From: Pocillopora verrucosa | Taxonomy: Eukaryota; Cnidaria; Anthozoa; Scleractinia; Pocilloporidae | Direction: 5' to 3' | Assembly (NCBI RefSeq): GCF_036669915.1 | Contig: NC_089320.1 | Span: forward strand, 9,517,233-9,581,232 | DNA length: 64,000 nt | In this document: piece by piece, positions 1 to 64,000 of the stretch | Position numbering within the stretch: the first letter of the stretch is position 1 | Layout: each line of letters opens with the position of its first letter | Program-made: the position numbers and the translations under genes | Notes under the pieces: generated by a model | The model's database searches: none | The model's input: the letters and a program-made list of their open reading frames with translations, nothing else | Told to the model about the DNA's origin: nothing

Positions 1-3000
1 CTATGAATTGAAAGTAATGACAAGGCATAAGAGCAGGTTGTAATATTAACTCAGTGACAATTCCTATTTGTTTCGCTCGAATTAAAACCATTTTTATTCA
101 AACCTATCTGAGTTTGGTCTGCCCAATGACGAAGAAAATACAATGCCATGGTATATTTGAATCGAGACATTATGTTATGAGAGGGTGAATAAACACGAAA
201 CTTAAAGAACTTTAAATTTTGACATTTCTCTCAAATTCCTTTCCTGGTGTTTTCTTAGACAAATTACATTGTTAACACGGACACAACCAAAGTTAAGAAA
301 GCAGTTAATATATCTCTCTGACTTACCTCCACGATTACGCTTCTTGTCCGCTGACTGTGATGATACCTTTACTAACGACATAATCAGCACAAGAAGTTGT
401 TATATCAACTCAGTGTTTAAAAATTCATGGAAACAACCAGCCTTGGAAGGATTCCACACGAACTCTTAAAATATCGATCAACCGCCTAATGAACTACCTC
501 TTGCTACAGATCAGGTATATGAGGTGCAGCCGCAATCGCGAGGAGTTTGACAATTTAAGGCCCACCGTTTCCGCTTAATCAGCCGAGTTGTGATAAATAT
601 CTCACGCACTTGATTTGCCACAAAAAACTGACTTCTCCTGGGCGTTAACAGAGCTAAAGAGACAACCACGCCTTGGACGATAAGGTCACTCGAAAATTTT
701 CCTCACCTGAAAAGCAAACAGTTCCTTAATCTACACGCAAATGTTTACAGAACTTATGACGAGGTCTTAGGAGCAAATAAAGCTGAGAGACATCAGTTCA
801 TTGCGCTAAACTCGTATTTGAAAGTACCTCGACTTATGCTGTACCACGAAAATTGTGATTTTTCATCTCAGCATTTTGAATAGAGATACGAAAAGGTGGC
901 AAGAGTAAATTGAGTCACTTCACGTACCTTATACTGTGAGCTCTGTAAGACGCCAGGGGGCTTAAAGGGATTATCACACAACACAACAGAAACTGTCATA
1001 ACTCTGGACGACTCAAACACGCAACAACAGGGTGGAACCACGCCGTCTTTATTTCTAATCTCAGAGTGGTAGAATGGTACTCAATTTTTTTAAATTTCGA
1101 GGCTGACAAAGGCTTGATTCAGAAAACGACAATTGTAGAAGGAAATGATACCTCAATTTTATGAATCTTAAGGGACGTTTGGCAAATAAAGCATTCTGTC
1201 GTTAGGATTACTATTAACAGAGAAGCAATGTCCGAAAGATAAAGTCGTTAGCTCTAAATCTATGAAAACGCATCCTATTCTAAAAATTGTACATTGACGT
1301 TGGTCTATATCATTGTTTGTCGTGTAAGGACCCAGCTCAGCCTACTGGAAGTAGAATACTCAACACGGTAAACAATTCCCTCTCAAAAGTACTCTAACGT
1401 GCACTAATAAGTTAGTGAAATAATAACTCTGACCGTGATTGGCGATTTTAAAGCACCTATGGGAAAAAAGTTAGGGAGCCTGATGTCTCTTAACTCATTA
1501 TAATTGCATTACGTTTTTAATGGAGCCGTAATATTGCCGTGAAAAATAATAAGGATGAAAGTTCTGTCATGATTGGCTATTGTTAGCCTGTGAGCATTGG
1601 TGCTGCGCAGAAGCGCGCGAGATTCGAGCAGACGAGTGAAGCGAGCGAGGGATAAGTCTTTAAGGAGTCTGGCACTAAATACAGAAAGACTGGGTTGTAT
1701 GAACATAAGTATTTCAATGTGGGAATAAGTTACCAGCGATGATGAGTTCGGAAGTGCGAACATAATCTTTCCCCAGTCTTTTTTTTTTTAAGATTGTTGT
1801 TTATTCCATAATCTCTTGACAACCTTTGAAAAAAATGGGCGATTATTTTCGTAGAATATCGTTCAGCCCTTTGTTATCTAAGGTTGCTAAGTGTCATGGT
1901 AAACAAAAAAGAAATAAAAGGTCAGCATACTTTAAACAAGACAAAAAAAAATGGAATCTCATCTAATTGATATACGTGGAATAACTTACATCAGTGCCTC
2001 ATGTTTTGGAAAGAGTTGAACGGGATATAATAACGATAGCGATATGCTGAGAGCGCTAGAACATTCACGAGAACCCGCACATTAAGGCTCAATTTAAGCC
2101 TAACCTGATCCGGCTTTGATTCAATAAACAACCATTCAACGAGCTAACTACTTGAGTCTAACAGGATTAGACCTGCTGGTAGGTCATTGAGATATGTTCT
2201 GTTCACTTCAGTGATCCTATTCGCAGGATGTGAACGAGAATTTTTCCTCCTTCCGTAAAGAGTAGCCCTCTGGCATTCACAGAAAAGTAAATTCAAGACG
2301 TGTCAAATAGTTCTTCTCATATTTGTAGAGTGCCTTGCCAGATAATCAAAATATCTCTTTAGCACAAAGTACACTATCAACCACAACTTCAAGACTTACG
2401 AAAATCCATTACCAAGCGTCATATTTGATTTCACATATTTTGGTCTTTAGGGACGAGATAAGGAAGAAGATACCGGAGACTTTTCACGATACTGTTCAAC
2501 AGAAGGATTTTTAAACTTCGTCTTAATTCTAAATTTTTGTAATTGTCAGGATAGCCTGCATGGTATCCGCCCGTTCTTGAGAATTGTTTTGTACGTTTTC
2601 ACTCTATCATCAGACAGATTTGTTGTTATTGCGGTCATGGTGGGGGTTATTTTGAGGCCTCTAGGTGTTCTCTTGTTATGACGACCGACATACCATAAAC
2701 AACATACCAATACTTTGTGGTAAAATGCAAAACAAGCTGAAAGTGACAAAGCGATTTTTCCGTCGATCGAAACACAATTGGAAAATTGCTTGTTCGAAAT
2801 TATCTTTATCCTGAAATCTCTTTCAGGCTGTGATCATAGTCAACGTTGTGGTAACAGCCTTACGAAAGCAGATAATCATCATGTCTTCATTTACAATGCC
2901 TGTTCTGTTAAGACGGAGATCGAACGTCATCTTTTAAGCTTGATGATGGCGAAATAAACAGGAAAGATCAGTAACAAATAGCACGGGGAGTTTAAGTCTG

Positions 3001-3782
3001 ATTCAGTTGCCTACTTTCATAAGCAGAAGAACAGGTGTTGCTCTTAGTTTCCAGATTGGACTCCTACCATGAAAACCAACGATAAACGTTTTTAGAGAAT
3101 TTCATACCGTTGCCATGGTTGGAAAGTTTCTTTCTGAGTTGCTCAGTGGACCATAAAACGGATCAGTGGCTCTTTTTTTCGTGACTATGTTTATTTACGC
3201 TATAATCGAAAAATGTAAATGATAATTTTGCTATCATGACAATGCGTTAGTAGAGGGATTTTTAAATCTTTTCGGTTGACAGAAAGATACAGTTAGCTTT
3301 ATTTTTGAATTGCCTATGAAAAACCACAATTTTTCAGATTGATTTTGCCGCAAAACAAGAGTCTAGGTCGCTGATCTTTACTGCTCTATCAAAAGTAGGC
3401 TGTAGTTTCAGTTGTACTGTTGAAGTCAAATATTTCTGCAGTGACTGAAGGCACTCATCCTAGTTGTCAAATACGTCACTGCAGGTGACTGTGAATGAAC
3501 AGGTGGTACCGCACAGTAAACAAACAATCTCAACCGAAGATAGTCATCTATGCATCTAACAGTTAATTGGGAATAAACTAAGCTTAGCTGGCACTTCCAC
3601 AAGGCACTTAAATGAAAATCAAAAATTAACTGAAACGATAGTAAACCGGCCCTGCAGTTTTCATCTAAGTTATTGACCCACAACTGACCTACGAATTTAC
3701 AATTAATCAGTTTTAATTGTGGGGACAAATAGACGCTGTACTGACTGTTTTATCAAAGTCTGAGATAAGTAGAATTATCCGG
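1..3782. other. Intergenic, no recognised gene
   Basis: AT-rich sequence with frequent stops in all frames. The longest open stretches (for example 1509-1763 and 3426-3728 on the minus strand) have no recognisable domain, no plausible splice partners and low-complexity composition. No RNA gene or clear repeat could be identified by eye. Confidence 0.5.
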
Positions 3783-4328
3783 TTATATTTCCCGGTATTC
3801 CAAGTATAAGACAGTCTCTAGTGTTCCTATCAGCTCTCCAAGACATTGCGTGATGTCCTCTATTCTAGCAATGTAATCACTTTCGTCACTCGCAATGGAA
3901 TTGACAAGATTTTGTAGATTTTTGGCGCAGTCCGTGATTTTCTCATGTCCTGATACACTGGAGTCACAGAGGCGCTGTAATGTTCTGTTAAACATGCCGT
4001 GTTCGTTGTTAAGCTGGGGCCTTATCTTACCGCAAAGTTCGCGCACTGGTCGAATGCATGGCACCTCAGGACCGTAACGGTCCACTCGTCCGAACGCCTC
4101 ACTGAGTTTCTTAACAGCGTGACAAATGGCCTCTAAATCTCTTTTTTCACCTTGTTTCATGACACTCGGATCTTCACTTTCTGATTTTGCTCTTTTTCTA
4201 CAATTTCTGTTTCCACGCGCGTTGCTTCTTTCTTGAATTTCCATTGCTACTTTGTTGACATTTTCAAGACTCTTCCATGTTCGACGCAAACTGCTCCATT
4301 GTGGGCGAGCGTCCTGTTTACAGCTCAT
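3783..4328 (-). CDS. Uncharacterised 181-aa protein, apparently intronless
   Basis: I do not recognise this protein. The first ATG is at 4328; the open frame extends only three codons further, to a TTG. The product is hydrophilic and largely helical in character, with no signal peptide or membrane segment. A basic stretch followed by acidic/serine residues (RKRAKSESEDPS, about residues 44-55) looks like a nuclear localisation signal next to a possible CK2 site. The C-terminal half has evenly spaced hydrophobic residues (for example CAKNLQNLVNSI and CLGELIGTLETVLYL), consistent with a helical bundle. The ORF is much longer than chance in this AT-rich region and has amino-acid usage unlike its shadow frames, so it is probably a real gene or a terminal exon. 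It could be lineage-restricted; function is unknown. Confidence 0.5.
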   Translation of the reverse strand: MSCKQDARPQWSSLRRTWKSLENVNKVAMEIQERSNARGNRNCRKRAKSESEDPSVMKQGEKRDLEAICHAVKKLSEAFGRVDRYGPEVPCIRPVRELCGKIRPQLNNEHGMFNRTLQRLCDSSVSGHEKITDCAKNLQNLVNSIASDESDYIARIEDITQCLGELIGTLETVLYLEYREI

Positions 4329-7226
4329 TGCAAGCAAATTTGGCTTTTTTTCAAAATTATCAGGGCGTGGAGTCCGTTAACCAAGTTTGGATGTACGGTT
4401 TAAAGTAAGGTGAATCAAGGATATACAATTTTGTTAAATATAGATCCTGACCTCATGCCACCTGATCTTACTGGGTAATGCCTCCCAAACGAACGAAAAC
4501 AGAGCGAACATTGCACGAACGGCCAACGATCATTTACAATCTACACTTCGGCAGTGATCGACCAATCTCGTTCTCAGGCCTCCCCTCCTCCTCCAAAGTA
4601 ATTGGGGAGAAAAAGGGTTGAAAATGAGGCTGTTTGAGCAGCTGCAGCTGCACAAATGCTTAAGTGACCAAACTTGAGGTCAAGATGGCTGATATTGCAT
4701 ATTGGCTGAGTTCCTTTTTTTTCTTTGTTTGCGTTTTTATGGACCGAGATGATGTTGTGGTCGATAAAAAATTACGGACTTTATAAGTCCGCTCTCAAGC
4801 AATTTATTTACCTACGTGGGATCAAAGCAGGCAATCCCGAGCGGGCAAGATCGGCTCGGGTAGCCAATCAGAACACAAGATTCGCTTCATATTTACCCCG
4901 GGCACTGCCAGCGATGTAATTAAGTGGTACCGCCCAACCAAAATCAATGCACATATATAAAAGATCATTCGGATGATTAGCGTGGGCCATGACGGGAAAT
5001 TTTTTTAGTATTTTTTAGTATTTCAGAGGTCTTTGGAGAAAGTCTTGCGTATCACTGTTTTGGAACGATGCCTTTTCCGATGATTGTCATTTCACTCTTT
5101 GAAATTCATATGGTGCTTAATAGTTTCCGACAGTTTTCACGAGGTGGAAAGCAGTATAGCTGAAATGGTTCCCAAGAGAGTAATTTTTGTTCTTGAATGC
5201 TTTGTATGTCGGCTTAACGCTCTAAATAAAGGCGTCGGTCTTTCGGATGGCTTACCACATCCTGTTGACCCAGCTGATGACCCTGTGTTGTTTGTGAATA
5301 ATTTTGTAACAAAAGCCTAATTCTTTGCACTTCCTTTACGAAGAAATTAAACACAGGATTATTTTTAACATACCATTTAAAAGGATGGTAACTAGATCTG
5401 TGCACGTACCAACAACCCGGAAATTGTCTATATTCTGTAAAATGCCCAGATTTTTGCTCAAATTGTAATTTTCCTTTAAGTAGAGATTCTTCGTCCCTAC
5501 GTAGTTACATTCTTCTAATTACTTGGTCAATATGAATTCAGAGGAAGTAGGCCAAAAATAGTCTACAATCAAAGCTCACCCCTGTCTGAGCATAACAGGA
5601 ATTAAGTCAGTGTCACGGCTTGTAAATTTTTTCTTCCGTAATGATCTGTCAATCGATATTAATACCCCTTCTGAGTTTCCGCAAGGTTTGATACTACTTC
5701 CTGTCAACCTGAATTTGGTAATATTCCAAATTGCATGTTTCCGACCTCCATTACGAACACACAGATTGTTCTTGGAAAACAATCCTTATAACCTCGAAAT
5801 TTGAACAAAGTTGTTTACTGCCGTTTTAATAGATTAAAAACAATTGGAACCACAAAAATGTCTTTAAAATTTGTCGAATTTTATTGCTTATAACGTAACA
5901 CTGCATTTAACGCAAAGTATAAGTGGGACATATTCCAATAGAATATTGTTATAAATATACTAACTATTTAACTCCCCATATCTAAACATAATAAATAAAT
6001 GAAATCACTCAATTTAATTAGCAACTAAAAGAGGTGAAGCCTTGCTAGAAACAGAACAATAAGTTACTGCTGTGATAAGAGCATATCTTGATAAAGAACT
6101 TCAATATTTCAGGTAGCAAACAAAGTCCATCTGAATTCAAGGAGACAAAATTTACAATAATTTATTAATATGAACTTTATTGCTCTCAGGGAGTCAGACA
6201 AACTAAAGATAAAAGATAAAAATATCAAAATCAATTAACCACTGTTTATATCAACTAAAACTGTTAATTATAAGTTAAACAGACCAACCTAAAGAGTCAA
6301 ATTCCTGTCAATAATAATGATGGCAAAATTATCCTTTAAATTCAATTTGTAGTGGTGCTTAGTTAAACCTAAGCAAAATTAGTGCAAATAAATATTTAGG
6401 TCACTTCTTTCTTGTATTTTTACATTCTTTAGTCACTCCCTACAATTTGGGTAGTGAAGTATAATTCTCCATAAATAAATTAAATTTTTGCAACTAAATT
6501 TGACTCTTTAGATGTCTTTAAGGGTGTTATACATAATAGTGCAAATGTAATTAAAATTCTGTGATATGCGAGGGATGGCCTCACCAATAAATAAGTTTAT
6601 ATTCGAAGAAAAGTTTAGCTGCTATTTACACTAGTATGAGCTGTTTCAAATCCCTGTAAAAGTTATTTCTTTGAAAAAAGGAGCATCTTTAACTGGTGGC
6701 AATGAGTTTTCTCATAACAGTAATTAAGAAACTCTGTGCCAAATATTTCAACCTTTGAAGATTCTTTTTTTAAAAAAGAAAGTCTAAAAAATTAAGACTG
6801 TTTTATCTTTTATGCATGAGTAGGTATAGTCTTTGATTTGAAAACATATTTCTATTTCACTTTCTGTATCATAAAAGATCATCCTACACTTGGAATAAAA
6901 CACACCTACTGCACAAACAATAGTTGCCTTTGCTGGTTTTAAAATTCCCAAACAATTGTATAGTCTTGTGAAAATAATTAAATTACCCTGGAAAATCACC
7001 TAGGGGAAAAAACCTTATCAAATATAATCAACCCTAATCTAAAGAATGATTTTATGGCTTTTCTTTCACATGAAAAAGGATGAAAACTAGCTCGGAAGAA
7101 TTTGTTATCTTAACAAGTTTGATTAGGTTCTTGATCGTTAGCAGAGGAATGGTTCAAGATGCACCATTTAACACTGAAAAGGACAGCCACAATTTATGCT
7201 TTTTTTAAATTCCATGAAGCTGATTG
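4329..7226. other. Intergenic and probable 3' UTR of the SPSB gene
   Basis: No gene recognised. The part from about 5900 to 7226 is very AT-rich and would form the 3' side of the minus-strand SPSB gene that ends at 7227. At 4836-4860 there is a small imperfect palindrome (CCCGAGCGGGCAAGATCGG followed by CTCGGG) in a locally GC-richer patch that may be a dispersed repeat. Nothing else could be supported. Confidence 0.4.
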
Positions 7227-9854
7227 TCACCAGCCTTGCTGGTACAATAGGTATTTCTTCATTGGAACTGGAATGGGAAGCTTGTCTACATTTCCTTTTG
7301 TTAGGTGCTCTTTTCCAATGGATTTGCGTATTGTGCGTCTGCAGAGATCCATCAGAGGTTGAGGTTCAGCTACAAGAAAAAAAAGAAAAAAAGGATCATG
7401 AGCAAGGTTGGAAAAAAATTTTCTCCAAGTATATACATTTACCAATATTGCAAACACAGTCATGCAAATTCTATACTAAAGCCAATTGCCTCAGCTCAAC
7501 TGCACAAGTTATCAACTTTCAGTTATTGACAGATATTTCTATTTTTCCATGATTATCGAAATCAGTCTATTCATTTTGCTGTTGTCATTTTTTTCTGGCC
7601 TGGAAATTTTATACCTCTATAAAAAACTACATTAGTCAGCACTTTATAAAGTAAAGAACCTTCAGACAGCATACTGCTCAACATGAAAAAAGGTTCTTAC
7701 GAAAAGAACTGTCTCATAAACATAGCAACAGGTGTCCTGGTCCAAAGCATGAGTGAGTCACTTAGTAACCAGGCAGCCTTACCAACTATTCCTTACTGTG
7801 TTGAGTTTTACAATAATTTCTTTTTTTCATTGTAAATACCTGGATATAAACTGATAGATTTGATCGACTTGACTCAGAGGTAAATTTGCTCTAGAATCAT
7901 TATATTGCTAAGACCGAAATCTTCTCAGTTTGAAACAACAATAAGGGTAAAAGTTTTGATCACAAAAAAAATGTGAAATATCCTTCATATTTATTCTTAA
8001 GTGTCATCATTATTTCAACAGTATAGGATTTCTTTTTTGTCGGCAATGAATTTTGGTTTCCTGTGGTAGGAAATTTTGACAAGGTTGGTAAGGAAAGGTA
8101 ATTCATGTTCTCATACCCTGCCTTATTAGAAAAATGTGCGATTCTTTGATATGATTTTTGAATTCTAAAAGCTGACCTACTTTTGAATGGTTTTGTGGCA
8201 AACGCTTTCAACGTTCTCTACATGCAACAGGTGGTTTGGCACGCGCCACGCTCATTGCACCAAAATAGCTGCGATGTGATCTCATTGTTCCTTTGTTTGC
8301 ACCCAGCTTTAGGGATAAAAAAATCTTACAGAGAGAGACAACTTCTCAAAGCCTCCGATACAATACAAAGGCTATTTCCATATTGTTAAAATGGAAAAAA
8401 ACATTTATAGTGGAAACTTGACAAATTCTCTCAGGCGGAAATGACAAGTACGGTCCCAACGGATAAGAAGACTTCGCTCCAAATGAAATATTAATTTCCA
8501 TTCACCCATTGAAACAATAAAATCGGAAGCGAAGATACTGTCTTAATTTTGCTGAGCTTTTGAGATAAACTTTAAGCGAAAAAAAAAATGATAAAAACCG
8601 CTAAAAACTATGGCAAATATATATTCAAGACATAAACAAAACGAATCCGCTCATCAAGAAGAGGCACATGAATCAATGAGACGAACGAAACTATTCCTAC
8701 TACTAGAAAAGCATGGGCTTTCAGTTTCGATATCTGCTTGCTTCTTTAGAAACTATTTGACCGAATGGATTTGGAAAACGATAGGTTAAGGAAAAGCGAA
8801 ATTTTTTGTTTCTCGAAAACCGTAACGCAGATCGATGAGGTCATTTTCTCATGTGACGTAAGGGAAGTTAAAATCACATGGGAATGAATATTTCAACCCC
8901 AAAACATGGCAATACATTTTTTTACGATCAATTTTAAATTCCTCTGTCAAAAGGATGAGGAATAGAAGAACTGAATCAGTAAAAAATAAAGATCTGTTTC
9001 AACAGCTATTGACGGGCAAAACATACAATATGACAAGTTTAGTGAAAAAAGAACTGTAAACAATGGGTCTGCGTTCATGCACGAAACAAAGGACTACTAA
9101 CACAGAGAGAATTCGCTGGCAAAAAGAAAAAGTGCTACTTACGATCTAGTCCACCGATGTATTTCATAGTGATTTCACAATGTCCCCACACGGCTGAGAC
9201 TATAGGGTATACAGTTTTCCCTTTCATTCCACGGAAAGCGACTCCTAAATAGCGTCCATCGTTCGTTTCAAAAGCCATAGTTCCTTCATCCATGTCCAAT
9301 ATAACGCGAAATTTGTCAGGTACCACAAAGCTATGATCATTGTCAGACAAAACTGGATACTTTACTGACGAAACGTTCTTTTCGTTGTGGTAGAGCTTGT
9401 TTCTAACAATGTCCCATCCCCAACTATCCTCGTTGTTGCCGACCAAGGATTGATAGCCAGTACAGTGAAGAAGGGCTTTTGATGTAGCTACCCCTACTAC
9501 TGCGTGTGTCCCACGTTGTCGGGTTGACCACTGAATCTCCCAGACGTGAAAACCTCGACTATAACCCTTTTTTCCTCGTATGCAGTCCGTACTCTGTGCT
9601 ACTGGATGTCTGTGAAAGGTAAACGGGTCGTCGTCTTTGACGAAAATGTTAACCGATCGATCGTTCGGGTTCCAAGCATGTTCTAACAAAGCCTCTTCCG
9701 GTAGAGGTGGACGATCGAGTAAAATGTCTAATTTTTCTGGTCTCGCCAAGTCTCTGGCCCGATCTTCTTCTTGAAAGACATTGAGCGATTTATAAACCCC
9801 TTGTCTATTGTCATTGTGGTCGTTCCTTTTCACGGCCGATATTCTTGATCCCAT
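7227..9854 (-). CDS. SPSB1: SPRY domain and SOCS box protein (SPSB1/SPSB4 type)
   Basis: Two exons: 9854-9143 and 7369-7227, with a GT-AG intron (donor GTAAGT, acceptor after TTCTTGTAG). The joined frame gives 284 aa, close to the vertebrate SPSB1/4 length of about 273. The SPRY/B30.2 domain spans roughly residues 50-233 with family hallmarks [27 protein letters not shown] and [12 protein letters not shown]. The C-terminal SOCS box (about 240-284) has an elongin BC-box ([15 protein letters not shown]) and a Cul5-box-like [13 protein letters not shown]. The splice restores the family sequence [13 protein letters not shown] exactly. In characterised family members this protein is the substrate receptor of a Cullin5 E3 ubiquitin ligase; the SPRY domain binds short Asn-rich peptides. 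I chose the ATG at 9854 (MGSRIS) because family proteins start with MG at this point; the frame is open for 30 more codons upstream. SPSB1 versus SPSB4 cannot be separated here. Confidence 0.93.
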
Positions 9855-12800
9855 GTCGAGAAAGGGATAGTAGAAGAGAGAAGTGTAACTGGGATGTAAA
9901 GGATCCAACGTGGAGGCTTGACGCACTCTTGAAAATATTCTCAAGTTGTTTTCTCGAGGTGATTACAGGTCCCAATTTCTACCTATCATTCAAACTTTCT
10001 TTGAGTCAAGATTTTACAACCTTTCCTCCGACCAAAAATATTTAAAGCGTTCCGACTTGTTTCAAAAGAACGTTCTATTCAACGAAATCAAAACTCGCAT
10101 GAAATACGTGCGTGCTTGTCTGAATTGACTCACGTAATTTCTCGGTGAGAATGTGGTTGGCTTTAACTAAGACAGTGGTTAAGTCTTGGCTAAACCTTTG
10201 AAGGCGACTTTCGTAACTTACCAGTTCTTCTTAAGAATGAATGAGAGTTTTTGTTGAGACTCCTTTCAAGCGACCGATGAATGCCCTTTGTTGTGCTAAG
10301 AAAATTTTCAGTTCAATGTTATTTATATCCTCGAACAAGTGAATGGAGACTCTCGCGCATGCGTTATAACCAGTCAAGCGTGAATGGTTTATTACAACGT
10401 GTATCACACGAGCTTCATACCGACTTCCGGTTTGCGTGAAAACACGTTCTCCCGGATACGAGAATTATCACAGGGATGGCTGTTGCCGTGTTCACCGCTT
10501 CAATAAGAAAGAATTTTTCATTTTCGAGATAAGTAAATGAAATTTCTCATTCTTTAACATAATGATGAGAAAGTTAAAGCAAGATTTCCTTTAAATATCC
10601 TTTTTATTTTAAAGCTCGAAACCGAAGCGAATTCCATTCAACTGTTATCAGCGTCAAAGTTGTATGGCAATCAATATTTAATCGTTCAATAGCAAGGAGG
10701 ACATTGACTCTAAGTGAAACAGGTGATTTTAGCACAAGTTCAATAGAGCATAAGAATAACATGTGTTCGCTGTGTGCAACAGAACGACCAAAACAGTAAA
10801 GTAAACTGCTGTAAATTTCATTTTGAATCATCTACTACTTGATCGCGTGGCTTATTTTCGATCGATTATATCATGACTTAAAAACTGTTTCGTGACTGAT
10901 GGTTTTGAGTGCATAAAGAACTGATAATCCAAGGTTTTGTCAAACTGATGAGCAAGGCTTAAAAACAGTTAAATTTTCCTTCAGTGCTGAACGCATGAAT
11001 GAGCCACACGCAATCGAAAGATAAATTTCAGAACTCTTTTGCACTTACCTCAGCCTTCACTTATTACGATCATTTTAAATTTTGCCCAAAATTCGTGAAA
11101 TGATACAAAAATTACAGTTATTTGTTTTTTTGAAGAAGACATCTTTTTCAGAGCCAAGGAAATCCAAAGGGAGGAAAAAGCACGCTCCAGCGCCTAAAGT
11201 AACTGTCGGTTATGGCTTAATAAATGTCGTCGAGACGATTGCTGTGCATTTTAATTTCAAAAGCACTATTCACTTCCCTTTCGTTTTCATGCCAATTTAG
11301 TCCCAACCCTCCCCTTCAACATTTGTAGGCCAAACTCCACGACAAGTTTGTGACATTGCGTGTGCTACGCGCGCGTTCTGCGTGGGTTTACTTTTTTGCG
11401 TCATTCGGGCGTTTGCGGTTGACGTGATGAAATTCCCGCCCGGACGTAAACATTGCCGCTTCGTGAAACATTTCAAAGTAGCGAAGACTTCTCGTGAATT
11501 TAAAATTTTCCAGGAATGTCATTTTACTGTTTGTATTGTTCAAGATATTGGGTAGGAAAAATCCTACATGATCGTGATCGAAGATTTGATCAAGAAAATT
11601 CATTGAGACGTGACATTGCATGATTGCCGTCATGTTTGCCTACTGATCCCATATTTATCGGGGTCACGGTTTCCATGACATTCAAGTACTTTCTCGTAAG
11701 TTCGATGCAGGGTTCAAAATTTCATCGAATAATGCTGGCTGTATCATTATTTTGACAAGCTTTCATCTGAGAGACAGCAATGAACAAAACCAAATTCGTG
11801 ACTTTCACTTTAGTTGCGTGTAACGATTTGATGACTGCGATAAATGAACCGTTGAATATATAATTAGTTCACGCAAACTGAAATAGAACGGAAAGCAGAA
11901 GGAAGTCAAGTGCTGCGAACCACGCAACTCCTGTTTATCGTTTGTATCAGGAGGTCATGCTCTGAATAAATTGAAAATAATGTCGGCCACTGTCGGCATA
12001 TAATTTCGCGCGTTGCTGTTGAATTGAGATTACAGTGTACATTTGAGACAATTTTCATTGCGTGACCAGAAAATCAAACGTGTTAGTCAATCTATAGCAT
12101 ATATCATGAGTTTCTAAATTCTTTGTTTTCATGCAGTTTAAGACTAAAATGGCAAAGTCTTTAAAAACCTCTGTGATTACACAATAATGAAGGATTATGC
12201 TCTTATCTGCTGGGAGTTAATCCTTCATTGTCGAGAAGCACACGTAAAAATACTTTACTGAGGGTCCTGTAGGGACCTCAATTCTATGGGTGTATCGGCT
12301 CTCAACCCACGAATAAGGAATTGTGGTCGTGGTCTTGTTACGAGACTAACCTGGCCTTTGGCTTCATACGACGTTAGCCACCCAGGCTTCCGTAGCAATT
12401 ACGTCTCTCGTGAATCCTGTCACTCTTTCTCGATACTCTTCTAAAGTTCTCATAGAAAGCTCAGATATTGACAAAGTACAGGAGTCCATTGGCTCCTGCA
12501 AAGTATCACTCTAAATAAATTCGATTTACTTCGTACACAATCGAGAGGCCGTTGGAGGAAAGAGCGGGTGTGACATTGCACCCGTTTTCGAAAACGACTC
12601 CTACTGCTGAGAGCATTCACCCCAGAAAACACTTTATGAGTTTATCCACGCGTTTGTTCAAAACAGCAGAGACTAATAAAATGGATTGCCTAAAAGTTGT
12701 GTGCATTCGATCTAAATTTACATCTACGATGAAAAAGAATCTGATTCACTAGCACTAAAGAATCTGTCCAATCTGCAAATAAACTTGTAAGGCAACCGCT

Positions 12801-13340
12801 AGAAAGAAGTTGTTGGTTGGGGGAAGCGGAGCGGGATCATTATTACATCGAAGAGAGGGGGTGGGCAAGGGGGGGATATGTGCGAACGAAATTGATGTGT
12901 TCTGGCGGACAATCAAGCCGTTTCCCGAGGTATCTTGCAGAAAGGGAAAAGAAAGAGCAAAAACAACAGGCCGAAAAAATTTGGACTTCTTGCTAAAAGC
13001 GGTATCTGCAGGAAAGGAAAGAAACCGATTATTAAAACACCTGAGTTCTTCCGTCCAAAATTCGGATATTCAACATGCCGGGCTGCGATGTAATAAGTTT
13101 GTCTACGCCCCTTCATCAAGCTTTAGAAATCTTTCTCCAGATCGAGTCGTCTTCCTGGTCTGTGTATACAGAGACCGGTTACATGAGGGTGCAAACGCGG
13201 TCCTTTGATTGCATTCGCAGCCAAAGGACAATAAAGACTTGCGGCTCTCTAGAGACATTTCGATTCGCTTGCCTACTCCACAAAACAAAGACCTGAAAGA
13301 AAAAGAAAAAAAACAGGAAAACGATGCAAAAATAGGTAAT
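9855..13340. other. Intergenic: 5' side of SPSB, no gene recognised
   Basis: Probable promoter and 5' UTR region of the minus-strand SPSB gene near 9855-10500, then unassigned sequence. A short hairpin occurs at about 12183-12230, where ATGAAGGATTA is mirrored by TAATCCTTCAT. The open frame at 12810-13208 is glycine/arginine-rich then featureless and is not supported as a gene. Confidence 0.4.
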
Positions 13341-13455
13341 TCAGTATATTAAAGTTCACACGGCAACCAGGTGGACAATCAGACATAGTTTGAAGCTACA
13401 CTGGTTTGCAGATTTAATGAATGTAACCGAAGAAGTTACAATTCATAGACCCAAC

Positions 13456-13487
13456 GTTTCGACACTCCTGTCTAGTGCCTTCATCAG
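13456..13487 (-). ncRNA. Hammerhead-ribozyme-like motif in PLE family 1 3' region
   Basis: Read on the minus strand the sequence has CTGATGA, then one extra A, then GGCACT and AGTGTC (a 6-bp stem II with one G-U pair), then GAAAC, followed by GTTGGGTC, which could supply the GUC cleavage triplet. PLEs are known to carry hammerhead ribozymes in their terminal repeats. The extra A between the core and stem II and the absence of an obvious stem I make activity uncertain. Confidence 0.45.
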
Positions 13488-13534
13488 GGGTGATCTAAAC
13501 GCTGCAACAAGAGGTCCTTTTATATGATTACTAA

Positions 13535-15752
13535 TTAGCGGCCTTTTTTTCTGACGAGGTGTAAATAGGCGTCAGGAAGCAGACCGCCATCGTCACGATT
13601 TAAAGGAGCGTGGGAGGAGTTAATGTGCCAAGCCTCCAAACAAAGGCGCTGGTGGTAACGCCGATTAGTGGTGATAATTTTAGAATTATCCCACCCAATT
13701 GTATGGTTGGTTAGGCAAGTATGCTCCGATAAAGCTGAATTTTCCTTTTTGCAAAGAAAAACCGCTTTTTGGTGCTCTTTTAACCGTGTACCAAACTGGC
13801 GTTTGGTCTGTCCGATGTATTCGTTGTCACAGTCATTGCAAGGAATAGAATAAATGGCGTCGGTTCGTTGTTCTTTCGTGACAGGATCCTTAGGTTTGGC
13901 GAAAATATGCCCCAAAGTCTGAAAAGGTTTTTGAGCAACTTTAACGTTGTGGCTATTCAAAATTCTCTTGATGGGTTCAGTAACACCCTGTATGTAAGGA
14001 ATAGCAGCAAAACCAGTCGCTGGTTCCCTTTCATCAAGAGCGTTACTATTTGTAACTGGTTTTTGGCAGTTACGGAGAAAAGTTTTTGTATAGCCATTTG
14101 CCTTTAGGACATTGGAAACATATTTCCTCTCCTCAGCCTTCGAATCAAGTGATGATGGTAGACAGTCAGCCCTCCTAAGTAAAGTTTTGGCTACAGACTT
14201 CTTATGGCAAATAGGATGGTGAGAATCGAAAGCGAGGTATTTGTCGGTGTGGGTGGGTTTACGGTAGACACTTGTCTCTAAATTACCCTGAACCCCTCTG
14301 GACACATCTTAATCAAGAAAGGGCAAATGTCTATCCTTTTCACGTTCAAGGGTGAATTGGATCGACGGCTCTACTGAATTTAAATGCGACAAGAGGCGCT
14401 CCGCTTCATTTCCGGATACCGCAGAAATAACATCATCGACATATCGTTTCCAGAAAAAGGGTTTAACCGGTGAAGTGGCTAAGGCCCTTTGTTCCACGTC
14501 TTCCATTACCATGTTAGCAATGACAGCAGAAACAGGCGAACCCATAGCTGTACCAAAAACTTGTTGATAGTATGTGCCGTTATATGTAAATTGCGTGGTT
14601 TTGAGGCAAAAAGACAGCAGATGAATAATATCCTCCACAGGCAAAGAAGTTCTTTGTCCTAGGGAAGCATCTTCTCTGAGTCTTTCCTCCGCAACCTTAA
14701 CGGCAAGATCAACTGGGATTTTAGTGAAGAGCGAAACAACGTCGAAAGATACTAATTCTTCACAAGCGTCAAGAGTTTTATCTCTTATGAAATCCGTAAA
14801 TTCGCAGGAATTTTTGACAGTGTAATCAGTATTCCCAACAACAGGCGACAAAATTCTCGCAAGATAACCAGAAATAGCATAAGTCGGAGAATTAACAAAA
14901 GAGACAATGGGTCTCAAAGGAATTCCCGGTTTATGAATTTTAGGTAAGCCATAAAAACGTGGACATAAGCCGTCACTACTGTATAACATTTTGTACGTGG
15001 AGTCACTAATTCTGCCAGCTTTTTTCAAATCAAGCAACATTTTATTTAACTTTCTTTGAGTTTTACTGGTAGGATCAGAGTTTAAGACAGCATACGTACT
15101 CTTGTCATTGAGCAGAGACAAAGCTTTGTCGTGATATTGCTGTTTGTCCATAACCACAACACAATTACCCTTGTCAGCAGATAATACGAGCCTGTCCGGA
15201 TCCTTTTTGAGAGTTATAAGCGCATTGAAAACATCCTTTTGAATGTTTTTGGGAGGAGGTTTAGCACGCCTGAGTATGCTACTTACTTCTGCTCTTACCA
15301 AATGCCTACGATCGTCGTCGAGTTGAGAGATACTCTCCTCAACAGCGGCGACAATTTCGGCGGTCGGTATTTTGCGAGGAGCAATAGCAAACTTTAGACC
15401 CTTCTCTAAACCACTCCGTTCCAGCGCGGATAATTCCTTGGAGGAAAGGTTCATGACCCATTTATCTTTCAGAGATGAGCCTGAATTAACAGGAGACCTC
15501 TTACTGAGCAAGTGACGGAGTTTTCTGTCATAATTCTCTCTCTGTTTGGTAAACGTCTGCAGTTCTTTCGAATTGCAAAACTCCTCGACCCAGGAAGTTT
15601 CGGAGTTGTTAATCAAAGCAGAGAGTTCACTGAGTGAACGAGAGAATAACGTACGCAACCGCAGTATGGAACTGTGACATTCATCTATTCGTAGCTTGAG
15701 AAAAGAAAAACCAGTACGGACCATGAACTTGTATCCTTTAGCTTTAGCCTTC
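13535..15752 (-). pseudogene. PLE reverse transcriptase / GIY-YIG endonuclease ORF with one in-frame stop
   Basis: About 735 codons in a single frame, broken only by TAA at 14311-14309, just after LPFLD at the end of the RT domain. RT motifs are visible: LPKIHKPGIPLRPIVS (fingers), SFDVVSLFTKIP (motif A aspartate), GTAMGSPVSAVIANM (motif B) and YVDD (motif C, the catalytic aspartates). Downstream of the stop come VYRKPTHTDKYLAFDSHHP, typical of PLEs, and the endonuclease segment IYSIPCNDCDNEYIGQTKRQ. Enzymes of this kind reverse-transcribe and insert the element. With no other frameshift or stop the copy looks young. There is no ATG before the RT that can be defended: the frame runs into the neighbouring repeat, so the N-terminus is probably missing. 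Read-through or a sequencing error at the stop cannot be excluded. Confidence 0.85.
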
Positions 15753-16343
15753 AGTGTTAACAACTGAGTTGAAAACGTAAATCGGCCACCGTAAAGGGAA
15801 AAAAAAGCTGACGTTTCGAGCGTTAGCCCTTCGTCAGAGCGATTGGAGGAATTGTGGGTTGTGTGTGGGTTTATATGCAGAAAAGTGGAGCTACGCTATT
15901 GGTGGGAGTATGGTGACGAGAAAACAGGAATAAAATAGTTGAAAAGCGCTCGTTGATACCGTGGGGATTAAGAGTGCCGATTTCGATTTGTTTTTGTTCT
16001 AGTGTTTTGCGGCTTTCCGAACTGCCTAGATGTAAGGAAAGGCCGCAAACTGCCATAGGGTTTTTTGAACGATTAGGGAGATTAAAGTGTCTAGCGACTG
16101 GTTTGGATGCGTCCTTGTCATTTCTTTCCACGTAGCGAAGGTGTTCTCGGAATCGGTCACCTAGTCGTCGTCCTGTTTCGCCAATGTATAACTTATTGCA
16201 ATAAGTGCAAGTTATGTAGTAAATGACATTGGCGGAGGTACACGTAAAGTGATCAGTGATCTTAATGGATCTCTTGCGTCCCGATATTTTCTCTACATTA
16301 TGAATGAAAGGACAGGTTTTGCATCGTGAGCGAGCGCATAATT
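15753..16343 (-). mobile_element. Penelope-like element (family 2), 3' fragment with GIY-YIG domain and terminal repeat
   Basis: Only the C-terminal endonuclease and 3' flank of a second, different PLE remain. The frame ending at 15871 encodes CARSRCKTCPFI, then YYITCTYCNKLYIGETGRR (GIY-YIG core), FREHL and ARHFN, and a tail with GLSLHLGS and TLEQKQIEIGTLNPHGINE. Upstream of about 16343 the similarity stops, so the element is 5'-truncated. The 3' flank (15870-15753) carries the CTGACGA...GAAAC repeat that recurs at 31, 36, 57 and 62 kb, and ends at the junction with PLE family 1. A diverged relative lies in INTS11 intron 2 (45.7-46.5 kb). Confidence 0.85.
15813..15837 (-). ncRNA. Hammerhead-like motif of PLE family 2 terminal repeat
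   Basis: Minus strand: CTGACGA, extra A, GGGC-TAAC-GCTC (4-bp stem II with one G-U), GAAAC, then GTCAGC. The outer CTGACG/CGTCAG also pair with each other, so two alternative folds exist. Same extra A as in PLE family 1. Confidence 0.4.
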
Positions 16344-16727
16344 CCGCACACTTCAAAGCTGCCACTCTTGCCATCCAAACATAGCTGAAAGTTATCCAGA
16401 GTTAAACATACAAAAGTTTTCTTTAGGAAATCGTCTCCAAACTGACTCGCACCTCAATTATCTTTAGAAATCACGTGGAAGAGCGAGTCTCCCCTACGTC
16501 AAGTATACTTTCAGTGGAGATAACCGAAAGAGAGTTAATTCTACATTGTTTTCAGTTTGAACCACAAAGCTGCCAAAAAGTCACAACCGAGCCATGTCAA
16601 CCGCTGGTTAGTTCACGGCGGTGTTAATGAACGGTCAGCGGTACTTGCTTGCCCTAAGCAATAGTTAACGAGCGTAACTCTAAGAGGAGCTTATTCGAGT
16701 AATAATACTTTGATCAACACTGAAACT

Positions 16728-19700
16728 ATGGGTGAAAAAAAGCTAGGGTACATTCCAAACTATGCCAGATTCATCATGGGTGGATCAGCCGGGTGAGTAT
16801 TGATTGGTGTTCATTTCAATGAGGTGAATACCCACAAGATCACGACTAACTTGGAATCGCGCGCCAGTCATAATGAATATTTAGTAAATGTACGTGGCAC
16901 TCTCTTTTGTTTGGTATCAATATCAAAGTTTTCATGGTTTACCATGCAACGCATCTTGCATGTGTAAATTTGAGGTTCTGACCAAGAGATCAACAACCAC
17001 TGTTTGATGTTATTCCGAAATTGTCAGACATTTGCTAGTTGTTTCACGTGATAATCTTGGGATAAATTAATAGCAATCTCAGTGGTTACATTTGCGCATC
17101 GCTACCCTTCACTGCGCTAGGTTTTGTTTCTTGCTGACTCAGTGTTGTTTAGAAGCTATCCAATACAGGATTATGAACTTGCTGCTACGTTTTGCTGTAT
17201 GTATGTGAGACCTTAAATTGACGTGCAAATTATGGACACTGCTTATGAGGGTCTCCAATAGGTTTTTCGGGATCCGGGATCGGGCTCATTTAAAGGCGGG
17301 ATCCGGGAATTTAAACTAAGAAGGGAGCGAGATGTGGGATTGCTATTATAAATGAGACATGGGAATCGGCGATTTTGAGGAGTGGGATTTGGGAAATAAT
17401 CGCTTAAATGAACCAAGAACTGGGATGTCTGTTGACAAAAATTTATGAAGAAATTTATCTTCTCAGTCACGAAAAGCACCAGGCATACAGGTTCTCTAGC
17501 ATTCAAGAGCCGGTTGGGCTGTTTAGTGACATTTTTCAGTTATTGTGCAGGAATGAAAATTATATCAGATGCGAAGTTTGCCACTCCATCCTTGGAAAGA
17601 GAGGCTGATTTTTACCTCGGAAGAGGTTCCCACTTTGGAAGAAGTATCCGGTTCAACAGCAGAATTTCTTTATCTCCGTTGTTATGGAACTATGGAATTG
17701 CTGTGACCTTTTGTGTTTTATGCACTAGTTGAAATTGTTATTCATTTCTTTGATAATGACCTGTCTGTACTTATACATTTGTCTGTGATTTAAGTTTAAT
17801 GAAAGGAAGTCAATACTGTGACTAGCACTTGTTATGCATGCAAAACTTTTAAAACTTCTAAATTAAACAATATTGTCATTTTGGTGAAAAGAGATAAACT
17901 CACGCTTTACAGTGACTATGGACTTCAATGGATCAATGCTGGTTAAGAAAATCATCACCCACCAGAAATACCCTTCTAAGTTTAGGAAATGGGCTAAGAC
18001 AAAATTGTATGATTGGGATCAGGATTGGCAGGTATAAACCATTGGGATTACAGGATTGAAAGAAAATTTTAGTCAGGATAATGGGATTGAAGAACCCTTT
18101 TGGGAACCCTCCTTGATCAATGGAATTATACTAGATTTTGATGCTTGCTGGATATGAACAATCCGACATGAATAGATTTCTCTAAAATGCCCTGTATTTA
18201 TTTTCACTGAACAAAGACCAGCTTGATATATTACAACTTTAATTCCAATCAACTTTAAAATAGCCCTCAAGCAGACTTTGCAGTGAAATAAGCTATTACT
18301 AGGTCCATGTATGAGCTATTGAGTCCAAGTATAAATAAACACAATATAAGAAATATGTAAACAAACAAGATAGAAAATCACATGTGGAGAATTTCCATTT
18401 GAAGTAGATAGATGGTACTATGGCTTGTGCTATGACACCAAAAAAAGTTGTGAATGGAATATGCAAAAGTTGCAGCATTTGCAAATTTTCATTGTTAAAT
18501 ATGGAAGTGGAAGATCTGGCTTTGTATCTGTGGAAAATTTATGTGTCATGTCAAATTATAATGGGAGCCATGGATGATCTTTGTGTTATAAGGATATAGA
18601 ACACAGGATCAATCTTATCTCAGTCCAACCTAAGAAATTTTCTCTCTTGATCTTCAATGATATTGGGTAGCAGGCAAATTACTAATATCAAGGTATTTTA
18701 GTGATTGTGCTCACAGATACCTTTGTGGTTACTGTAGTTTCACTAGTTGAAATCTGAAATGTTTACCATGTGCAGTTTGCATAACTGCAAAGAACATTCC
18801 ATTAATTTAAAAGGCACTTCACTAGTTTATCTGATTGGTGTATAAGATCACCTACCGATTTTGTTTCTATTTATAGTGATCAAAAAGCTTCCACCACCTA
18901 ATCAACATTTGGATGTAGGGAATTCATGTTTGAACTTTAAGCCTAAAATGTTAAACATTCCAGTAGGCTGTGTGCAGAGGCTCGACTGATGTCATCTGTT
19001 GAAAGTGGACAGAGGGCTCACTTTTGACTATAAATTTGTGATTAAATTCCATGGAGCATGTCTGTGTTCTTGTATACATCCTGGCAGCACTCCAGCAATG
19101 AAGGAGATTATAAGAGCTTGTTCCTTTTGTAGTGGGGAGAACTCTCAACTCGTGCTATTTTTTCATTTAGTTTTTCCAATTTTGTTGCTGGGTTTTGGTT
19201 GTGAGTTAAAAGGTCAGCTTATGTATAGAAAACCCAAGAGGCTTTTAATTAGCCTTCTCATTTTAAGAAGTGGAATGGTATTATGGTATTGCCTCTGATA
19301 GTGAGACCTGTGATACCTATTGTTTCCATAAACACAGCCCCAGTGGATATGATAGGCAATCATGATTTCCAGTGACATACAGATCAATTTATATTTGATT
19401 TGAAGATGGTAACAAGTAAGTTATATACTAGACATTGATAGTTTTGATATCATGTATAAACTTTATCAAGGTATTCAGTGGTCTTGAGGTTGAGTAGAAA
19501 ATAAAAGCACTAAGGTTGATGGAATTGCAGACGTGCAACTGTAAGAGAAAACCACATCTGACCTCTATGCTGAGCAACCTGGCTATTGCAAATAATCAAC
19601 CTCTAAGCCTCATTTGCACCAAATTTTTCTCAAATCTTTGCCACCCTATTGTTGTTTCATAGGGTATTCTTTTGATCTTAATGCTTAAATTCATCAGTCT

Positions 19701-22700
19701 GCATCTTGGAAGGGAACCTAGGGTTGAGAATTGGACATACTGATTTTTATCAAGCATGGGACTTATCAAATTTAGTTGTAATCATTGTGTTTCCTTCATG
19801 TGATCCTTTGATTGTGTTTAAGTAACCCCAGTTAGGTGCACTGTAGAGGCTGTCAGTACACAACCATAGTGCGTCCTTATTGAGCACTACTTGTATTCAA
19901 GAGGATAACTGCTGCCTCCTGAGGTGCTCTTATTGTAGCTTAGGGGATCATTTCTTATCTCCCTTACTGTTCAAGATTTATTATTTTTGATAAAATGTCA
20001 TGTTTTCACTTCTATAAGTCAACTTGAAAAGTGTTGAACCTACTAGCTTTTCTGTTTCCAATAATTGTCATGATGTGTTTGAACTCTTAAAAGATACAGA
20101 TTAGGTATTTTGTTATTTATTTGAACTACTGCTTCTGGGGACCAACAAAAATATTACAAAGCTCAGAAAAAGTGGTCTCTTCAGCCACTTGGTTTGCTCC
20201 ATTGGGAGAGCACTTGACTGCTCTATGGGAGGTTAAGAGTTCCAGCCTCAGAATGACTGCATCAGCAAATAGGATCTTAAAATAAAGGAGAATGTGCAGT
20301 CTTAGCATGTCCTCAGTAGATATTTGGACATCCTAGACTCTTGAATGAGAACTGTAAAGGGTAGGCCCTTTTTCTTGTATCTTCAAATTCAATCAGTTAA
20401 TTAGCTGGAGTGATTAAAGAACCCAAGCAGATGTGCTATTTCTAAAGATTAGTGATTGAAATTATGCCTGTGGTAACCAGGTAGTCAGTCTGTGTTGCAG
20501 CAGGTCCAAATTAGATTATCACTGCCAAATTACAACCTGCTTAATCAACCAGACAAAATGAATGAATAAGTGAACAGTTAAACAGAAATCAAATATACAA
20601 AACTATCATAATTATTATTGTTGTTATTATTTACTAGAATGGGTGCAACTGTGTTTGTACAGCCCCTAGATTTGGTCAAAAACAGGATGCAGATGAGTGG
20701 TGAGCATTTATTTTTTATTTTTAAATTTCAAATTCCAGGTATTGTATTTCTGTTGTTCTGATTGGTTCACTCTACACTGCTTAAAAGCTCTTATACAGAA
20801 TTGCCTTATTTAGAAAATGTTTTATTCAGGTGTTGCTAAGCTGGATTAACTTTTGGCTGGAAACAAACACTTCTCCTGTACATTGTGGATAATTTAATGT
20901 AATAAAACAGTTATTCCGTATGCATTTGTTGGATACAAGATTGATTGGCTGTGGCCAACAGGGTGCCATATCTAACGCATGCACATGGAATAACTGTTAA
21001 ATGACAATCTGAATCAGTTACATTAAATTTCACTTAATGTTATCCCACGCAATGTCATCTGATATTTCCTGTCGTTTCTTATTCATCAGGACTTAAGTTT
21101 ACCCTGGATTAAAACAACTGACTGTTTGAATGTTAATTCCTTTTAGTTTTATGTTTATGTTGGATTAATGTAGCTGTTAGCAAGCTAATTGGATGAACAA
21201 TGATTTTTGTTAAGTGTTATCCAAGGTTTTCATGCACAGATAATTTCACCATTGAACAATTACAAAGTTGGACTTTGTGAGGTTAATATTGATGCAAAAT
21301 ACTCCCACATACAGGAAGCTGTTGTCTATAAATATTTCAATTGCCTGAAGACTTTTCAACATTACATGTGTCTCAATATTATTCATTTAGGGGTTGGTGG
21401 TGCTGCAAAAGCACACAAAAGTAGTCTACATGCAATTGCCTCCATTCTGAGACAAGAAGGAGTTTTTGGTGTCTATAATGGGTTAGTTTGTTGAATAATG
21501 CAAACATGTAATTGAGCACTTATGGTCTTTTTTGTAATTATTGTATTTGCTGTGTTCGATAACTTAGCTATCTCTCTGTGACATAATGACTTGCAGGGCT
21601 TGAATGAGTTAACATTTCTTTGTACAGATTATCTGCTGGTCTGTTAAGGCAAGCAACTTACACAACAACACGACTGGGTGTGTTTACTTCGCTCATGGAA
21701 AAATTTAAGAGGTTGGTGATAGAAATTACCATTTTTAGAGCAGGGTCAGAACTATCTGAAATATTACCGTAAAGGGTCCCTTGATCTACATATACCCTGA
21801 CAAGGGTTTCAATAAGTTTTGATGTAGATGGTAAAGACTACAAAGTAATCAGCTAATGGAAGAGTGATCTGTACTCTAATGGTGATGATTTCAGGGAAAA
21901 TAGGCAGTGATTTTGCTTAAGACTGATGGCAAATTTTGCAGATCACTGGCTCTTCTTGAAACCCCTGTATGAAAGGCCTGTCACAATGCTACATTTTACA
22001 CTGATTATTGTACATCTATGCCTGACCTGCCATTGAAATATTTTCTACTTCAATTGTAACATCTTTGTTTAAAGAGCTTGAAATGATGAAAAGATATTGT
22101 GGCTCTCTGAAATTCTGACTTTAGTTTTAACATAAAACACTTTTCTAATTATTATGCCTTGACAATTCCTTTTTTAAACTATCAGCTGTTATCAGGTAAT
22201 GTTTTAGGTAAGATGTATTGGGTGAGCTGGATGGAGAGAGAAAGCCACATTATTTACTTACAAGTCTTATTTGGCATTCTGTATATGACACAATATTCTT
22301 TGCAAGCCTTTTTCAAATTATTTCCCAATCTGCCTTATTTAGTAGTTTGTGGATAGGATCCGCATAGAAAAACACATATCATCCATAAAGAACTGAGTCT
22401 GGCTCTCTAATTTCATGCCACAAAGCATCTAAGGTTATTAACCATTTACTACTGACCGTGCTTCATAAGCCAATGTGCAAACTGTCTTAAACTAATCTTT
22501 CTGCATTGACCAAATCCAATTTGAAATGACTGAAAAACTTGCTCAACAGCCAAATAAATGGAAACATGCTCTGTGTTGAGGAGCTGGTAGACCAGATGAA
22601 ATTAGGAGAACTGCATCTCAATCCACTGGTCATGAAGTAGAGAGGGGTGGGGAGAGTGCATTGAGGTGAATTGGTTAGTGAACATTGTAAAATTGTTTTT

Positions 22701-25700
22701 GAGCCTCTTCAAATCGACCTGCTAGGTGGATTTTTAGGCCCAAGGATGGGGACCCTCAACTCTCCTCCCTAATTGTTTGCTTTCCTAGCTTAATTATTAA
22801 CAGGAAATTAATTTTAAAAAGTTTGCATCTTATATTGTGCAAATAAACTACATGTAGTTAACGGTTTGGAATAGTATCTAGATAAACACTTATATTAACT
22901 TATGTATAAGATTTTTAGCTGTCATGTTTTATCTTTATAATCACTTCAATTGTGATTGTTATGTTTTTTGTTTAGCCCCGATGGAACTCCACCTTCTTTT
23001 CTCATGAAATGTGCTCTAGGTTAGTGTTTCTACCTAATTGTTATTAACAATAGTAGCACAAGTGATAGGCTACTACAGTTTTGTTTTGATCAAATTTGAT
23101 GGATTCTGCCCTGTTAGCCTGTTTAAGGTGTAAAAATGTGGAAATGTTTTTGACAACATATATGCAACAAGGGTAAAAGTGGCACAAGTTTCTTAAATTG
23201 GTCAAGAGATTGGAAGTTGTAAAAGTAGAAAACAGTTAACTGTTTTTCACTACTGATGCATAATTGCAGTTGTAGGGTTGACCACAATTATCAGTTACTG
23301 ATGTAGGGAAGACTCATGCAGTCTCACTTTCAAGAAGACATTCTCTGTATAAAGAGTGTATTTATTACAATGCAACATTTCTAAACAACTTGAGCACCTT
23401 GAACCACTTTTCTTTGTACAAGTAAATGTTTGGAAATTGAAGGGTGATCATTGTTTTAATTCAGGAATGACAGCTGGAGCTGTAGGCTCATTTATTGGTA
23501 CACCAGCAGAGATATCCCTCATAAGAATGACTTCAGATGGAAGGTTTGTTACAACATTATTTATATAGACGTAATATGTCGTAAGAAATCTAGATGCAGA
23601 CAATACAATCAGTGGTATTGTAAGTGGAGTTTTCTTGGGGCAAGATAGCAATACCTGTAGATCTGTTCCTCCCTTGTAGCACAGCAGTTGGCATGTTTAT
23701 TACTTCACATATAACAGTAAGAGTTGTATCCCACACCCAATAAGACCGGACTCTTTATTGTGCACTTAGGTCCGAGTATTACAATTGTATTAAGACATTA
23801 TCCAACTCCAACTTGACAATCTTTCCTTTATCTTTCCCTGTCTGCTTGAAACCATGTTTTTGTAGTGAGAAACAGTAAGCTGTTAGCTCATTGGAGTCAG
23901 AGGGCTGTTAAACTACCTTTTTAAACTAAAGGTTACGTTTTCTTGTAGATTTTTGCAAGCTAAGGTGACATATTTACTGGTATTATCTTTCATTCAAATG
24001 AATTATGAAAGGTGATGTTTCTTGCACGAGCCCTTCGCTAGAGATGCGCTATTGGAAACAAGGAGGGGGCAGGTAGCACAGAACCCTTGAAATCACTGAA
24101 ACCTCGTACATGTACGTTCACCTCCTCTCAAAAAAAAATCAACCAAAAAAATAAAGACAATTTGTTTGCCTTCCCCCCCCTCTCCTTCTTTTTGGAGCAA
24201 AGATGTTTTGCTGTGATCCAGCATTAATAAGCAATACACAAAAATAGATAATTTTTAAAAATACCCTACCTAGCAATTGCTCGTTAATAGGTATAACTGA
24301 ACTAATTGTGTTGAACATAAATTCTTTGTTTTATTTAACAGGCTTCCTGTAGAACAACAGCGCAAATATACAAGTGTGTTCAATGCCTTGTACAGAATAA
24401 CTAAGGAGGAAGGAATTCTGACTCTTTGGAGGGTAAGAATGATTCGATAAAAATAGTTTAAGATTCATTAACGCCGGCAAGCCGTTTATGTATCCACTGA
24501 TCCAACTGAGCACAGGGCTATAAAATGTTGAAAACTCTTTGGTGAACAAGGCTCTTTTGAAGATATTAGGCAGACAGGTCTCTAGGCGTCTCGGTGCTTT
24601 ACTTTATTTTGAACTCTTTTGTAGGGATGTGGGCCAACTGTTTTTCGAGCTGTTGTAGTGAATGCAGCGCAGCTGGCGACATACTCTCAAGCAAAACAAG
24701 GCTTGCTCTCCACAGGTTTGTTGAATTACAGAAGCCTTTCATATCCTAATGTCTCCTTACTGTGGTCATGTCTTTAGCTCAAACGAATTTAAGACCCATG
24801 TTTTCCTTGCTTTACAGTGTCGTTAACAAGATCTTAAATGCATGAAAAGATCTTAGATGCATGACGAAATGTCTGATGGTTTATTTGGTGTGTAGAAGAA
24901 AAACGTCCGGGTCCACATGAGATGAGCACATGTAGGATTCTAGGTTACACTTCGCACGCTGCACCTCACGATTATTAAAGGATCATATTAGTTGTGCAAT
25001 AATTGAAAACATTGATGTTTGTGTTTGCAGCTTATTTTAAAGATGATTTGCTGTGCCACTTTGCAGCCAGCATGATAAGTGGTTTGGCGACTACTTTAGC
25101 TTCTATGCCTGTTGATATCGCCAAAACTAGGTTAGTAATAACTTTTCTCATTTAAATAAATTGAGATATATACTTGTACAGCTGAGAGTTGCAACAGAAT
25201 TACAACGCATGGCAACCACCTACTTGTGTAATAAAGAATTAATGGGCCTCGATAGCAGAATAACATTGAAACTTTCAACTTTAGTTGGTTGATAGCATCT
25301 AAGCCGTTCAGTATTTATCGTTCCAACCTTTTTTGTAGGATTCAAAATATGAAGATTATCGATGGAAAGCCTGAATATCGTGGAGCCCTGGTAAGAATCT
25401 TTTAAAGCTAATTGTTTTCAAAAGTGCGACGAACCCTTTTCGAATATGATTATTTATGGCCTGCACTATTGCCACTATGGTGTTCAAAGTCCGTCACACG
25501 TGATTGTTTTTCTTTTTCCAACTTTCTTTCACAGTCTCTAGCCGAGAGACCCAAGTTCCCTCTATCGCCGCCAAGTTTATAGTCCTCCTAGTTATCCACA
25601 AGTAGACTCTGAAGTAAAGAAAAAGCGCCATGAATTACCCTATTCATTCCTTTCTTTTGCTTGTGTTTCAGGACGTTTTTGTGAGAGTGAGCCGTCAGGA

Positions 25701-25842
25701 AGGGATTTTCGCGTTGTGGAAAGGATTCACACCATACTATTTTCGTCTTGGTCCGCACACTGTTCTAACGTTTATCTTCCTCGAACAATTTCAAAAGCTG
25801 GCGAAAAACTTCTATGGTGTGTCTAGTGGTGGCGGTCTTTGA
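16728..25842 (+). CDS. SLC25A11: Mitochondrial 2-oxoglutarate/malate carrier
   Basis: Eleven exons: 16728-16792, 20638-20699, 21391-21481, 21628-21711, 22976-23019, 23465-23543, 24342-24432, 24625-24715, 25031-25130, 25339-25390 and 25672-25842. All introns are GT-AG and phases match, giving 309 aa (human 314). The three mitochondrial carrier signature motifs are present: PLDLVKNR, PAEISLIR and PVDIAKTR, one per Solcar repeat, each starting a matrix-side loop. Other family matches are YARFIMGGSAG, TTTRLGVFTSL and the C-terminal FRLGPHTVLTFIFLEQ. The protein exchanges 2-oxoglutarate for malate across the inner mitochondrial membrane in the malate-aspartate shuttle. The start ATG (MGEKKLGYIPNYARF) matches the family N-terminus. 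Intron 1 is nearly 4 kb and contains GGGA-rich repeat and a tRNA-like sequence. No key residue appears lost. Confidence 0.96.
17258..17402. repeat. GGGAT/GGGAA-rich degenerate repeat in SLC25A11 intron 1
   Basis: Many GGGATCCGGGA, TGGGAT and GGGAAT units at irregular spacing. A similar GGGATT-rich tract lies at about 18012-18115 in the same intron, so the two may be ends of one interrupted element. Confidence 0.4.
20187..20258 (+). repeat. tRNA-like sequence, possible SINE head
   Basis: The segment resembles a pol III tRNA gene: an A-box-like TTTGCTCCATTGGGAGAGC is followed by ACTTGACTGCTC (anticodon-arm region) and a B-box-like GGTTAAGAGTTCCAGCC. The A-box lacks the usual TGGC start and the B-box lacks the canonical GGTTCGA, and no intact acceptor stem is seen. 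It is most likely a tRNA-derived SINE relic or tRNA pseudogene rather than a working tRNA. Confidence 0.4.
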
Positions 25843-27685
25843 GGATAGGTCAGCTTGGCTGTGATGAATGATTCTTGTACAGTTACAAATTCATCTTCTG
25901 AATGACATGGAGGGATCATTTGACATAGGAAGAATTTATTAATAAGTTCAATAATGTTTAGGCGATGGTCATTGCAAATAGCTATGCAGAAATAATTAAT
26001 TTCAATGACGAATAAGACTCCATAGACCTACTGAGACGGCGATGGTCTCCGTCTTGGACAGTGAGCTCACCATGTCTTATTCTGAAGATACATGGATTAA
26101 CGAATGAGACCTGAAAACTCTGCAAATACGTAATGACTGTATGAAACTCCTGTATAGGTAACTTATTGGTAAATTTTTGCGATGTTGGTATTAAATTTGT
26201 TATGTTTTATAGCTTCAGCGATCATTTTTTCAAAAACAAATGTCTTTATACGTATGCCAATTTTTTCTTAACATCTCAAGCCAAGACTTGGAAATGGGAA
26301 TTTCGATCGTGAAACCTTATGGTTGATATCCTTATTATTTGTTTACTCCCATCGATTTTATTATTTTTTGGACAGAGACACTTAGTAAATAAAAAGATTA
26401 TCGTTCATGTCTTTGAAACTCGGTAATTGAAAGACAAATTTCACACAAAGGTAATTTGGCTCAAGAATTTGTTAGATGGAGACGATAACGGGTTAGCTTG
26501 GCATGCAAAAAAAAAGGTGAGTGTCTCATTTGAATCTTGTAAACTCGAGCGATTTTAATCTGCTCTTTCGATACAATTCTGTGACCATTTACCCATCCTG
26601 ATTAACCCTCATCTGAAAAATACATTTTTGCTTTCGATTCATAGTTTTTAAATTTGTTTTGTGGAAGGAACTGAAATTGCAGAAATGAAAGGTGTACAAG
26701 ACAGCTCTATGTGGCTTCAAAAAATTGACAAAACAAAGATCAAATATTCTTCCGGGCGAGAGAGTAACCTTTGCATTCATTATCCGTTCACGTCACACAA
26801 TTTCTGTCAGAAACAAAATTTAAAAGCAAGATCGAGGTTTTCGGTAAATGTTGAAGGCTGAGTAAAGCTTTGACAAAAGTTGGAAAATTTAATCTATTTC
26901 CTTTCATAGGAACATTTATTGCATAAAATTTAAGATAACTGTTGACAGTTGTTTACACAATATAAGACGCTGACCTGTATCCTCTCAGCAGTATAAGAAT
27001 GAGTCTTATTATCTTTGAGGCACCAAATCACTAACAAGCTTTGCCGAGTGTTCTGCTCCTTTTTTCAAGAGAGCGACAAACATTTTCTATCGAAATTATC
27101 CTTAATAGGAAACATATTTGTTTTTGCAGCTGTTTTTAAGCTTGTTAACTTAATTTGTCTAGTGAGTAATCTGGTGGTTACAGAACACAAATGTGGTTAA
27201 ATTTTCTTCGTAGTAAACATTCTAGCAAATAAGTGTCACAGCATTTGCGCAAGAAACCAATAGCCAGAGAGAAATTTCAGAGTATGCCTTCGAACCGTCA
27301 ACCATGAGAACACGGAGATATTCAAATATTCATAGATGAACTTTGTTATCAATTACTCTGACATAATTAGCCATTAATTATTTGCACAGAATGGGTGAAG
27401 TCTTAGAGGTGAACCGCAAGTTGCTGAAAAGGACATCGATTTTCTTAGCATAGAACTGATTTGAACCAGTGAAAAACCAAGTTGTTTTGTAACTGAAAGA
27501 GTAAGATAACTTGCTTTTCCCTGTAGAACTCTGACGGAGCGGTTTCAGCGATCTGGAAAAAACGTTCAGTGGAATCAAACACATGTTTATTACGAAATGA
27601 GCTCATGAATTTCAAATGATTTTTAGCTTGTAAAGGAATGAGAGCATTACAAACGCATAATTAGAGCACCAGGGACGAGTTGGAC
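25843..27685. other. Intergenic between SLC25A11 and the Kv channel
   Basis: Contains the presumptive SLC25A11 3' UTR and the Kv 5' region. Short ORFs here have no domain. No repeat recognised. Confidence 0.4.
26388..26393 (+). terminator. Candidate poly(A) signal for SLC25A11
   Basis: AATAAA about 545 nt after the SLC25A11 stop codon. Position is plausible for a 3' UTR; there is no transcript evidence. Confidence 0.3.
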
Positions 27686-30498
27686 ATGGAAAGACTTCGC
27701 TTTATGGGCAAGAATTCCAACGAAAATGAAGCAGAAGTGGCAGCAGTCATGAACAGAGATGACAAGTCTTGTCATAGGAAGATCGATTGGAACGCTGTAA
27801 ACAGAGGGCCAAGGATTGTTATAAATATTTCTGGGCAGCGATACGAGACCTATGAAAAGACGCTTGAATTATTTCCTGAGTCACTTCTTGGAGATAAAGA
27901 AAGAAGAAAGGACTTCTATGATCCGGTTAACAATGAATTTTTTTTCGACCGTAACCGCATTTGCTTCGAGTCGATACTAGCTTACTACCAAACAAACGGA
28001 ATTCTTATAAGGCCGCAAAGTATTCCACGGAAGGTATTTATAAGCGATGTTCGCTTCTTTGATCTCGGACCAAAGGCTTTGGTTCAAGCTGGTGAAGGAT
28101 TGGAACAGCCTGTCGAACAAAATAAACGACCTTTACCAAAGAACAAAATACAGAGAAAAGTATGGGAGTTATTTGAACATCCAGACACTTCGAATTTTGC
28201 GCGAGGAATCGCCATTTGGTCCGTTTGTATAATTATCTTATCAATAGCTCTTTTTTGCGTCGAGACTTTGCCGCAGTTTCAGGAGGAGCCAGCTAAAACA
28301 GTTAATGGAACAGTCACTTCGTTTGCATCGAAAAAGAAAACAGATAACCCATTCTTCCTCATTGAAGCATTTTGCATCACCTGGTTTACATTAGAGTATG
28401 TAATTCGTTTCATTTTTAGCCCAAACAAGTGGAAATTCTTCATTTCAGTGCTAAATATGATTGACTTGGTTTCCATTATACCGTTCTATATAACTCTGCC
28501 TATGGAGGATTCAGGTAATGTTTCGTCACTCGCAGTTCTTCGCTCCGTCCGTCTCGTGCGAGTCTTTCGTATTTTCAAACTGTCGCGTTACTCGCGTGGA
28601 CTTCAAATTCTTGGTCACACTCTGAGGGCGAGCTTGAGAGAGTTAGGCCTTCTGTTTTTCTTCCTCTGTATGGGAGTTGTTCTGTTCTCCAGTGCTGTCT
28701 ATTATGCAGAAATCAGCAATGAGGATGGAAATGATTTCCTGAGTATTCCTCATTCATTTTGGTGGGCGATTATAACCATGACTACTGTGGGCTATGGAGA
28801 CATAACACCCAAGACTCTTGGTATGTATCCTATATGACTTTGGTTTTAAATATTTGCTCTTAAAGTTTGTTATTTTCTCATTATTGAATATTTCGTGGCT
28901 CTCGAAACTGATTACTATAAGTAAGTTTTGGTCACGAATCAAGAAATAACACACTTACGAGAATTGAATAGAAATCACGGTATCTCTAGATGACACTTTG
29001 TTTTAATCCATTGTTTACATCTGTGGGTAGAAATCAAACTGACCTTCATTTGTAGATCATCAAAAGGCAATCGTGTAAATACAGAACAGTTGTAAGAATT
29101 ACCGAAGCCTAAAATTGCAAGTCAAAAATTCCTGCCTTTGGTAGGAGACAATTTTTCTTAGAAAAATTCACGCGTCGATGATTTTCACTCGAAACCTGGC
29201 GCTACAGGATTTTTTGAAACAATGCATTATTTAATTTCCATGTCATCTATTTTGAATATGTAACTGTGGGATATGACATTCTTAAGAAAAGAACCCCTGC
29301 AAATGGAAACAGTGCTCGCCAGTAGTCTTGCAGAAAGCCGTGTATCTGATACAGCGATAAGCCTGATAAGTGACTTTCACTTAATTAAGGATCCTATGAA
29401 AATCTTACATCTGAGTGATCTATCAAAAGTGAGTGTTTGCTTTAGGTAAAGAATGCAATCAGAATGAGGCGTAAAAAAATCAGCGATTCTGACGCATTCT
29501 ACAAACAGGGCACTTCATTAGTTAAGTACGTTTTAAGACAAAAACAAATAAGGTATTTTAAATGTTCTCGCCAGCATACTACTCGCAATTTGTGACTTAA
29601 GGCAGCATCCTTTGGGATGTTCACCTTGAATTTCATGTCGCCTATCGAGGATCTGATAAACCGCAACTCAGTCATACCGCAAGAAAATCCAAATCTTTTA
29701 TCCTCCCCTCATCATAACAAACAAATATCGCAATGATGTAAAACGTCCAAAAACGCACACTGAGGTAGAAGCACTGGTGAAAGAGCGCGCGCCTTGATTC
29801 AGCGTACACCTACTAGTCAACCAGGCCTGTGTTCCCGTGTTGGATAAAGACTTCTTTTATATTTGTTTTTTAAGAAAGAGCTATCTTATCGGGTTTTCAT
29901 AGTTCTTATTTTAAAACAAGTTATAGGAAAAATAAAGTGGGTACAATTAAAACTCCTAAGATTATTAGCCTTTTAAGGCATCTTACTGAGTGTAGGGCCG
30001 TTTGTCTGGGAACTAGCGATTGACTCCGACTATTATTCACGTTATCCTGCAGGTGGAAAGTTAGTTGGCTGTTTCTGTGCCATCACAGGTGTGTTAGCCA
30101 TTGCTTTACCAGTGCCAGTCATAGTCTCGAACTTCGCTTATTACTACTCGAAAGAGAATGATGGAAGGCATTCAAACATGGATGATGAGGATGAAGACGA
30201 CGAAATAGAACAGGAAAATGAGCCAGTAAAGAAAGAAAAACATGTAAAGAAAAAAATCTCATTAAATTGTACTGCAAAGATATGTCGGACAAATAGAGGC
30301 AATGATACAGTACAAATAAAAAGAAAACGAAAATTTGCAACGGTGAATTATCCTGACACGCTGTATAATGCTTTAGATTCCAACGCAAACAAGGATCATC
30401 AAAATGGATTGGCAAATGCCAACCCAGTTAAGGACGAAAACGATCAAAAGAGCCACGAAAAGGAGACTTCTTTGTCGCAAGTAGAGACAATCGTCTAA
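27686..30498 (+). CDS. Shaker-type voltage-gated potassium channel (Kv1-like)
   Basis: Two exons, 27686-28820 and 30053-30498, joined by a GT-AG intron; 526 aa. Domain order: T1 tetramerisation domain (about 43-130, [18 protein letters not shown]), S1 (about 174-193), S2 (221-243), S3 (250-269), S4 voltage sensor (284-305, Arg/Lys every third residue in [17 protein letters not shown]), S5 (320-340), selectivity filter TVGYGD (367-372) and S6 with the PVP hinge ([11 protein letters not shown]). These are the full set for a working delayed-rectifier-type subunit in the plasma membrane. The intron falls just after the filter, at TLG/GKLVG. The cytoplasmic tail is unusual: a run of Asp/Glu ([15 protein letters not shown]), then Lys-rich segments, ending ETIV, a class I PDZ-binding type. 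An N-glycosylation sequon (NGT, about 207) lies in the S1-S2 loop. Start is the ATG at 27686. Kv1 is the nearest subfamily; exact orthology is not resolved. Confidence 0.94.
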
Positions 30499-30949
30499 AC
30501 ACATTCTGGAATACAGGGAGTGTCACGTACGACTAGGGAGACATCACGTTCAGTCATTGGCCCACTCTCAGCTGGCGGGATACCACAATGAGGTTAATAT
30601 GATGACTTACTCTGTTTTCCAAAGTAAGGGCATCTATCTATGGAGGGTTTTCTATGATTGGCAGCCCATTGTGGAACATTCGGTATGACCACGAAAAGGG
30701 CTTCTCAAATGTTACCACTGAAATCTAAGCAGGTAGGAGGCCTTTAAGGCCTCATGAACGTCGGTTTTAAACGGCCTTTGTTGAAACTCATGTATCCCTT
30801 CCACGGCTGCGGATCAGTGTGTTATTCAGGTGATAAAATGAAAAATTTCAGCTCTGGTAAAACCAGCTGTGATCACTGTCCGTTTAAAGACTTTAATTCT
30901 TCGTTGTCCTCCAGAAGAGGTTATAAAAGAGAAAGACGTTCCTTCCCCT

Positions 30950-30955
30950 AATAAA
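30950..30955 (+). terminator. Candidate poly(A) signal for the Kv channel gene
   Basis: AATAAA about 450 nt after the channel stop codon. Position-based guess only. Confidence 0.25.
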
Positions 30956-31290
30956 CACGGTTTACAGTGACCGAGACTGTGCGCAAAATACAAAAGATTT
31001 GTTGAAATTCTTGTTGAAATTTCTGTAGATAGAAGTTAGGCTTCGGGAGAACTGATGGTAGAAAGGGACGAGAGATTTTCCAGCCTGGCCAGTGGTTTTG
31101 AACTTGGAACTGAAATTCACGGCAAATCATGCCGCGTTAGTCTTTTGACTTAAATAAATACCAAAAATATATTCAAATCTGTTTCAGTTATTTGAAGTTA
31201 AACCTTATAATTTCTCCTTCATTAATGAAACTATTAAATTTTTCTACTTTAGGAAACAACCTTCCCAATTCTATGATAATTTGGTCAGAT

Positions 31291-31372
31291 GTAAATTGGC
31301 CACCGTAAAGAGTTTTTAAAGCTCACATATAAATAGAGCGCTAGCCCTTCATCAGAGCAAATTTCTTTGGCA
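31291..31372 (+). repeat. PLE family 2 terminal-repeat relic, degenerate
   Basis: Shares GTAAATTGGCCACCGTAAAG and the GCTAGCCCTTCATCAGAGC end with the repeat next to PLE family 2 at 15.8 kb; the middle is diverged. Confidence 0.6.
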
Positions 31373-31582
31373 TCGTGGTCATTACGAGTAGCAATTTTTC
31401 AGTTTTTTTTTTCTGTCAACTGGAGTAAATTAAAAACTTGAACGATTCTCTAATTAAAAACTAACAAACAAACAAACCACCTAATAGTTACAAATCAACC
31501 TTACCGGAGCGATTCTCTGGTTATCATTTTTGTGTAGAACGCATGCGCAAGAGACCCGTGGTGGGGTGAACGAACAGTATAA

Positions 31583-31735
31583 AAAGGGTAAGTTTCTTAA
31601 GAAACAGTGGTGCAGCGTCGGTGGATAATACTTAATTACATGGTAATTAAGTATTATCAAATGAGTCAATAACGTAAATTGGCCATCGTAAAGAGTTTTA
31701 AAGATGACGTTTCGAGCATTAGCCGTTCGTCATTA
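31583..31735 (+). repeat. PLE family 2 terminal-repeat relic with perfect palindrome
   Basis: Begins with the subterminal AAGAAACAGTGGTGCAGCG-type sequence also seen at 57.7 and 62.4 kb and continues into the GTAAATTGGCCATCGTAAAG unit with a mutated hammerhead-like core. Inside it, 31624-31639 and 31643-31658 form perfect 16-bp arms (GATAATACTTAATTAC) around a 3-nt loop. Confidence 0.65.
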
Positions 31736-32520
31736 TTTTGTCAAATAATGACTTGCTGTCGCTAAGGATTGTAGTTCCGCTTCATTGCAGGCTGCTTTAA
31801 TTATTGTGGATTGGCTTCGTTTCTCTGCGAAGCATTTAGGAGCTTGTACATTGCAAGCTTTACTGATTCCTGAATAAAACACCCCTGTTAAAAAACAAAA
31901 GCGGCATTAATTGACCAGTTTTTTACCCCAAGTCAACTTCATGTTGAATATGAATTTAAGTTTAAAGAAAAAGAATTGTTTACCGTTGTCACCAAATCCA
32001 GTGTTTTTTTTTTTGCTTTTTTTTGTTTTTTACTTATTCATATCACGACAACTACACTTTGGAAAAATTTAGTTGGTTGATTTAACCCATTTGAGTTGAG
32101 GCAATGCAAAATAATCATTTTGGTTTTATGAAAATGCCAGAACAAACCATAGAAACTCGATGAAAATGCCAAAAAAGAGCATTTTTACTTTTCTCTCTGA
32201 CTTTTTAAGCTCCCCTGTACATAGCTTGTTCTGTAGATGCAATTCAGCGCCCGTATATTTTACAAGCCTCGAGGAAATCGTCAGTTTCATCCCTAACACC
32301 TGTTGTCAAATGCTTAGCTATGTTTTTATGTTTTTAAAACCATTGTCGCTGTTGAAATACTAGGATCAGATTGGAAAGACCCTTAGAAAAGTCACGAAAC
32401 TGATAGAATCGTAGTCGTTTATGATCAATTAAGTGGGAAAAGGGTATGTCTGGTCAAAAAAAAAAGAACAATTATTGTTGTAAAGTGGGCGGGAAAATTG
32501 AGTATCCTCAGGGCCCTTAA

Positions 32521-32725
32521 CCCTTTAACTCCCAATATCTCTTTAGCAACTCTCCTTACTGTCTGCCATACAGTTCTTGTGATGTTAGTTTTGAGAATTT
32601 GGTATTGGATCAGCTAATAATCCTCTAGCTTATATTTTTCTTTATTCTCATCAATTTGCCCGCTTGATATTGTCTTGATATCGTAAGGAGAAATTATGTC
32701 TTGGTCACTTATGGGAGTTAAAGGG
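32521..32725 (+). mobile_element. Short non-autonomous TIR element (MITE-like), copy 1
   Basis: A 205-bp unit bounded by perfect 14-bp inverted termini CCCTTTAACTCCCA and TGGGAGTTAAAGGG, with no coding capacity. A second, inverted and diverged copy lies in INTS11 intron 15 (52626-52844). From memory, this type of repeat is abundant in coral genomes; I cannot name the family. Confidence 0.65.
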
Positions 32726-32989
32726 CCAAGATAAAAAAAATTGTGAGGACTTAAGACTCGTCCCTCAAGATCCACCTCTTCTCCAGTGCTAAGATTTTAA
32801 CCCGACGAAAGTGAAGGAACAGAATTGAAAATAGAAGAGTTCACGTCCTACTGTTACCAATATCAATGAGGTGCGAGGAGGCCTGGCCAAAAGTTCGCGG
32901 CTCAGGGGACTAAATGTGCTCCGTACATGAAGAATCTCAGGTAGAATCGTTGTACGCGCAGTCTATTGACTCTAAGTACTTGAATTGTT

Positions 32990-33910
32990 ATGAATGGTAC
33001 ACAAGAACAGAAAAAGTCGACGAGAGCCTTTAAATTATCTGTCTACTTGTTAGCTTTGCGGCCATGGTCCTTCTCAGCGTCATTTATTCCGGTGGTTTTA
33101 GGGGCCGTTTTGTGTTGGAGGGCGACTGGTCTTTTCAGTGTCTCGTTGCTCGTATTGACAATGATAGCTGTTCTTGGAGTCCACGCGGCCGGCAATCTGG
33201 TAAACACGTATTACGACTACATGAAAGGAATTGATAGCAAAGTATCAGACGATCGTACTCTAGTTGACCACCTTTTAACGCCTAAAGAGGTTGTCAATCT
33301 GGGCGTTCTTTCCTATGGCCTCGCCACCCTTGCCCTTGTGTCCTTGGTTGGATTATCATCAGCGAAAATGGAACATTTGTCGTTCTTGTTCTTCGGAGGA
33401 CTATCTGGCTCGTTTTTATACACTGGTGGTGTTGGGCTAAAATATTACGGTGTCGGTGATATTGTTATTGTTATCACGTTTGGTCCTTTGGCCGTCCTTT
33501 TTTCTTACCTGACTCAATGTGGTAATGTGGCGTTGTTTCCGCTGGTCTTTGCCATTCCTGTGGCTTTGAGCACGGAAGCTATTCTTCACAGCAACAACAC
33601 GCGAGATATGGAGACTGACAAAAAAGCCGGTGCAGTAACGTTGGCTATCATTCTTGGCCAGCAGCTCTCATATGTACTCTATTGCCTCCTCCTGCTTGCT
33701 CCATACATGATATGTACTGTGCTCTCAGTCAACTTATCTGTACGTTTCCTTTTACCCCTTATCACGTTGAGAATGGCTTTCAAATTGGAAAGAAGCTTTC
33801 GGGAAGGAAAACTTATTCTGCTTCCTCAACAAACTGCTAAATTGAACTTAATTTTTGGGTTACTGTACACTTTAAGTTGTTCAGTTGCCCCTCTAAGTCT
33901 ACCCAGCTAA
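32990..33910 (+). CDS. UBIAD1: UbiA prenyltransferase domain protein, UBIAD1-like copy A (intronless)
   Basis: A single 306-aa exon. It is a polytopic membrane protein of the UbiA superfamily with both prenyl-diphosphate/Mg binding motifs: NTYYDYMKGID (N72, D76, D82) followed by DDRTLVD, and NNTRDMETD (D206, D210). RPWSFSASFIP near the N-terminus and YTGGVGLKYYGVGD match UBIAD1. In vertebrates UBIAD1 makes menaquinone-4 (vitamin K2) by prenylating menadione, in Golgi/ER membranes, and binds HMG-CoA reductase. Two paralogues (B, C) lie 25-30 kb away on the other strand and each has an intron just before NTRD; this copy has none, so it may be a retrocopy or have lost the intron. All motifs are intact, so it is likely functional. 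A start slightly downstream cannot be excluded. Confidence 0.93.
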   Translation: MNGTQEQKKSTRAFKLSVYLLALRPWSFSASFIPVVLGAVLCWRATGLFSVSLLVLTMIAVLGVHAAGNLVNTYYDYMKGIDSKVSDDRTLVDHLLTPKEVVNLGVLSYGLATLALVSLVGLSSAKMEHLSFLFFGGLSGSFLYTGGVGLKYYGVGDIVIVITFGPLAVLFSYLTQCGNVALFPLVFAIPVALSTEAILHSNNTRDMETDKKAGAVTLAIILGQQLSYVLYCLLLLAPYMICTVLSVNLSVRFLLPLITLRMAFKLERSFREGKLILLPQQTAKLNLIFGLLYTLSCSVAPLSLPS

Positions 33911-36900
33911 AGGTTAGCACATTGGTAAATGGATTGGATGGTGACTGTGTAGTCTGTGTAGCATTATAATCTTTGGGGGAGTTCTATTTTTTCAGATTGA
34001 AGTTTTTTTGTTGTTTTGTGTGAATGAATGCTTGTGACTCCCCAGCAATGAATTGTTTTTAATTCTCTGTTCAATTAGAGGACCATAATAGTGTGCTTTT
34101 TTTTTTAGGTGGTAGTTGGTAAAATTTCCCCTCTGTGGTACCTCTTATCACCCCTCCCTTAAATCACTTAATTGGAATTCAACAGGCAAAAGAATTGTTC
34201 TACCAGGTGAAAAATTTATTTTAACTGTTGTGCTTGAAGTAAGGAGGCCACTTTTACTACTTGTAGGGCTAGAAAAATGGACATGTCAAGTGTTTGATTG
34301 GAGTGAGTGAGAGAATTTTGCTGAGTTTTATATTAAGGCATTCCTTTTTCTTTGGAATTTATTATTTTTTCGTTGATCAAGACCAACCCATTAGTCTTTA
34401 TAAATCTGATGTTACTGCAGTCCATGATCCTCAGTCATGTTAATTTTGGGGGCACCCATTGTAGTCTGTAGACCTGTAGTCAATGTTTGTGTAAGCATGC
34501 AAGGGTTATGGAAGTAGCATTGAAAGTTTGTATTGATTAGGTCAGGTATTCTGCAACCCAGCAAATGGTTTATTGGGTATGTTCCTGGCAACTCCACTGG
34601 TAGCATTTCTTCAATAGTCATGTAATTGCCTCAATCAATCAGTGGACAGAGTAGTCTTCAAAAAGTTTTTAACTTTGGTTGTAAGTTGTAAATTAGGCCA
34701 ACCTCATAAAGTGTTTTTTTAACACTGCCTGAACAAACCAGTTTTAGAAAAGAACAAAAATAAACCTACACCCAACAATAAAAAATGTAAAAAAAAAAGC
34801 ATAAAGGAATGGAAAATTTTGCTTTGAATTCATGGTCTTGAACAACTCACACCTCTTATCATTCCTTGATACCATGGTCCAACCAAGCCTAAGAAAGAAT
34901 CTGTTGATATCTGGGTTTTCATAGTATTTAAGAAAAAGTCATTTTGAACACAAATTAAATGTTATATTGCATCAAAAGTTGACTTTGTATTTTTATCGTA
35001 TTAAACCTCACCCTAGATAATAAATCATTATTTGATGGGGATGAGCATAATATCATGAATTATCAATGCAGAGGTCTGAGTTATCTGGCAAAGGGGAAGG
35101 CTTGGACTTGACATGATAACCCAATGTTTGCTGCAGATATTGAGTTCAAATATCAACTTGACATTGTATATTGACTACATGCTCTCAACCAAAAATACCA
35201 TAAATGTATTTATCAGTAATTGGTGATACAATTGAATCTGATCTTTTTCCATAGTTACATTTCATAGGATCAGACTGAGTGTTTCTTTAGGTACTAAATT
35301 GACACTGTTTTCCTTGAAATTCTTTACTAATAAATGTTTAAATTTGTAACCAGTATAGGAAATTAGGATGACGCTTTCAATTGAAGAATTGTTTGTTGCG
35401 AATGAAATTTTCTGGGTTTTTAACCTCTTCCTTTGATTCTTTTGGTTGCAATTCACTACCTCAAAAGAAAAATATACTTGTTTGTCTCACGATGTGGTCA
35501 GTTCAGCTGTGGATTGCTATTTGACATTCATAACTTGCCATAAGCGTAGATTCTGGCTCAAGAAAACCTACTGGTAAAAATAATCCAATTACCTAGTTAG
35601 TTAGAAAGAAGTCTCATTGATTCTCTGCATTAAATAATTAAAAAATTATGAGTTACAATAAAACCAAAATAAATTTGTTTTCCCACTATTCCATCTATGT
35701 CCTCTGCAGAACATGAGAAGAAAAGTCATCCAAATTGAGCTATCAGTTTTTAAGAATAAGTTACCTTTAAAGCTTATCTTTTTGCAATACCATTTTAGTC
35801 TCTTGTTATTGTTATTACATATTTTGTCAGCATTGGATTCACTATAAGCTTCTTTCAAAATTATTCTGAATTTTTAAGAGAGAACACGTTCACTTTTGTC
35901 TAAGAACTAGCAAAAGGAATATTGCAATTTATTCATTCACCAAATTAAAACCATCATAGGCGAAAAAATAAGGTTACATTTTTGTGCAACTTCAAAGAAG
36001 TTTTCAACCACCATTGAAGATTTATGGGGGGTAATAAATATAATAAGGTATTGTTCAGTGTTACCAACTGACTTGAAAACATAAATTGGCCATCGTAAAG
36101 AGTTAAAAGGCTGACGTTTCGAACGTTAGCCCTTCGTCAGAACGATTGGAGGTGTTGTGAGTTGCTTGTGGGTTTATATGCAGAAAATGGATCAACGCTA
36201 TTGATGGGAAAAGTAAACCCCCGCATAACCCACATTTCCTCCAATCGCTCTGACGAAGGGATTACGCTCGAAACGTCAGCCTTTAAACTCTTTAGGATAG
36301 CCAATTTACTTTTTTAACTCAGTTGATAACACAACTTTACCCTGTCATTTTATACTCTCCCACCGACACAGCACCACAGTAAACTGTGGTGCAGTCCCCC
36401 TTGATGCAAATTATGACCTTAAAAGCAACCACTCGAAGAACGTTTTGAGTAGATGTAGTTTAAAAGTGCGTGATATTTTCACAAATTGTATAACAAATTT
36501 TTCCATACGCTCGGTTCTTTTTACCGATCAATTTTGTTTTTTATGTTACTTTAAACACCCTTGCTTCCAGCAACCTCAAAATGTACCGTGAACTGATGAA
36601 ATGACGCGCGTGATTGGTGCCAGAACAGGTATGAGTGGGGTAAGTTTGTCTCATTATATTTCCTAAACAAGCACCGTGACCTATCTTTTAAATTGTATTT
36701 TTCGAAACAGATATTGGTAAGGAACATTTAAGGAAAGTTTAAGAAAAATTGTTCCATGCCTATTTTTTCTGATGAATCACCTTCAAGAAAAAATCTCAGA
36801 ACTATTTCGACAAATGTTTCAGCATACGTGGGGGACTGCACTATTTTGTTTCAGTATGCGTTTAAGCGATGATGAGACAAACAGAAAACCGAAGGATTAA

Positions 36901-37649
36901 AAAAATAATAACGGTAAGCACCCCAACTGTGTCATGTACATTTATTTTCATTAAAGTACTCATGTCATAAAGGGAACATTATTGAAGAGGATATCTCCTC
37001 TAGAGGCAGATCTCTTCTTTGGCCTTGCATTCAGAGGAAGGTTTGCTAATGAACCTGCTATTTTGGTCACTACCGGTCACGGAGTACAACTGACAAAATT
37101 TCCTTCACAGAAAATAGCTTCACAAATAAAAGCAAAAAAATTACTCTCCATTGATTAAAGTCTGTACTCTGGCTTCAGGGGGCAACACGTACGCGCACTC
37201 TTCAATTACTTAAATCCAGGCTGCTTCTCAATTTTTGGGTGAGTAATGACCGCGGAAAGACTGAGTAGAAGTTCAAACAGCCAATCAAATTTCAGCTTAT
37301 TTTCAAAGAATACATATGACCGGTAGGAGCCAGAGTGCAACAGTTTCTTATTTGTGTAAGTGGGGTACGCCGTCGACACGAGAGATCTCTCCATAAAAGT
37401 ACGGTTTTCTGGCAATACACAGTTAAAACTTTACCGAAGAAAGTTGTATTTCATTTGTTAAAATCGAGAAGGTAAGCTGAGTTTCTCAAAAACACCTAAC
37501 TGAATATTTTTTACTCTTATTTTTCAGTATTAAAATTTCGACTTCCTCTTTGACGAGAAGTAGCATACCAAAGGGCGCTGGACGCATTTGTTTTCTTGTT
37601 ATTGCATATATGATTTTATTTTCTCTTTTTCTCTTTTACAGTCTTGAAA
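33911..37649. other. Intergenic: UBIAD1 copy A 3' side, PLE relics, ETS upstream region
   Basis: AT-rich, no gene recognised apart from the inverted PLE repeat at 36.1-36.4 kb. A strong splice acceptor (TTTTACAG) at 37640, just before the ETS start codon, implies a non-coding first exon somewhere in the last kilobase or so of this stretch. Confidence 0.4.
36070..36395. repeat. Inverted pair of PLE family 2 terminal repeats
   Basis: Two copies of the terminal repeat face each other: the left copy (about 36073-36200) carries the hammerhead-like core on the minus strand (36140-36116), the right copy (about 36210-36395) carries it on the plus strand (36250-36274). The right side continues into the subterminal CTCCCACCGACACAGCACCAC sequence. 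No coding sequence remains between them. Confidence 0.75.
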
Positions 37650-40360
37650 ATGGCTAAAACTCTCAATTCTGATGGCGCTTTACTGAATAAAATGGAGGTG
37701 AGTTTACGGACTGTTTTCCAACTTAATTATATATTCAAACTTCCTTTCAGCTCGGCGAGGTGAAGCTCTCCTCAGCCCCAAAAAATTAAGTCGTTAAAAA
37801 AGACATCATCCTCGATTCGAACGTTTCACACAAAAATTCAGAATATATATTTCGTCAAAGGTATTCTTGGTGCAATATGGTGAAAAGACAGAAATAGCTA
37901 TTTTTGTCACTATCGCGAGGTGGTTAGAACTTCCTGTTTCCTTTGAAATCCCCCTCGCGCAGCAGATGGTTCGATTTTGTTTTCTCTGTTGGTAATGCGA
38001 TGTCTGAATTTTATTTTCCTTTTTCTTTTAGTGGTTCAACTATCTAACCACCTGTAAAATGGATCGGTTTGCACAGGATCTTCTTCATGCAAACCAACCA
38101 CTCGTGCCCGAAGCAACTCCGGTACCTGGATTTGAGCGCTTGATATGTGCTCCTCACATCAGTCGAAATCAGAAAATTCACACCATGAGGCAACTAGGTT
38201 TGAAGTCGCTATATTTATGTCCTGAATCAACCTAAAACGTTCGTTTTCAGAATGCCTACTGCGTTCTAATTTAAAAATCGAAAGAGGAAAAAGTCTATAA
38301 CTTGAAAATATTCGAGTTTGTTTGTGTTTTAATTTGCAGTTGAGTTTCCTCAAGAAAAGTCCTTCTTGGATGATCTGTATGCCCTTCAAGGCGACGAAGT
38401 GGATGCTCTTTTCAATGGGATTTCGGCCAGTGGCTTTTCAGACCACTCTGTTTTCAATCCCGAACCAGAGAGATATAAAGGTATTATGACCTAATTTTTA
38501 CTCAGTTTGCAATTGTTGTGTTTTCCGTTTTGAAAACGTCATTCCTTGTTTCCAAGGCGACCTTATTCTAATTGGTTTCGAGTCTCCCTTCATTGACACC
38601 TGGTCCAATTCGTTAAGACTTCCTGTTTTCGTTTTTCAAAATCTTCAGCCTTATTATTAAAATTTTGACTTTGTTTTTTGAATTTTATGTTTTTTACTTT
38701 TTAGTATGACCGATTATTAAATTCTCATTCTTAAAAACTGATAGCATGATTCAGACATAAAAGGAATAAAGGAAAGACAGATGCATATTGGTTTTCTATC
38801 ATTATCATGAAGTGTTGCATCATGTCTAAAATTAAAAGAGGAGGTGATTATTTTTTAAGCGGTTGCTGCTTAATCTTTTTCTCCCCACATCTTATTTACA
38901 CCTCCCACAATTTATTAATTTCAGCCATGAACTTGTGATATTTAACCATTCAAAACTAAATTTCCTCATGTTTTGATTCTTATATTCTCATCACTCAGTT
39001 GATTAAAAATCAGTACACATTGAATGGAGAAGGTACATGGATCAGTTCTGGTTCAAAGGAATATCAAGTTCGCACAAGTCTAATCATATTACATGTTTAT
39101 TTAACATTCCTTTCATTTTTCAGATATTGATCACCTACCAGACCCAGCAGTCTTTGATGGGCTGCTAGATGAAGTACCCACTGTGCCATATACACCCAGT
39201 TTTGTCCCATTCGTCTCGAAAGAGGAGGCTAAGTTCCAAGTTTGTGGTGATTCAGTGTACAATTCACCTGCTAGCAGCAGCCCTCCCTACAGCCCACCTA
39301 CCAGTGAATCTGGTTCAAACACCAGTGCTGATGAAGGGATTCAAAGTGACCTTGAAAACATTGATGGTTAGTGAAAAGAAACCTCACCAAAACATACAGA
39401 CACTATTGGACATATAAGAACAGCCCAGTGACTTGACTGCTTTATTCAAACCTGTTTTCTTAAAGGGTATTACTCATAGGTGTGAATTCTAGAATATTTT
39501 GTGTTATGATAACCATTTGAATTGTTTCTTCTGCATGTAAACTTTGTTTTAGATTTTTTTCTGGATAGAGTGAGTCAATCTGCAGAGTCACCCTTATCAG
39601 TAAATGGTGAAGCTGTCACATGCAATATTAAACAAGGTATCATCATTTTATTCTCATTTTGAGTATCTTTAGTATTGTGAATTGATATCTTGATTTTTAC
39701 TCTGTTAACTCTAATTTTTAACAGAATCAACTGTGTCAGCTGTTGTGCCGAAGCCAGTGAGGAGACGAAAGCGTGGGCCAAGACCACTGGTCAAATATCG
39801 AGGTATGTGCAATAAGTATTGCAAGTTTGACACCTTTTTAGTTCTTTTTCATCTCTATTTCCTTCTTGTGAAATCACACAATTTGTCCAATTTTAAGGTA
39901 GGAACTTGTGTTTTTCCATCTTTTAGGTGATGGACCAATTCAACTGTGGCAGTTCCTACTGGAGTTAGTCACTGATCCTAAATGTTCAAAACTGATCAAG
40001 TGGACTCAGGATGAGGACTACGAGTTCAAGATCCTTCAGCCCTCAACAGTGGCTAGGATGTGGGGGAAAAAGAAAAATAAACCAACCATGAACTATGAGA
40101 AGCTGAGCCGTGGTATCCGTTACTACTATGGCAATTCAGTGATTGAGAAGGTTCATGGAAAAAGATATGTTTACAGGTTCTTGTGTGATATCCCCAAAAT
40201 TCTTGGCTATGATCCAATGGCCATTAAATGCGAAGACATTGTGGATGATGCTGTGTGTGGAGAAGCTGTACCTGAAGTCAATGATACACCACATGTTGCT
40301 CCTTCAGTTGAAGATAGCTTTCTTGCTGGATATCTTGACTTTAGTGTACTTTATAGTTAA
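37650..40360 (+). CDS. ETS-domain transcription factor
   Basis: Seven exons: 37650-37697, 38032-38197, 38340-38480, 39124-39366, 39553-39636, 39725-39802 and 39927-40360; all GT-AG with matching phases; 397 aa. The ETS winged-helix DNA-binding domain (about 257-342) sits near the C-terminus: [12 protein letters not shown], then [19 protein letters not shown] and [10 protein letters not shown], which contains the two arginines that contact GGAA, and KRYVYRF. Just before it is a basic segment RRRKRGPRP, a likely nuclear signal. The N-terminal part is acidic ([16 protein letters not shown]) and Ser/Pro-rich ([19 protein letters not shown]), as expected for an activation region with proline-directed phosphosites. 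No Pointed domain is evident. The domain is closest to the ETS/ERG/GABP group; subfamily is not assigned. The acceptor at 37640 implies a 5' UTR intron. Confidence 0.92.
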
Positions 40361-43198
40361 ATTCTTACAGTTTATGTTGAGACCCAAAACGTTATGTAAC
40401 GTTAAGTTGTGTTACTGTTATTGCAGTTATTGTTATTGCGGTGACACTTTTTGTAGCTTGTATCAAGCAGATTATGTGGTAGTCAGCCCAATGATTTATA
40501 AATCGTATCGATTTTATCCATGCAAATGTTGTGAAGTAAATTGTACAATCACTCTGCCACATCAAATTTGGTAAAGGCCCAGAGGGATTGGATGGTTTTC
40601 TTTGCAAGATTTGCAATAAACTGCATACTTTGTATGTGCTCTGTGAAAATAAAAAGATTGTATTTGTAAGTGTGAGATATATTTAGACGAATGAAAGGAA
40701 ATCTGTTTCCTTTTATTCTTTGCCATTTTAAAGGTCTTGCGATGTCTTGTGGATGCTGGCATGAAATGCTATGATTATAGTTACATCAATATTGTAAAAA
40801 ATACATAATTTCAATATTTACATTAGTACATGAGCTGCGTAATCCAAGGCTCATTCAGGTGTTAAGAGGAATGATGAATCTGTCTGTTTTCTAGGAAGTT
40901 GAAAAATATTTGCCATATCTTTGAAAGTTATTTCTATACACAATTTAAAGTAATAAATAATTATTGTTACACTGAACCAGTGAGCACTGTACTTTTTGCC
41001 TTTATATTGCTACCAGGTAGCTTTATTTGTTACAAATTAGTGTCTGTAATATGCTATTGAGTGGGTGGAAATAAAATGCTTCTTAAATGTACTTGAATGT
41101 GACAGTTATCTGAATATGTAATTATTGTACAGCATAGCAATGGTTTTGTGATCAGGCTGTAGTAATACATTGTCACAGTAGGTATGTGATGGTGGTTGAA
41201 ACTTGAGAATATCATCTCACAGTTGAACTCTTAGAGTCATGGTCAAGGTACTAGTTTTTAACATTTGGAGATATCTCATCTCAACAGATGCTTGACAAAA
41301 ACTTGGTTTCAGCTAGGTCTTTAAAATCTTTCTGAGAGAAATCAATCTGAATATTTTGTCTCAAGTACTATGTTGGATTGCTATTAAATTATAATTTGGT
41401 TTTCTGTCCAAAATTGATAAATAATTGTATTTGTTTGAAATATTTCTTTGTTTTTGATTATTTAAATTCATTTTAGCAACTTTCAGTTGGGATGACACTG
41501 AGGTGAAGCGGTCTCAATAAATTTAGAAGGCTAGAATTGAGTGGGACAAAAACATTTCAATTTCTCTTCTGACAACTTTCAGAATGGAAGTCACATGGCA
41601 CTTATTTTTTAGTAGAATGCAGATAGGAAAAATAGTAAGGTTAAAAAATTTCATACTTCTATTTCTTTGTTAGAATTACTAAATACTCCCAGTGACACTT
41701 TCTTGAAAGCTCAATTGAAAGCCAACTATAAAATACAAAAAAACTAGGAGGAAAACCAGACTATTAAAAAAAAATCCAAGGAGAAATCGAGAAATCCTTA
41801 AGGCCCTTTTCCAAAACAAATTCATGAGGAAGTGTAATTCTCCTCTCAAAGTAATGAATTACTCCTGAAGTTACCAGTACTATGTAACTAAATCCTTTAA
41901 AAAATTCTTCCAAATTTAGAACAGGAAATTATATATACAAACCACTTTTCCACTCAAGACATATAAAATGGGTTTAGCCAATGCTCCTCATCTTTCGCTG
42001 GCAAGGAGTTAGTTTTAGAGTTTTATCACTGTACTAAGAAGAAATAAGATAAATTTGTCTTCACAGTTATCTAGTATGTATAGGGTGCACAAAACTTGAA
42101 AATGAAAAGCCCAGCACAATGACTTTATGGCTATAAATTCTACATAAAGAGGGAAACTTGTCATACTGATAATTCTAATTTGAACAGAAAGCTCTAAAAA
42201 ATATATTATTATAATTAGTATCTTATATTTCAAATATACCCTTATTACACAGCAGTTTTTGTTAGAATGTTGAGTACAATTCAAGATTTATTTAGATTTT
42301 ATCAACTAATAAGCTGTGGGAGTAGCTTTGGAAAGTAATATAATCTCCTTAACCAAACAGATCCATATCTAAACTAATTAGTGCAATCAAAGCAGTCACA
42401 GTAATACATGCTTGTTGCTGGCCTGCCAAGCTTTAGGGTCTTCGGGGCACTAAACAAGAATAAAGACAGCTAAAGCAAAGACAAGAGTGAGGGGTACCAC
42501 CACAGACACTGATGGACCTCTTGAACCTGAACAATCACAGAACAGTTTGTCAAATAAAACTTGTCCTGTTACGCACATAAAAAACATAATTATAAACTTT
42601 CATTGAGTGTTGGTGGCAAGTGCAGAACAAAATGCAAAGAAGAAGGGCCTTACAAGAAAACAAAACTTAGGCATCCAATTTGAAGGCAAATATTTTTAAT
42701 TGACCTTTTATGGGGGAGAAAACACAATGCATTAATTTTGGCAAGGAGATAACAGGAGAATTCTATTTTGAAAATAATAAATTGAACACTTGACTTTGTT
42801 TGATGCAAACAAAATCCTTTGTGAATATTGATGAACACCTTTTCTTGCCAATAAGTCCTGAAAAACAGCCAATAGCAAAAGGAAAGCTTAAAGGTGGCTA
42901 GATGTATTCTCATTCAAGTCTCAGTGGCTTTTTCTAGTGTTCTAATCTGTTCTAACTTGTGGTTCTTAAATTCTTTATGGATGCCTTCAGCATGTAAACA
43001 GTGCCATGGAGCATTTGGATACTTTAGGTGATAAACATTCACTAATCAATTTCTTTCAAAACATGCAATCTGAGCCAAAAAAATGATAATTAGTTTTTTC
43101 ATAAAATATTTACTAGATACATGCTACTTTTAGGGAGAATAACCACAAGTAATATCAAAAATCCCATTATAGCAACATTTTAATCTGGTTGCTCTCCA
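40361..43198. other. Intergenic between ETS and CPTP (3' regions of both)
   Basis: Convergent 3' flanks of the plus-strand ETS gene and minus-strand CPTP gene; AT-rich with no recognisable coding or repeat sequence. Confidence 0.45.
40648..40653 (+). terminator. Candidate poly(A) signal for the ETS gene
   Basis: AATAAA about 290 nt after the ETS stop codon; plausible 3' end, no transcript evidence. Confidence 0.4.
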
Positions 43199-43834
43199 TT
43201 AAGGAAGGTCATGCAGATTATGCTTGGTGTAAAGTTCCTCTGTAAAATCGTAAACTTGTTTCATTGCATCTGAAACTTCTTTCAATAACTGCTTGGTTTT
43301 GCCCTTATCCATGTTTGGTTGTGCAATTTTCTTGATGAAATCTCCGACTTTCGGCAATGTGTACATAGCCCATAATGCCGCCTTTCGAATTATCCACGGA
43401 TGGAAGTTAGCCAAAGATTCATTATAAGCATCTTTAGCCATGTAATAAGAGGAATCGTCGTCTGTTGATTGGCTTAATTTACTCATGAAGAGCATAGTGA
43501 AAGCAAGAGCCCGGTGCAATCTTAGAAGAGTTCTTGATCCTGACAGAGGGTGCGTTGTTTTCCGTGTCAAATCATTTTCGATTTCAAAATCAAGCATTGC
43601 TTGAATGAACACATACTTCTCTCCGTGTTTTGACTTTCGATAATCTTGAAGAATGCCCATTTTTTCTCTCACATCCGATGTAATGAATCCAAACACAGTC
43701 CCAAGCATATCGAAAAATATACAAAGTTCTCCATATCCTCGTATGTATTCGTCCATGACAAGGCTTCCGTCTTCTTGAAGTGTTTTTTTGAAGGCATCAA
43801 GAACGATGGCGAGTTCAAACTTTCTCTCAGTCAT
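43199..43834 (-). CDS. CPTP: Ceramide-1-phosphate transfer protein (GLTP fold)
   Basis: A single-exon 211-aa protein (human CPTP 214 aa). It covers the whole glycolipid-transfer-protein fold. The residues that in human CPTP bind the phosphate and amide of ceramide-1-phosphate are conserved with the right spacing: D54 and K58 (SDVREK), R101 and R105 (RTLLRLHRAL) and H145 (NFHPW). The C-terminus LYTKHNLHDLP matches the family end. Known role: non-vesicular movement of ceramide-1-phosphate between trans-Golgi, plasma membrane and other membranes, affecting eicosanoid production and autophagy. It is transcribed divergently from INTS11, with start codons 280 bp apart, which suggests a shared promoter. 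No odd feature seen. Confidence 0.95.
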   Translation of the reverse strand: MTERKFELAIVLDAFKKTLQEDGSLVMDEYIRGYGELCIFFDMLGTVFGFITSDVREKMGILQDYRKSKHGEKYVFIQAMLDFEIENDLTRKTTHPLSGSRTLLRLHRALAFTMLFMSKLSQSTDDDSSYYMAKDAYNESLANFHPWIIRKAALWAMYTLPKVGDFIKKIAQPNMDKGKTKQLLKEVSDAMKQVYDFTEELYTKHNLHDLP

Positions 43835-44114
43835 AATAATTAAAGTTATAGACCTTTGAGTAGGGTAATCTCTTCTTTGTCGTTACTACGCAAATTATTT
43901 ATGAGCTATTTTCATACCGCCGGCTGAGGCCGTTTCGACGCGTATAAGCCATTTTAAATACCTGCGGTTTCATCTCTATAAAACAAGCTTACCCCTGTAC
44001 TGCGCATATATCAAGGGGGGAGAACCCTGACCACATTGCTGGACGACTGAGCTGACGGCTGAGCTCACACGATGAGATGTGACTCCATGGAGTTTTGAAC
44101 CCTAATTTAAAAGA
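43835..44114. promoter_or_regulatory. Putative bidirectional CPTP/INTS11 promoter
   Basis: The 280 bp between the two divergent start codons must hold both 5' UTRs and both core promoters. It has a locally GC-richer patch (GCCGGCTGAGGCCGTTTCGA near 43920). No TATA box is convincingly placed for either gene. Confidence 0.6.
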
Positions 44115-47100
44115 ATGCCAGAGATTAAAGTAGTTCCGTTAGGTATGTATAGTGAGGTTTTTGATATTTCTTTCGTGTGAAGATTTTTCGCTCAGTGGTA
44201 CCTCCTTTCAGAAGGCCCCACGCGATCAGGGCAAGTGTTCCTTTGCCTTGGAATAGGGGTTGAATTGGGTTAACACTTGTGACAAATTAACTGGCTATAA
44301 AAATATGTTTATATCATTCTGGCTTGGAATCTACAGAAGTTTTTATTTCAAGAAGTAAGATGATGTAAAGAAAAAAGTTCGACATAAACCTTTACTATCC
44401 TTTGTTTTGAAGGATTGGTAAGATTTCTCTCTAACCCTATACTTTTGTAAGACAAAGCTGTAATCCCAAAGGCAGTCAATTATTTCAGACTATTTTCGCC
44501 AATGTCTTTTTTTCCAAGAATTGTATGCATAATGGAGAATGGGGCTGTATGGCAATAGGCCTTTAATGCATGTTTAAATTTACTCCTAAGCCTCATGTTC
44601 AAGGCACTGACTGTTGGATTTTAATCAGAGAGTATTACTTAAACACTTAAATCAAAAGAATACCATGAAAACAACAAGAAAGCAACAAGTACTATGGAAT
44701 ATTTTAGTACAAACAAGGCTTGGGGTGAATTTCAGTAAATAACATCATCATGCATCAGAGCTATTTTGCCTTAAATTCTGCAAAGTTCAGTACATTTTTA
44801 TTTATCAATGTCTGTGCTATCTGCAGTCTTAAAATAGAGTATACTGGTTTCATTTAGAACACTGTTATGACATACACAATTCCTCTCTAATGAGAAGATT
44901 CTCTCTACCTTTACAAACTATCAGTGGACCTGATTTGAAGTTGTATTAGACTGAGTTTCAATGTAGGCATCTCATGGAAATTGTTGCATGGCCTTAGCAC
45001 CAGGTTAGACAAGACCCATTTTCTGGTACTGAGGCTGTCATCAACGTAATCAGTATACACTTATTGATCTTAACAACACTTTAGGGAGTCAATCACATTT
45101 CAGTAGTTAAAGTATCCCTTGAATGGTGTTAAAGCTGAGACTTCTCAGCACAGAAAAGTGTCATGTCCCCCTGATTAGATGACTGTGTTCCTTTGAGGTG
45201 CCTTGATAAAAGCTTGTGGCTGTCCAAAATTCTACTTACCTTTCTCTGTCTTCCTTGTGGGGATCTAAGGCAAAAAATAAACAATTGCCTCTACTTGATT
45301 AGTATGTTCAGGGATGTCATAAAGGGCTGTGCACCAGGCATATTTTATATAGTATCCTTCCCTTCTTTTTTAGAAGACTGTCTAGCTGTGTTTTAACTGT
45401 AACTAACTGTTTTTTCTATTGGTATTGCAATTTGTGGGAATCATCTATCCAGGAGCTGGGCAAGGTATGTAGCACTTTACCATAGGTTTTTTTTGAGTTA
45501 CTGTAGTTACTTAATAATGAAAAAACCCATGTGCTGAAATATATATTGCTATTATCCTAAAAAATGATCCCAAATATCTACTTGTGAATTTACTTTATGA
45601 CATTTTCTTTCTTTTGTTCAATGTTAAATATTTTTAGATATAAAAAATAAATCAATATTCACGAATTTAATGTAATGCCATGTGTTGTTAGTTGTTATTA
45701 GGCCACAAACTGCTATATGCTGCTTAGAATGATTAGGGAGATTAAAGTGTCTAGCTACTGGTTTGGATGTGTCCTTGTCATTTCTTTGTATATCACAAAG
45801 GTGTTCTCAGAATTGGTCACTTAGTTGTCTTCCTGTTACATCAATGTATTACTTCTTATAATAAGAGCAAGTTATGCAATCAATGACACTGATGGAGGTG
45901 CATGTGAAGTGATTAGTGATCTTAATAGGTCTCTTAGTTCTCAACATTTTCTCTACAATGTGAATGAAAGGATAAGTTTTGCATCATGAGTGAGCGCATC
46001 TGAAAATTCCAGGTTGGTCATTGGTTTGAAATGAACTTCTGACCAGAAAGTTGCCTATGTTTTTGTAAAGTTTGAATGAACTTAGTGGAGGTTGTGAAAA
46101 TATAGTACCAGTCTCTAAATCATTTTGAAGTAATTTAAAGTTTTTAAGAATAATAGATTTAACTGTGTGGTTGCGAGGGTGAGATATAATAGTGAATGGA
46201 GTGCAATCAGTATTTTCTTTCTGTGCCTGCCACTCAATTTGTTGGCAGGCACATTGGTAGCCTACTTGAACAACAGAAACAGGATAGCCACATTTATCAA
46301 AAAACTGGCTCATTGCCACTGATTTTTTTGGAAAAACCAGAGTTGTCACCACAAAAACAACAAAGCCTGTAGTGAGGAACTGTGAAAAAGGTATGGAAGT
46401 CTAGATGTGTGATGGATGTGAAGATGAATACAGTAAGTAACTATGTGAGTCTGTAGGTTTGTGGTAAACACTAGTGCATAGACCATCTATATTGTTTGAT
46501 AATTGAGCTATGTTATTGTTTATTTTGAAGATGTTGGACGTAGCTGTATCCTTGTTACTATTGGTGGGAAGAATATCATGCTTGACTGTGGAATGCACAT
46601 GGGTTATAATGATGAGGTGTGTGTGCGGTTTTCAGTTCAATGTAATGTTCAATGAGTAAAGGAAAGTTGATTCAATTGTTGTTTCCTTTCTTTGACCTGC
46701 CAAACCTTCTCAAGGTGTTCGTATTTGAATACTCTATGTCATTACTCAATTTGATATGATAGAATCTATTACTTTCAACAAATTGCAATTTTTCACAGAG
46801 GAGATTCCCAGATTTCTCATACATCACTCGAGCTGGGCGCTTAACACAACATTTGGATTGTGTGATTATCAGGTTAGTAGAGTGGGTATTCTTTACCTCT
46901 GTCAGTAATTTTGCTATAGCCCATGAGGCTTAAAGAAAACCAAAGTCTCTTGCAAAAATTACTGATGAATTAATGTGTTAAGGTTATTATAAAGGTTGAC
47001 ATTTCAGGGCATGGAAAGTTTTGCCCAAGTAAAATGTGAAAGACTTCACTTGGTCTTCTGCCTGTCAGGCAACTGGGGAGAAAACTTGCATTTGAAGATG

Positions 47101-50100
47101 AGGATAATGATCAAGGGTTTGTCTTGGATAAGTGGGTGAGAGCTTTTTGAACCTGTGGAAAGGGTGTAACAAAGTAGTACATTGGGGCTTTGTCTTCCTG
47201 AGTTGCAAGAGTTTAAAAACATCTCAGCGTGTGCGTTACAGGACCTTAAAAAAAAGAAGAACAGCATCCATGTGCTGATTATATTCATGAGGTGGTACAG
47301 AAGCTGGTGTTGTACTGTGCAGCATTTTGGCAATGACTTCATAATGACCAGTAGTTGTTTTTATCGTAACAGCCACTTTCACTTGGACCACTGTGGTGCT
47401 TTACCATATTTCTCAGAGATGGTTGGATATGATGGTCCCATTTACATGACTCACCCAACTAAAGCAATATGTCCTATTCTTCTGGTAAGCTGAAACAATG
47501 TTAAACACATAACAGAGCTATCGAGATCTGAATTTCAATGGGTTTCAAATCACCTTTCTTAAAGTAAGCTTTTATCTTTCATTGAACCCTTGTGATAATA
47601 GTAAAGTATTCAAATTCTAATTAACTGACATTCTATCTTTGTCCCACTTTTATAGATCAATATAAATCAGTGACTGAGTTCAAAAGCTGTAATGTTTCTG
47701 GTCTCCTTTTTGCTGTCCAGAATACTTTTTCAATTAGGAACTCTTACCAAATATAAAGGGTATAAAGAAGAGTGATTCTCACAGTTTGTTGGTCCTTTGA
47801 CAAGAAATATAGATCAGAGTTATCAAAGCAGCTATTTGATTCCATCTTTCTACAGTATGCTGTTTTTAGTTTACATGTTATGATCTAATTTACTTTCCCT
47901 TTGGTAACTTACGTGGCACTCTAAATAGTTCAAAATTCATTGAAGACACTTTCTCACTTAGAAATACCAGTAAAAATATTACTTTTATTTATTATCAGGA
48001 AGACTATAGAAAAATTACAGTTGAAAGGAAAGGAGAAACCAATTTTTTCACTTCACAGGCAAGTTCTAAGGGCAGCTTTTGAAATTGTATGGAATTATTT
48101 ATTGTTCATAGTATAATTACATAAATACTGAAAACAATTGCACAGATATGTGTATAAAGGATCTTCAGGTGCTGTACTTGTCTGGTGAGTGCTTAAATGG
48201 ATGACTTCAACCCATAAATTTATTTTTTCCTCTTGCTTGTTTGTTTTATGTGAATTATTTACTAGGTTATTTTTAAAGTGATTTTTGTCACTGACAGGCT
48301 CTAAGCTCCTTAGTAAATAATTTCCATAACTTCATTCTGTTAAAAATCCCTGTTCACTCTCCATTCAAAACTCATCAAGCATTATTAGTTATTTGCAGTC
48401 TCAATAAAGAAATTTAATGGGAATCATGTCTTGCATATATTTAGATTGTGTAAGAAAGGAAAGTATGCATCATTGCACAGTTGCTGGTATTTAAACTAGG
48501 TGGTTCAAGGGATGGATTTCTTTTTGATGTCTTCAGAAAGTTTTGGTTTGTTTGTGGAAGTCCATGGCTGTCTTCAGATATAATTTGGTTCCCTTCAGAA
48601 AGTCTTGAAGAATCATGCCTATGACAAGCATACTCTGTAAATGACAAGCTGCTATTATAAAATGGAGGTATAATTCTTTCACAAGTTAGTCACCAAATAT
48701 GTAACAATAAACATTTTCTTTTTCTTTAGATGATCAAGGATTGCATGAAAAAGGTCATAACTGTCAATCTACACCAGACAGTAAAGGTAAATTAATCATT
48801 TAGAGTTTTTTTTTTGTTCATAGCACTTTAGCCAGTTATACCCACACCATCCCAAACATTTTTTAGTTTTTCAACAATTCATATGTTGGTGATATCACTA
48901 ACTGCAAGATTTACACTTTTTTATATGAGTCAGACATGTATGTAACTGATAAGTTCAAGATAGATTAAAACAAGAACCTCTGGAGATTATTTTACTAAGT
49001 TTTGTTGCTTTCCTATTCAGTGATAGTTGTCTTTTTGTTGGAATGGCTTTAATCTCTTTTGATTTAGTACAAAATAGGCCAAGAAATTCCCAAGTTTAGG
49101 TAGAAGTAGCAAAAGATGTAATCAACTTGTGAAATGCTCATGATGTTCTGGATGAAAGGATGAAAATGTAAGTCAATAGTGCATAACTACATTTGCTGTG
49201 GGTTTTTTTCTGTTGAACAGGTTGATGATGAACTGGAAATCAAGGCATACTATGCAGGTCATGTTCTAGGAGCAGCCATGTTTCACATGAAAGTTGGGAC
49301 TGAATCACTGGTATATACTGTAAGTGCTATCAATATGTTTGTGATTGTTTTCTAGCATTTAATGGCCCAGGATATTGGTTGCTTTTCATGAGGTGTCTGC
49401 CTGCAGCTATGTCACACAATGTATGGCAATCATGTAGCATGTTAGAAACTTGCCAAAATAAAACAAAGAGTTTGAGTTTTCTTTTGAAAGATATCAGTTC
49501 TCTGTACTTATCATCATCATTAGGTCTATGTTCAGACAACACAGAAAAAAAAATTGGCACCATTTCTTGACATACTAATGGGCTACATGTAAGCCTTAAA
49601 TAAATATGTATGACATGAATCTCCAAAAACAAATAATATCACTCACTTACTCCATAGGTCAGGGGCATGGTCAAAGATTTAGTGTGTCAAGCAATATTGC
49701 AAAATTGCCTTTATTTTCTAGCTTGTCTGAGTCTGTGAGAAGTCTACATAGTTCTCCTTCATATAACTGATTGATTATCTTTCTCCTCCTAACAGGGTGA
49801 CTACAATATGACTCCTGACAGACATTTGGGGTGAGAAATTTTTTACATGTTCTAAGGATTAGGAACAAAGTTCAGATACTGCTTTTCTTGTTAGTCTGTT
49901 CATTTGAATGTTTTATTGGTTTTTTGTGTTTTTGTAATCCTTCATGATCACAATGTTACTAGTCTTATGAGGTAATGAAAACAAGAAAAATATTTGACCA
50001 TGCAGGAGAAAAATAATTAATTCCTAAGTTCCAGTACAGAGTGTAGATAGATCAATGCCATTCTGTGTACCTTAGTTAGGACCTTTACTCTAAATATGCA

Positions 50101-53100
50101 CCACCATTATAGGGAGTTAAAATCATCCAATCCATCAAAATATTGTTTACATTAGTGCAGCTTGGATTGACAAGTGTAGACCGGATGTACTCATAACTGA
50201 GTCAACATATGCTACAACAATACGAGACTCAAAAAGGTTAGAATTTGATTGAATACTTTCTGCATAATTGCTTTTGAATCATTTTGTTAAAGTTGAGGAA
50301 TAACATAATATAAATCTTTCATTATAAACAGATGCAGGGAGAGAGATTTTTTAAAAAAGGTTCATGAATCCATGGACAAGGGTGGAAAGGTTAGGGGCCT
50401 CTATTTTATTTTATAATTTTTTTTTTTTAACCTCTGTATTCAGGTGATAAGTGGGATATTTGAACATTTCTATACAACATTGGGTAATAATTTTTGATGT
50501 AATGATAATGCCAGTGGTGGTAATGATTACTATTATAATTACATTTTTTTTACATATGATACAACATAGAACTTTACATGTAGTAATAAGACCTTAAGAA
50601 TATTGTAAGGATAGAGTGGATACTAGAAAATAAACATATTTATGCCCATGAACATAAACTCTGTTGCTATAGTATAGATGTAGTTTGATGTTGTTAACAT
50701 ATACTTAACAGGTGCTGATCCCAGTGTTTGCTCTGGGGAGAGCTCAAGAACTTTGTATATTATTGGAAACATACTGGTAGGATAATGAATATTAACTATG
50801 TTTTATTTTATAGGGGCACCCAAGTTCATATTGTGACTTGCTTTGTCTGCTCTTGTGAATTTTCCTATTGTTCCTCTCTTTGTCAATGTAGCAAATTTGT
50901 CTGTGCCCTATGTTTTACAAAAAAAATGAATTGTCACTAGGTTTTGCTGTACTTTTCACCTAAACTTGTCAAAAAAGTTATTCATTAATTAAGATCATTA
51001 ATCCTCATTGCTTATTTTTTCCTCATGGTATGATGTCAGTCACACTATGAGGTTTAGGGGTTGCATGGACCAAAAATTCACACACTCACACTCTCTGTTC
51101 TCTGATCTGTTTGACAACTTTGTTAGGAAGCCTAATTGTTATAAAGAAACTCACTGGTGATGTACGTTCTCACAAAAAACAGTTTCCAAGTTGGACACTT
51201 AATTATTAGTTGAAAAATTGGCAGAAGATACCATTTAATAGAATTGTTATTAATATCATACCACAAGGTTGCTCCAAGGAGCCTTTGACTCGTTATTTCA
51301 TTGTAAAATTTCCTTTCAGGGCTGATCAGAAACAATTTTATGGTTCAGTTGTTGTTTGTTTAATGTAAAGCCACCAGATGAGGTATACATTTTCTGCTCT
51401 GAATCATGTAAAATGGTGAAATGCTTGCTCTTCTGTTTAGGGACAGAATGAATTTAAAGGCACCAATATACTTTTCAACAGGACTCACTGAAAAGGTACT
51501 GTCCATCAATGAAAAATGCCCATAATATATATTTAGAGCCTTTACTTTGTTTTGTGTGTTGTTAATTACAGAATTTACTTTTACTACAGTATCAGAGTAA
51601 TTGTGGAGTAACTACAAGAAACATTTCTTTTGGGCTCTATCTTGAAAAGATGATTCTAGGTGATTAGACACTTGATCATCTTTGATTAGTAATTTCTCTA
51701 GAGGTGTGCGACCAGTTAGCATCAAGCTCCATGTTGAGCAGTCTCTTCAAAGGATCAAAAAGACATTGGTCAATAAAGTTTATCAATTGTGACAGAGTCA
51801 TAGTATCTGTGTACTTGCATTGTAAAATGTTATGTAATTTGATAGCTCATTGTCAGCTGGTAATAATGTCATTGACCAATAAATTAACTTTCTTTAGGCA
51901 AACCATTACTACAAGTTATTTGTGACCTGGACAAACCAAAAAATAAAGAACACATTTGTCCAAAGGAACATGTTCGATTTCAAACATATCAAGGTAAGTG
52001 TAAATTTAATAATGAGCAAGGAGAAGTTACACTGTAGGTTTTATTCTTCTTAAAAACAGGTTTAAAAGGTAGATATAATTTTTTTTTTACAATTATAGAG
52101 ACTCTTGAGCTGTTGGCAAAGTTGAAGCACCTACTCCTGATGGATCTAGAATCTCCTTCTCTGCAGCCTGTTTTGGTGCTGCCAGTTTTAGTCTGACCAT
52201 TTTCTTTCCTTTCTTCCTTTCAGCCTTTTGACAGGTCATATATTGACAATCCAGGACCCATGGTAAATAACTTCAATTAAAATGTTATTTTCCTTTGCAT
52301 TGGAATCAAAGGAAAAGGATATTTACATGTAGGAACCATGATTTGTTTTCTTGGAAACTTAAAAGTAATTTCATGTTATAGAGATTAACGTACCTTTAAA
52401 TAATTTGAAAATTATCTTCAAATGTGCATAAAAAAAACTTGATTACAGGCGAGACACACTCTGACTCTTTCAAACAAATTTGTCCAATTGCCTTTGCCTC
52501 ACTACTCTTTTTTTTCTGTGCCGTGGTGATCTGCTTGAACACTTAGTGTAGGCACTAAAGAAAAAGGCACTCTTGAATCAGGCAATAAACTTTTAAAGAT
52601 AATCAGAACATCAGCTGTTTGATAACCCTTTCACTCCCAGCAGTGACCAAAACATACTTTATCCTTGGCTTACAATGTCATTAAAATATTATTACAATAT
52701 CAAGCAGACAAGTGATGAGAATTAAGACAAATACCAATTAGGGGATTTTCATTTGGTCAAATACTAAATTCTCAGAACTAGAACATAAGCAATTTATGGC
52801 TGGCAGTAAGAAGAATTACTTAAGAAATCTTGGGAGTGAAACGGTAAATGGCACATTGGAGTTTTGCATGAGCAGCTTGTCTAATGTGTTGTACCTTATT
52901 TTGAATGTAATAACTTTTTGTATTGCAGTTCAATTACATGATCAATTTATGCATGGTGATTTGCATTGTGTTTAACTTTCTATCTTTTCTCTCTTAAGGT
53001 TGTGTTTGCAACACCTGGTATGCTTCATGCTGGATTGTCATTACAGATCTTCAAGAAGTGGGCAGCAGATGAGAAGAACATGGTATTTGGTTGTTGTAAA

Positions 53101-56100
53101 TCATTTTTTATTTCTCTTTTCTGCAGAGTATTACTCTGATACATTAAGTTCAGTGCATGAAGTTGTTACTGAGTCATGTTATTCCTGTGTGATGTGATGT
53201 AGGTTGTAATTCCTGGTTACTGTGTTGCTGGAACTGTTGGTCACAAGGTGCTGTCAGGACAGAAGAAAATTGAATTAGACAAGAAAAGTGTTGTAAGTGA
53301 TCATACTCACATACACACGAAATTCATATTGAGTGACTCTAAAATGTTGATTAAATGACTCTGATAACAAAAAAACTGCATTTATTATGTACTTCTGGAC
53401 TACTTTATGTTATGATCATAGATTTTGTTTACTTTTTAGTTGGGGTGTGTTGGTTATATTGAGTGAAGGGCTAATACTTGAAGAATCAGCTTAAAAAAAA
53501 AACCCTTCATGGTTGCTATATGGCAAAACACAGTTGATGTTATCTTGTTTTACCCCCCACCAATGCAGAACCAAAGTTTCTTTAGAGATTTGCCCCCTTA
53601 ATTCATTTATTGATTACAGTTTGTTTGTCAAGCAGTTTTTAACTTCCAACAATTAAATTCAGGTGTGCCTCAAGGAGGTGACTAACCTTGAATATGAGTG
53701 CATCAAATAATATAGTTTTTCCCCTAAAGCTTTTTAATGGTACTTAATGTGAATATGTTATATTTTTGGTAGATTGATGTGAAGCTTTCAGTTCAGTACA
53801 TGTCCTTCAGTGCACATGCTGATGCCAAAGGAATCATGCAACTCATTCGCCAGGTTTGTCTTGTCAATTTAGTTAGACAAGTTCCCTTACCTGTTGGCTG
53901 CAGTCAGTCTGTACATGAAGTGATTTTATTTTTCCTTGATCTTTTTCATTGTTTGTCAGCCAAGTACGTCATACTTGTTTTATTTATCTTATGTAGATAT
54001 AATAGACAAAAGAAAGTGGCATCCCAATTAAACTTTTGTATAATTTTTTGCCTTTAGAGACACTGCTTGAAAAGGGAAAAACGTTTGTGCCAAGTTTTCT
54101 CACATTATAACTATTTTTTTGCGCAGGCTGAACCTAAGAATGTTGTTTTGGTTCATGGAGAAGCAGGCAAAATGGATTTTCTAAAGCAGCAAATCGAGAA
54201 AGAATTTGGTAAGTTAAAAAAAGCACTTCAGCAGAAATGGACTATTAAGTTTAAAGTGATGATGAAATGAGTATTGTGTTGATGAATCAAAGACTACAGT
54301 GTGAAACATCAGAGCTGATTTCAATTTGCACTGTGTGCATTTAGAATTCAGCTGTTTGGCTTTCAAAATGTAATACAATGTAAGTTTTTTTTTTCAAATT
54401 TAGCACCACATCTGCTTATCATTCCAAGGGCTTAAGCATAGTTAGATTGCATGCTCATTCCCTCACTCATGTGGGTTTTTGGCCATGCCATGTTGGCCTC
54501 AATCGAAATGTGCCAGTCATATTCTTAGGCCAGAGGGAGAGAAGCAAGAAGAACCTCTGATAGGAATCAAGCTTTCTCAATTATAAATGAGATTTTTTAC
54601 CTCAATTGATAGGAATTGGATGCTTCAAACCAGCAAATGGGGAAACAGTGTGTATGGAGACCATTCCCACTATTGCAGTTGATATGTCACTAGCTCTGCT
54701 CAAGAGAAAAGTTATGTCACTAGAGAAGAAAGGTAAGTGACTGATCGAAGTGATTGGTCACTTAAATAAAGGAGGGAGTGGGTAGGAATGACAGTAGGCA
54801 GTGGTCTGGGTTCAAGTGTAAGCACTGACTTTCTTTCTCATTTAATAAAGTTTGTCTGTGAAAGTGTCTAGTTCTTTCTTTGTGAGTCTGTGTGTGTGGG
54901 TGCGTGCGTGCGTGCGTGTTCATGTGCGCGTGAAAATTCAAAAGCAGTAGCAAGTTAACTCGCCATTTTATTCGTATTTTATTCGGGTAGTGTGATGCGC
55001 TGAAGACAGAATTGAGAAAATTAAAATCCTAAACAATTAATTGCATACAAAGACAATTCCACTTTTGGTTCCAAACGTTCAGTTTTATTGATAGTGGTAA
55101 GCTGGCGCTGCAGTGCTCTAGATCCTAATCACAACGAGAGAAAGTTGGCTTCTGGGTTAACCGTTTGACCCGGCCTTTCTGGAACGATCGTGATGTAAGT
55201 TGTCGTGGAAATAGCGGTAGATTTTCAGGGTGAATAATGCTGAGAATTGAGCGATTCATCAATCAGGATTTATTCCTGATGTAACGATAAATTTTTGACA
55301 TTAAGTGGAATTTATGATGATTAGCCTGGAGCCATTACCATTTTTCATGAGTAGAGAACATTCATGAATGGTGTTTAGCAGTTTCACTTGCCGAAAATAT
55401 ATTTGTGCTTTTATCTCTTCGGTTATGTCAATGAAATCTAGAGTAAGTATACTAGATATAGTCGCTTTCCATTTCATAAAGTCCTCTTCACATTATACAC
55501 CGCTTTTTTTTTTTCCAGATGCCAAACGAGCCAAACTCACTCCACACAATAATCATTTACCCGTCCAAGGAGTGTTAGTTATGAAAGACACGGTAGGTTG
55601 TTCTGTTGTTTTTCCTCATTGTGCTGTGCAGTAGTTTTTAGTAGAGGACGCCGTTTATGACGGTCAGCAATCGTTAAAGCAATGGTGTTACACTTCAGGT
55701 CGAGAACTCCGTAACCGTGCACAGCCTTTTACTTTTTCTTCTTCTTCAAACTTAGGAACAGAATAAATTAATGAGATGTTTTCCCTTGACCAGCAAGCTC
55801 GACATGATTTGTATGCCGTTCAACGTTGTGCTTGTTCAGATACAAGACATTTAGCAAAATGTGCAGTAAAGAAATCGGTCGAACTTCATAACCTATGCAA
55901 TTCATAACCTACATGCTGTATCAGTGGTTTTATTTTTAGTCTTGGTGATCAGTTTTAACTGCCTCTCTTTGCTGTCTTTGTAGTCTGTAAGATTAGTGGA
56001 ACCAGCTCAAGCCATGAAGGAACTGGGACTGACTGAACACAAGCTTCGTTTTACATCATCAGTCACTTTAGAGACTACAATACCATACCACATGTTTATA

Positions 56101-57361
56101 GAAAAGTTGCAGTCTCAGCTAAAGAGGTAGGTTGTGTCCATTAAAAACCATTAGAGGATATCTTAAACATTCTTTAGCCTACTTGAGTGGTACTTCTCTC
56201 GCATTATTTTAGTTACTCCGGACTCTTTCGGAAGTGTGTGTTTTATCAATGGAAGTCGTACGATTGCAATGAAGAAAAAACAGTTCGAAGGGTAACTTTG
56301 CGTGCTTCCCACGATAGCTCGTCGATTGCTTTCACAATGTCACGAAATAACTGTTTCCCGGATCATTCAACCAATCACAGTACAGAAAACGGTCTGTGAT
56401 TTAAACAATGTTACATTTTACCAATTAGTGCTTAGAAATCAGGCAAGTAAAAGTGACAAAGAATAGAGATAGCATTCACAACTCGTTTCCTGTCGCCGTA
56501 TCGGTCAGTTTTGTGTATAATAAGTGTACTCCGGTACCTTGAATCGTACTGTAATTGACTTAGTATTTTTTTTTTTTTAATTCGTGGATGTTTGGATAAT
56601 TGAAGACTTCTTCCAAATTACTCGGTCCAGCGAGTGGCGGAAGGTTGTTTATCAGTGGATGACTCTGTTCTTATCAAGGTTAGTGTTGGCTATTGGAAGT
56701 TGTTTTTGTATTTGTCTGTAGTTCTGTCTTTTTTTTTTCTTTTTTTTTTTTGCAACTGCTTTGTTCCGATCCTCAATTTGATTTGTCAGACATATTGTAC
56801 ACGGGATAGAGAACTGCTCAGAAGTGGAAATGACAATAGCAAGGACACTGACTATAGAAATGGCAATGGCGATGTAGAGGCGCACTGAAATGATCGGCTT
56901 GACCTCGTTGGTGACAACTAAAGGCTTTATTTTGTAGTGTCCCTTTAAGGAACGAAACTAAAAAACCTTTGCCGGATTCAAGCTATCACCAGCGCTATTA
57001 TTATGATACTGTCTATTTTTCCTTCCTTTTGTATTTTGTGCTCCATCAATCTCGCCAATGAAGTAATTTAGTTCCTTCACTTGATATAAGTCGTGTTACA
57101 TTACAGATATCAGGAAGTAGTGATGACGTAACTCATGAGGCTTCTAACTGTACGGCTTTGGTTTCATGGACATTACAGGTGACGATTACGTTTGTATCAA
57201 CTGTTTAATTTCGTGTCTTGAATGACTTGAATGTAATACAGATGTAACGACTTTATATTTTTTTTCATTTCCAGGAAGAGGAGTTAGGAAGTCACGTGCT
57301 GTCGTTGCTACGTGACAGAATAACCAGACCTTTGCTCCCATTTGGTGAGTCTGGTGAGTGA
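44115..57361 (+). CDS. INTS11: Integrator complex subunit 11, RNA endonuclease
   Basis: Twenty-five exons, phases all consistent, 620 aa (human 600): 44115-44142, 45453-45464, 46531-46616, 46799-46872, 47373-47484, 47999-48058, 48730-48786, 49221-49319, 49796-49830, 50156-50236, 50332-50389, 50712-50776, 51441-51495, 51898-51993, 52224-52262, 52999-53082, 53203-53292, 53773-53853, 54127-54208, 54613-54732, 55519-55592, 55984-56126, 56606-56678, 57107-57178, 57275-57361. Metallo-beta-lactamase motif HFHLDH at 68-73 binds the two zinc ions; [42 protein letters not shown] and VLVHGEA complete the MBL/beta-CASP catalytic core. It is the nuclease of Integrator, which cleaves snRNA 3' ends and attenuates nascent mRNAs, working with INTS9. 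Exon 2 is only 12 nt, and intron 6 starts with GC (GCAAGT). Intron 2 contains a decayed PLE and intron 15 a MITE. The C-terminal exons 23-25 are the least conserved part. Confidence 0.96.
45453..45464 (+). other. INTS11: 12-nt micro-exon of INTS11 (exon 2)
   Basis: GAGCTGGGCAAG between CTATCCAG and GTATGT. It supplies the second part of the codon begun in exon 1 and encodes G-A-G-Q, needed for the family sequence VPLGAGQDVGRSC. Without it the frame is kept but the conserved residues are lost. Confidence 0.85.
45690..46500 (-). mobile_element. Decayed Penelope-like element in INTS11 intron 2
   Basis: Antisense to INTS11. The segment 45715-46000 is a diverged copy of the endonuclease region at 16.0-16.3 kb. 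Upstream frames keep PLE residues, such as [28 protein letters not shown] and [14 protein letters not shown] (frame 45984-46352), and [20 protein letters not shown] (frame 46401-46598), but frames are broken between them. Only the C-terminal RT edge and endonuclease remain. The relic ends within about 30 bp of the exon 3 acceptor. Confidence 0.8.
48059..48060 (+). other. INTS11: GC splice donor (GC-AG intron) of INTS11 intron 6
   Basis: Exon 6 ends TTCACTTCACAG and the intron begins GCAAGT. Otherwise the site matches the donor consensus perfectly (CAG/GCAAGT), as is usual for GC-AG introns. The next exon starts in phase at 48730. Confidence 0.85.
52626..52844 (-). mobile_element. MITE-like element, copy 2, in INTS11 intron 15
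   Basis: Bounded by CCCTTTCACTCCCA and TGGGAGTGAAACGG. Its interior is the reverse complement of the copy at 32.5 kb with many substitutions (for example ACAATATCAAGC and GATGAGAAT are shared). No coding capacity. Confidence 0.6.
54884..54932 (+). repeat. GT/GCGT microsatellite in INTS11 intron 20
   Basis: A run of GTGTGTGTG followed by GCGTGCGTGCGTGCGTG and further GT/GC alternation. Alternating purine-pyrimidine sequence, prone to length variation. Confidence 0.7.
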
Positions 57362-57540
57362 ACAGGACACTGCACCCGACGATATCCTCGGCACGACCCA
57401 CATATATGACGTTACGACGCAACATCAAGGGTGCTAATGCTGCTTTGTACAACGTGGCTGCCTTACCAATACGAGAGTCGTTGATGTTCCTGTTGTACAA
57501 GCGATCGACGTAAGAAAGTCGAAGTACAGGACAATTTAGT

Positions 57541-57720
57541 ATTATCAACTGAGTTAATAACGTAAATAGGCCACTGTAACGAGTTTAAAGGCTGACGCGT
57601 CGAGCGTTAGCCCTTCGTCAGAGCGATCTATCGCTCTGACAGTTGATAATACTAAATTACCCTGTTATACTCTCCCACCGACGCAGCCCCGCAGTTTCTT
57701 TAGAAACTTACCCCCTTTAT
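57541..57720. repeat. PLE family 2 terminal-repeat relic after INTS11
   Basis: Contains the ATCAACTGAGTTAATAACG start, a mutated hammerhead-like core (57597-57620), a short head-to-head palindrome (TCAGAGCGAT/ATCGCTCTGA), then the subterminal CTCCCACCGACGCAG and TTTCTTTAGAAACTTACC sequence. It lies 180 bp after the INTS11 stop and before a candidate AATAAA, so it is probably part of the INTS11 3' UTR. Confidence 0.7.
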
Positions 57721-57812
57721 CCAAGGTCGAAGTACGTTTGGGCTTCTGCTTACAACTTGTAAATGTGGCAATTAACTGTAAATAGTCCTCATTTTGAAAT
57801 AATCACCACCTG

Positions 57813-57818
57813 AATAAA
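57813..57818 (+). terminator. Candidate poly(A) signal for INTS11
   Basis: AATAAA about 450 nt after the INTS11 stop, downstream of the PLE relic. Another lies near 57886. Confidence 0.3.
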
Positions 57819-58064
57819 GTGACTGCAACTTCCAGTTTAATGGTATCACTGCGAAATTGAAATTATAGATCATCGCATCCGCGCCCAAATAAAAGGAAGG
57901 GCATTATTTCTTGTTTCCTGCTGCCGCTTGTTAAATAGTGGTTGAAACAAGGTTGATAAATCAGATAAGGGTAATTAATAATGAGACTACGAGCTCAAGA
58001 TTTCAATCAGGAAGTTCTCCCTTGTGCTTCTACAGATATTTTCAGCAAACATTTTTTGGTACTT

Positions 58065-60134
58065 CTATGATAGGTACATACTAAAAACGTACAAAATTCC
58101 AAATGAAGCATATAAGACGGCAATTTTTTGTGGTAGAGTGAAATGTTTCCCTTCAAAACACGCTACACTTAAATTAAAGGCGAAAGGTAGAGTAAGCAAA
58201 GTTAACCCGAAATACAGCGAGGTAGTTGCAGCTTGTAAACCTACAATTACATATGGGAACAACATAAACAAAGTGTGAAAATAACATGCGCGCTGTGGTC
58301 CAACAAGTACTGCCAGTGTCCTGTAGCCAGCTCTGATGTCTGTCTTAAGATCACGTGTGTTTTGACTAGGGGGAAAAAAACACGTCAAACGTCACATTGT
58401 ATTAATAGGAACAATTTATGACCCTTAAGTCGTCTATTCTCAATATCTGACCCAGAGGAACAGGGACTCTGGGAACATGAATCAATAGTACTGCGAAAGC
58501 TCAAACTATATGGCCGTACGCATGCGTGTAGAACCTGTGTCATCAGTGTCCACGGAAAGGTTTCGCAAATGGTCGATTTGTCCGTAAAAGTGCTGGTTGT
58601 TCTGCTGCCTTTCTCTTACTTTTCTCTTTTTTGAGACCTTTCAGTTGTGCGAAAAAAGACCCAGCATTTCGACGTTGGTAATCGGTGCTCTATATGCTGG
58701 TCCTATATATATATTCTATATTCTTATATAGATCTATATCTTATATATTGTGGGAAGAAAAAGACAAATTAACTACTAGTTCATCCTTACAGACCTGTTT
58801 CGTGGTTACCCACTCATCAGGGGATTTAATGAGAATAGATCTTTACCATCGCTACCATGGTAAAGATCTATTCTCATTAAGTCCCCTGATGAGTGGGCAA
58901 CCACGAAACAGGTCTGTAAGGATGAAATGGTAGTTTATTTGTCCTTTTCTTCCCACAATATATACATCGCTCTACTCCTATGCATTGAGCACTGTCTTAC
59001 GTAAAGTCAAAATTACTCTTTATATCTATATCTTATATATATCCTATATCTATAATCTATATTCTTAAAAATATTGTGTATTGGATTTTTCCTTTATCCA
59101 GATCAACCACGAACTTTGAGATTAACAGCCCTTGACTTAAGAAGCGGGAATTTAATTTCGATTCATTATTCTGCCTGATTATGGCTTGATTGAAGCCACT
59201 GTTACGATAAACGCAAACTTCCGCGGGTATAATGAGATGCGTAGTGCGTAGTGCGTAAAGCAGCCAAGCGTAACAGGTGTAAGGATTAGATTCATTACAC
59301 GGAGTTAGCTTTTTCTCATAATTGCGATGTCTGAGTAACTCAGTCACGAAAGAATATCACTAGCCTAAGAACCAATAGTAGAAACGAGAATATGTCCTTA
59401 GCCCTGTAACCTCGGTCACACTTGACTAGCTTTCGTCGACTTGACGATCTCGTGGGAGGCAACCCGAGTGGTAAGGGTTAAATTATTCAAGAGACAAGTA
59501 AACATGTCTCGCGCTTGAGGTGTCACGTATGAGTTAAAAAAAAGTAAGAGGCAACTTCCTACCTGTGAAATATAGCTTCTGTGAATAGCATAAAAGGCAA
59601 AGAGTAAGTTACCATCCAAGTATACGACAATTGCCGGTGAACGGTTCCAACCTGTTGAATGTAACTGAACACAAGAGACAGAGGACCGAATATCCCACAG
59701 GCTAACACGTCGCCGACTACAATGTTCTTCAATCCTCCACCATGTAACATTGAAGTGAGAAAACCAGTAGCGTACAGGCCAAATTCCAGCCTGAATTCTG
59801 CTTCAGAGACCACAGCTAGACAGCAAAACGCTGCTGAAGCAAGAACATAACTCCATACCGCCCATTTTGCGCTGATTTCGAGCGTGACTCGTCTTGTGGT
59901 AGACGAAATGAAAAACCTTCGGTCTTCGGCCTCGTAATACGAGTTTGCAAAGTTCCCTGCCGCGTGAGTGAGGAGGATAACAAGAGCTGTGAGGAAACAT
60001 TTCACAACATCAAACTTGCCGTCATGTTTCCAGGCGAGAACTGTCCCCAGAAGAAATGACAAAATCGACGCTGGGAAGGTCCATGGCTCCAATGATTTAA
60101 TAAATATGTTGCGTTTGTTTGAGTTAAAAGACAT
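58065..60134 (-). CDS. UBIAD1-like prenyltransferase paralogue B, first Asp motif altered
   Basis: Two exons, 60134-59563 and 58365-58065, GT-AG, 290 aa. The second UbiA motif is intact and is built across the splice (FHSQNTRDLKTD, then IRAG). The first motif is not: where UBIAD1 has N-T-Y-Y-D-x6-D this protein has NSYYEAEDRRFF, so the first Asp is Glu, the second is missing, and the following DDRTLVD is replaced. The rest keeps the fold: PWTFPASILSFLLG, LTHAAGNFANS, GGGLKNIVVGD, LFTEAIFH. Several membrane helices are evident. The altered motif suggests changed metal/substrate binding or a non-catalytic role; no stop or frameshift indicates decay. It is convergent with INTS11 (about 700 bp apart) and in tandem with copy C. 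Confidence 0.9.
58743..58963. repeat. Long palindrome with two hammerhead-like cores (third retroelement-type repeat)
   Basis: Arms of about 107 bp (58743-58849 and 58857-58963) are near-perfect inverted copies around a 7-nt centre, with only a handful of mismatches. Each arm holds CTGATGAGTGGG...CCACGAAACAGGTC, plus strand in the right arm and minus in the left. It lies in the intron of UBIAD1 copy B. The flanks are TATA/CTATAT low-complexity sequence. Confidence 0.75.
58886..58909 (+). ncRNA. Hammerhead-ribozyme-like core, perfect conserved core
   Basis: CTGATGA, then stem II GTGG-GCAA-CCAC (4 Watson-Crick pairs, tetraloop), then GAAAC, followed closely by AGGTC, where GTC could be the cleavage triplet with a 2-bp stem III. 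A clear stem I was not found. The mirror copy is at 58820-58797 on the minus strand with loop GTAA. Confidence 0.5.
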
Positions 60135-61945
60135 AGTCAGCTGTTATTTTTTTTTTACAGCTTAAATGTCACGTGATAAAACGTCAGAAAATTCGGTGAA
60201 ATTGGCAAAGGTCGAAAGGAACAATTTTTTTTCGGTGACTATAATGAAATTTGGACGCAGTTTAGAGTGAAGTTCTCTCTAGTCTATGGATTTGATGCGA
60301 AATGTGGGTGGAAAATGTAATCAATATGCAAGACAATGATAATCTAGCAAATTCCTATGCTAATGTCCAGTGGATAAAAATAACATCAATTTACATCGCT
60401 GTTTACAAGGTTAAGGGTATTTTTATATGGAAATTAATTAGTCTCATTCAAGACACGAGGATGATGTTCGAGGAAAAGAAGAAAATTGAATCAGTTTTGA
60501 TCCACCTTACCTTTGGTCCAGTTTATCACATATTTAACAAAGCTAAAAAAAAAATTTCTTTAGTGTGACTCGGTGGTTAAAAGAGCAGTTACACTGGCAT
60601 CAATTCCCAGTGGAAAATGCTGCATGAAACAAGTTAATAGTTCACAACGTTTGAAGAGAAAAGAAAAATGTAGAAGAATAGAGAAAGCTGTAGCAAACAA
60701 TGAATCATGCATCAGGAATGCCGCATGATTTGCTTATGACGTGTTCACAAGACTCACCATCTTTGTGTCCACAGCAACCGAAAAGGAACCGTCTTCTATT
60801 TTGGTCCACAAATATTTTCTTAAGAGGTCTTAAGAGATTGAACGGTCTCCGGTCTTTTTAATTTAACCTTTACAGGTTCTGATAGGCTCTGAATGGCGTC
60901 GCTAGGGTGTGTTTTTTAACAATGTACAAAGTACCCCAAGTACTTGGTGGAAGCAAATGAATCGTAGCTATTTTATTAGCTTTAGTAGCAAATTTCCCTT
61001 AATTTCAGTTATTTATTAATTCATTCCTCCGTGGATCTTTATTTCTGGCCATTTATACCATTTCATTGTGCCGCCATTCGGTATTTCTAAGATTTGAGAC
61101 TACAATCAGCGTTGACTTAGTTGACACATCATGTTTGCCGAGTCTTATTTACGTGCAGAAGGTCACTCCTGTTTCTACCACGGTCCTAATCACCCTCCTC
61201 TATTCAATGTTTCCAGTATGTAAATAAAAGTTCATGGAATCACGATACAACATTGTTTTCTTTTCCTTTTTTTTTTTGTTTTGGGGGGGGGAGGGGGGAG
61301 GGACGTATAGTTTGACTTAACGAGGGCTAAAGAGATCATTTGAAGTGAAAGGGGGTTTAAAAGGTCAATGTGTCAACAATTTGTCGGCGGTTGTAGGTAA
61401 CCGAGTTGTTGTCAGGGAGCAAACTGGTGTAGAACTTCTGGTTAAGAATATCACAGTTCTATTGCCGTCACTCCACTGACTCAGACGCCTGACATTGTTA
61501 TACTATTATATGTTGTTGTGAAAGGCAACCAACGATGCATTGTATGATAAATTGTATCATGACACCAAGATAAGAAACTCATTACAGATGTCTCAGCCTT
61601 TACATAATCAAAAGCCCGAGAAAAAAAATCCCAATAAAGCTAACTGAAAGGTGACGAACTGTATTGTGGCGGGCTCGATAAGATTTGCTCAGCAGGCTCG
61701 ATTGCCACGTTTCTTCCCCATCCTCGAGACGATCGTAGAGTGGATTCGAAAATACGGCTGAAACAACCTCGTGGTCACTGTACGTTCAAAGAGGGCACTT
61801 AGGCGCATGTCCGAAGCAATCAGCTGGGTAAAGGCAAGTTCAACAGCAATCTTAATTGCGCTTTGTGAAAGTGAGCTTCAGGGAATTAGTATGTTCAACC
61901 GCACAACAAGTTACATCTCAACATATTGTATCAATCAACAATTCA
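60135..61945. other. Intergenic between UBIAD1 copies B and C
   Basis: Promoter side of copy B and 3' side of copy C. AT-rich with a G-rich run near 61284-61302; no gene or clear repeat recognised. Confidence 0.4.
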
Positions 61946-62424
61946 TTATGAAATAATCAGCCCAGTCAAGTAAAGTAAGCCAAACAGGAGATTGAGCTGA
62001 GCGGTTTTTTGAGGAATCATGATCATATCTCCATGGAGACATAGAGACGAGAAATGAACAGCCAGTGGGGCCGTTACGAAAGGGAATAGTAGAGTCCAAG
62101 AAGAACTCAAGGCCAGGATACACAGTACAACATATGGACCAATCAGAAGTAAGCAGTACAGAACGCAAGCATACTGCTTGCCAAGTAGAATGGCCAATGT
62201 CACAGCTCCTGATGATTTATCACTCTCCAGATCACGTGTGTTGTTCCTGAAGAGAGGGAAAGGACAATTTTAAATACAATTGAGTTTCAGCCAAAGAACA
62301 ACTCATGTCGGAGATACAATTGGTATAAGGAATCATGTGAGGGGGGTAGGGAATTGCGTTCATGTACGATGTCGTGCATAATGATAGTTTTATCAGGTAT
62401 GACTTACAGATAAATAAAGAGGCA

Positions 62425-62463
<39 letters not shown>

Positions 62464-63446
62464 TATAGCAGGTAATTTAGTGTTAACAACTAGGTTGAAA
62501 AGGTAAATTAGCCACCGTAAAGGGTAAAAAAGCTGACGTTTCGAGCGTTAGCCCTTCGCTCTGACGAAGGGCTAACGCTCGAAACGTCAGCTTTTTTACC
62601 CTTTACGATGGCTAATTTACGTTTTCAACCCAGTTGTTGACACTAAATGACTTACAGATAGCTCGTTGGCAAACGGCAAATAGATGGTTTTCTGATGAAG
62701 TACATGTCTGCCTCGTGTGCATGAGTTTCGCGTTCGCCTCGCGCGCGGAACGCGACAATAGTCATGTACACGACGTAATAGTCATGTTCTGAGTATATTA
62801 AAACGTACAATTGAATTGAATGGGACCTGAATAACCTGTAACTATTTACTTACCCGTGTAGAATGGCTTCTGTGTTCAGTGCCAAGGGTAATGCATAGGC
62901 AATAATTCCGAATGAAATTTCACCGGTTTGAATTAGGTAAGTGAACACCGTAGTCAGAGCACCAAACGTAAGAAAGATCAGGATATCACCAAGTGCCATG
63001 TATTTTAAGCCGATTCCTCCGGTGTAAATAAACGAACTCAGCACACCGCATAGAAACAGTGCAATCAAAGGCACAGTGTCTTCATCTGAGCGGAGATAAA
63101 TGGCAATAAAGCACACGATTCCCATTACATAGAACTCCGTGATACAAGCGACAAGATCATTTGGTGAAAGCAATTTATCGACCAGAGTTTTATCGTCAGA
63201 ATCCTTTGTATCAAAACCGTTGATAAAGTCATAGTAAGTGTTCACCAAATTCCCAGCGCCGTGAATAAATAAAACTGTCGCGATGGTAAAGATCGCTTGG
63301 ATAATGTCGATACTTTTATTTTCTTTCCACACGAGGCAAAGTCCAAGCAAAGTACTTGTTATGGACGCCGAGAAAGACCACGGACGAACGGCCAAAATTA
63401 TACTTGTAAGCTTTTGTGACCATCGCTGCCTGCTGAAGTAATTCAT
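61946..63446 (-). CDS. UBIAD1-like prenyltransferase paralogue C
   Basis: Two exons, 63446-62854 and 62246-61946, GT-AG, 297 aa. Both catalytic motifs are intact: NTYYDFINGFD (N69, D73, D79) with DDKTLVD, and NNTRDLESD formed across the splice. RPWSFSASI, YTGGIGLKYMALGD and LNTEAILHG match UBIAD1. Sequence is closer to copy A than to B in the motifs. The intron is at the same codon position and phase as in copy B, showing common descent, and contains a PLE terminal-repeat palindrome. Expected to be an integral membrane prenyltransferase; substrate unknown, since menaquinone-type or other quinone prenylation would look the same. Confidence 0.93.
62412..62650. repeat. PLE family 2 terminal-repeat palindrome in UBIAD1 copy C intron
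   Basis: Subterminal sequence (GTTTCTAAAGAAACTGTGG, GCGTCGGTGGGAGAGTATA) leads into a near-perfect palindrome with arms of about 85 bp (62475-62559 and 62566-62649) around a 6-nt centre. The right arm carries the CTGACGA...GAAAC hammerhead-like core (62561-62585). Confidence 0.8.
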
Positions 63447-63536
63447 GATTTGATCCTTTGAGGATTTTAAAGATCGGAAAGAAACAATGTAACAAAGTAA
63501 CGATCTGTCAAAGGACTATTATCTGCTTACATCACT

Positions 63537-63731
63537 ATGTGGCTGAATTTGATTCGCACGTGTCTAATGATTTCAATAGCTTACGCAGCTGTCGACGGAA
63601 GTAAACCTACCGGAGCAATATCCTGTTTTACAAGAAGGGGAATAACGCTTCTCCTGGGGAAAATTAAATCGACTTTTGAGGAAAATAAGCGACAATTAGC
63701 AGAAAAAGAGCATGCAATGAAGAATAGTTAA
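63537..63731 (+). CDS. Possible 64-aa small protein divergent from UBIAD1 copy C
   Basis: I do not recognise it. The N-terminus (MWLNLIRTCLMISIAYAAVDG) resembles a signal peptide or membrane/mitochondrial anchor, and the C-terminus (TFEENKRQLAEKEHAMK) is a charged likely coiled coil. It starts 90 bp from the copy C start codon on the opposite strand, a spacing that would suit a shared promoter. It is short enough to be chance, or could be a first exon. Confidence 0.35.
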   Translation: MWLNLIRTCLMISIAYAAVDGSKPTGAISCFTRRGITLLLGKIKSTFEENKRQLAEKEHAMKNS

Positions 63732-64000
63732 TCGTGTCGGCGGAAACCAGTTCAACAGGCGTATATTTAAGAAAATCTAAAAGATCTGGAAATAGATATC
63801 TTTATTTCTAAAATCCAAAATTTATAACAAACGTACAAGGTCGTAAGGCGCAATCCATTTGACCCTAGATCAGAAAACACGCTTGAGAAGATCTCTATTT
63901 TTGAAATATTTTTTATCGCATCTTAAACGTGGACTGTTGGCATTAACTCAGTCAGGAGATTTTCGCAGTCGTGATGAAGGACATTGGTACCTAGCATACA

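Follow-up and report, generated by a model that had tools for sequence, protein, structure and literature searches.

CPTP and INTS11 in an anthozoan genome: a head-to-head gene pair that probably predates the cnidarian–bilaterian split

Introduction

Human divergent gene pairs are reported to be conserved mostly among vertebrates (PMC2670823): of 1427 such pairs (row sum of Table 2 in that paper), only 12 have a fully conserved counterpart in fly and only 9 in worm. A divergent pair common to cnidarians and vertebrates would thus be unusual, though the class to which it belongs is already known. Pairs with a bidirectional promoter have divergent TSSs less than 1 kb apart; here it is the two ATGs that lie 280 bp from each other. 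Among such pairs, SURF1/SURF2 resembles the locus described here in its close divergent starts, its CpG-normal common interval and its YY1-like site (PMC2670823). The bidirectional-promoter pairs treated in the same paper are, however, mostly vertebrate-conserved, whereas CPTP–INTS11 spans cnidarian to vertebrate.

A second comparison is with the ancient microsyntenic pairs of animals (Irimia et al. 2012, as cited in PMC5429095 and PMC8851819), in which neighbours have likewise been kept across phyla and cis-regulation has been proposed. Many of the cases cited in those two papers join a developmental regulator to a bystander gene with intronic enhancers; CPTP–INTS11 differs from these in being head-to-head. 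Moreover, both of its genes, judged by their known functions, look like housekeeping genes.

In vertebrates, the order ACAP3-PUSL1-LPAR6-INTS11-CPTP is described in coelacanth, axolotl, chicken and, in part, lizard, beside the TAS1R cluster, and the block is dated by inference to the sarcopterygian ancestor (PMC10781636). Human GLTPD1 and CPSF3L are both listed within one 1.2-Mb interval of chromosome 1 (PMC5082542). The initial annotation had called the two human genes adjacent and divergent, and these sources bear it out as far as the common interval in human and the adjacency of INTS11 and CPTP in other vertebrates. The human genes are taken to be immediate neighbours, arranged head-to-head. 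Our literature searches found no account of the pair outside vertebrates; the main published list of ancient pairs (Irimia et al. 2012) lies outside the literature that was searched.

Results

Identity and arrangement of the two genes

The window, a 64-kb stretch of anthozoan DNA analysed as a whole, contains two intact and divergent genes with the following features.

43199..43834, minus strand: CPTP (GLTPD1) coding sequence, one exon, a single ORF of 211 aa plus stop
42287..42292, minus strand: AATAAA, a possible poly(A) signal for CPTP, some 0.9 kb beyond the CPTP stop
44115..57361, plus strand: INTS11 coding region, 25 exons, 616 aa plus stop, by splice-aware alignment
44115..44142, plus strand: INTS11 exon 1, with the start codon, 28 nt
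45453..45464, plus strand: INTS11 exon 2, predicted to be a microexon of 12 nt, which encodes the conserved GAGQ stretch and is flanked by ccag and gtatgt

The CPTP frame runs on the minus strand from an ATG at 43834-43832 to a stop at 43199-43201. That of INTS11 opens with an ATG at 44115 and closes at 57359-57361, with no internal stops. The interval between the two ATGs, 43835-44114, measures 280 bp, in exact agreement with the annotation, which had placed the start codons 280 bp apart on opposite strands.

A phmmer search of the PDB with the CPTP product returned 4kbr (143.5 bits) and 4k80 (139.9 bits), with GLTP at 38.6 bits or less, and the Pfam GLTP family also matched (132.3 bits). Five putative headgroup residues, D54, K58, R101, R105 and H145, align with D56, K60, R106, R110 and H150, the headgroup residues of human CPTP. 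On sequence grounds the gene is clearly the orthologue of CPTP, a member of the GLTP family whose best match is CPTP rather than GLTP; ceramide-1-phosphate transfer is its predicted function. Genome-wide, there were four GLTP-family matches: the window gene, two exons on contig C2 and one exon on C13. When one of the C2 exons and the C13 exon were searched against the PDB, both matched PLEKHA8 and GLTP, and neither matched a CPTP structure at E values up to 1, so that the window copy is the sole CPTP found in the genome. Scans for CPTP relatives among prokaryote genome contigs (31 pattern matches) and viral contigs (one pattern match) gave no confirmed case, and neither set offered a eukaryotic locus for comparison. 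On the minus strand of 41501-43300 there is only one AATAAA, accompanied by two ATTAAA hexamers, at 42695 and 43179.

The INTS11 model is identical to human INTS11 in 435 of 611 aligned columns. Against the PDB it scored up to 999.8 bits with 7cun (first 610 residues), compared with 369.1 bits for CPSF73, and its translation contains HFHLDH, which fits the metallo-beta-lactamase motif HxHxDH. In the splice-aware alignment the intron borders are GT-AG, with one GC-AG. The plus-strand gene is thus clearly, as far as sequence comparison goes, the orthologue of INTS11, the Integrator endonuclease, over its full length and not that of CPSF73. Skipping of the predicted microexon would keep the frame and lose the conserved GAGQ near the N-terminus.

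In contrast to the vertebrate block, the pair here has an ETS gene and genes of the UbiA family as its nearest neighbours. Inspection of the window ORFs that were read, rather than a gene-by-gene search, recognised no neighbour from the vertebrate block. The ETS-domain transcription factor gene (39105-40360) lies tail to tail with CPTP.

A linkage group on contig C9

The genome searched comprises 353.4 Mb in 52 contigs, and the window lies on C9 (23 Mb). Ssu72 was picked first as a marker, and the other four families were fixed before any of their results; the genes of all five families are presumably located at 1p36.3 in human. With the orthology of the families assumed, all listed matches for all five lie on C9 together with the pair.

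C9, 0.45 Mb: Noc2
C9, 4.37 Mb: ATAD3_N, weak match, 34.8 bits
C9, 8.63 Mb: L20/MRPL20, weak match, 39.8 bits, one of three exons above the cut-off
C9, 9.56 Mb: the CPTP–INTS11 pair
C9, 10.94 Mb: Ssu72
C9, 11.77 Mb: Rer1

C9 makes up 6.55% of the genome, and the chance of finding 5/5 families on it would be 1.2e-6 if genes were spread by length. The one control family, P34-Arc, whose gene we assume to be on human 2q, mapped to C10 and not to C9, a result that says little alone (n=1). The 5/5 outcome points to a linkage group common to human 1p36.3 and C9.

The five families are spread across about 11 Mb of C9, whereas CPTP and INTS11 are 280 bp apart. With the members of the linkage group dispersed and the pair intact, it appears that the tight pair has outlasted the scrambling of local gene order. 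In sea anemones, macrosynteny is reported to be high and microsynteny poor (PMC10719294); against this background, the survival of a 280-bp pair calls for either constraint or luck.

The annotation had proposed, on condition that the DNA was cnidarian, that the pair has stayed together since before the cnidarian–bilaterian split. The genome is indeed anthozoan, probably that of a stony coral, and its GFP-gene arrays fit such an origin; with 5/5 of the 1p36.3 families on the contig of the pair but far apart, descent of the pair from a common ancestor has good support. The adjacency of CPTP and INTS11 in distant phyla, within a common linkage group, fits an ancient metazoan microsyntenic pair. 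The GFP-family exon matches (n=74) fall in two clusters on contig C1, at 0.67-0.88 Mb and 28.36-28.79 Mb, and among solved proteins the one match tested is nearest to amFP486, a protein of anthozoan origin.

A CpG-normal island over both start codons

The CpG content at the pair differs from that on either side.

43835..44114, no strand: interval between the start codons, putative bidirectional promoter, 13 CpG, o/e 1.01, GC 0.43
43240..44230, no strand: CpG-normal island, presumably unmethylated, 39 CpG, o/e 0.957

The island takes in almost all of the CPTP ORF, crosses the interval and INTS11 exon 1, and extends ~80 bases into intron 1. Its first CpG, at 43249, lies within the CPTP ORF, 50 bp from the stop, and its last, at 44223, lies roughly 80 bp past the border between INTS11 exon 1 and intron 1. 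On either side CpG is strongly depleted, with an o/e of 0.106 both in the left flank (40700-43240) and in the INTS11 body (44400-54500).

Methylation in most invertebrates is largely limited to the bodies of broadly expressed genes (PMC13345969), and methylated CpGs decay (PMC8857923). Read as a sequence proxy for methylation and accessibility, a CpG-normal hole of this kind is as expected where two genes active in the germline flank a single unmethylated promoter. The left CpG-depleted domain, however, also covers the ETS gene, and may therefore mark that gene rather than transcription of CPTP.

When a narrow hole was defined as CpG-normal sequence no longer than 1.5 kb, bordered on each side by three depleted windows, thresholds that were set after the profile had been viewed, there was one in the 64-kb window, at the pair, and none in 20 other 10-kb stretches. 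Two of those stretches (L015 and L030) do show wider CpG-normal gaps, in which some 2 kb separate the depleted domains. The genome is a mosaic in this respect, with a CpG o/e below 0.25 in 61 of 400 windows of 500 bp across the 20 stretches. Within the 64 kb, CpG-poor domains (38700-43240, 44400-54500, 17500-24000 and 34000-36000) alternate sharply with CpG-normal sequence, a pattern from which gene-body methylation in the germline could be mapped.

Motifs in the 280-bp interval

Four motif patterns were recorded between the start codons and compared with 1000 dinucleotide shuffles.

43948..43955, minus strand: YY1-like AAAATGGC, suggestive only, pattern in 33/1000 shuffles
43977..43983, plus strand: TATAAAA on the INTS11 side, weak, pattern in 284/1000 shuffles
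44001..44006, no strand: TGCGCA, an NRF1-like half palindrome, suggestive only, 35/1000 shuffles
44042..44065, plus strand: tandem 12-mer pair GACGRCTGAGCT, 0/1000 shuffles, but a pattern chosen by eye after being seen

Patterns for ETS, CCAAT, Sp1, CACGTG, full CRE, AP1 and DRE were sought in the interval and none was found. Short upstream ORFs are present on both the CPTP and the INTS11 side. The promoter motif patterns are close to chance, and we give them little weight.

Discussion

The explanation that we favour, with a probability of about 0.72, is that the two genes are orthologous to human CPTP and INTS11, were already divergent neighbours before the cnidarian–bilaterian split, and have been held together ever since, for more than half a billion years, by one common promoter. 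A single compact region of about 1 kb, constitutively open and unmethylated, would drive outward transcription of both genes; the transcripts of both would start within the 280 bp, and the same factors would serve the two directions. Selection on this promoter, rather than chance, would have kept the pair, because both genes are broadly needed and a breakpoint within the 280 bp would leave one of them without its promoter. This explanation builds directly on the identities of the genes, their orientation and distance, the linkage group with its scrambled members, and the CpG-normal hole over both starts. We count against it the left CpG-depleted domain, which may belong to the ETS gene, the near-chance transcription factor motifs, the intronless state of CPTP as opposed to the introns of the human gene, and the fact that few human divergent pairs recur in fly (12) or worm (9) (PMC2670823). 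As to the shared promoter suggested in the annotation, then, the single CpG-normal hole over both starts speaks for it indirectly, whereas motif support within the 280 bp is weak.

The main rival is that the ancestral pair has survived passively: there would be no common promoter, only separate core promoters side by side, and a target of 280 bp would seldom be broken. We regard this as rather improbable, though less so than any other alternative. The shortness of the interval and the weak motif support for common factors both suit it, as does the report that cnidarians show two-gene microsyntenies no less often than other clades do (PMC10719294). It sits less easily with members of the same linkage group lying up to 11 Mb apart, with the generally poor microsynteny of cnidarians described in the same paper, and with one unbroken CpG-normal hole extending over both starts.

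It is quite unlikely that CPTP and INTS11 became neighbours twice, once in the line to vertebrates and once in that to anthozoans, even though divergent pairs had separate origins in insects and in vertebrates according to Yang and Yu (PMC2670823) and the vertebrate block is inferred only for the sarcopterygian ancestor (PMC10781636). Such a double meeting would have to account for a pair that lies in a linkage group matching human 1p36.3 in 5/5 families. Moreover, we estimate the odds of a head-to-head meeting of any one given pair at about 3 in 10000 even within a single chromosome of an assumed 1500-2000 genes. Least probable of all is that an intronless CPTP retrocopy landed before INTS11 in this lineage and borrows its promoter: human CPTP contains introns and the gene here has a single coding exon, but we mostly set such an origin aside given that no other CPTP was found in the genome, that the neighbour and its orientation are the same as in human, and that the 600 bp beyond the CPTP stop contain no oligo-T longer than 6 and thus no poly(A) relic.

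If CPTP and INTS11 are indeed old neighbours with one promoter, as we favour, they form a new member of the ancient divergent pairs, an assignment that is well supported and that extends a class already known. Cnidarian genomes keep their chromosomes while scrambling local order, which makes a 280-bp divergent pair present in both coral and vertebrates a clean case in which to ask whether a common promoter can by itself freeze gene order. The annotation noted that the two products, one for lipid transfer and the other for RNA cleavage, have no known common pathway, and we too know of none; because the processes are unrelated, promoter constraint could here be separated from functional co-regulation.

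One role of INTS11 in human cells is to terminate promoter-antisense transcription (PMC11230626). This allows a far more speculative idea, to which we attach very little credence, namely that the pair gives the cell a built-in gauge of Integrator. CPTP would be the short and, here, intronless antisense product of the INTS11 promoter, so that low Integrator activity would raise CPTP, and vice versa. If true, the gauge would couple ceramide-1-phosphate transport to the level of Integrator and would explain why two unrelated genes never parted. The pair also allows one to test directly whether INTS11 affects the gene that lies antisense to it at its own promoter.

Other features of the window

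Three UbiA-family prenyltransferase genes, at 32990-33907 (plus strand), 58065-60143 (minus strand) and 61946-63515 (minus strand), flank the pair within 31 kb. The first is a single ORF and the other two lie just past the 3' end of INTS11; one of the three pieces scanned scored below the Pfam cut-off. We take these genes to be UBIAD1-like. The window also contains a reverse-transcriptase element at 13535-16401, presumably Penelope-like, in which RVT_1 scored below the Pfam cut-off. In INTS11 intron 2, a frame at 45624-45806 within CpG-decayed sequence encodes a peptide that is very similar to this element.
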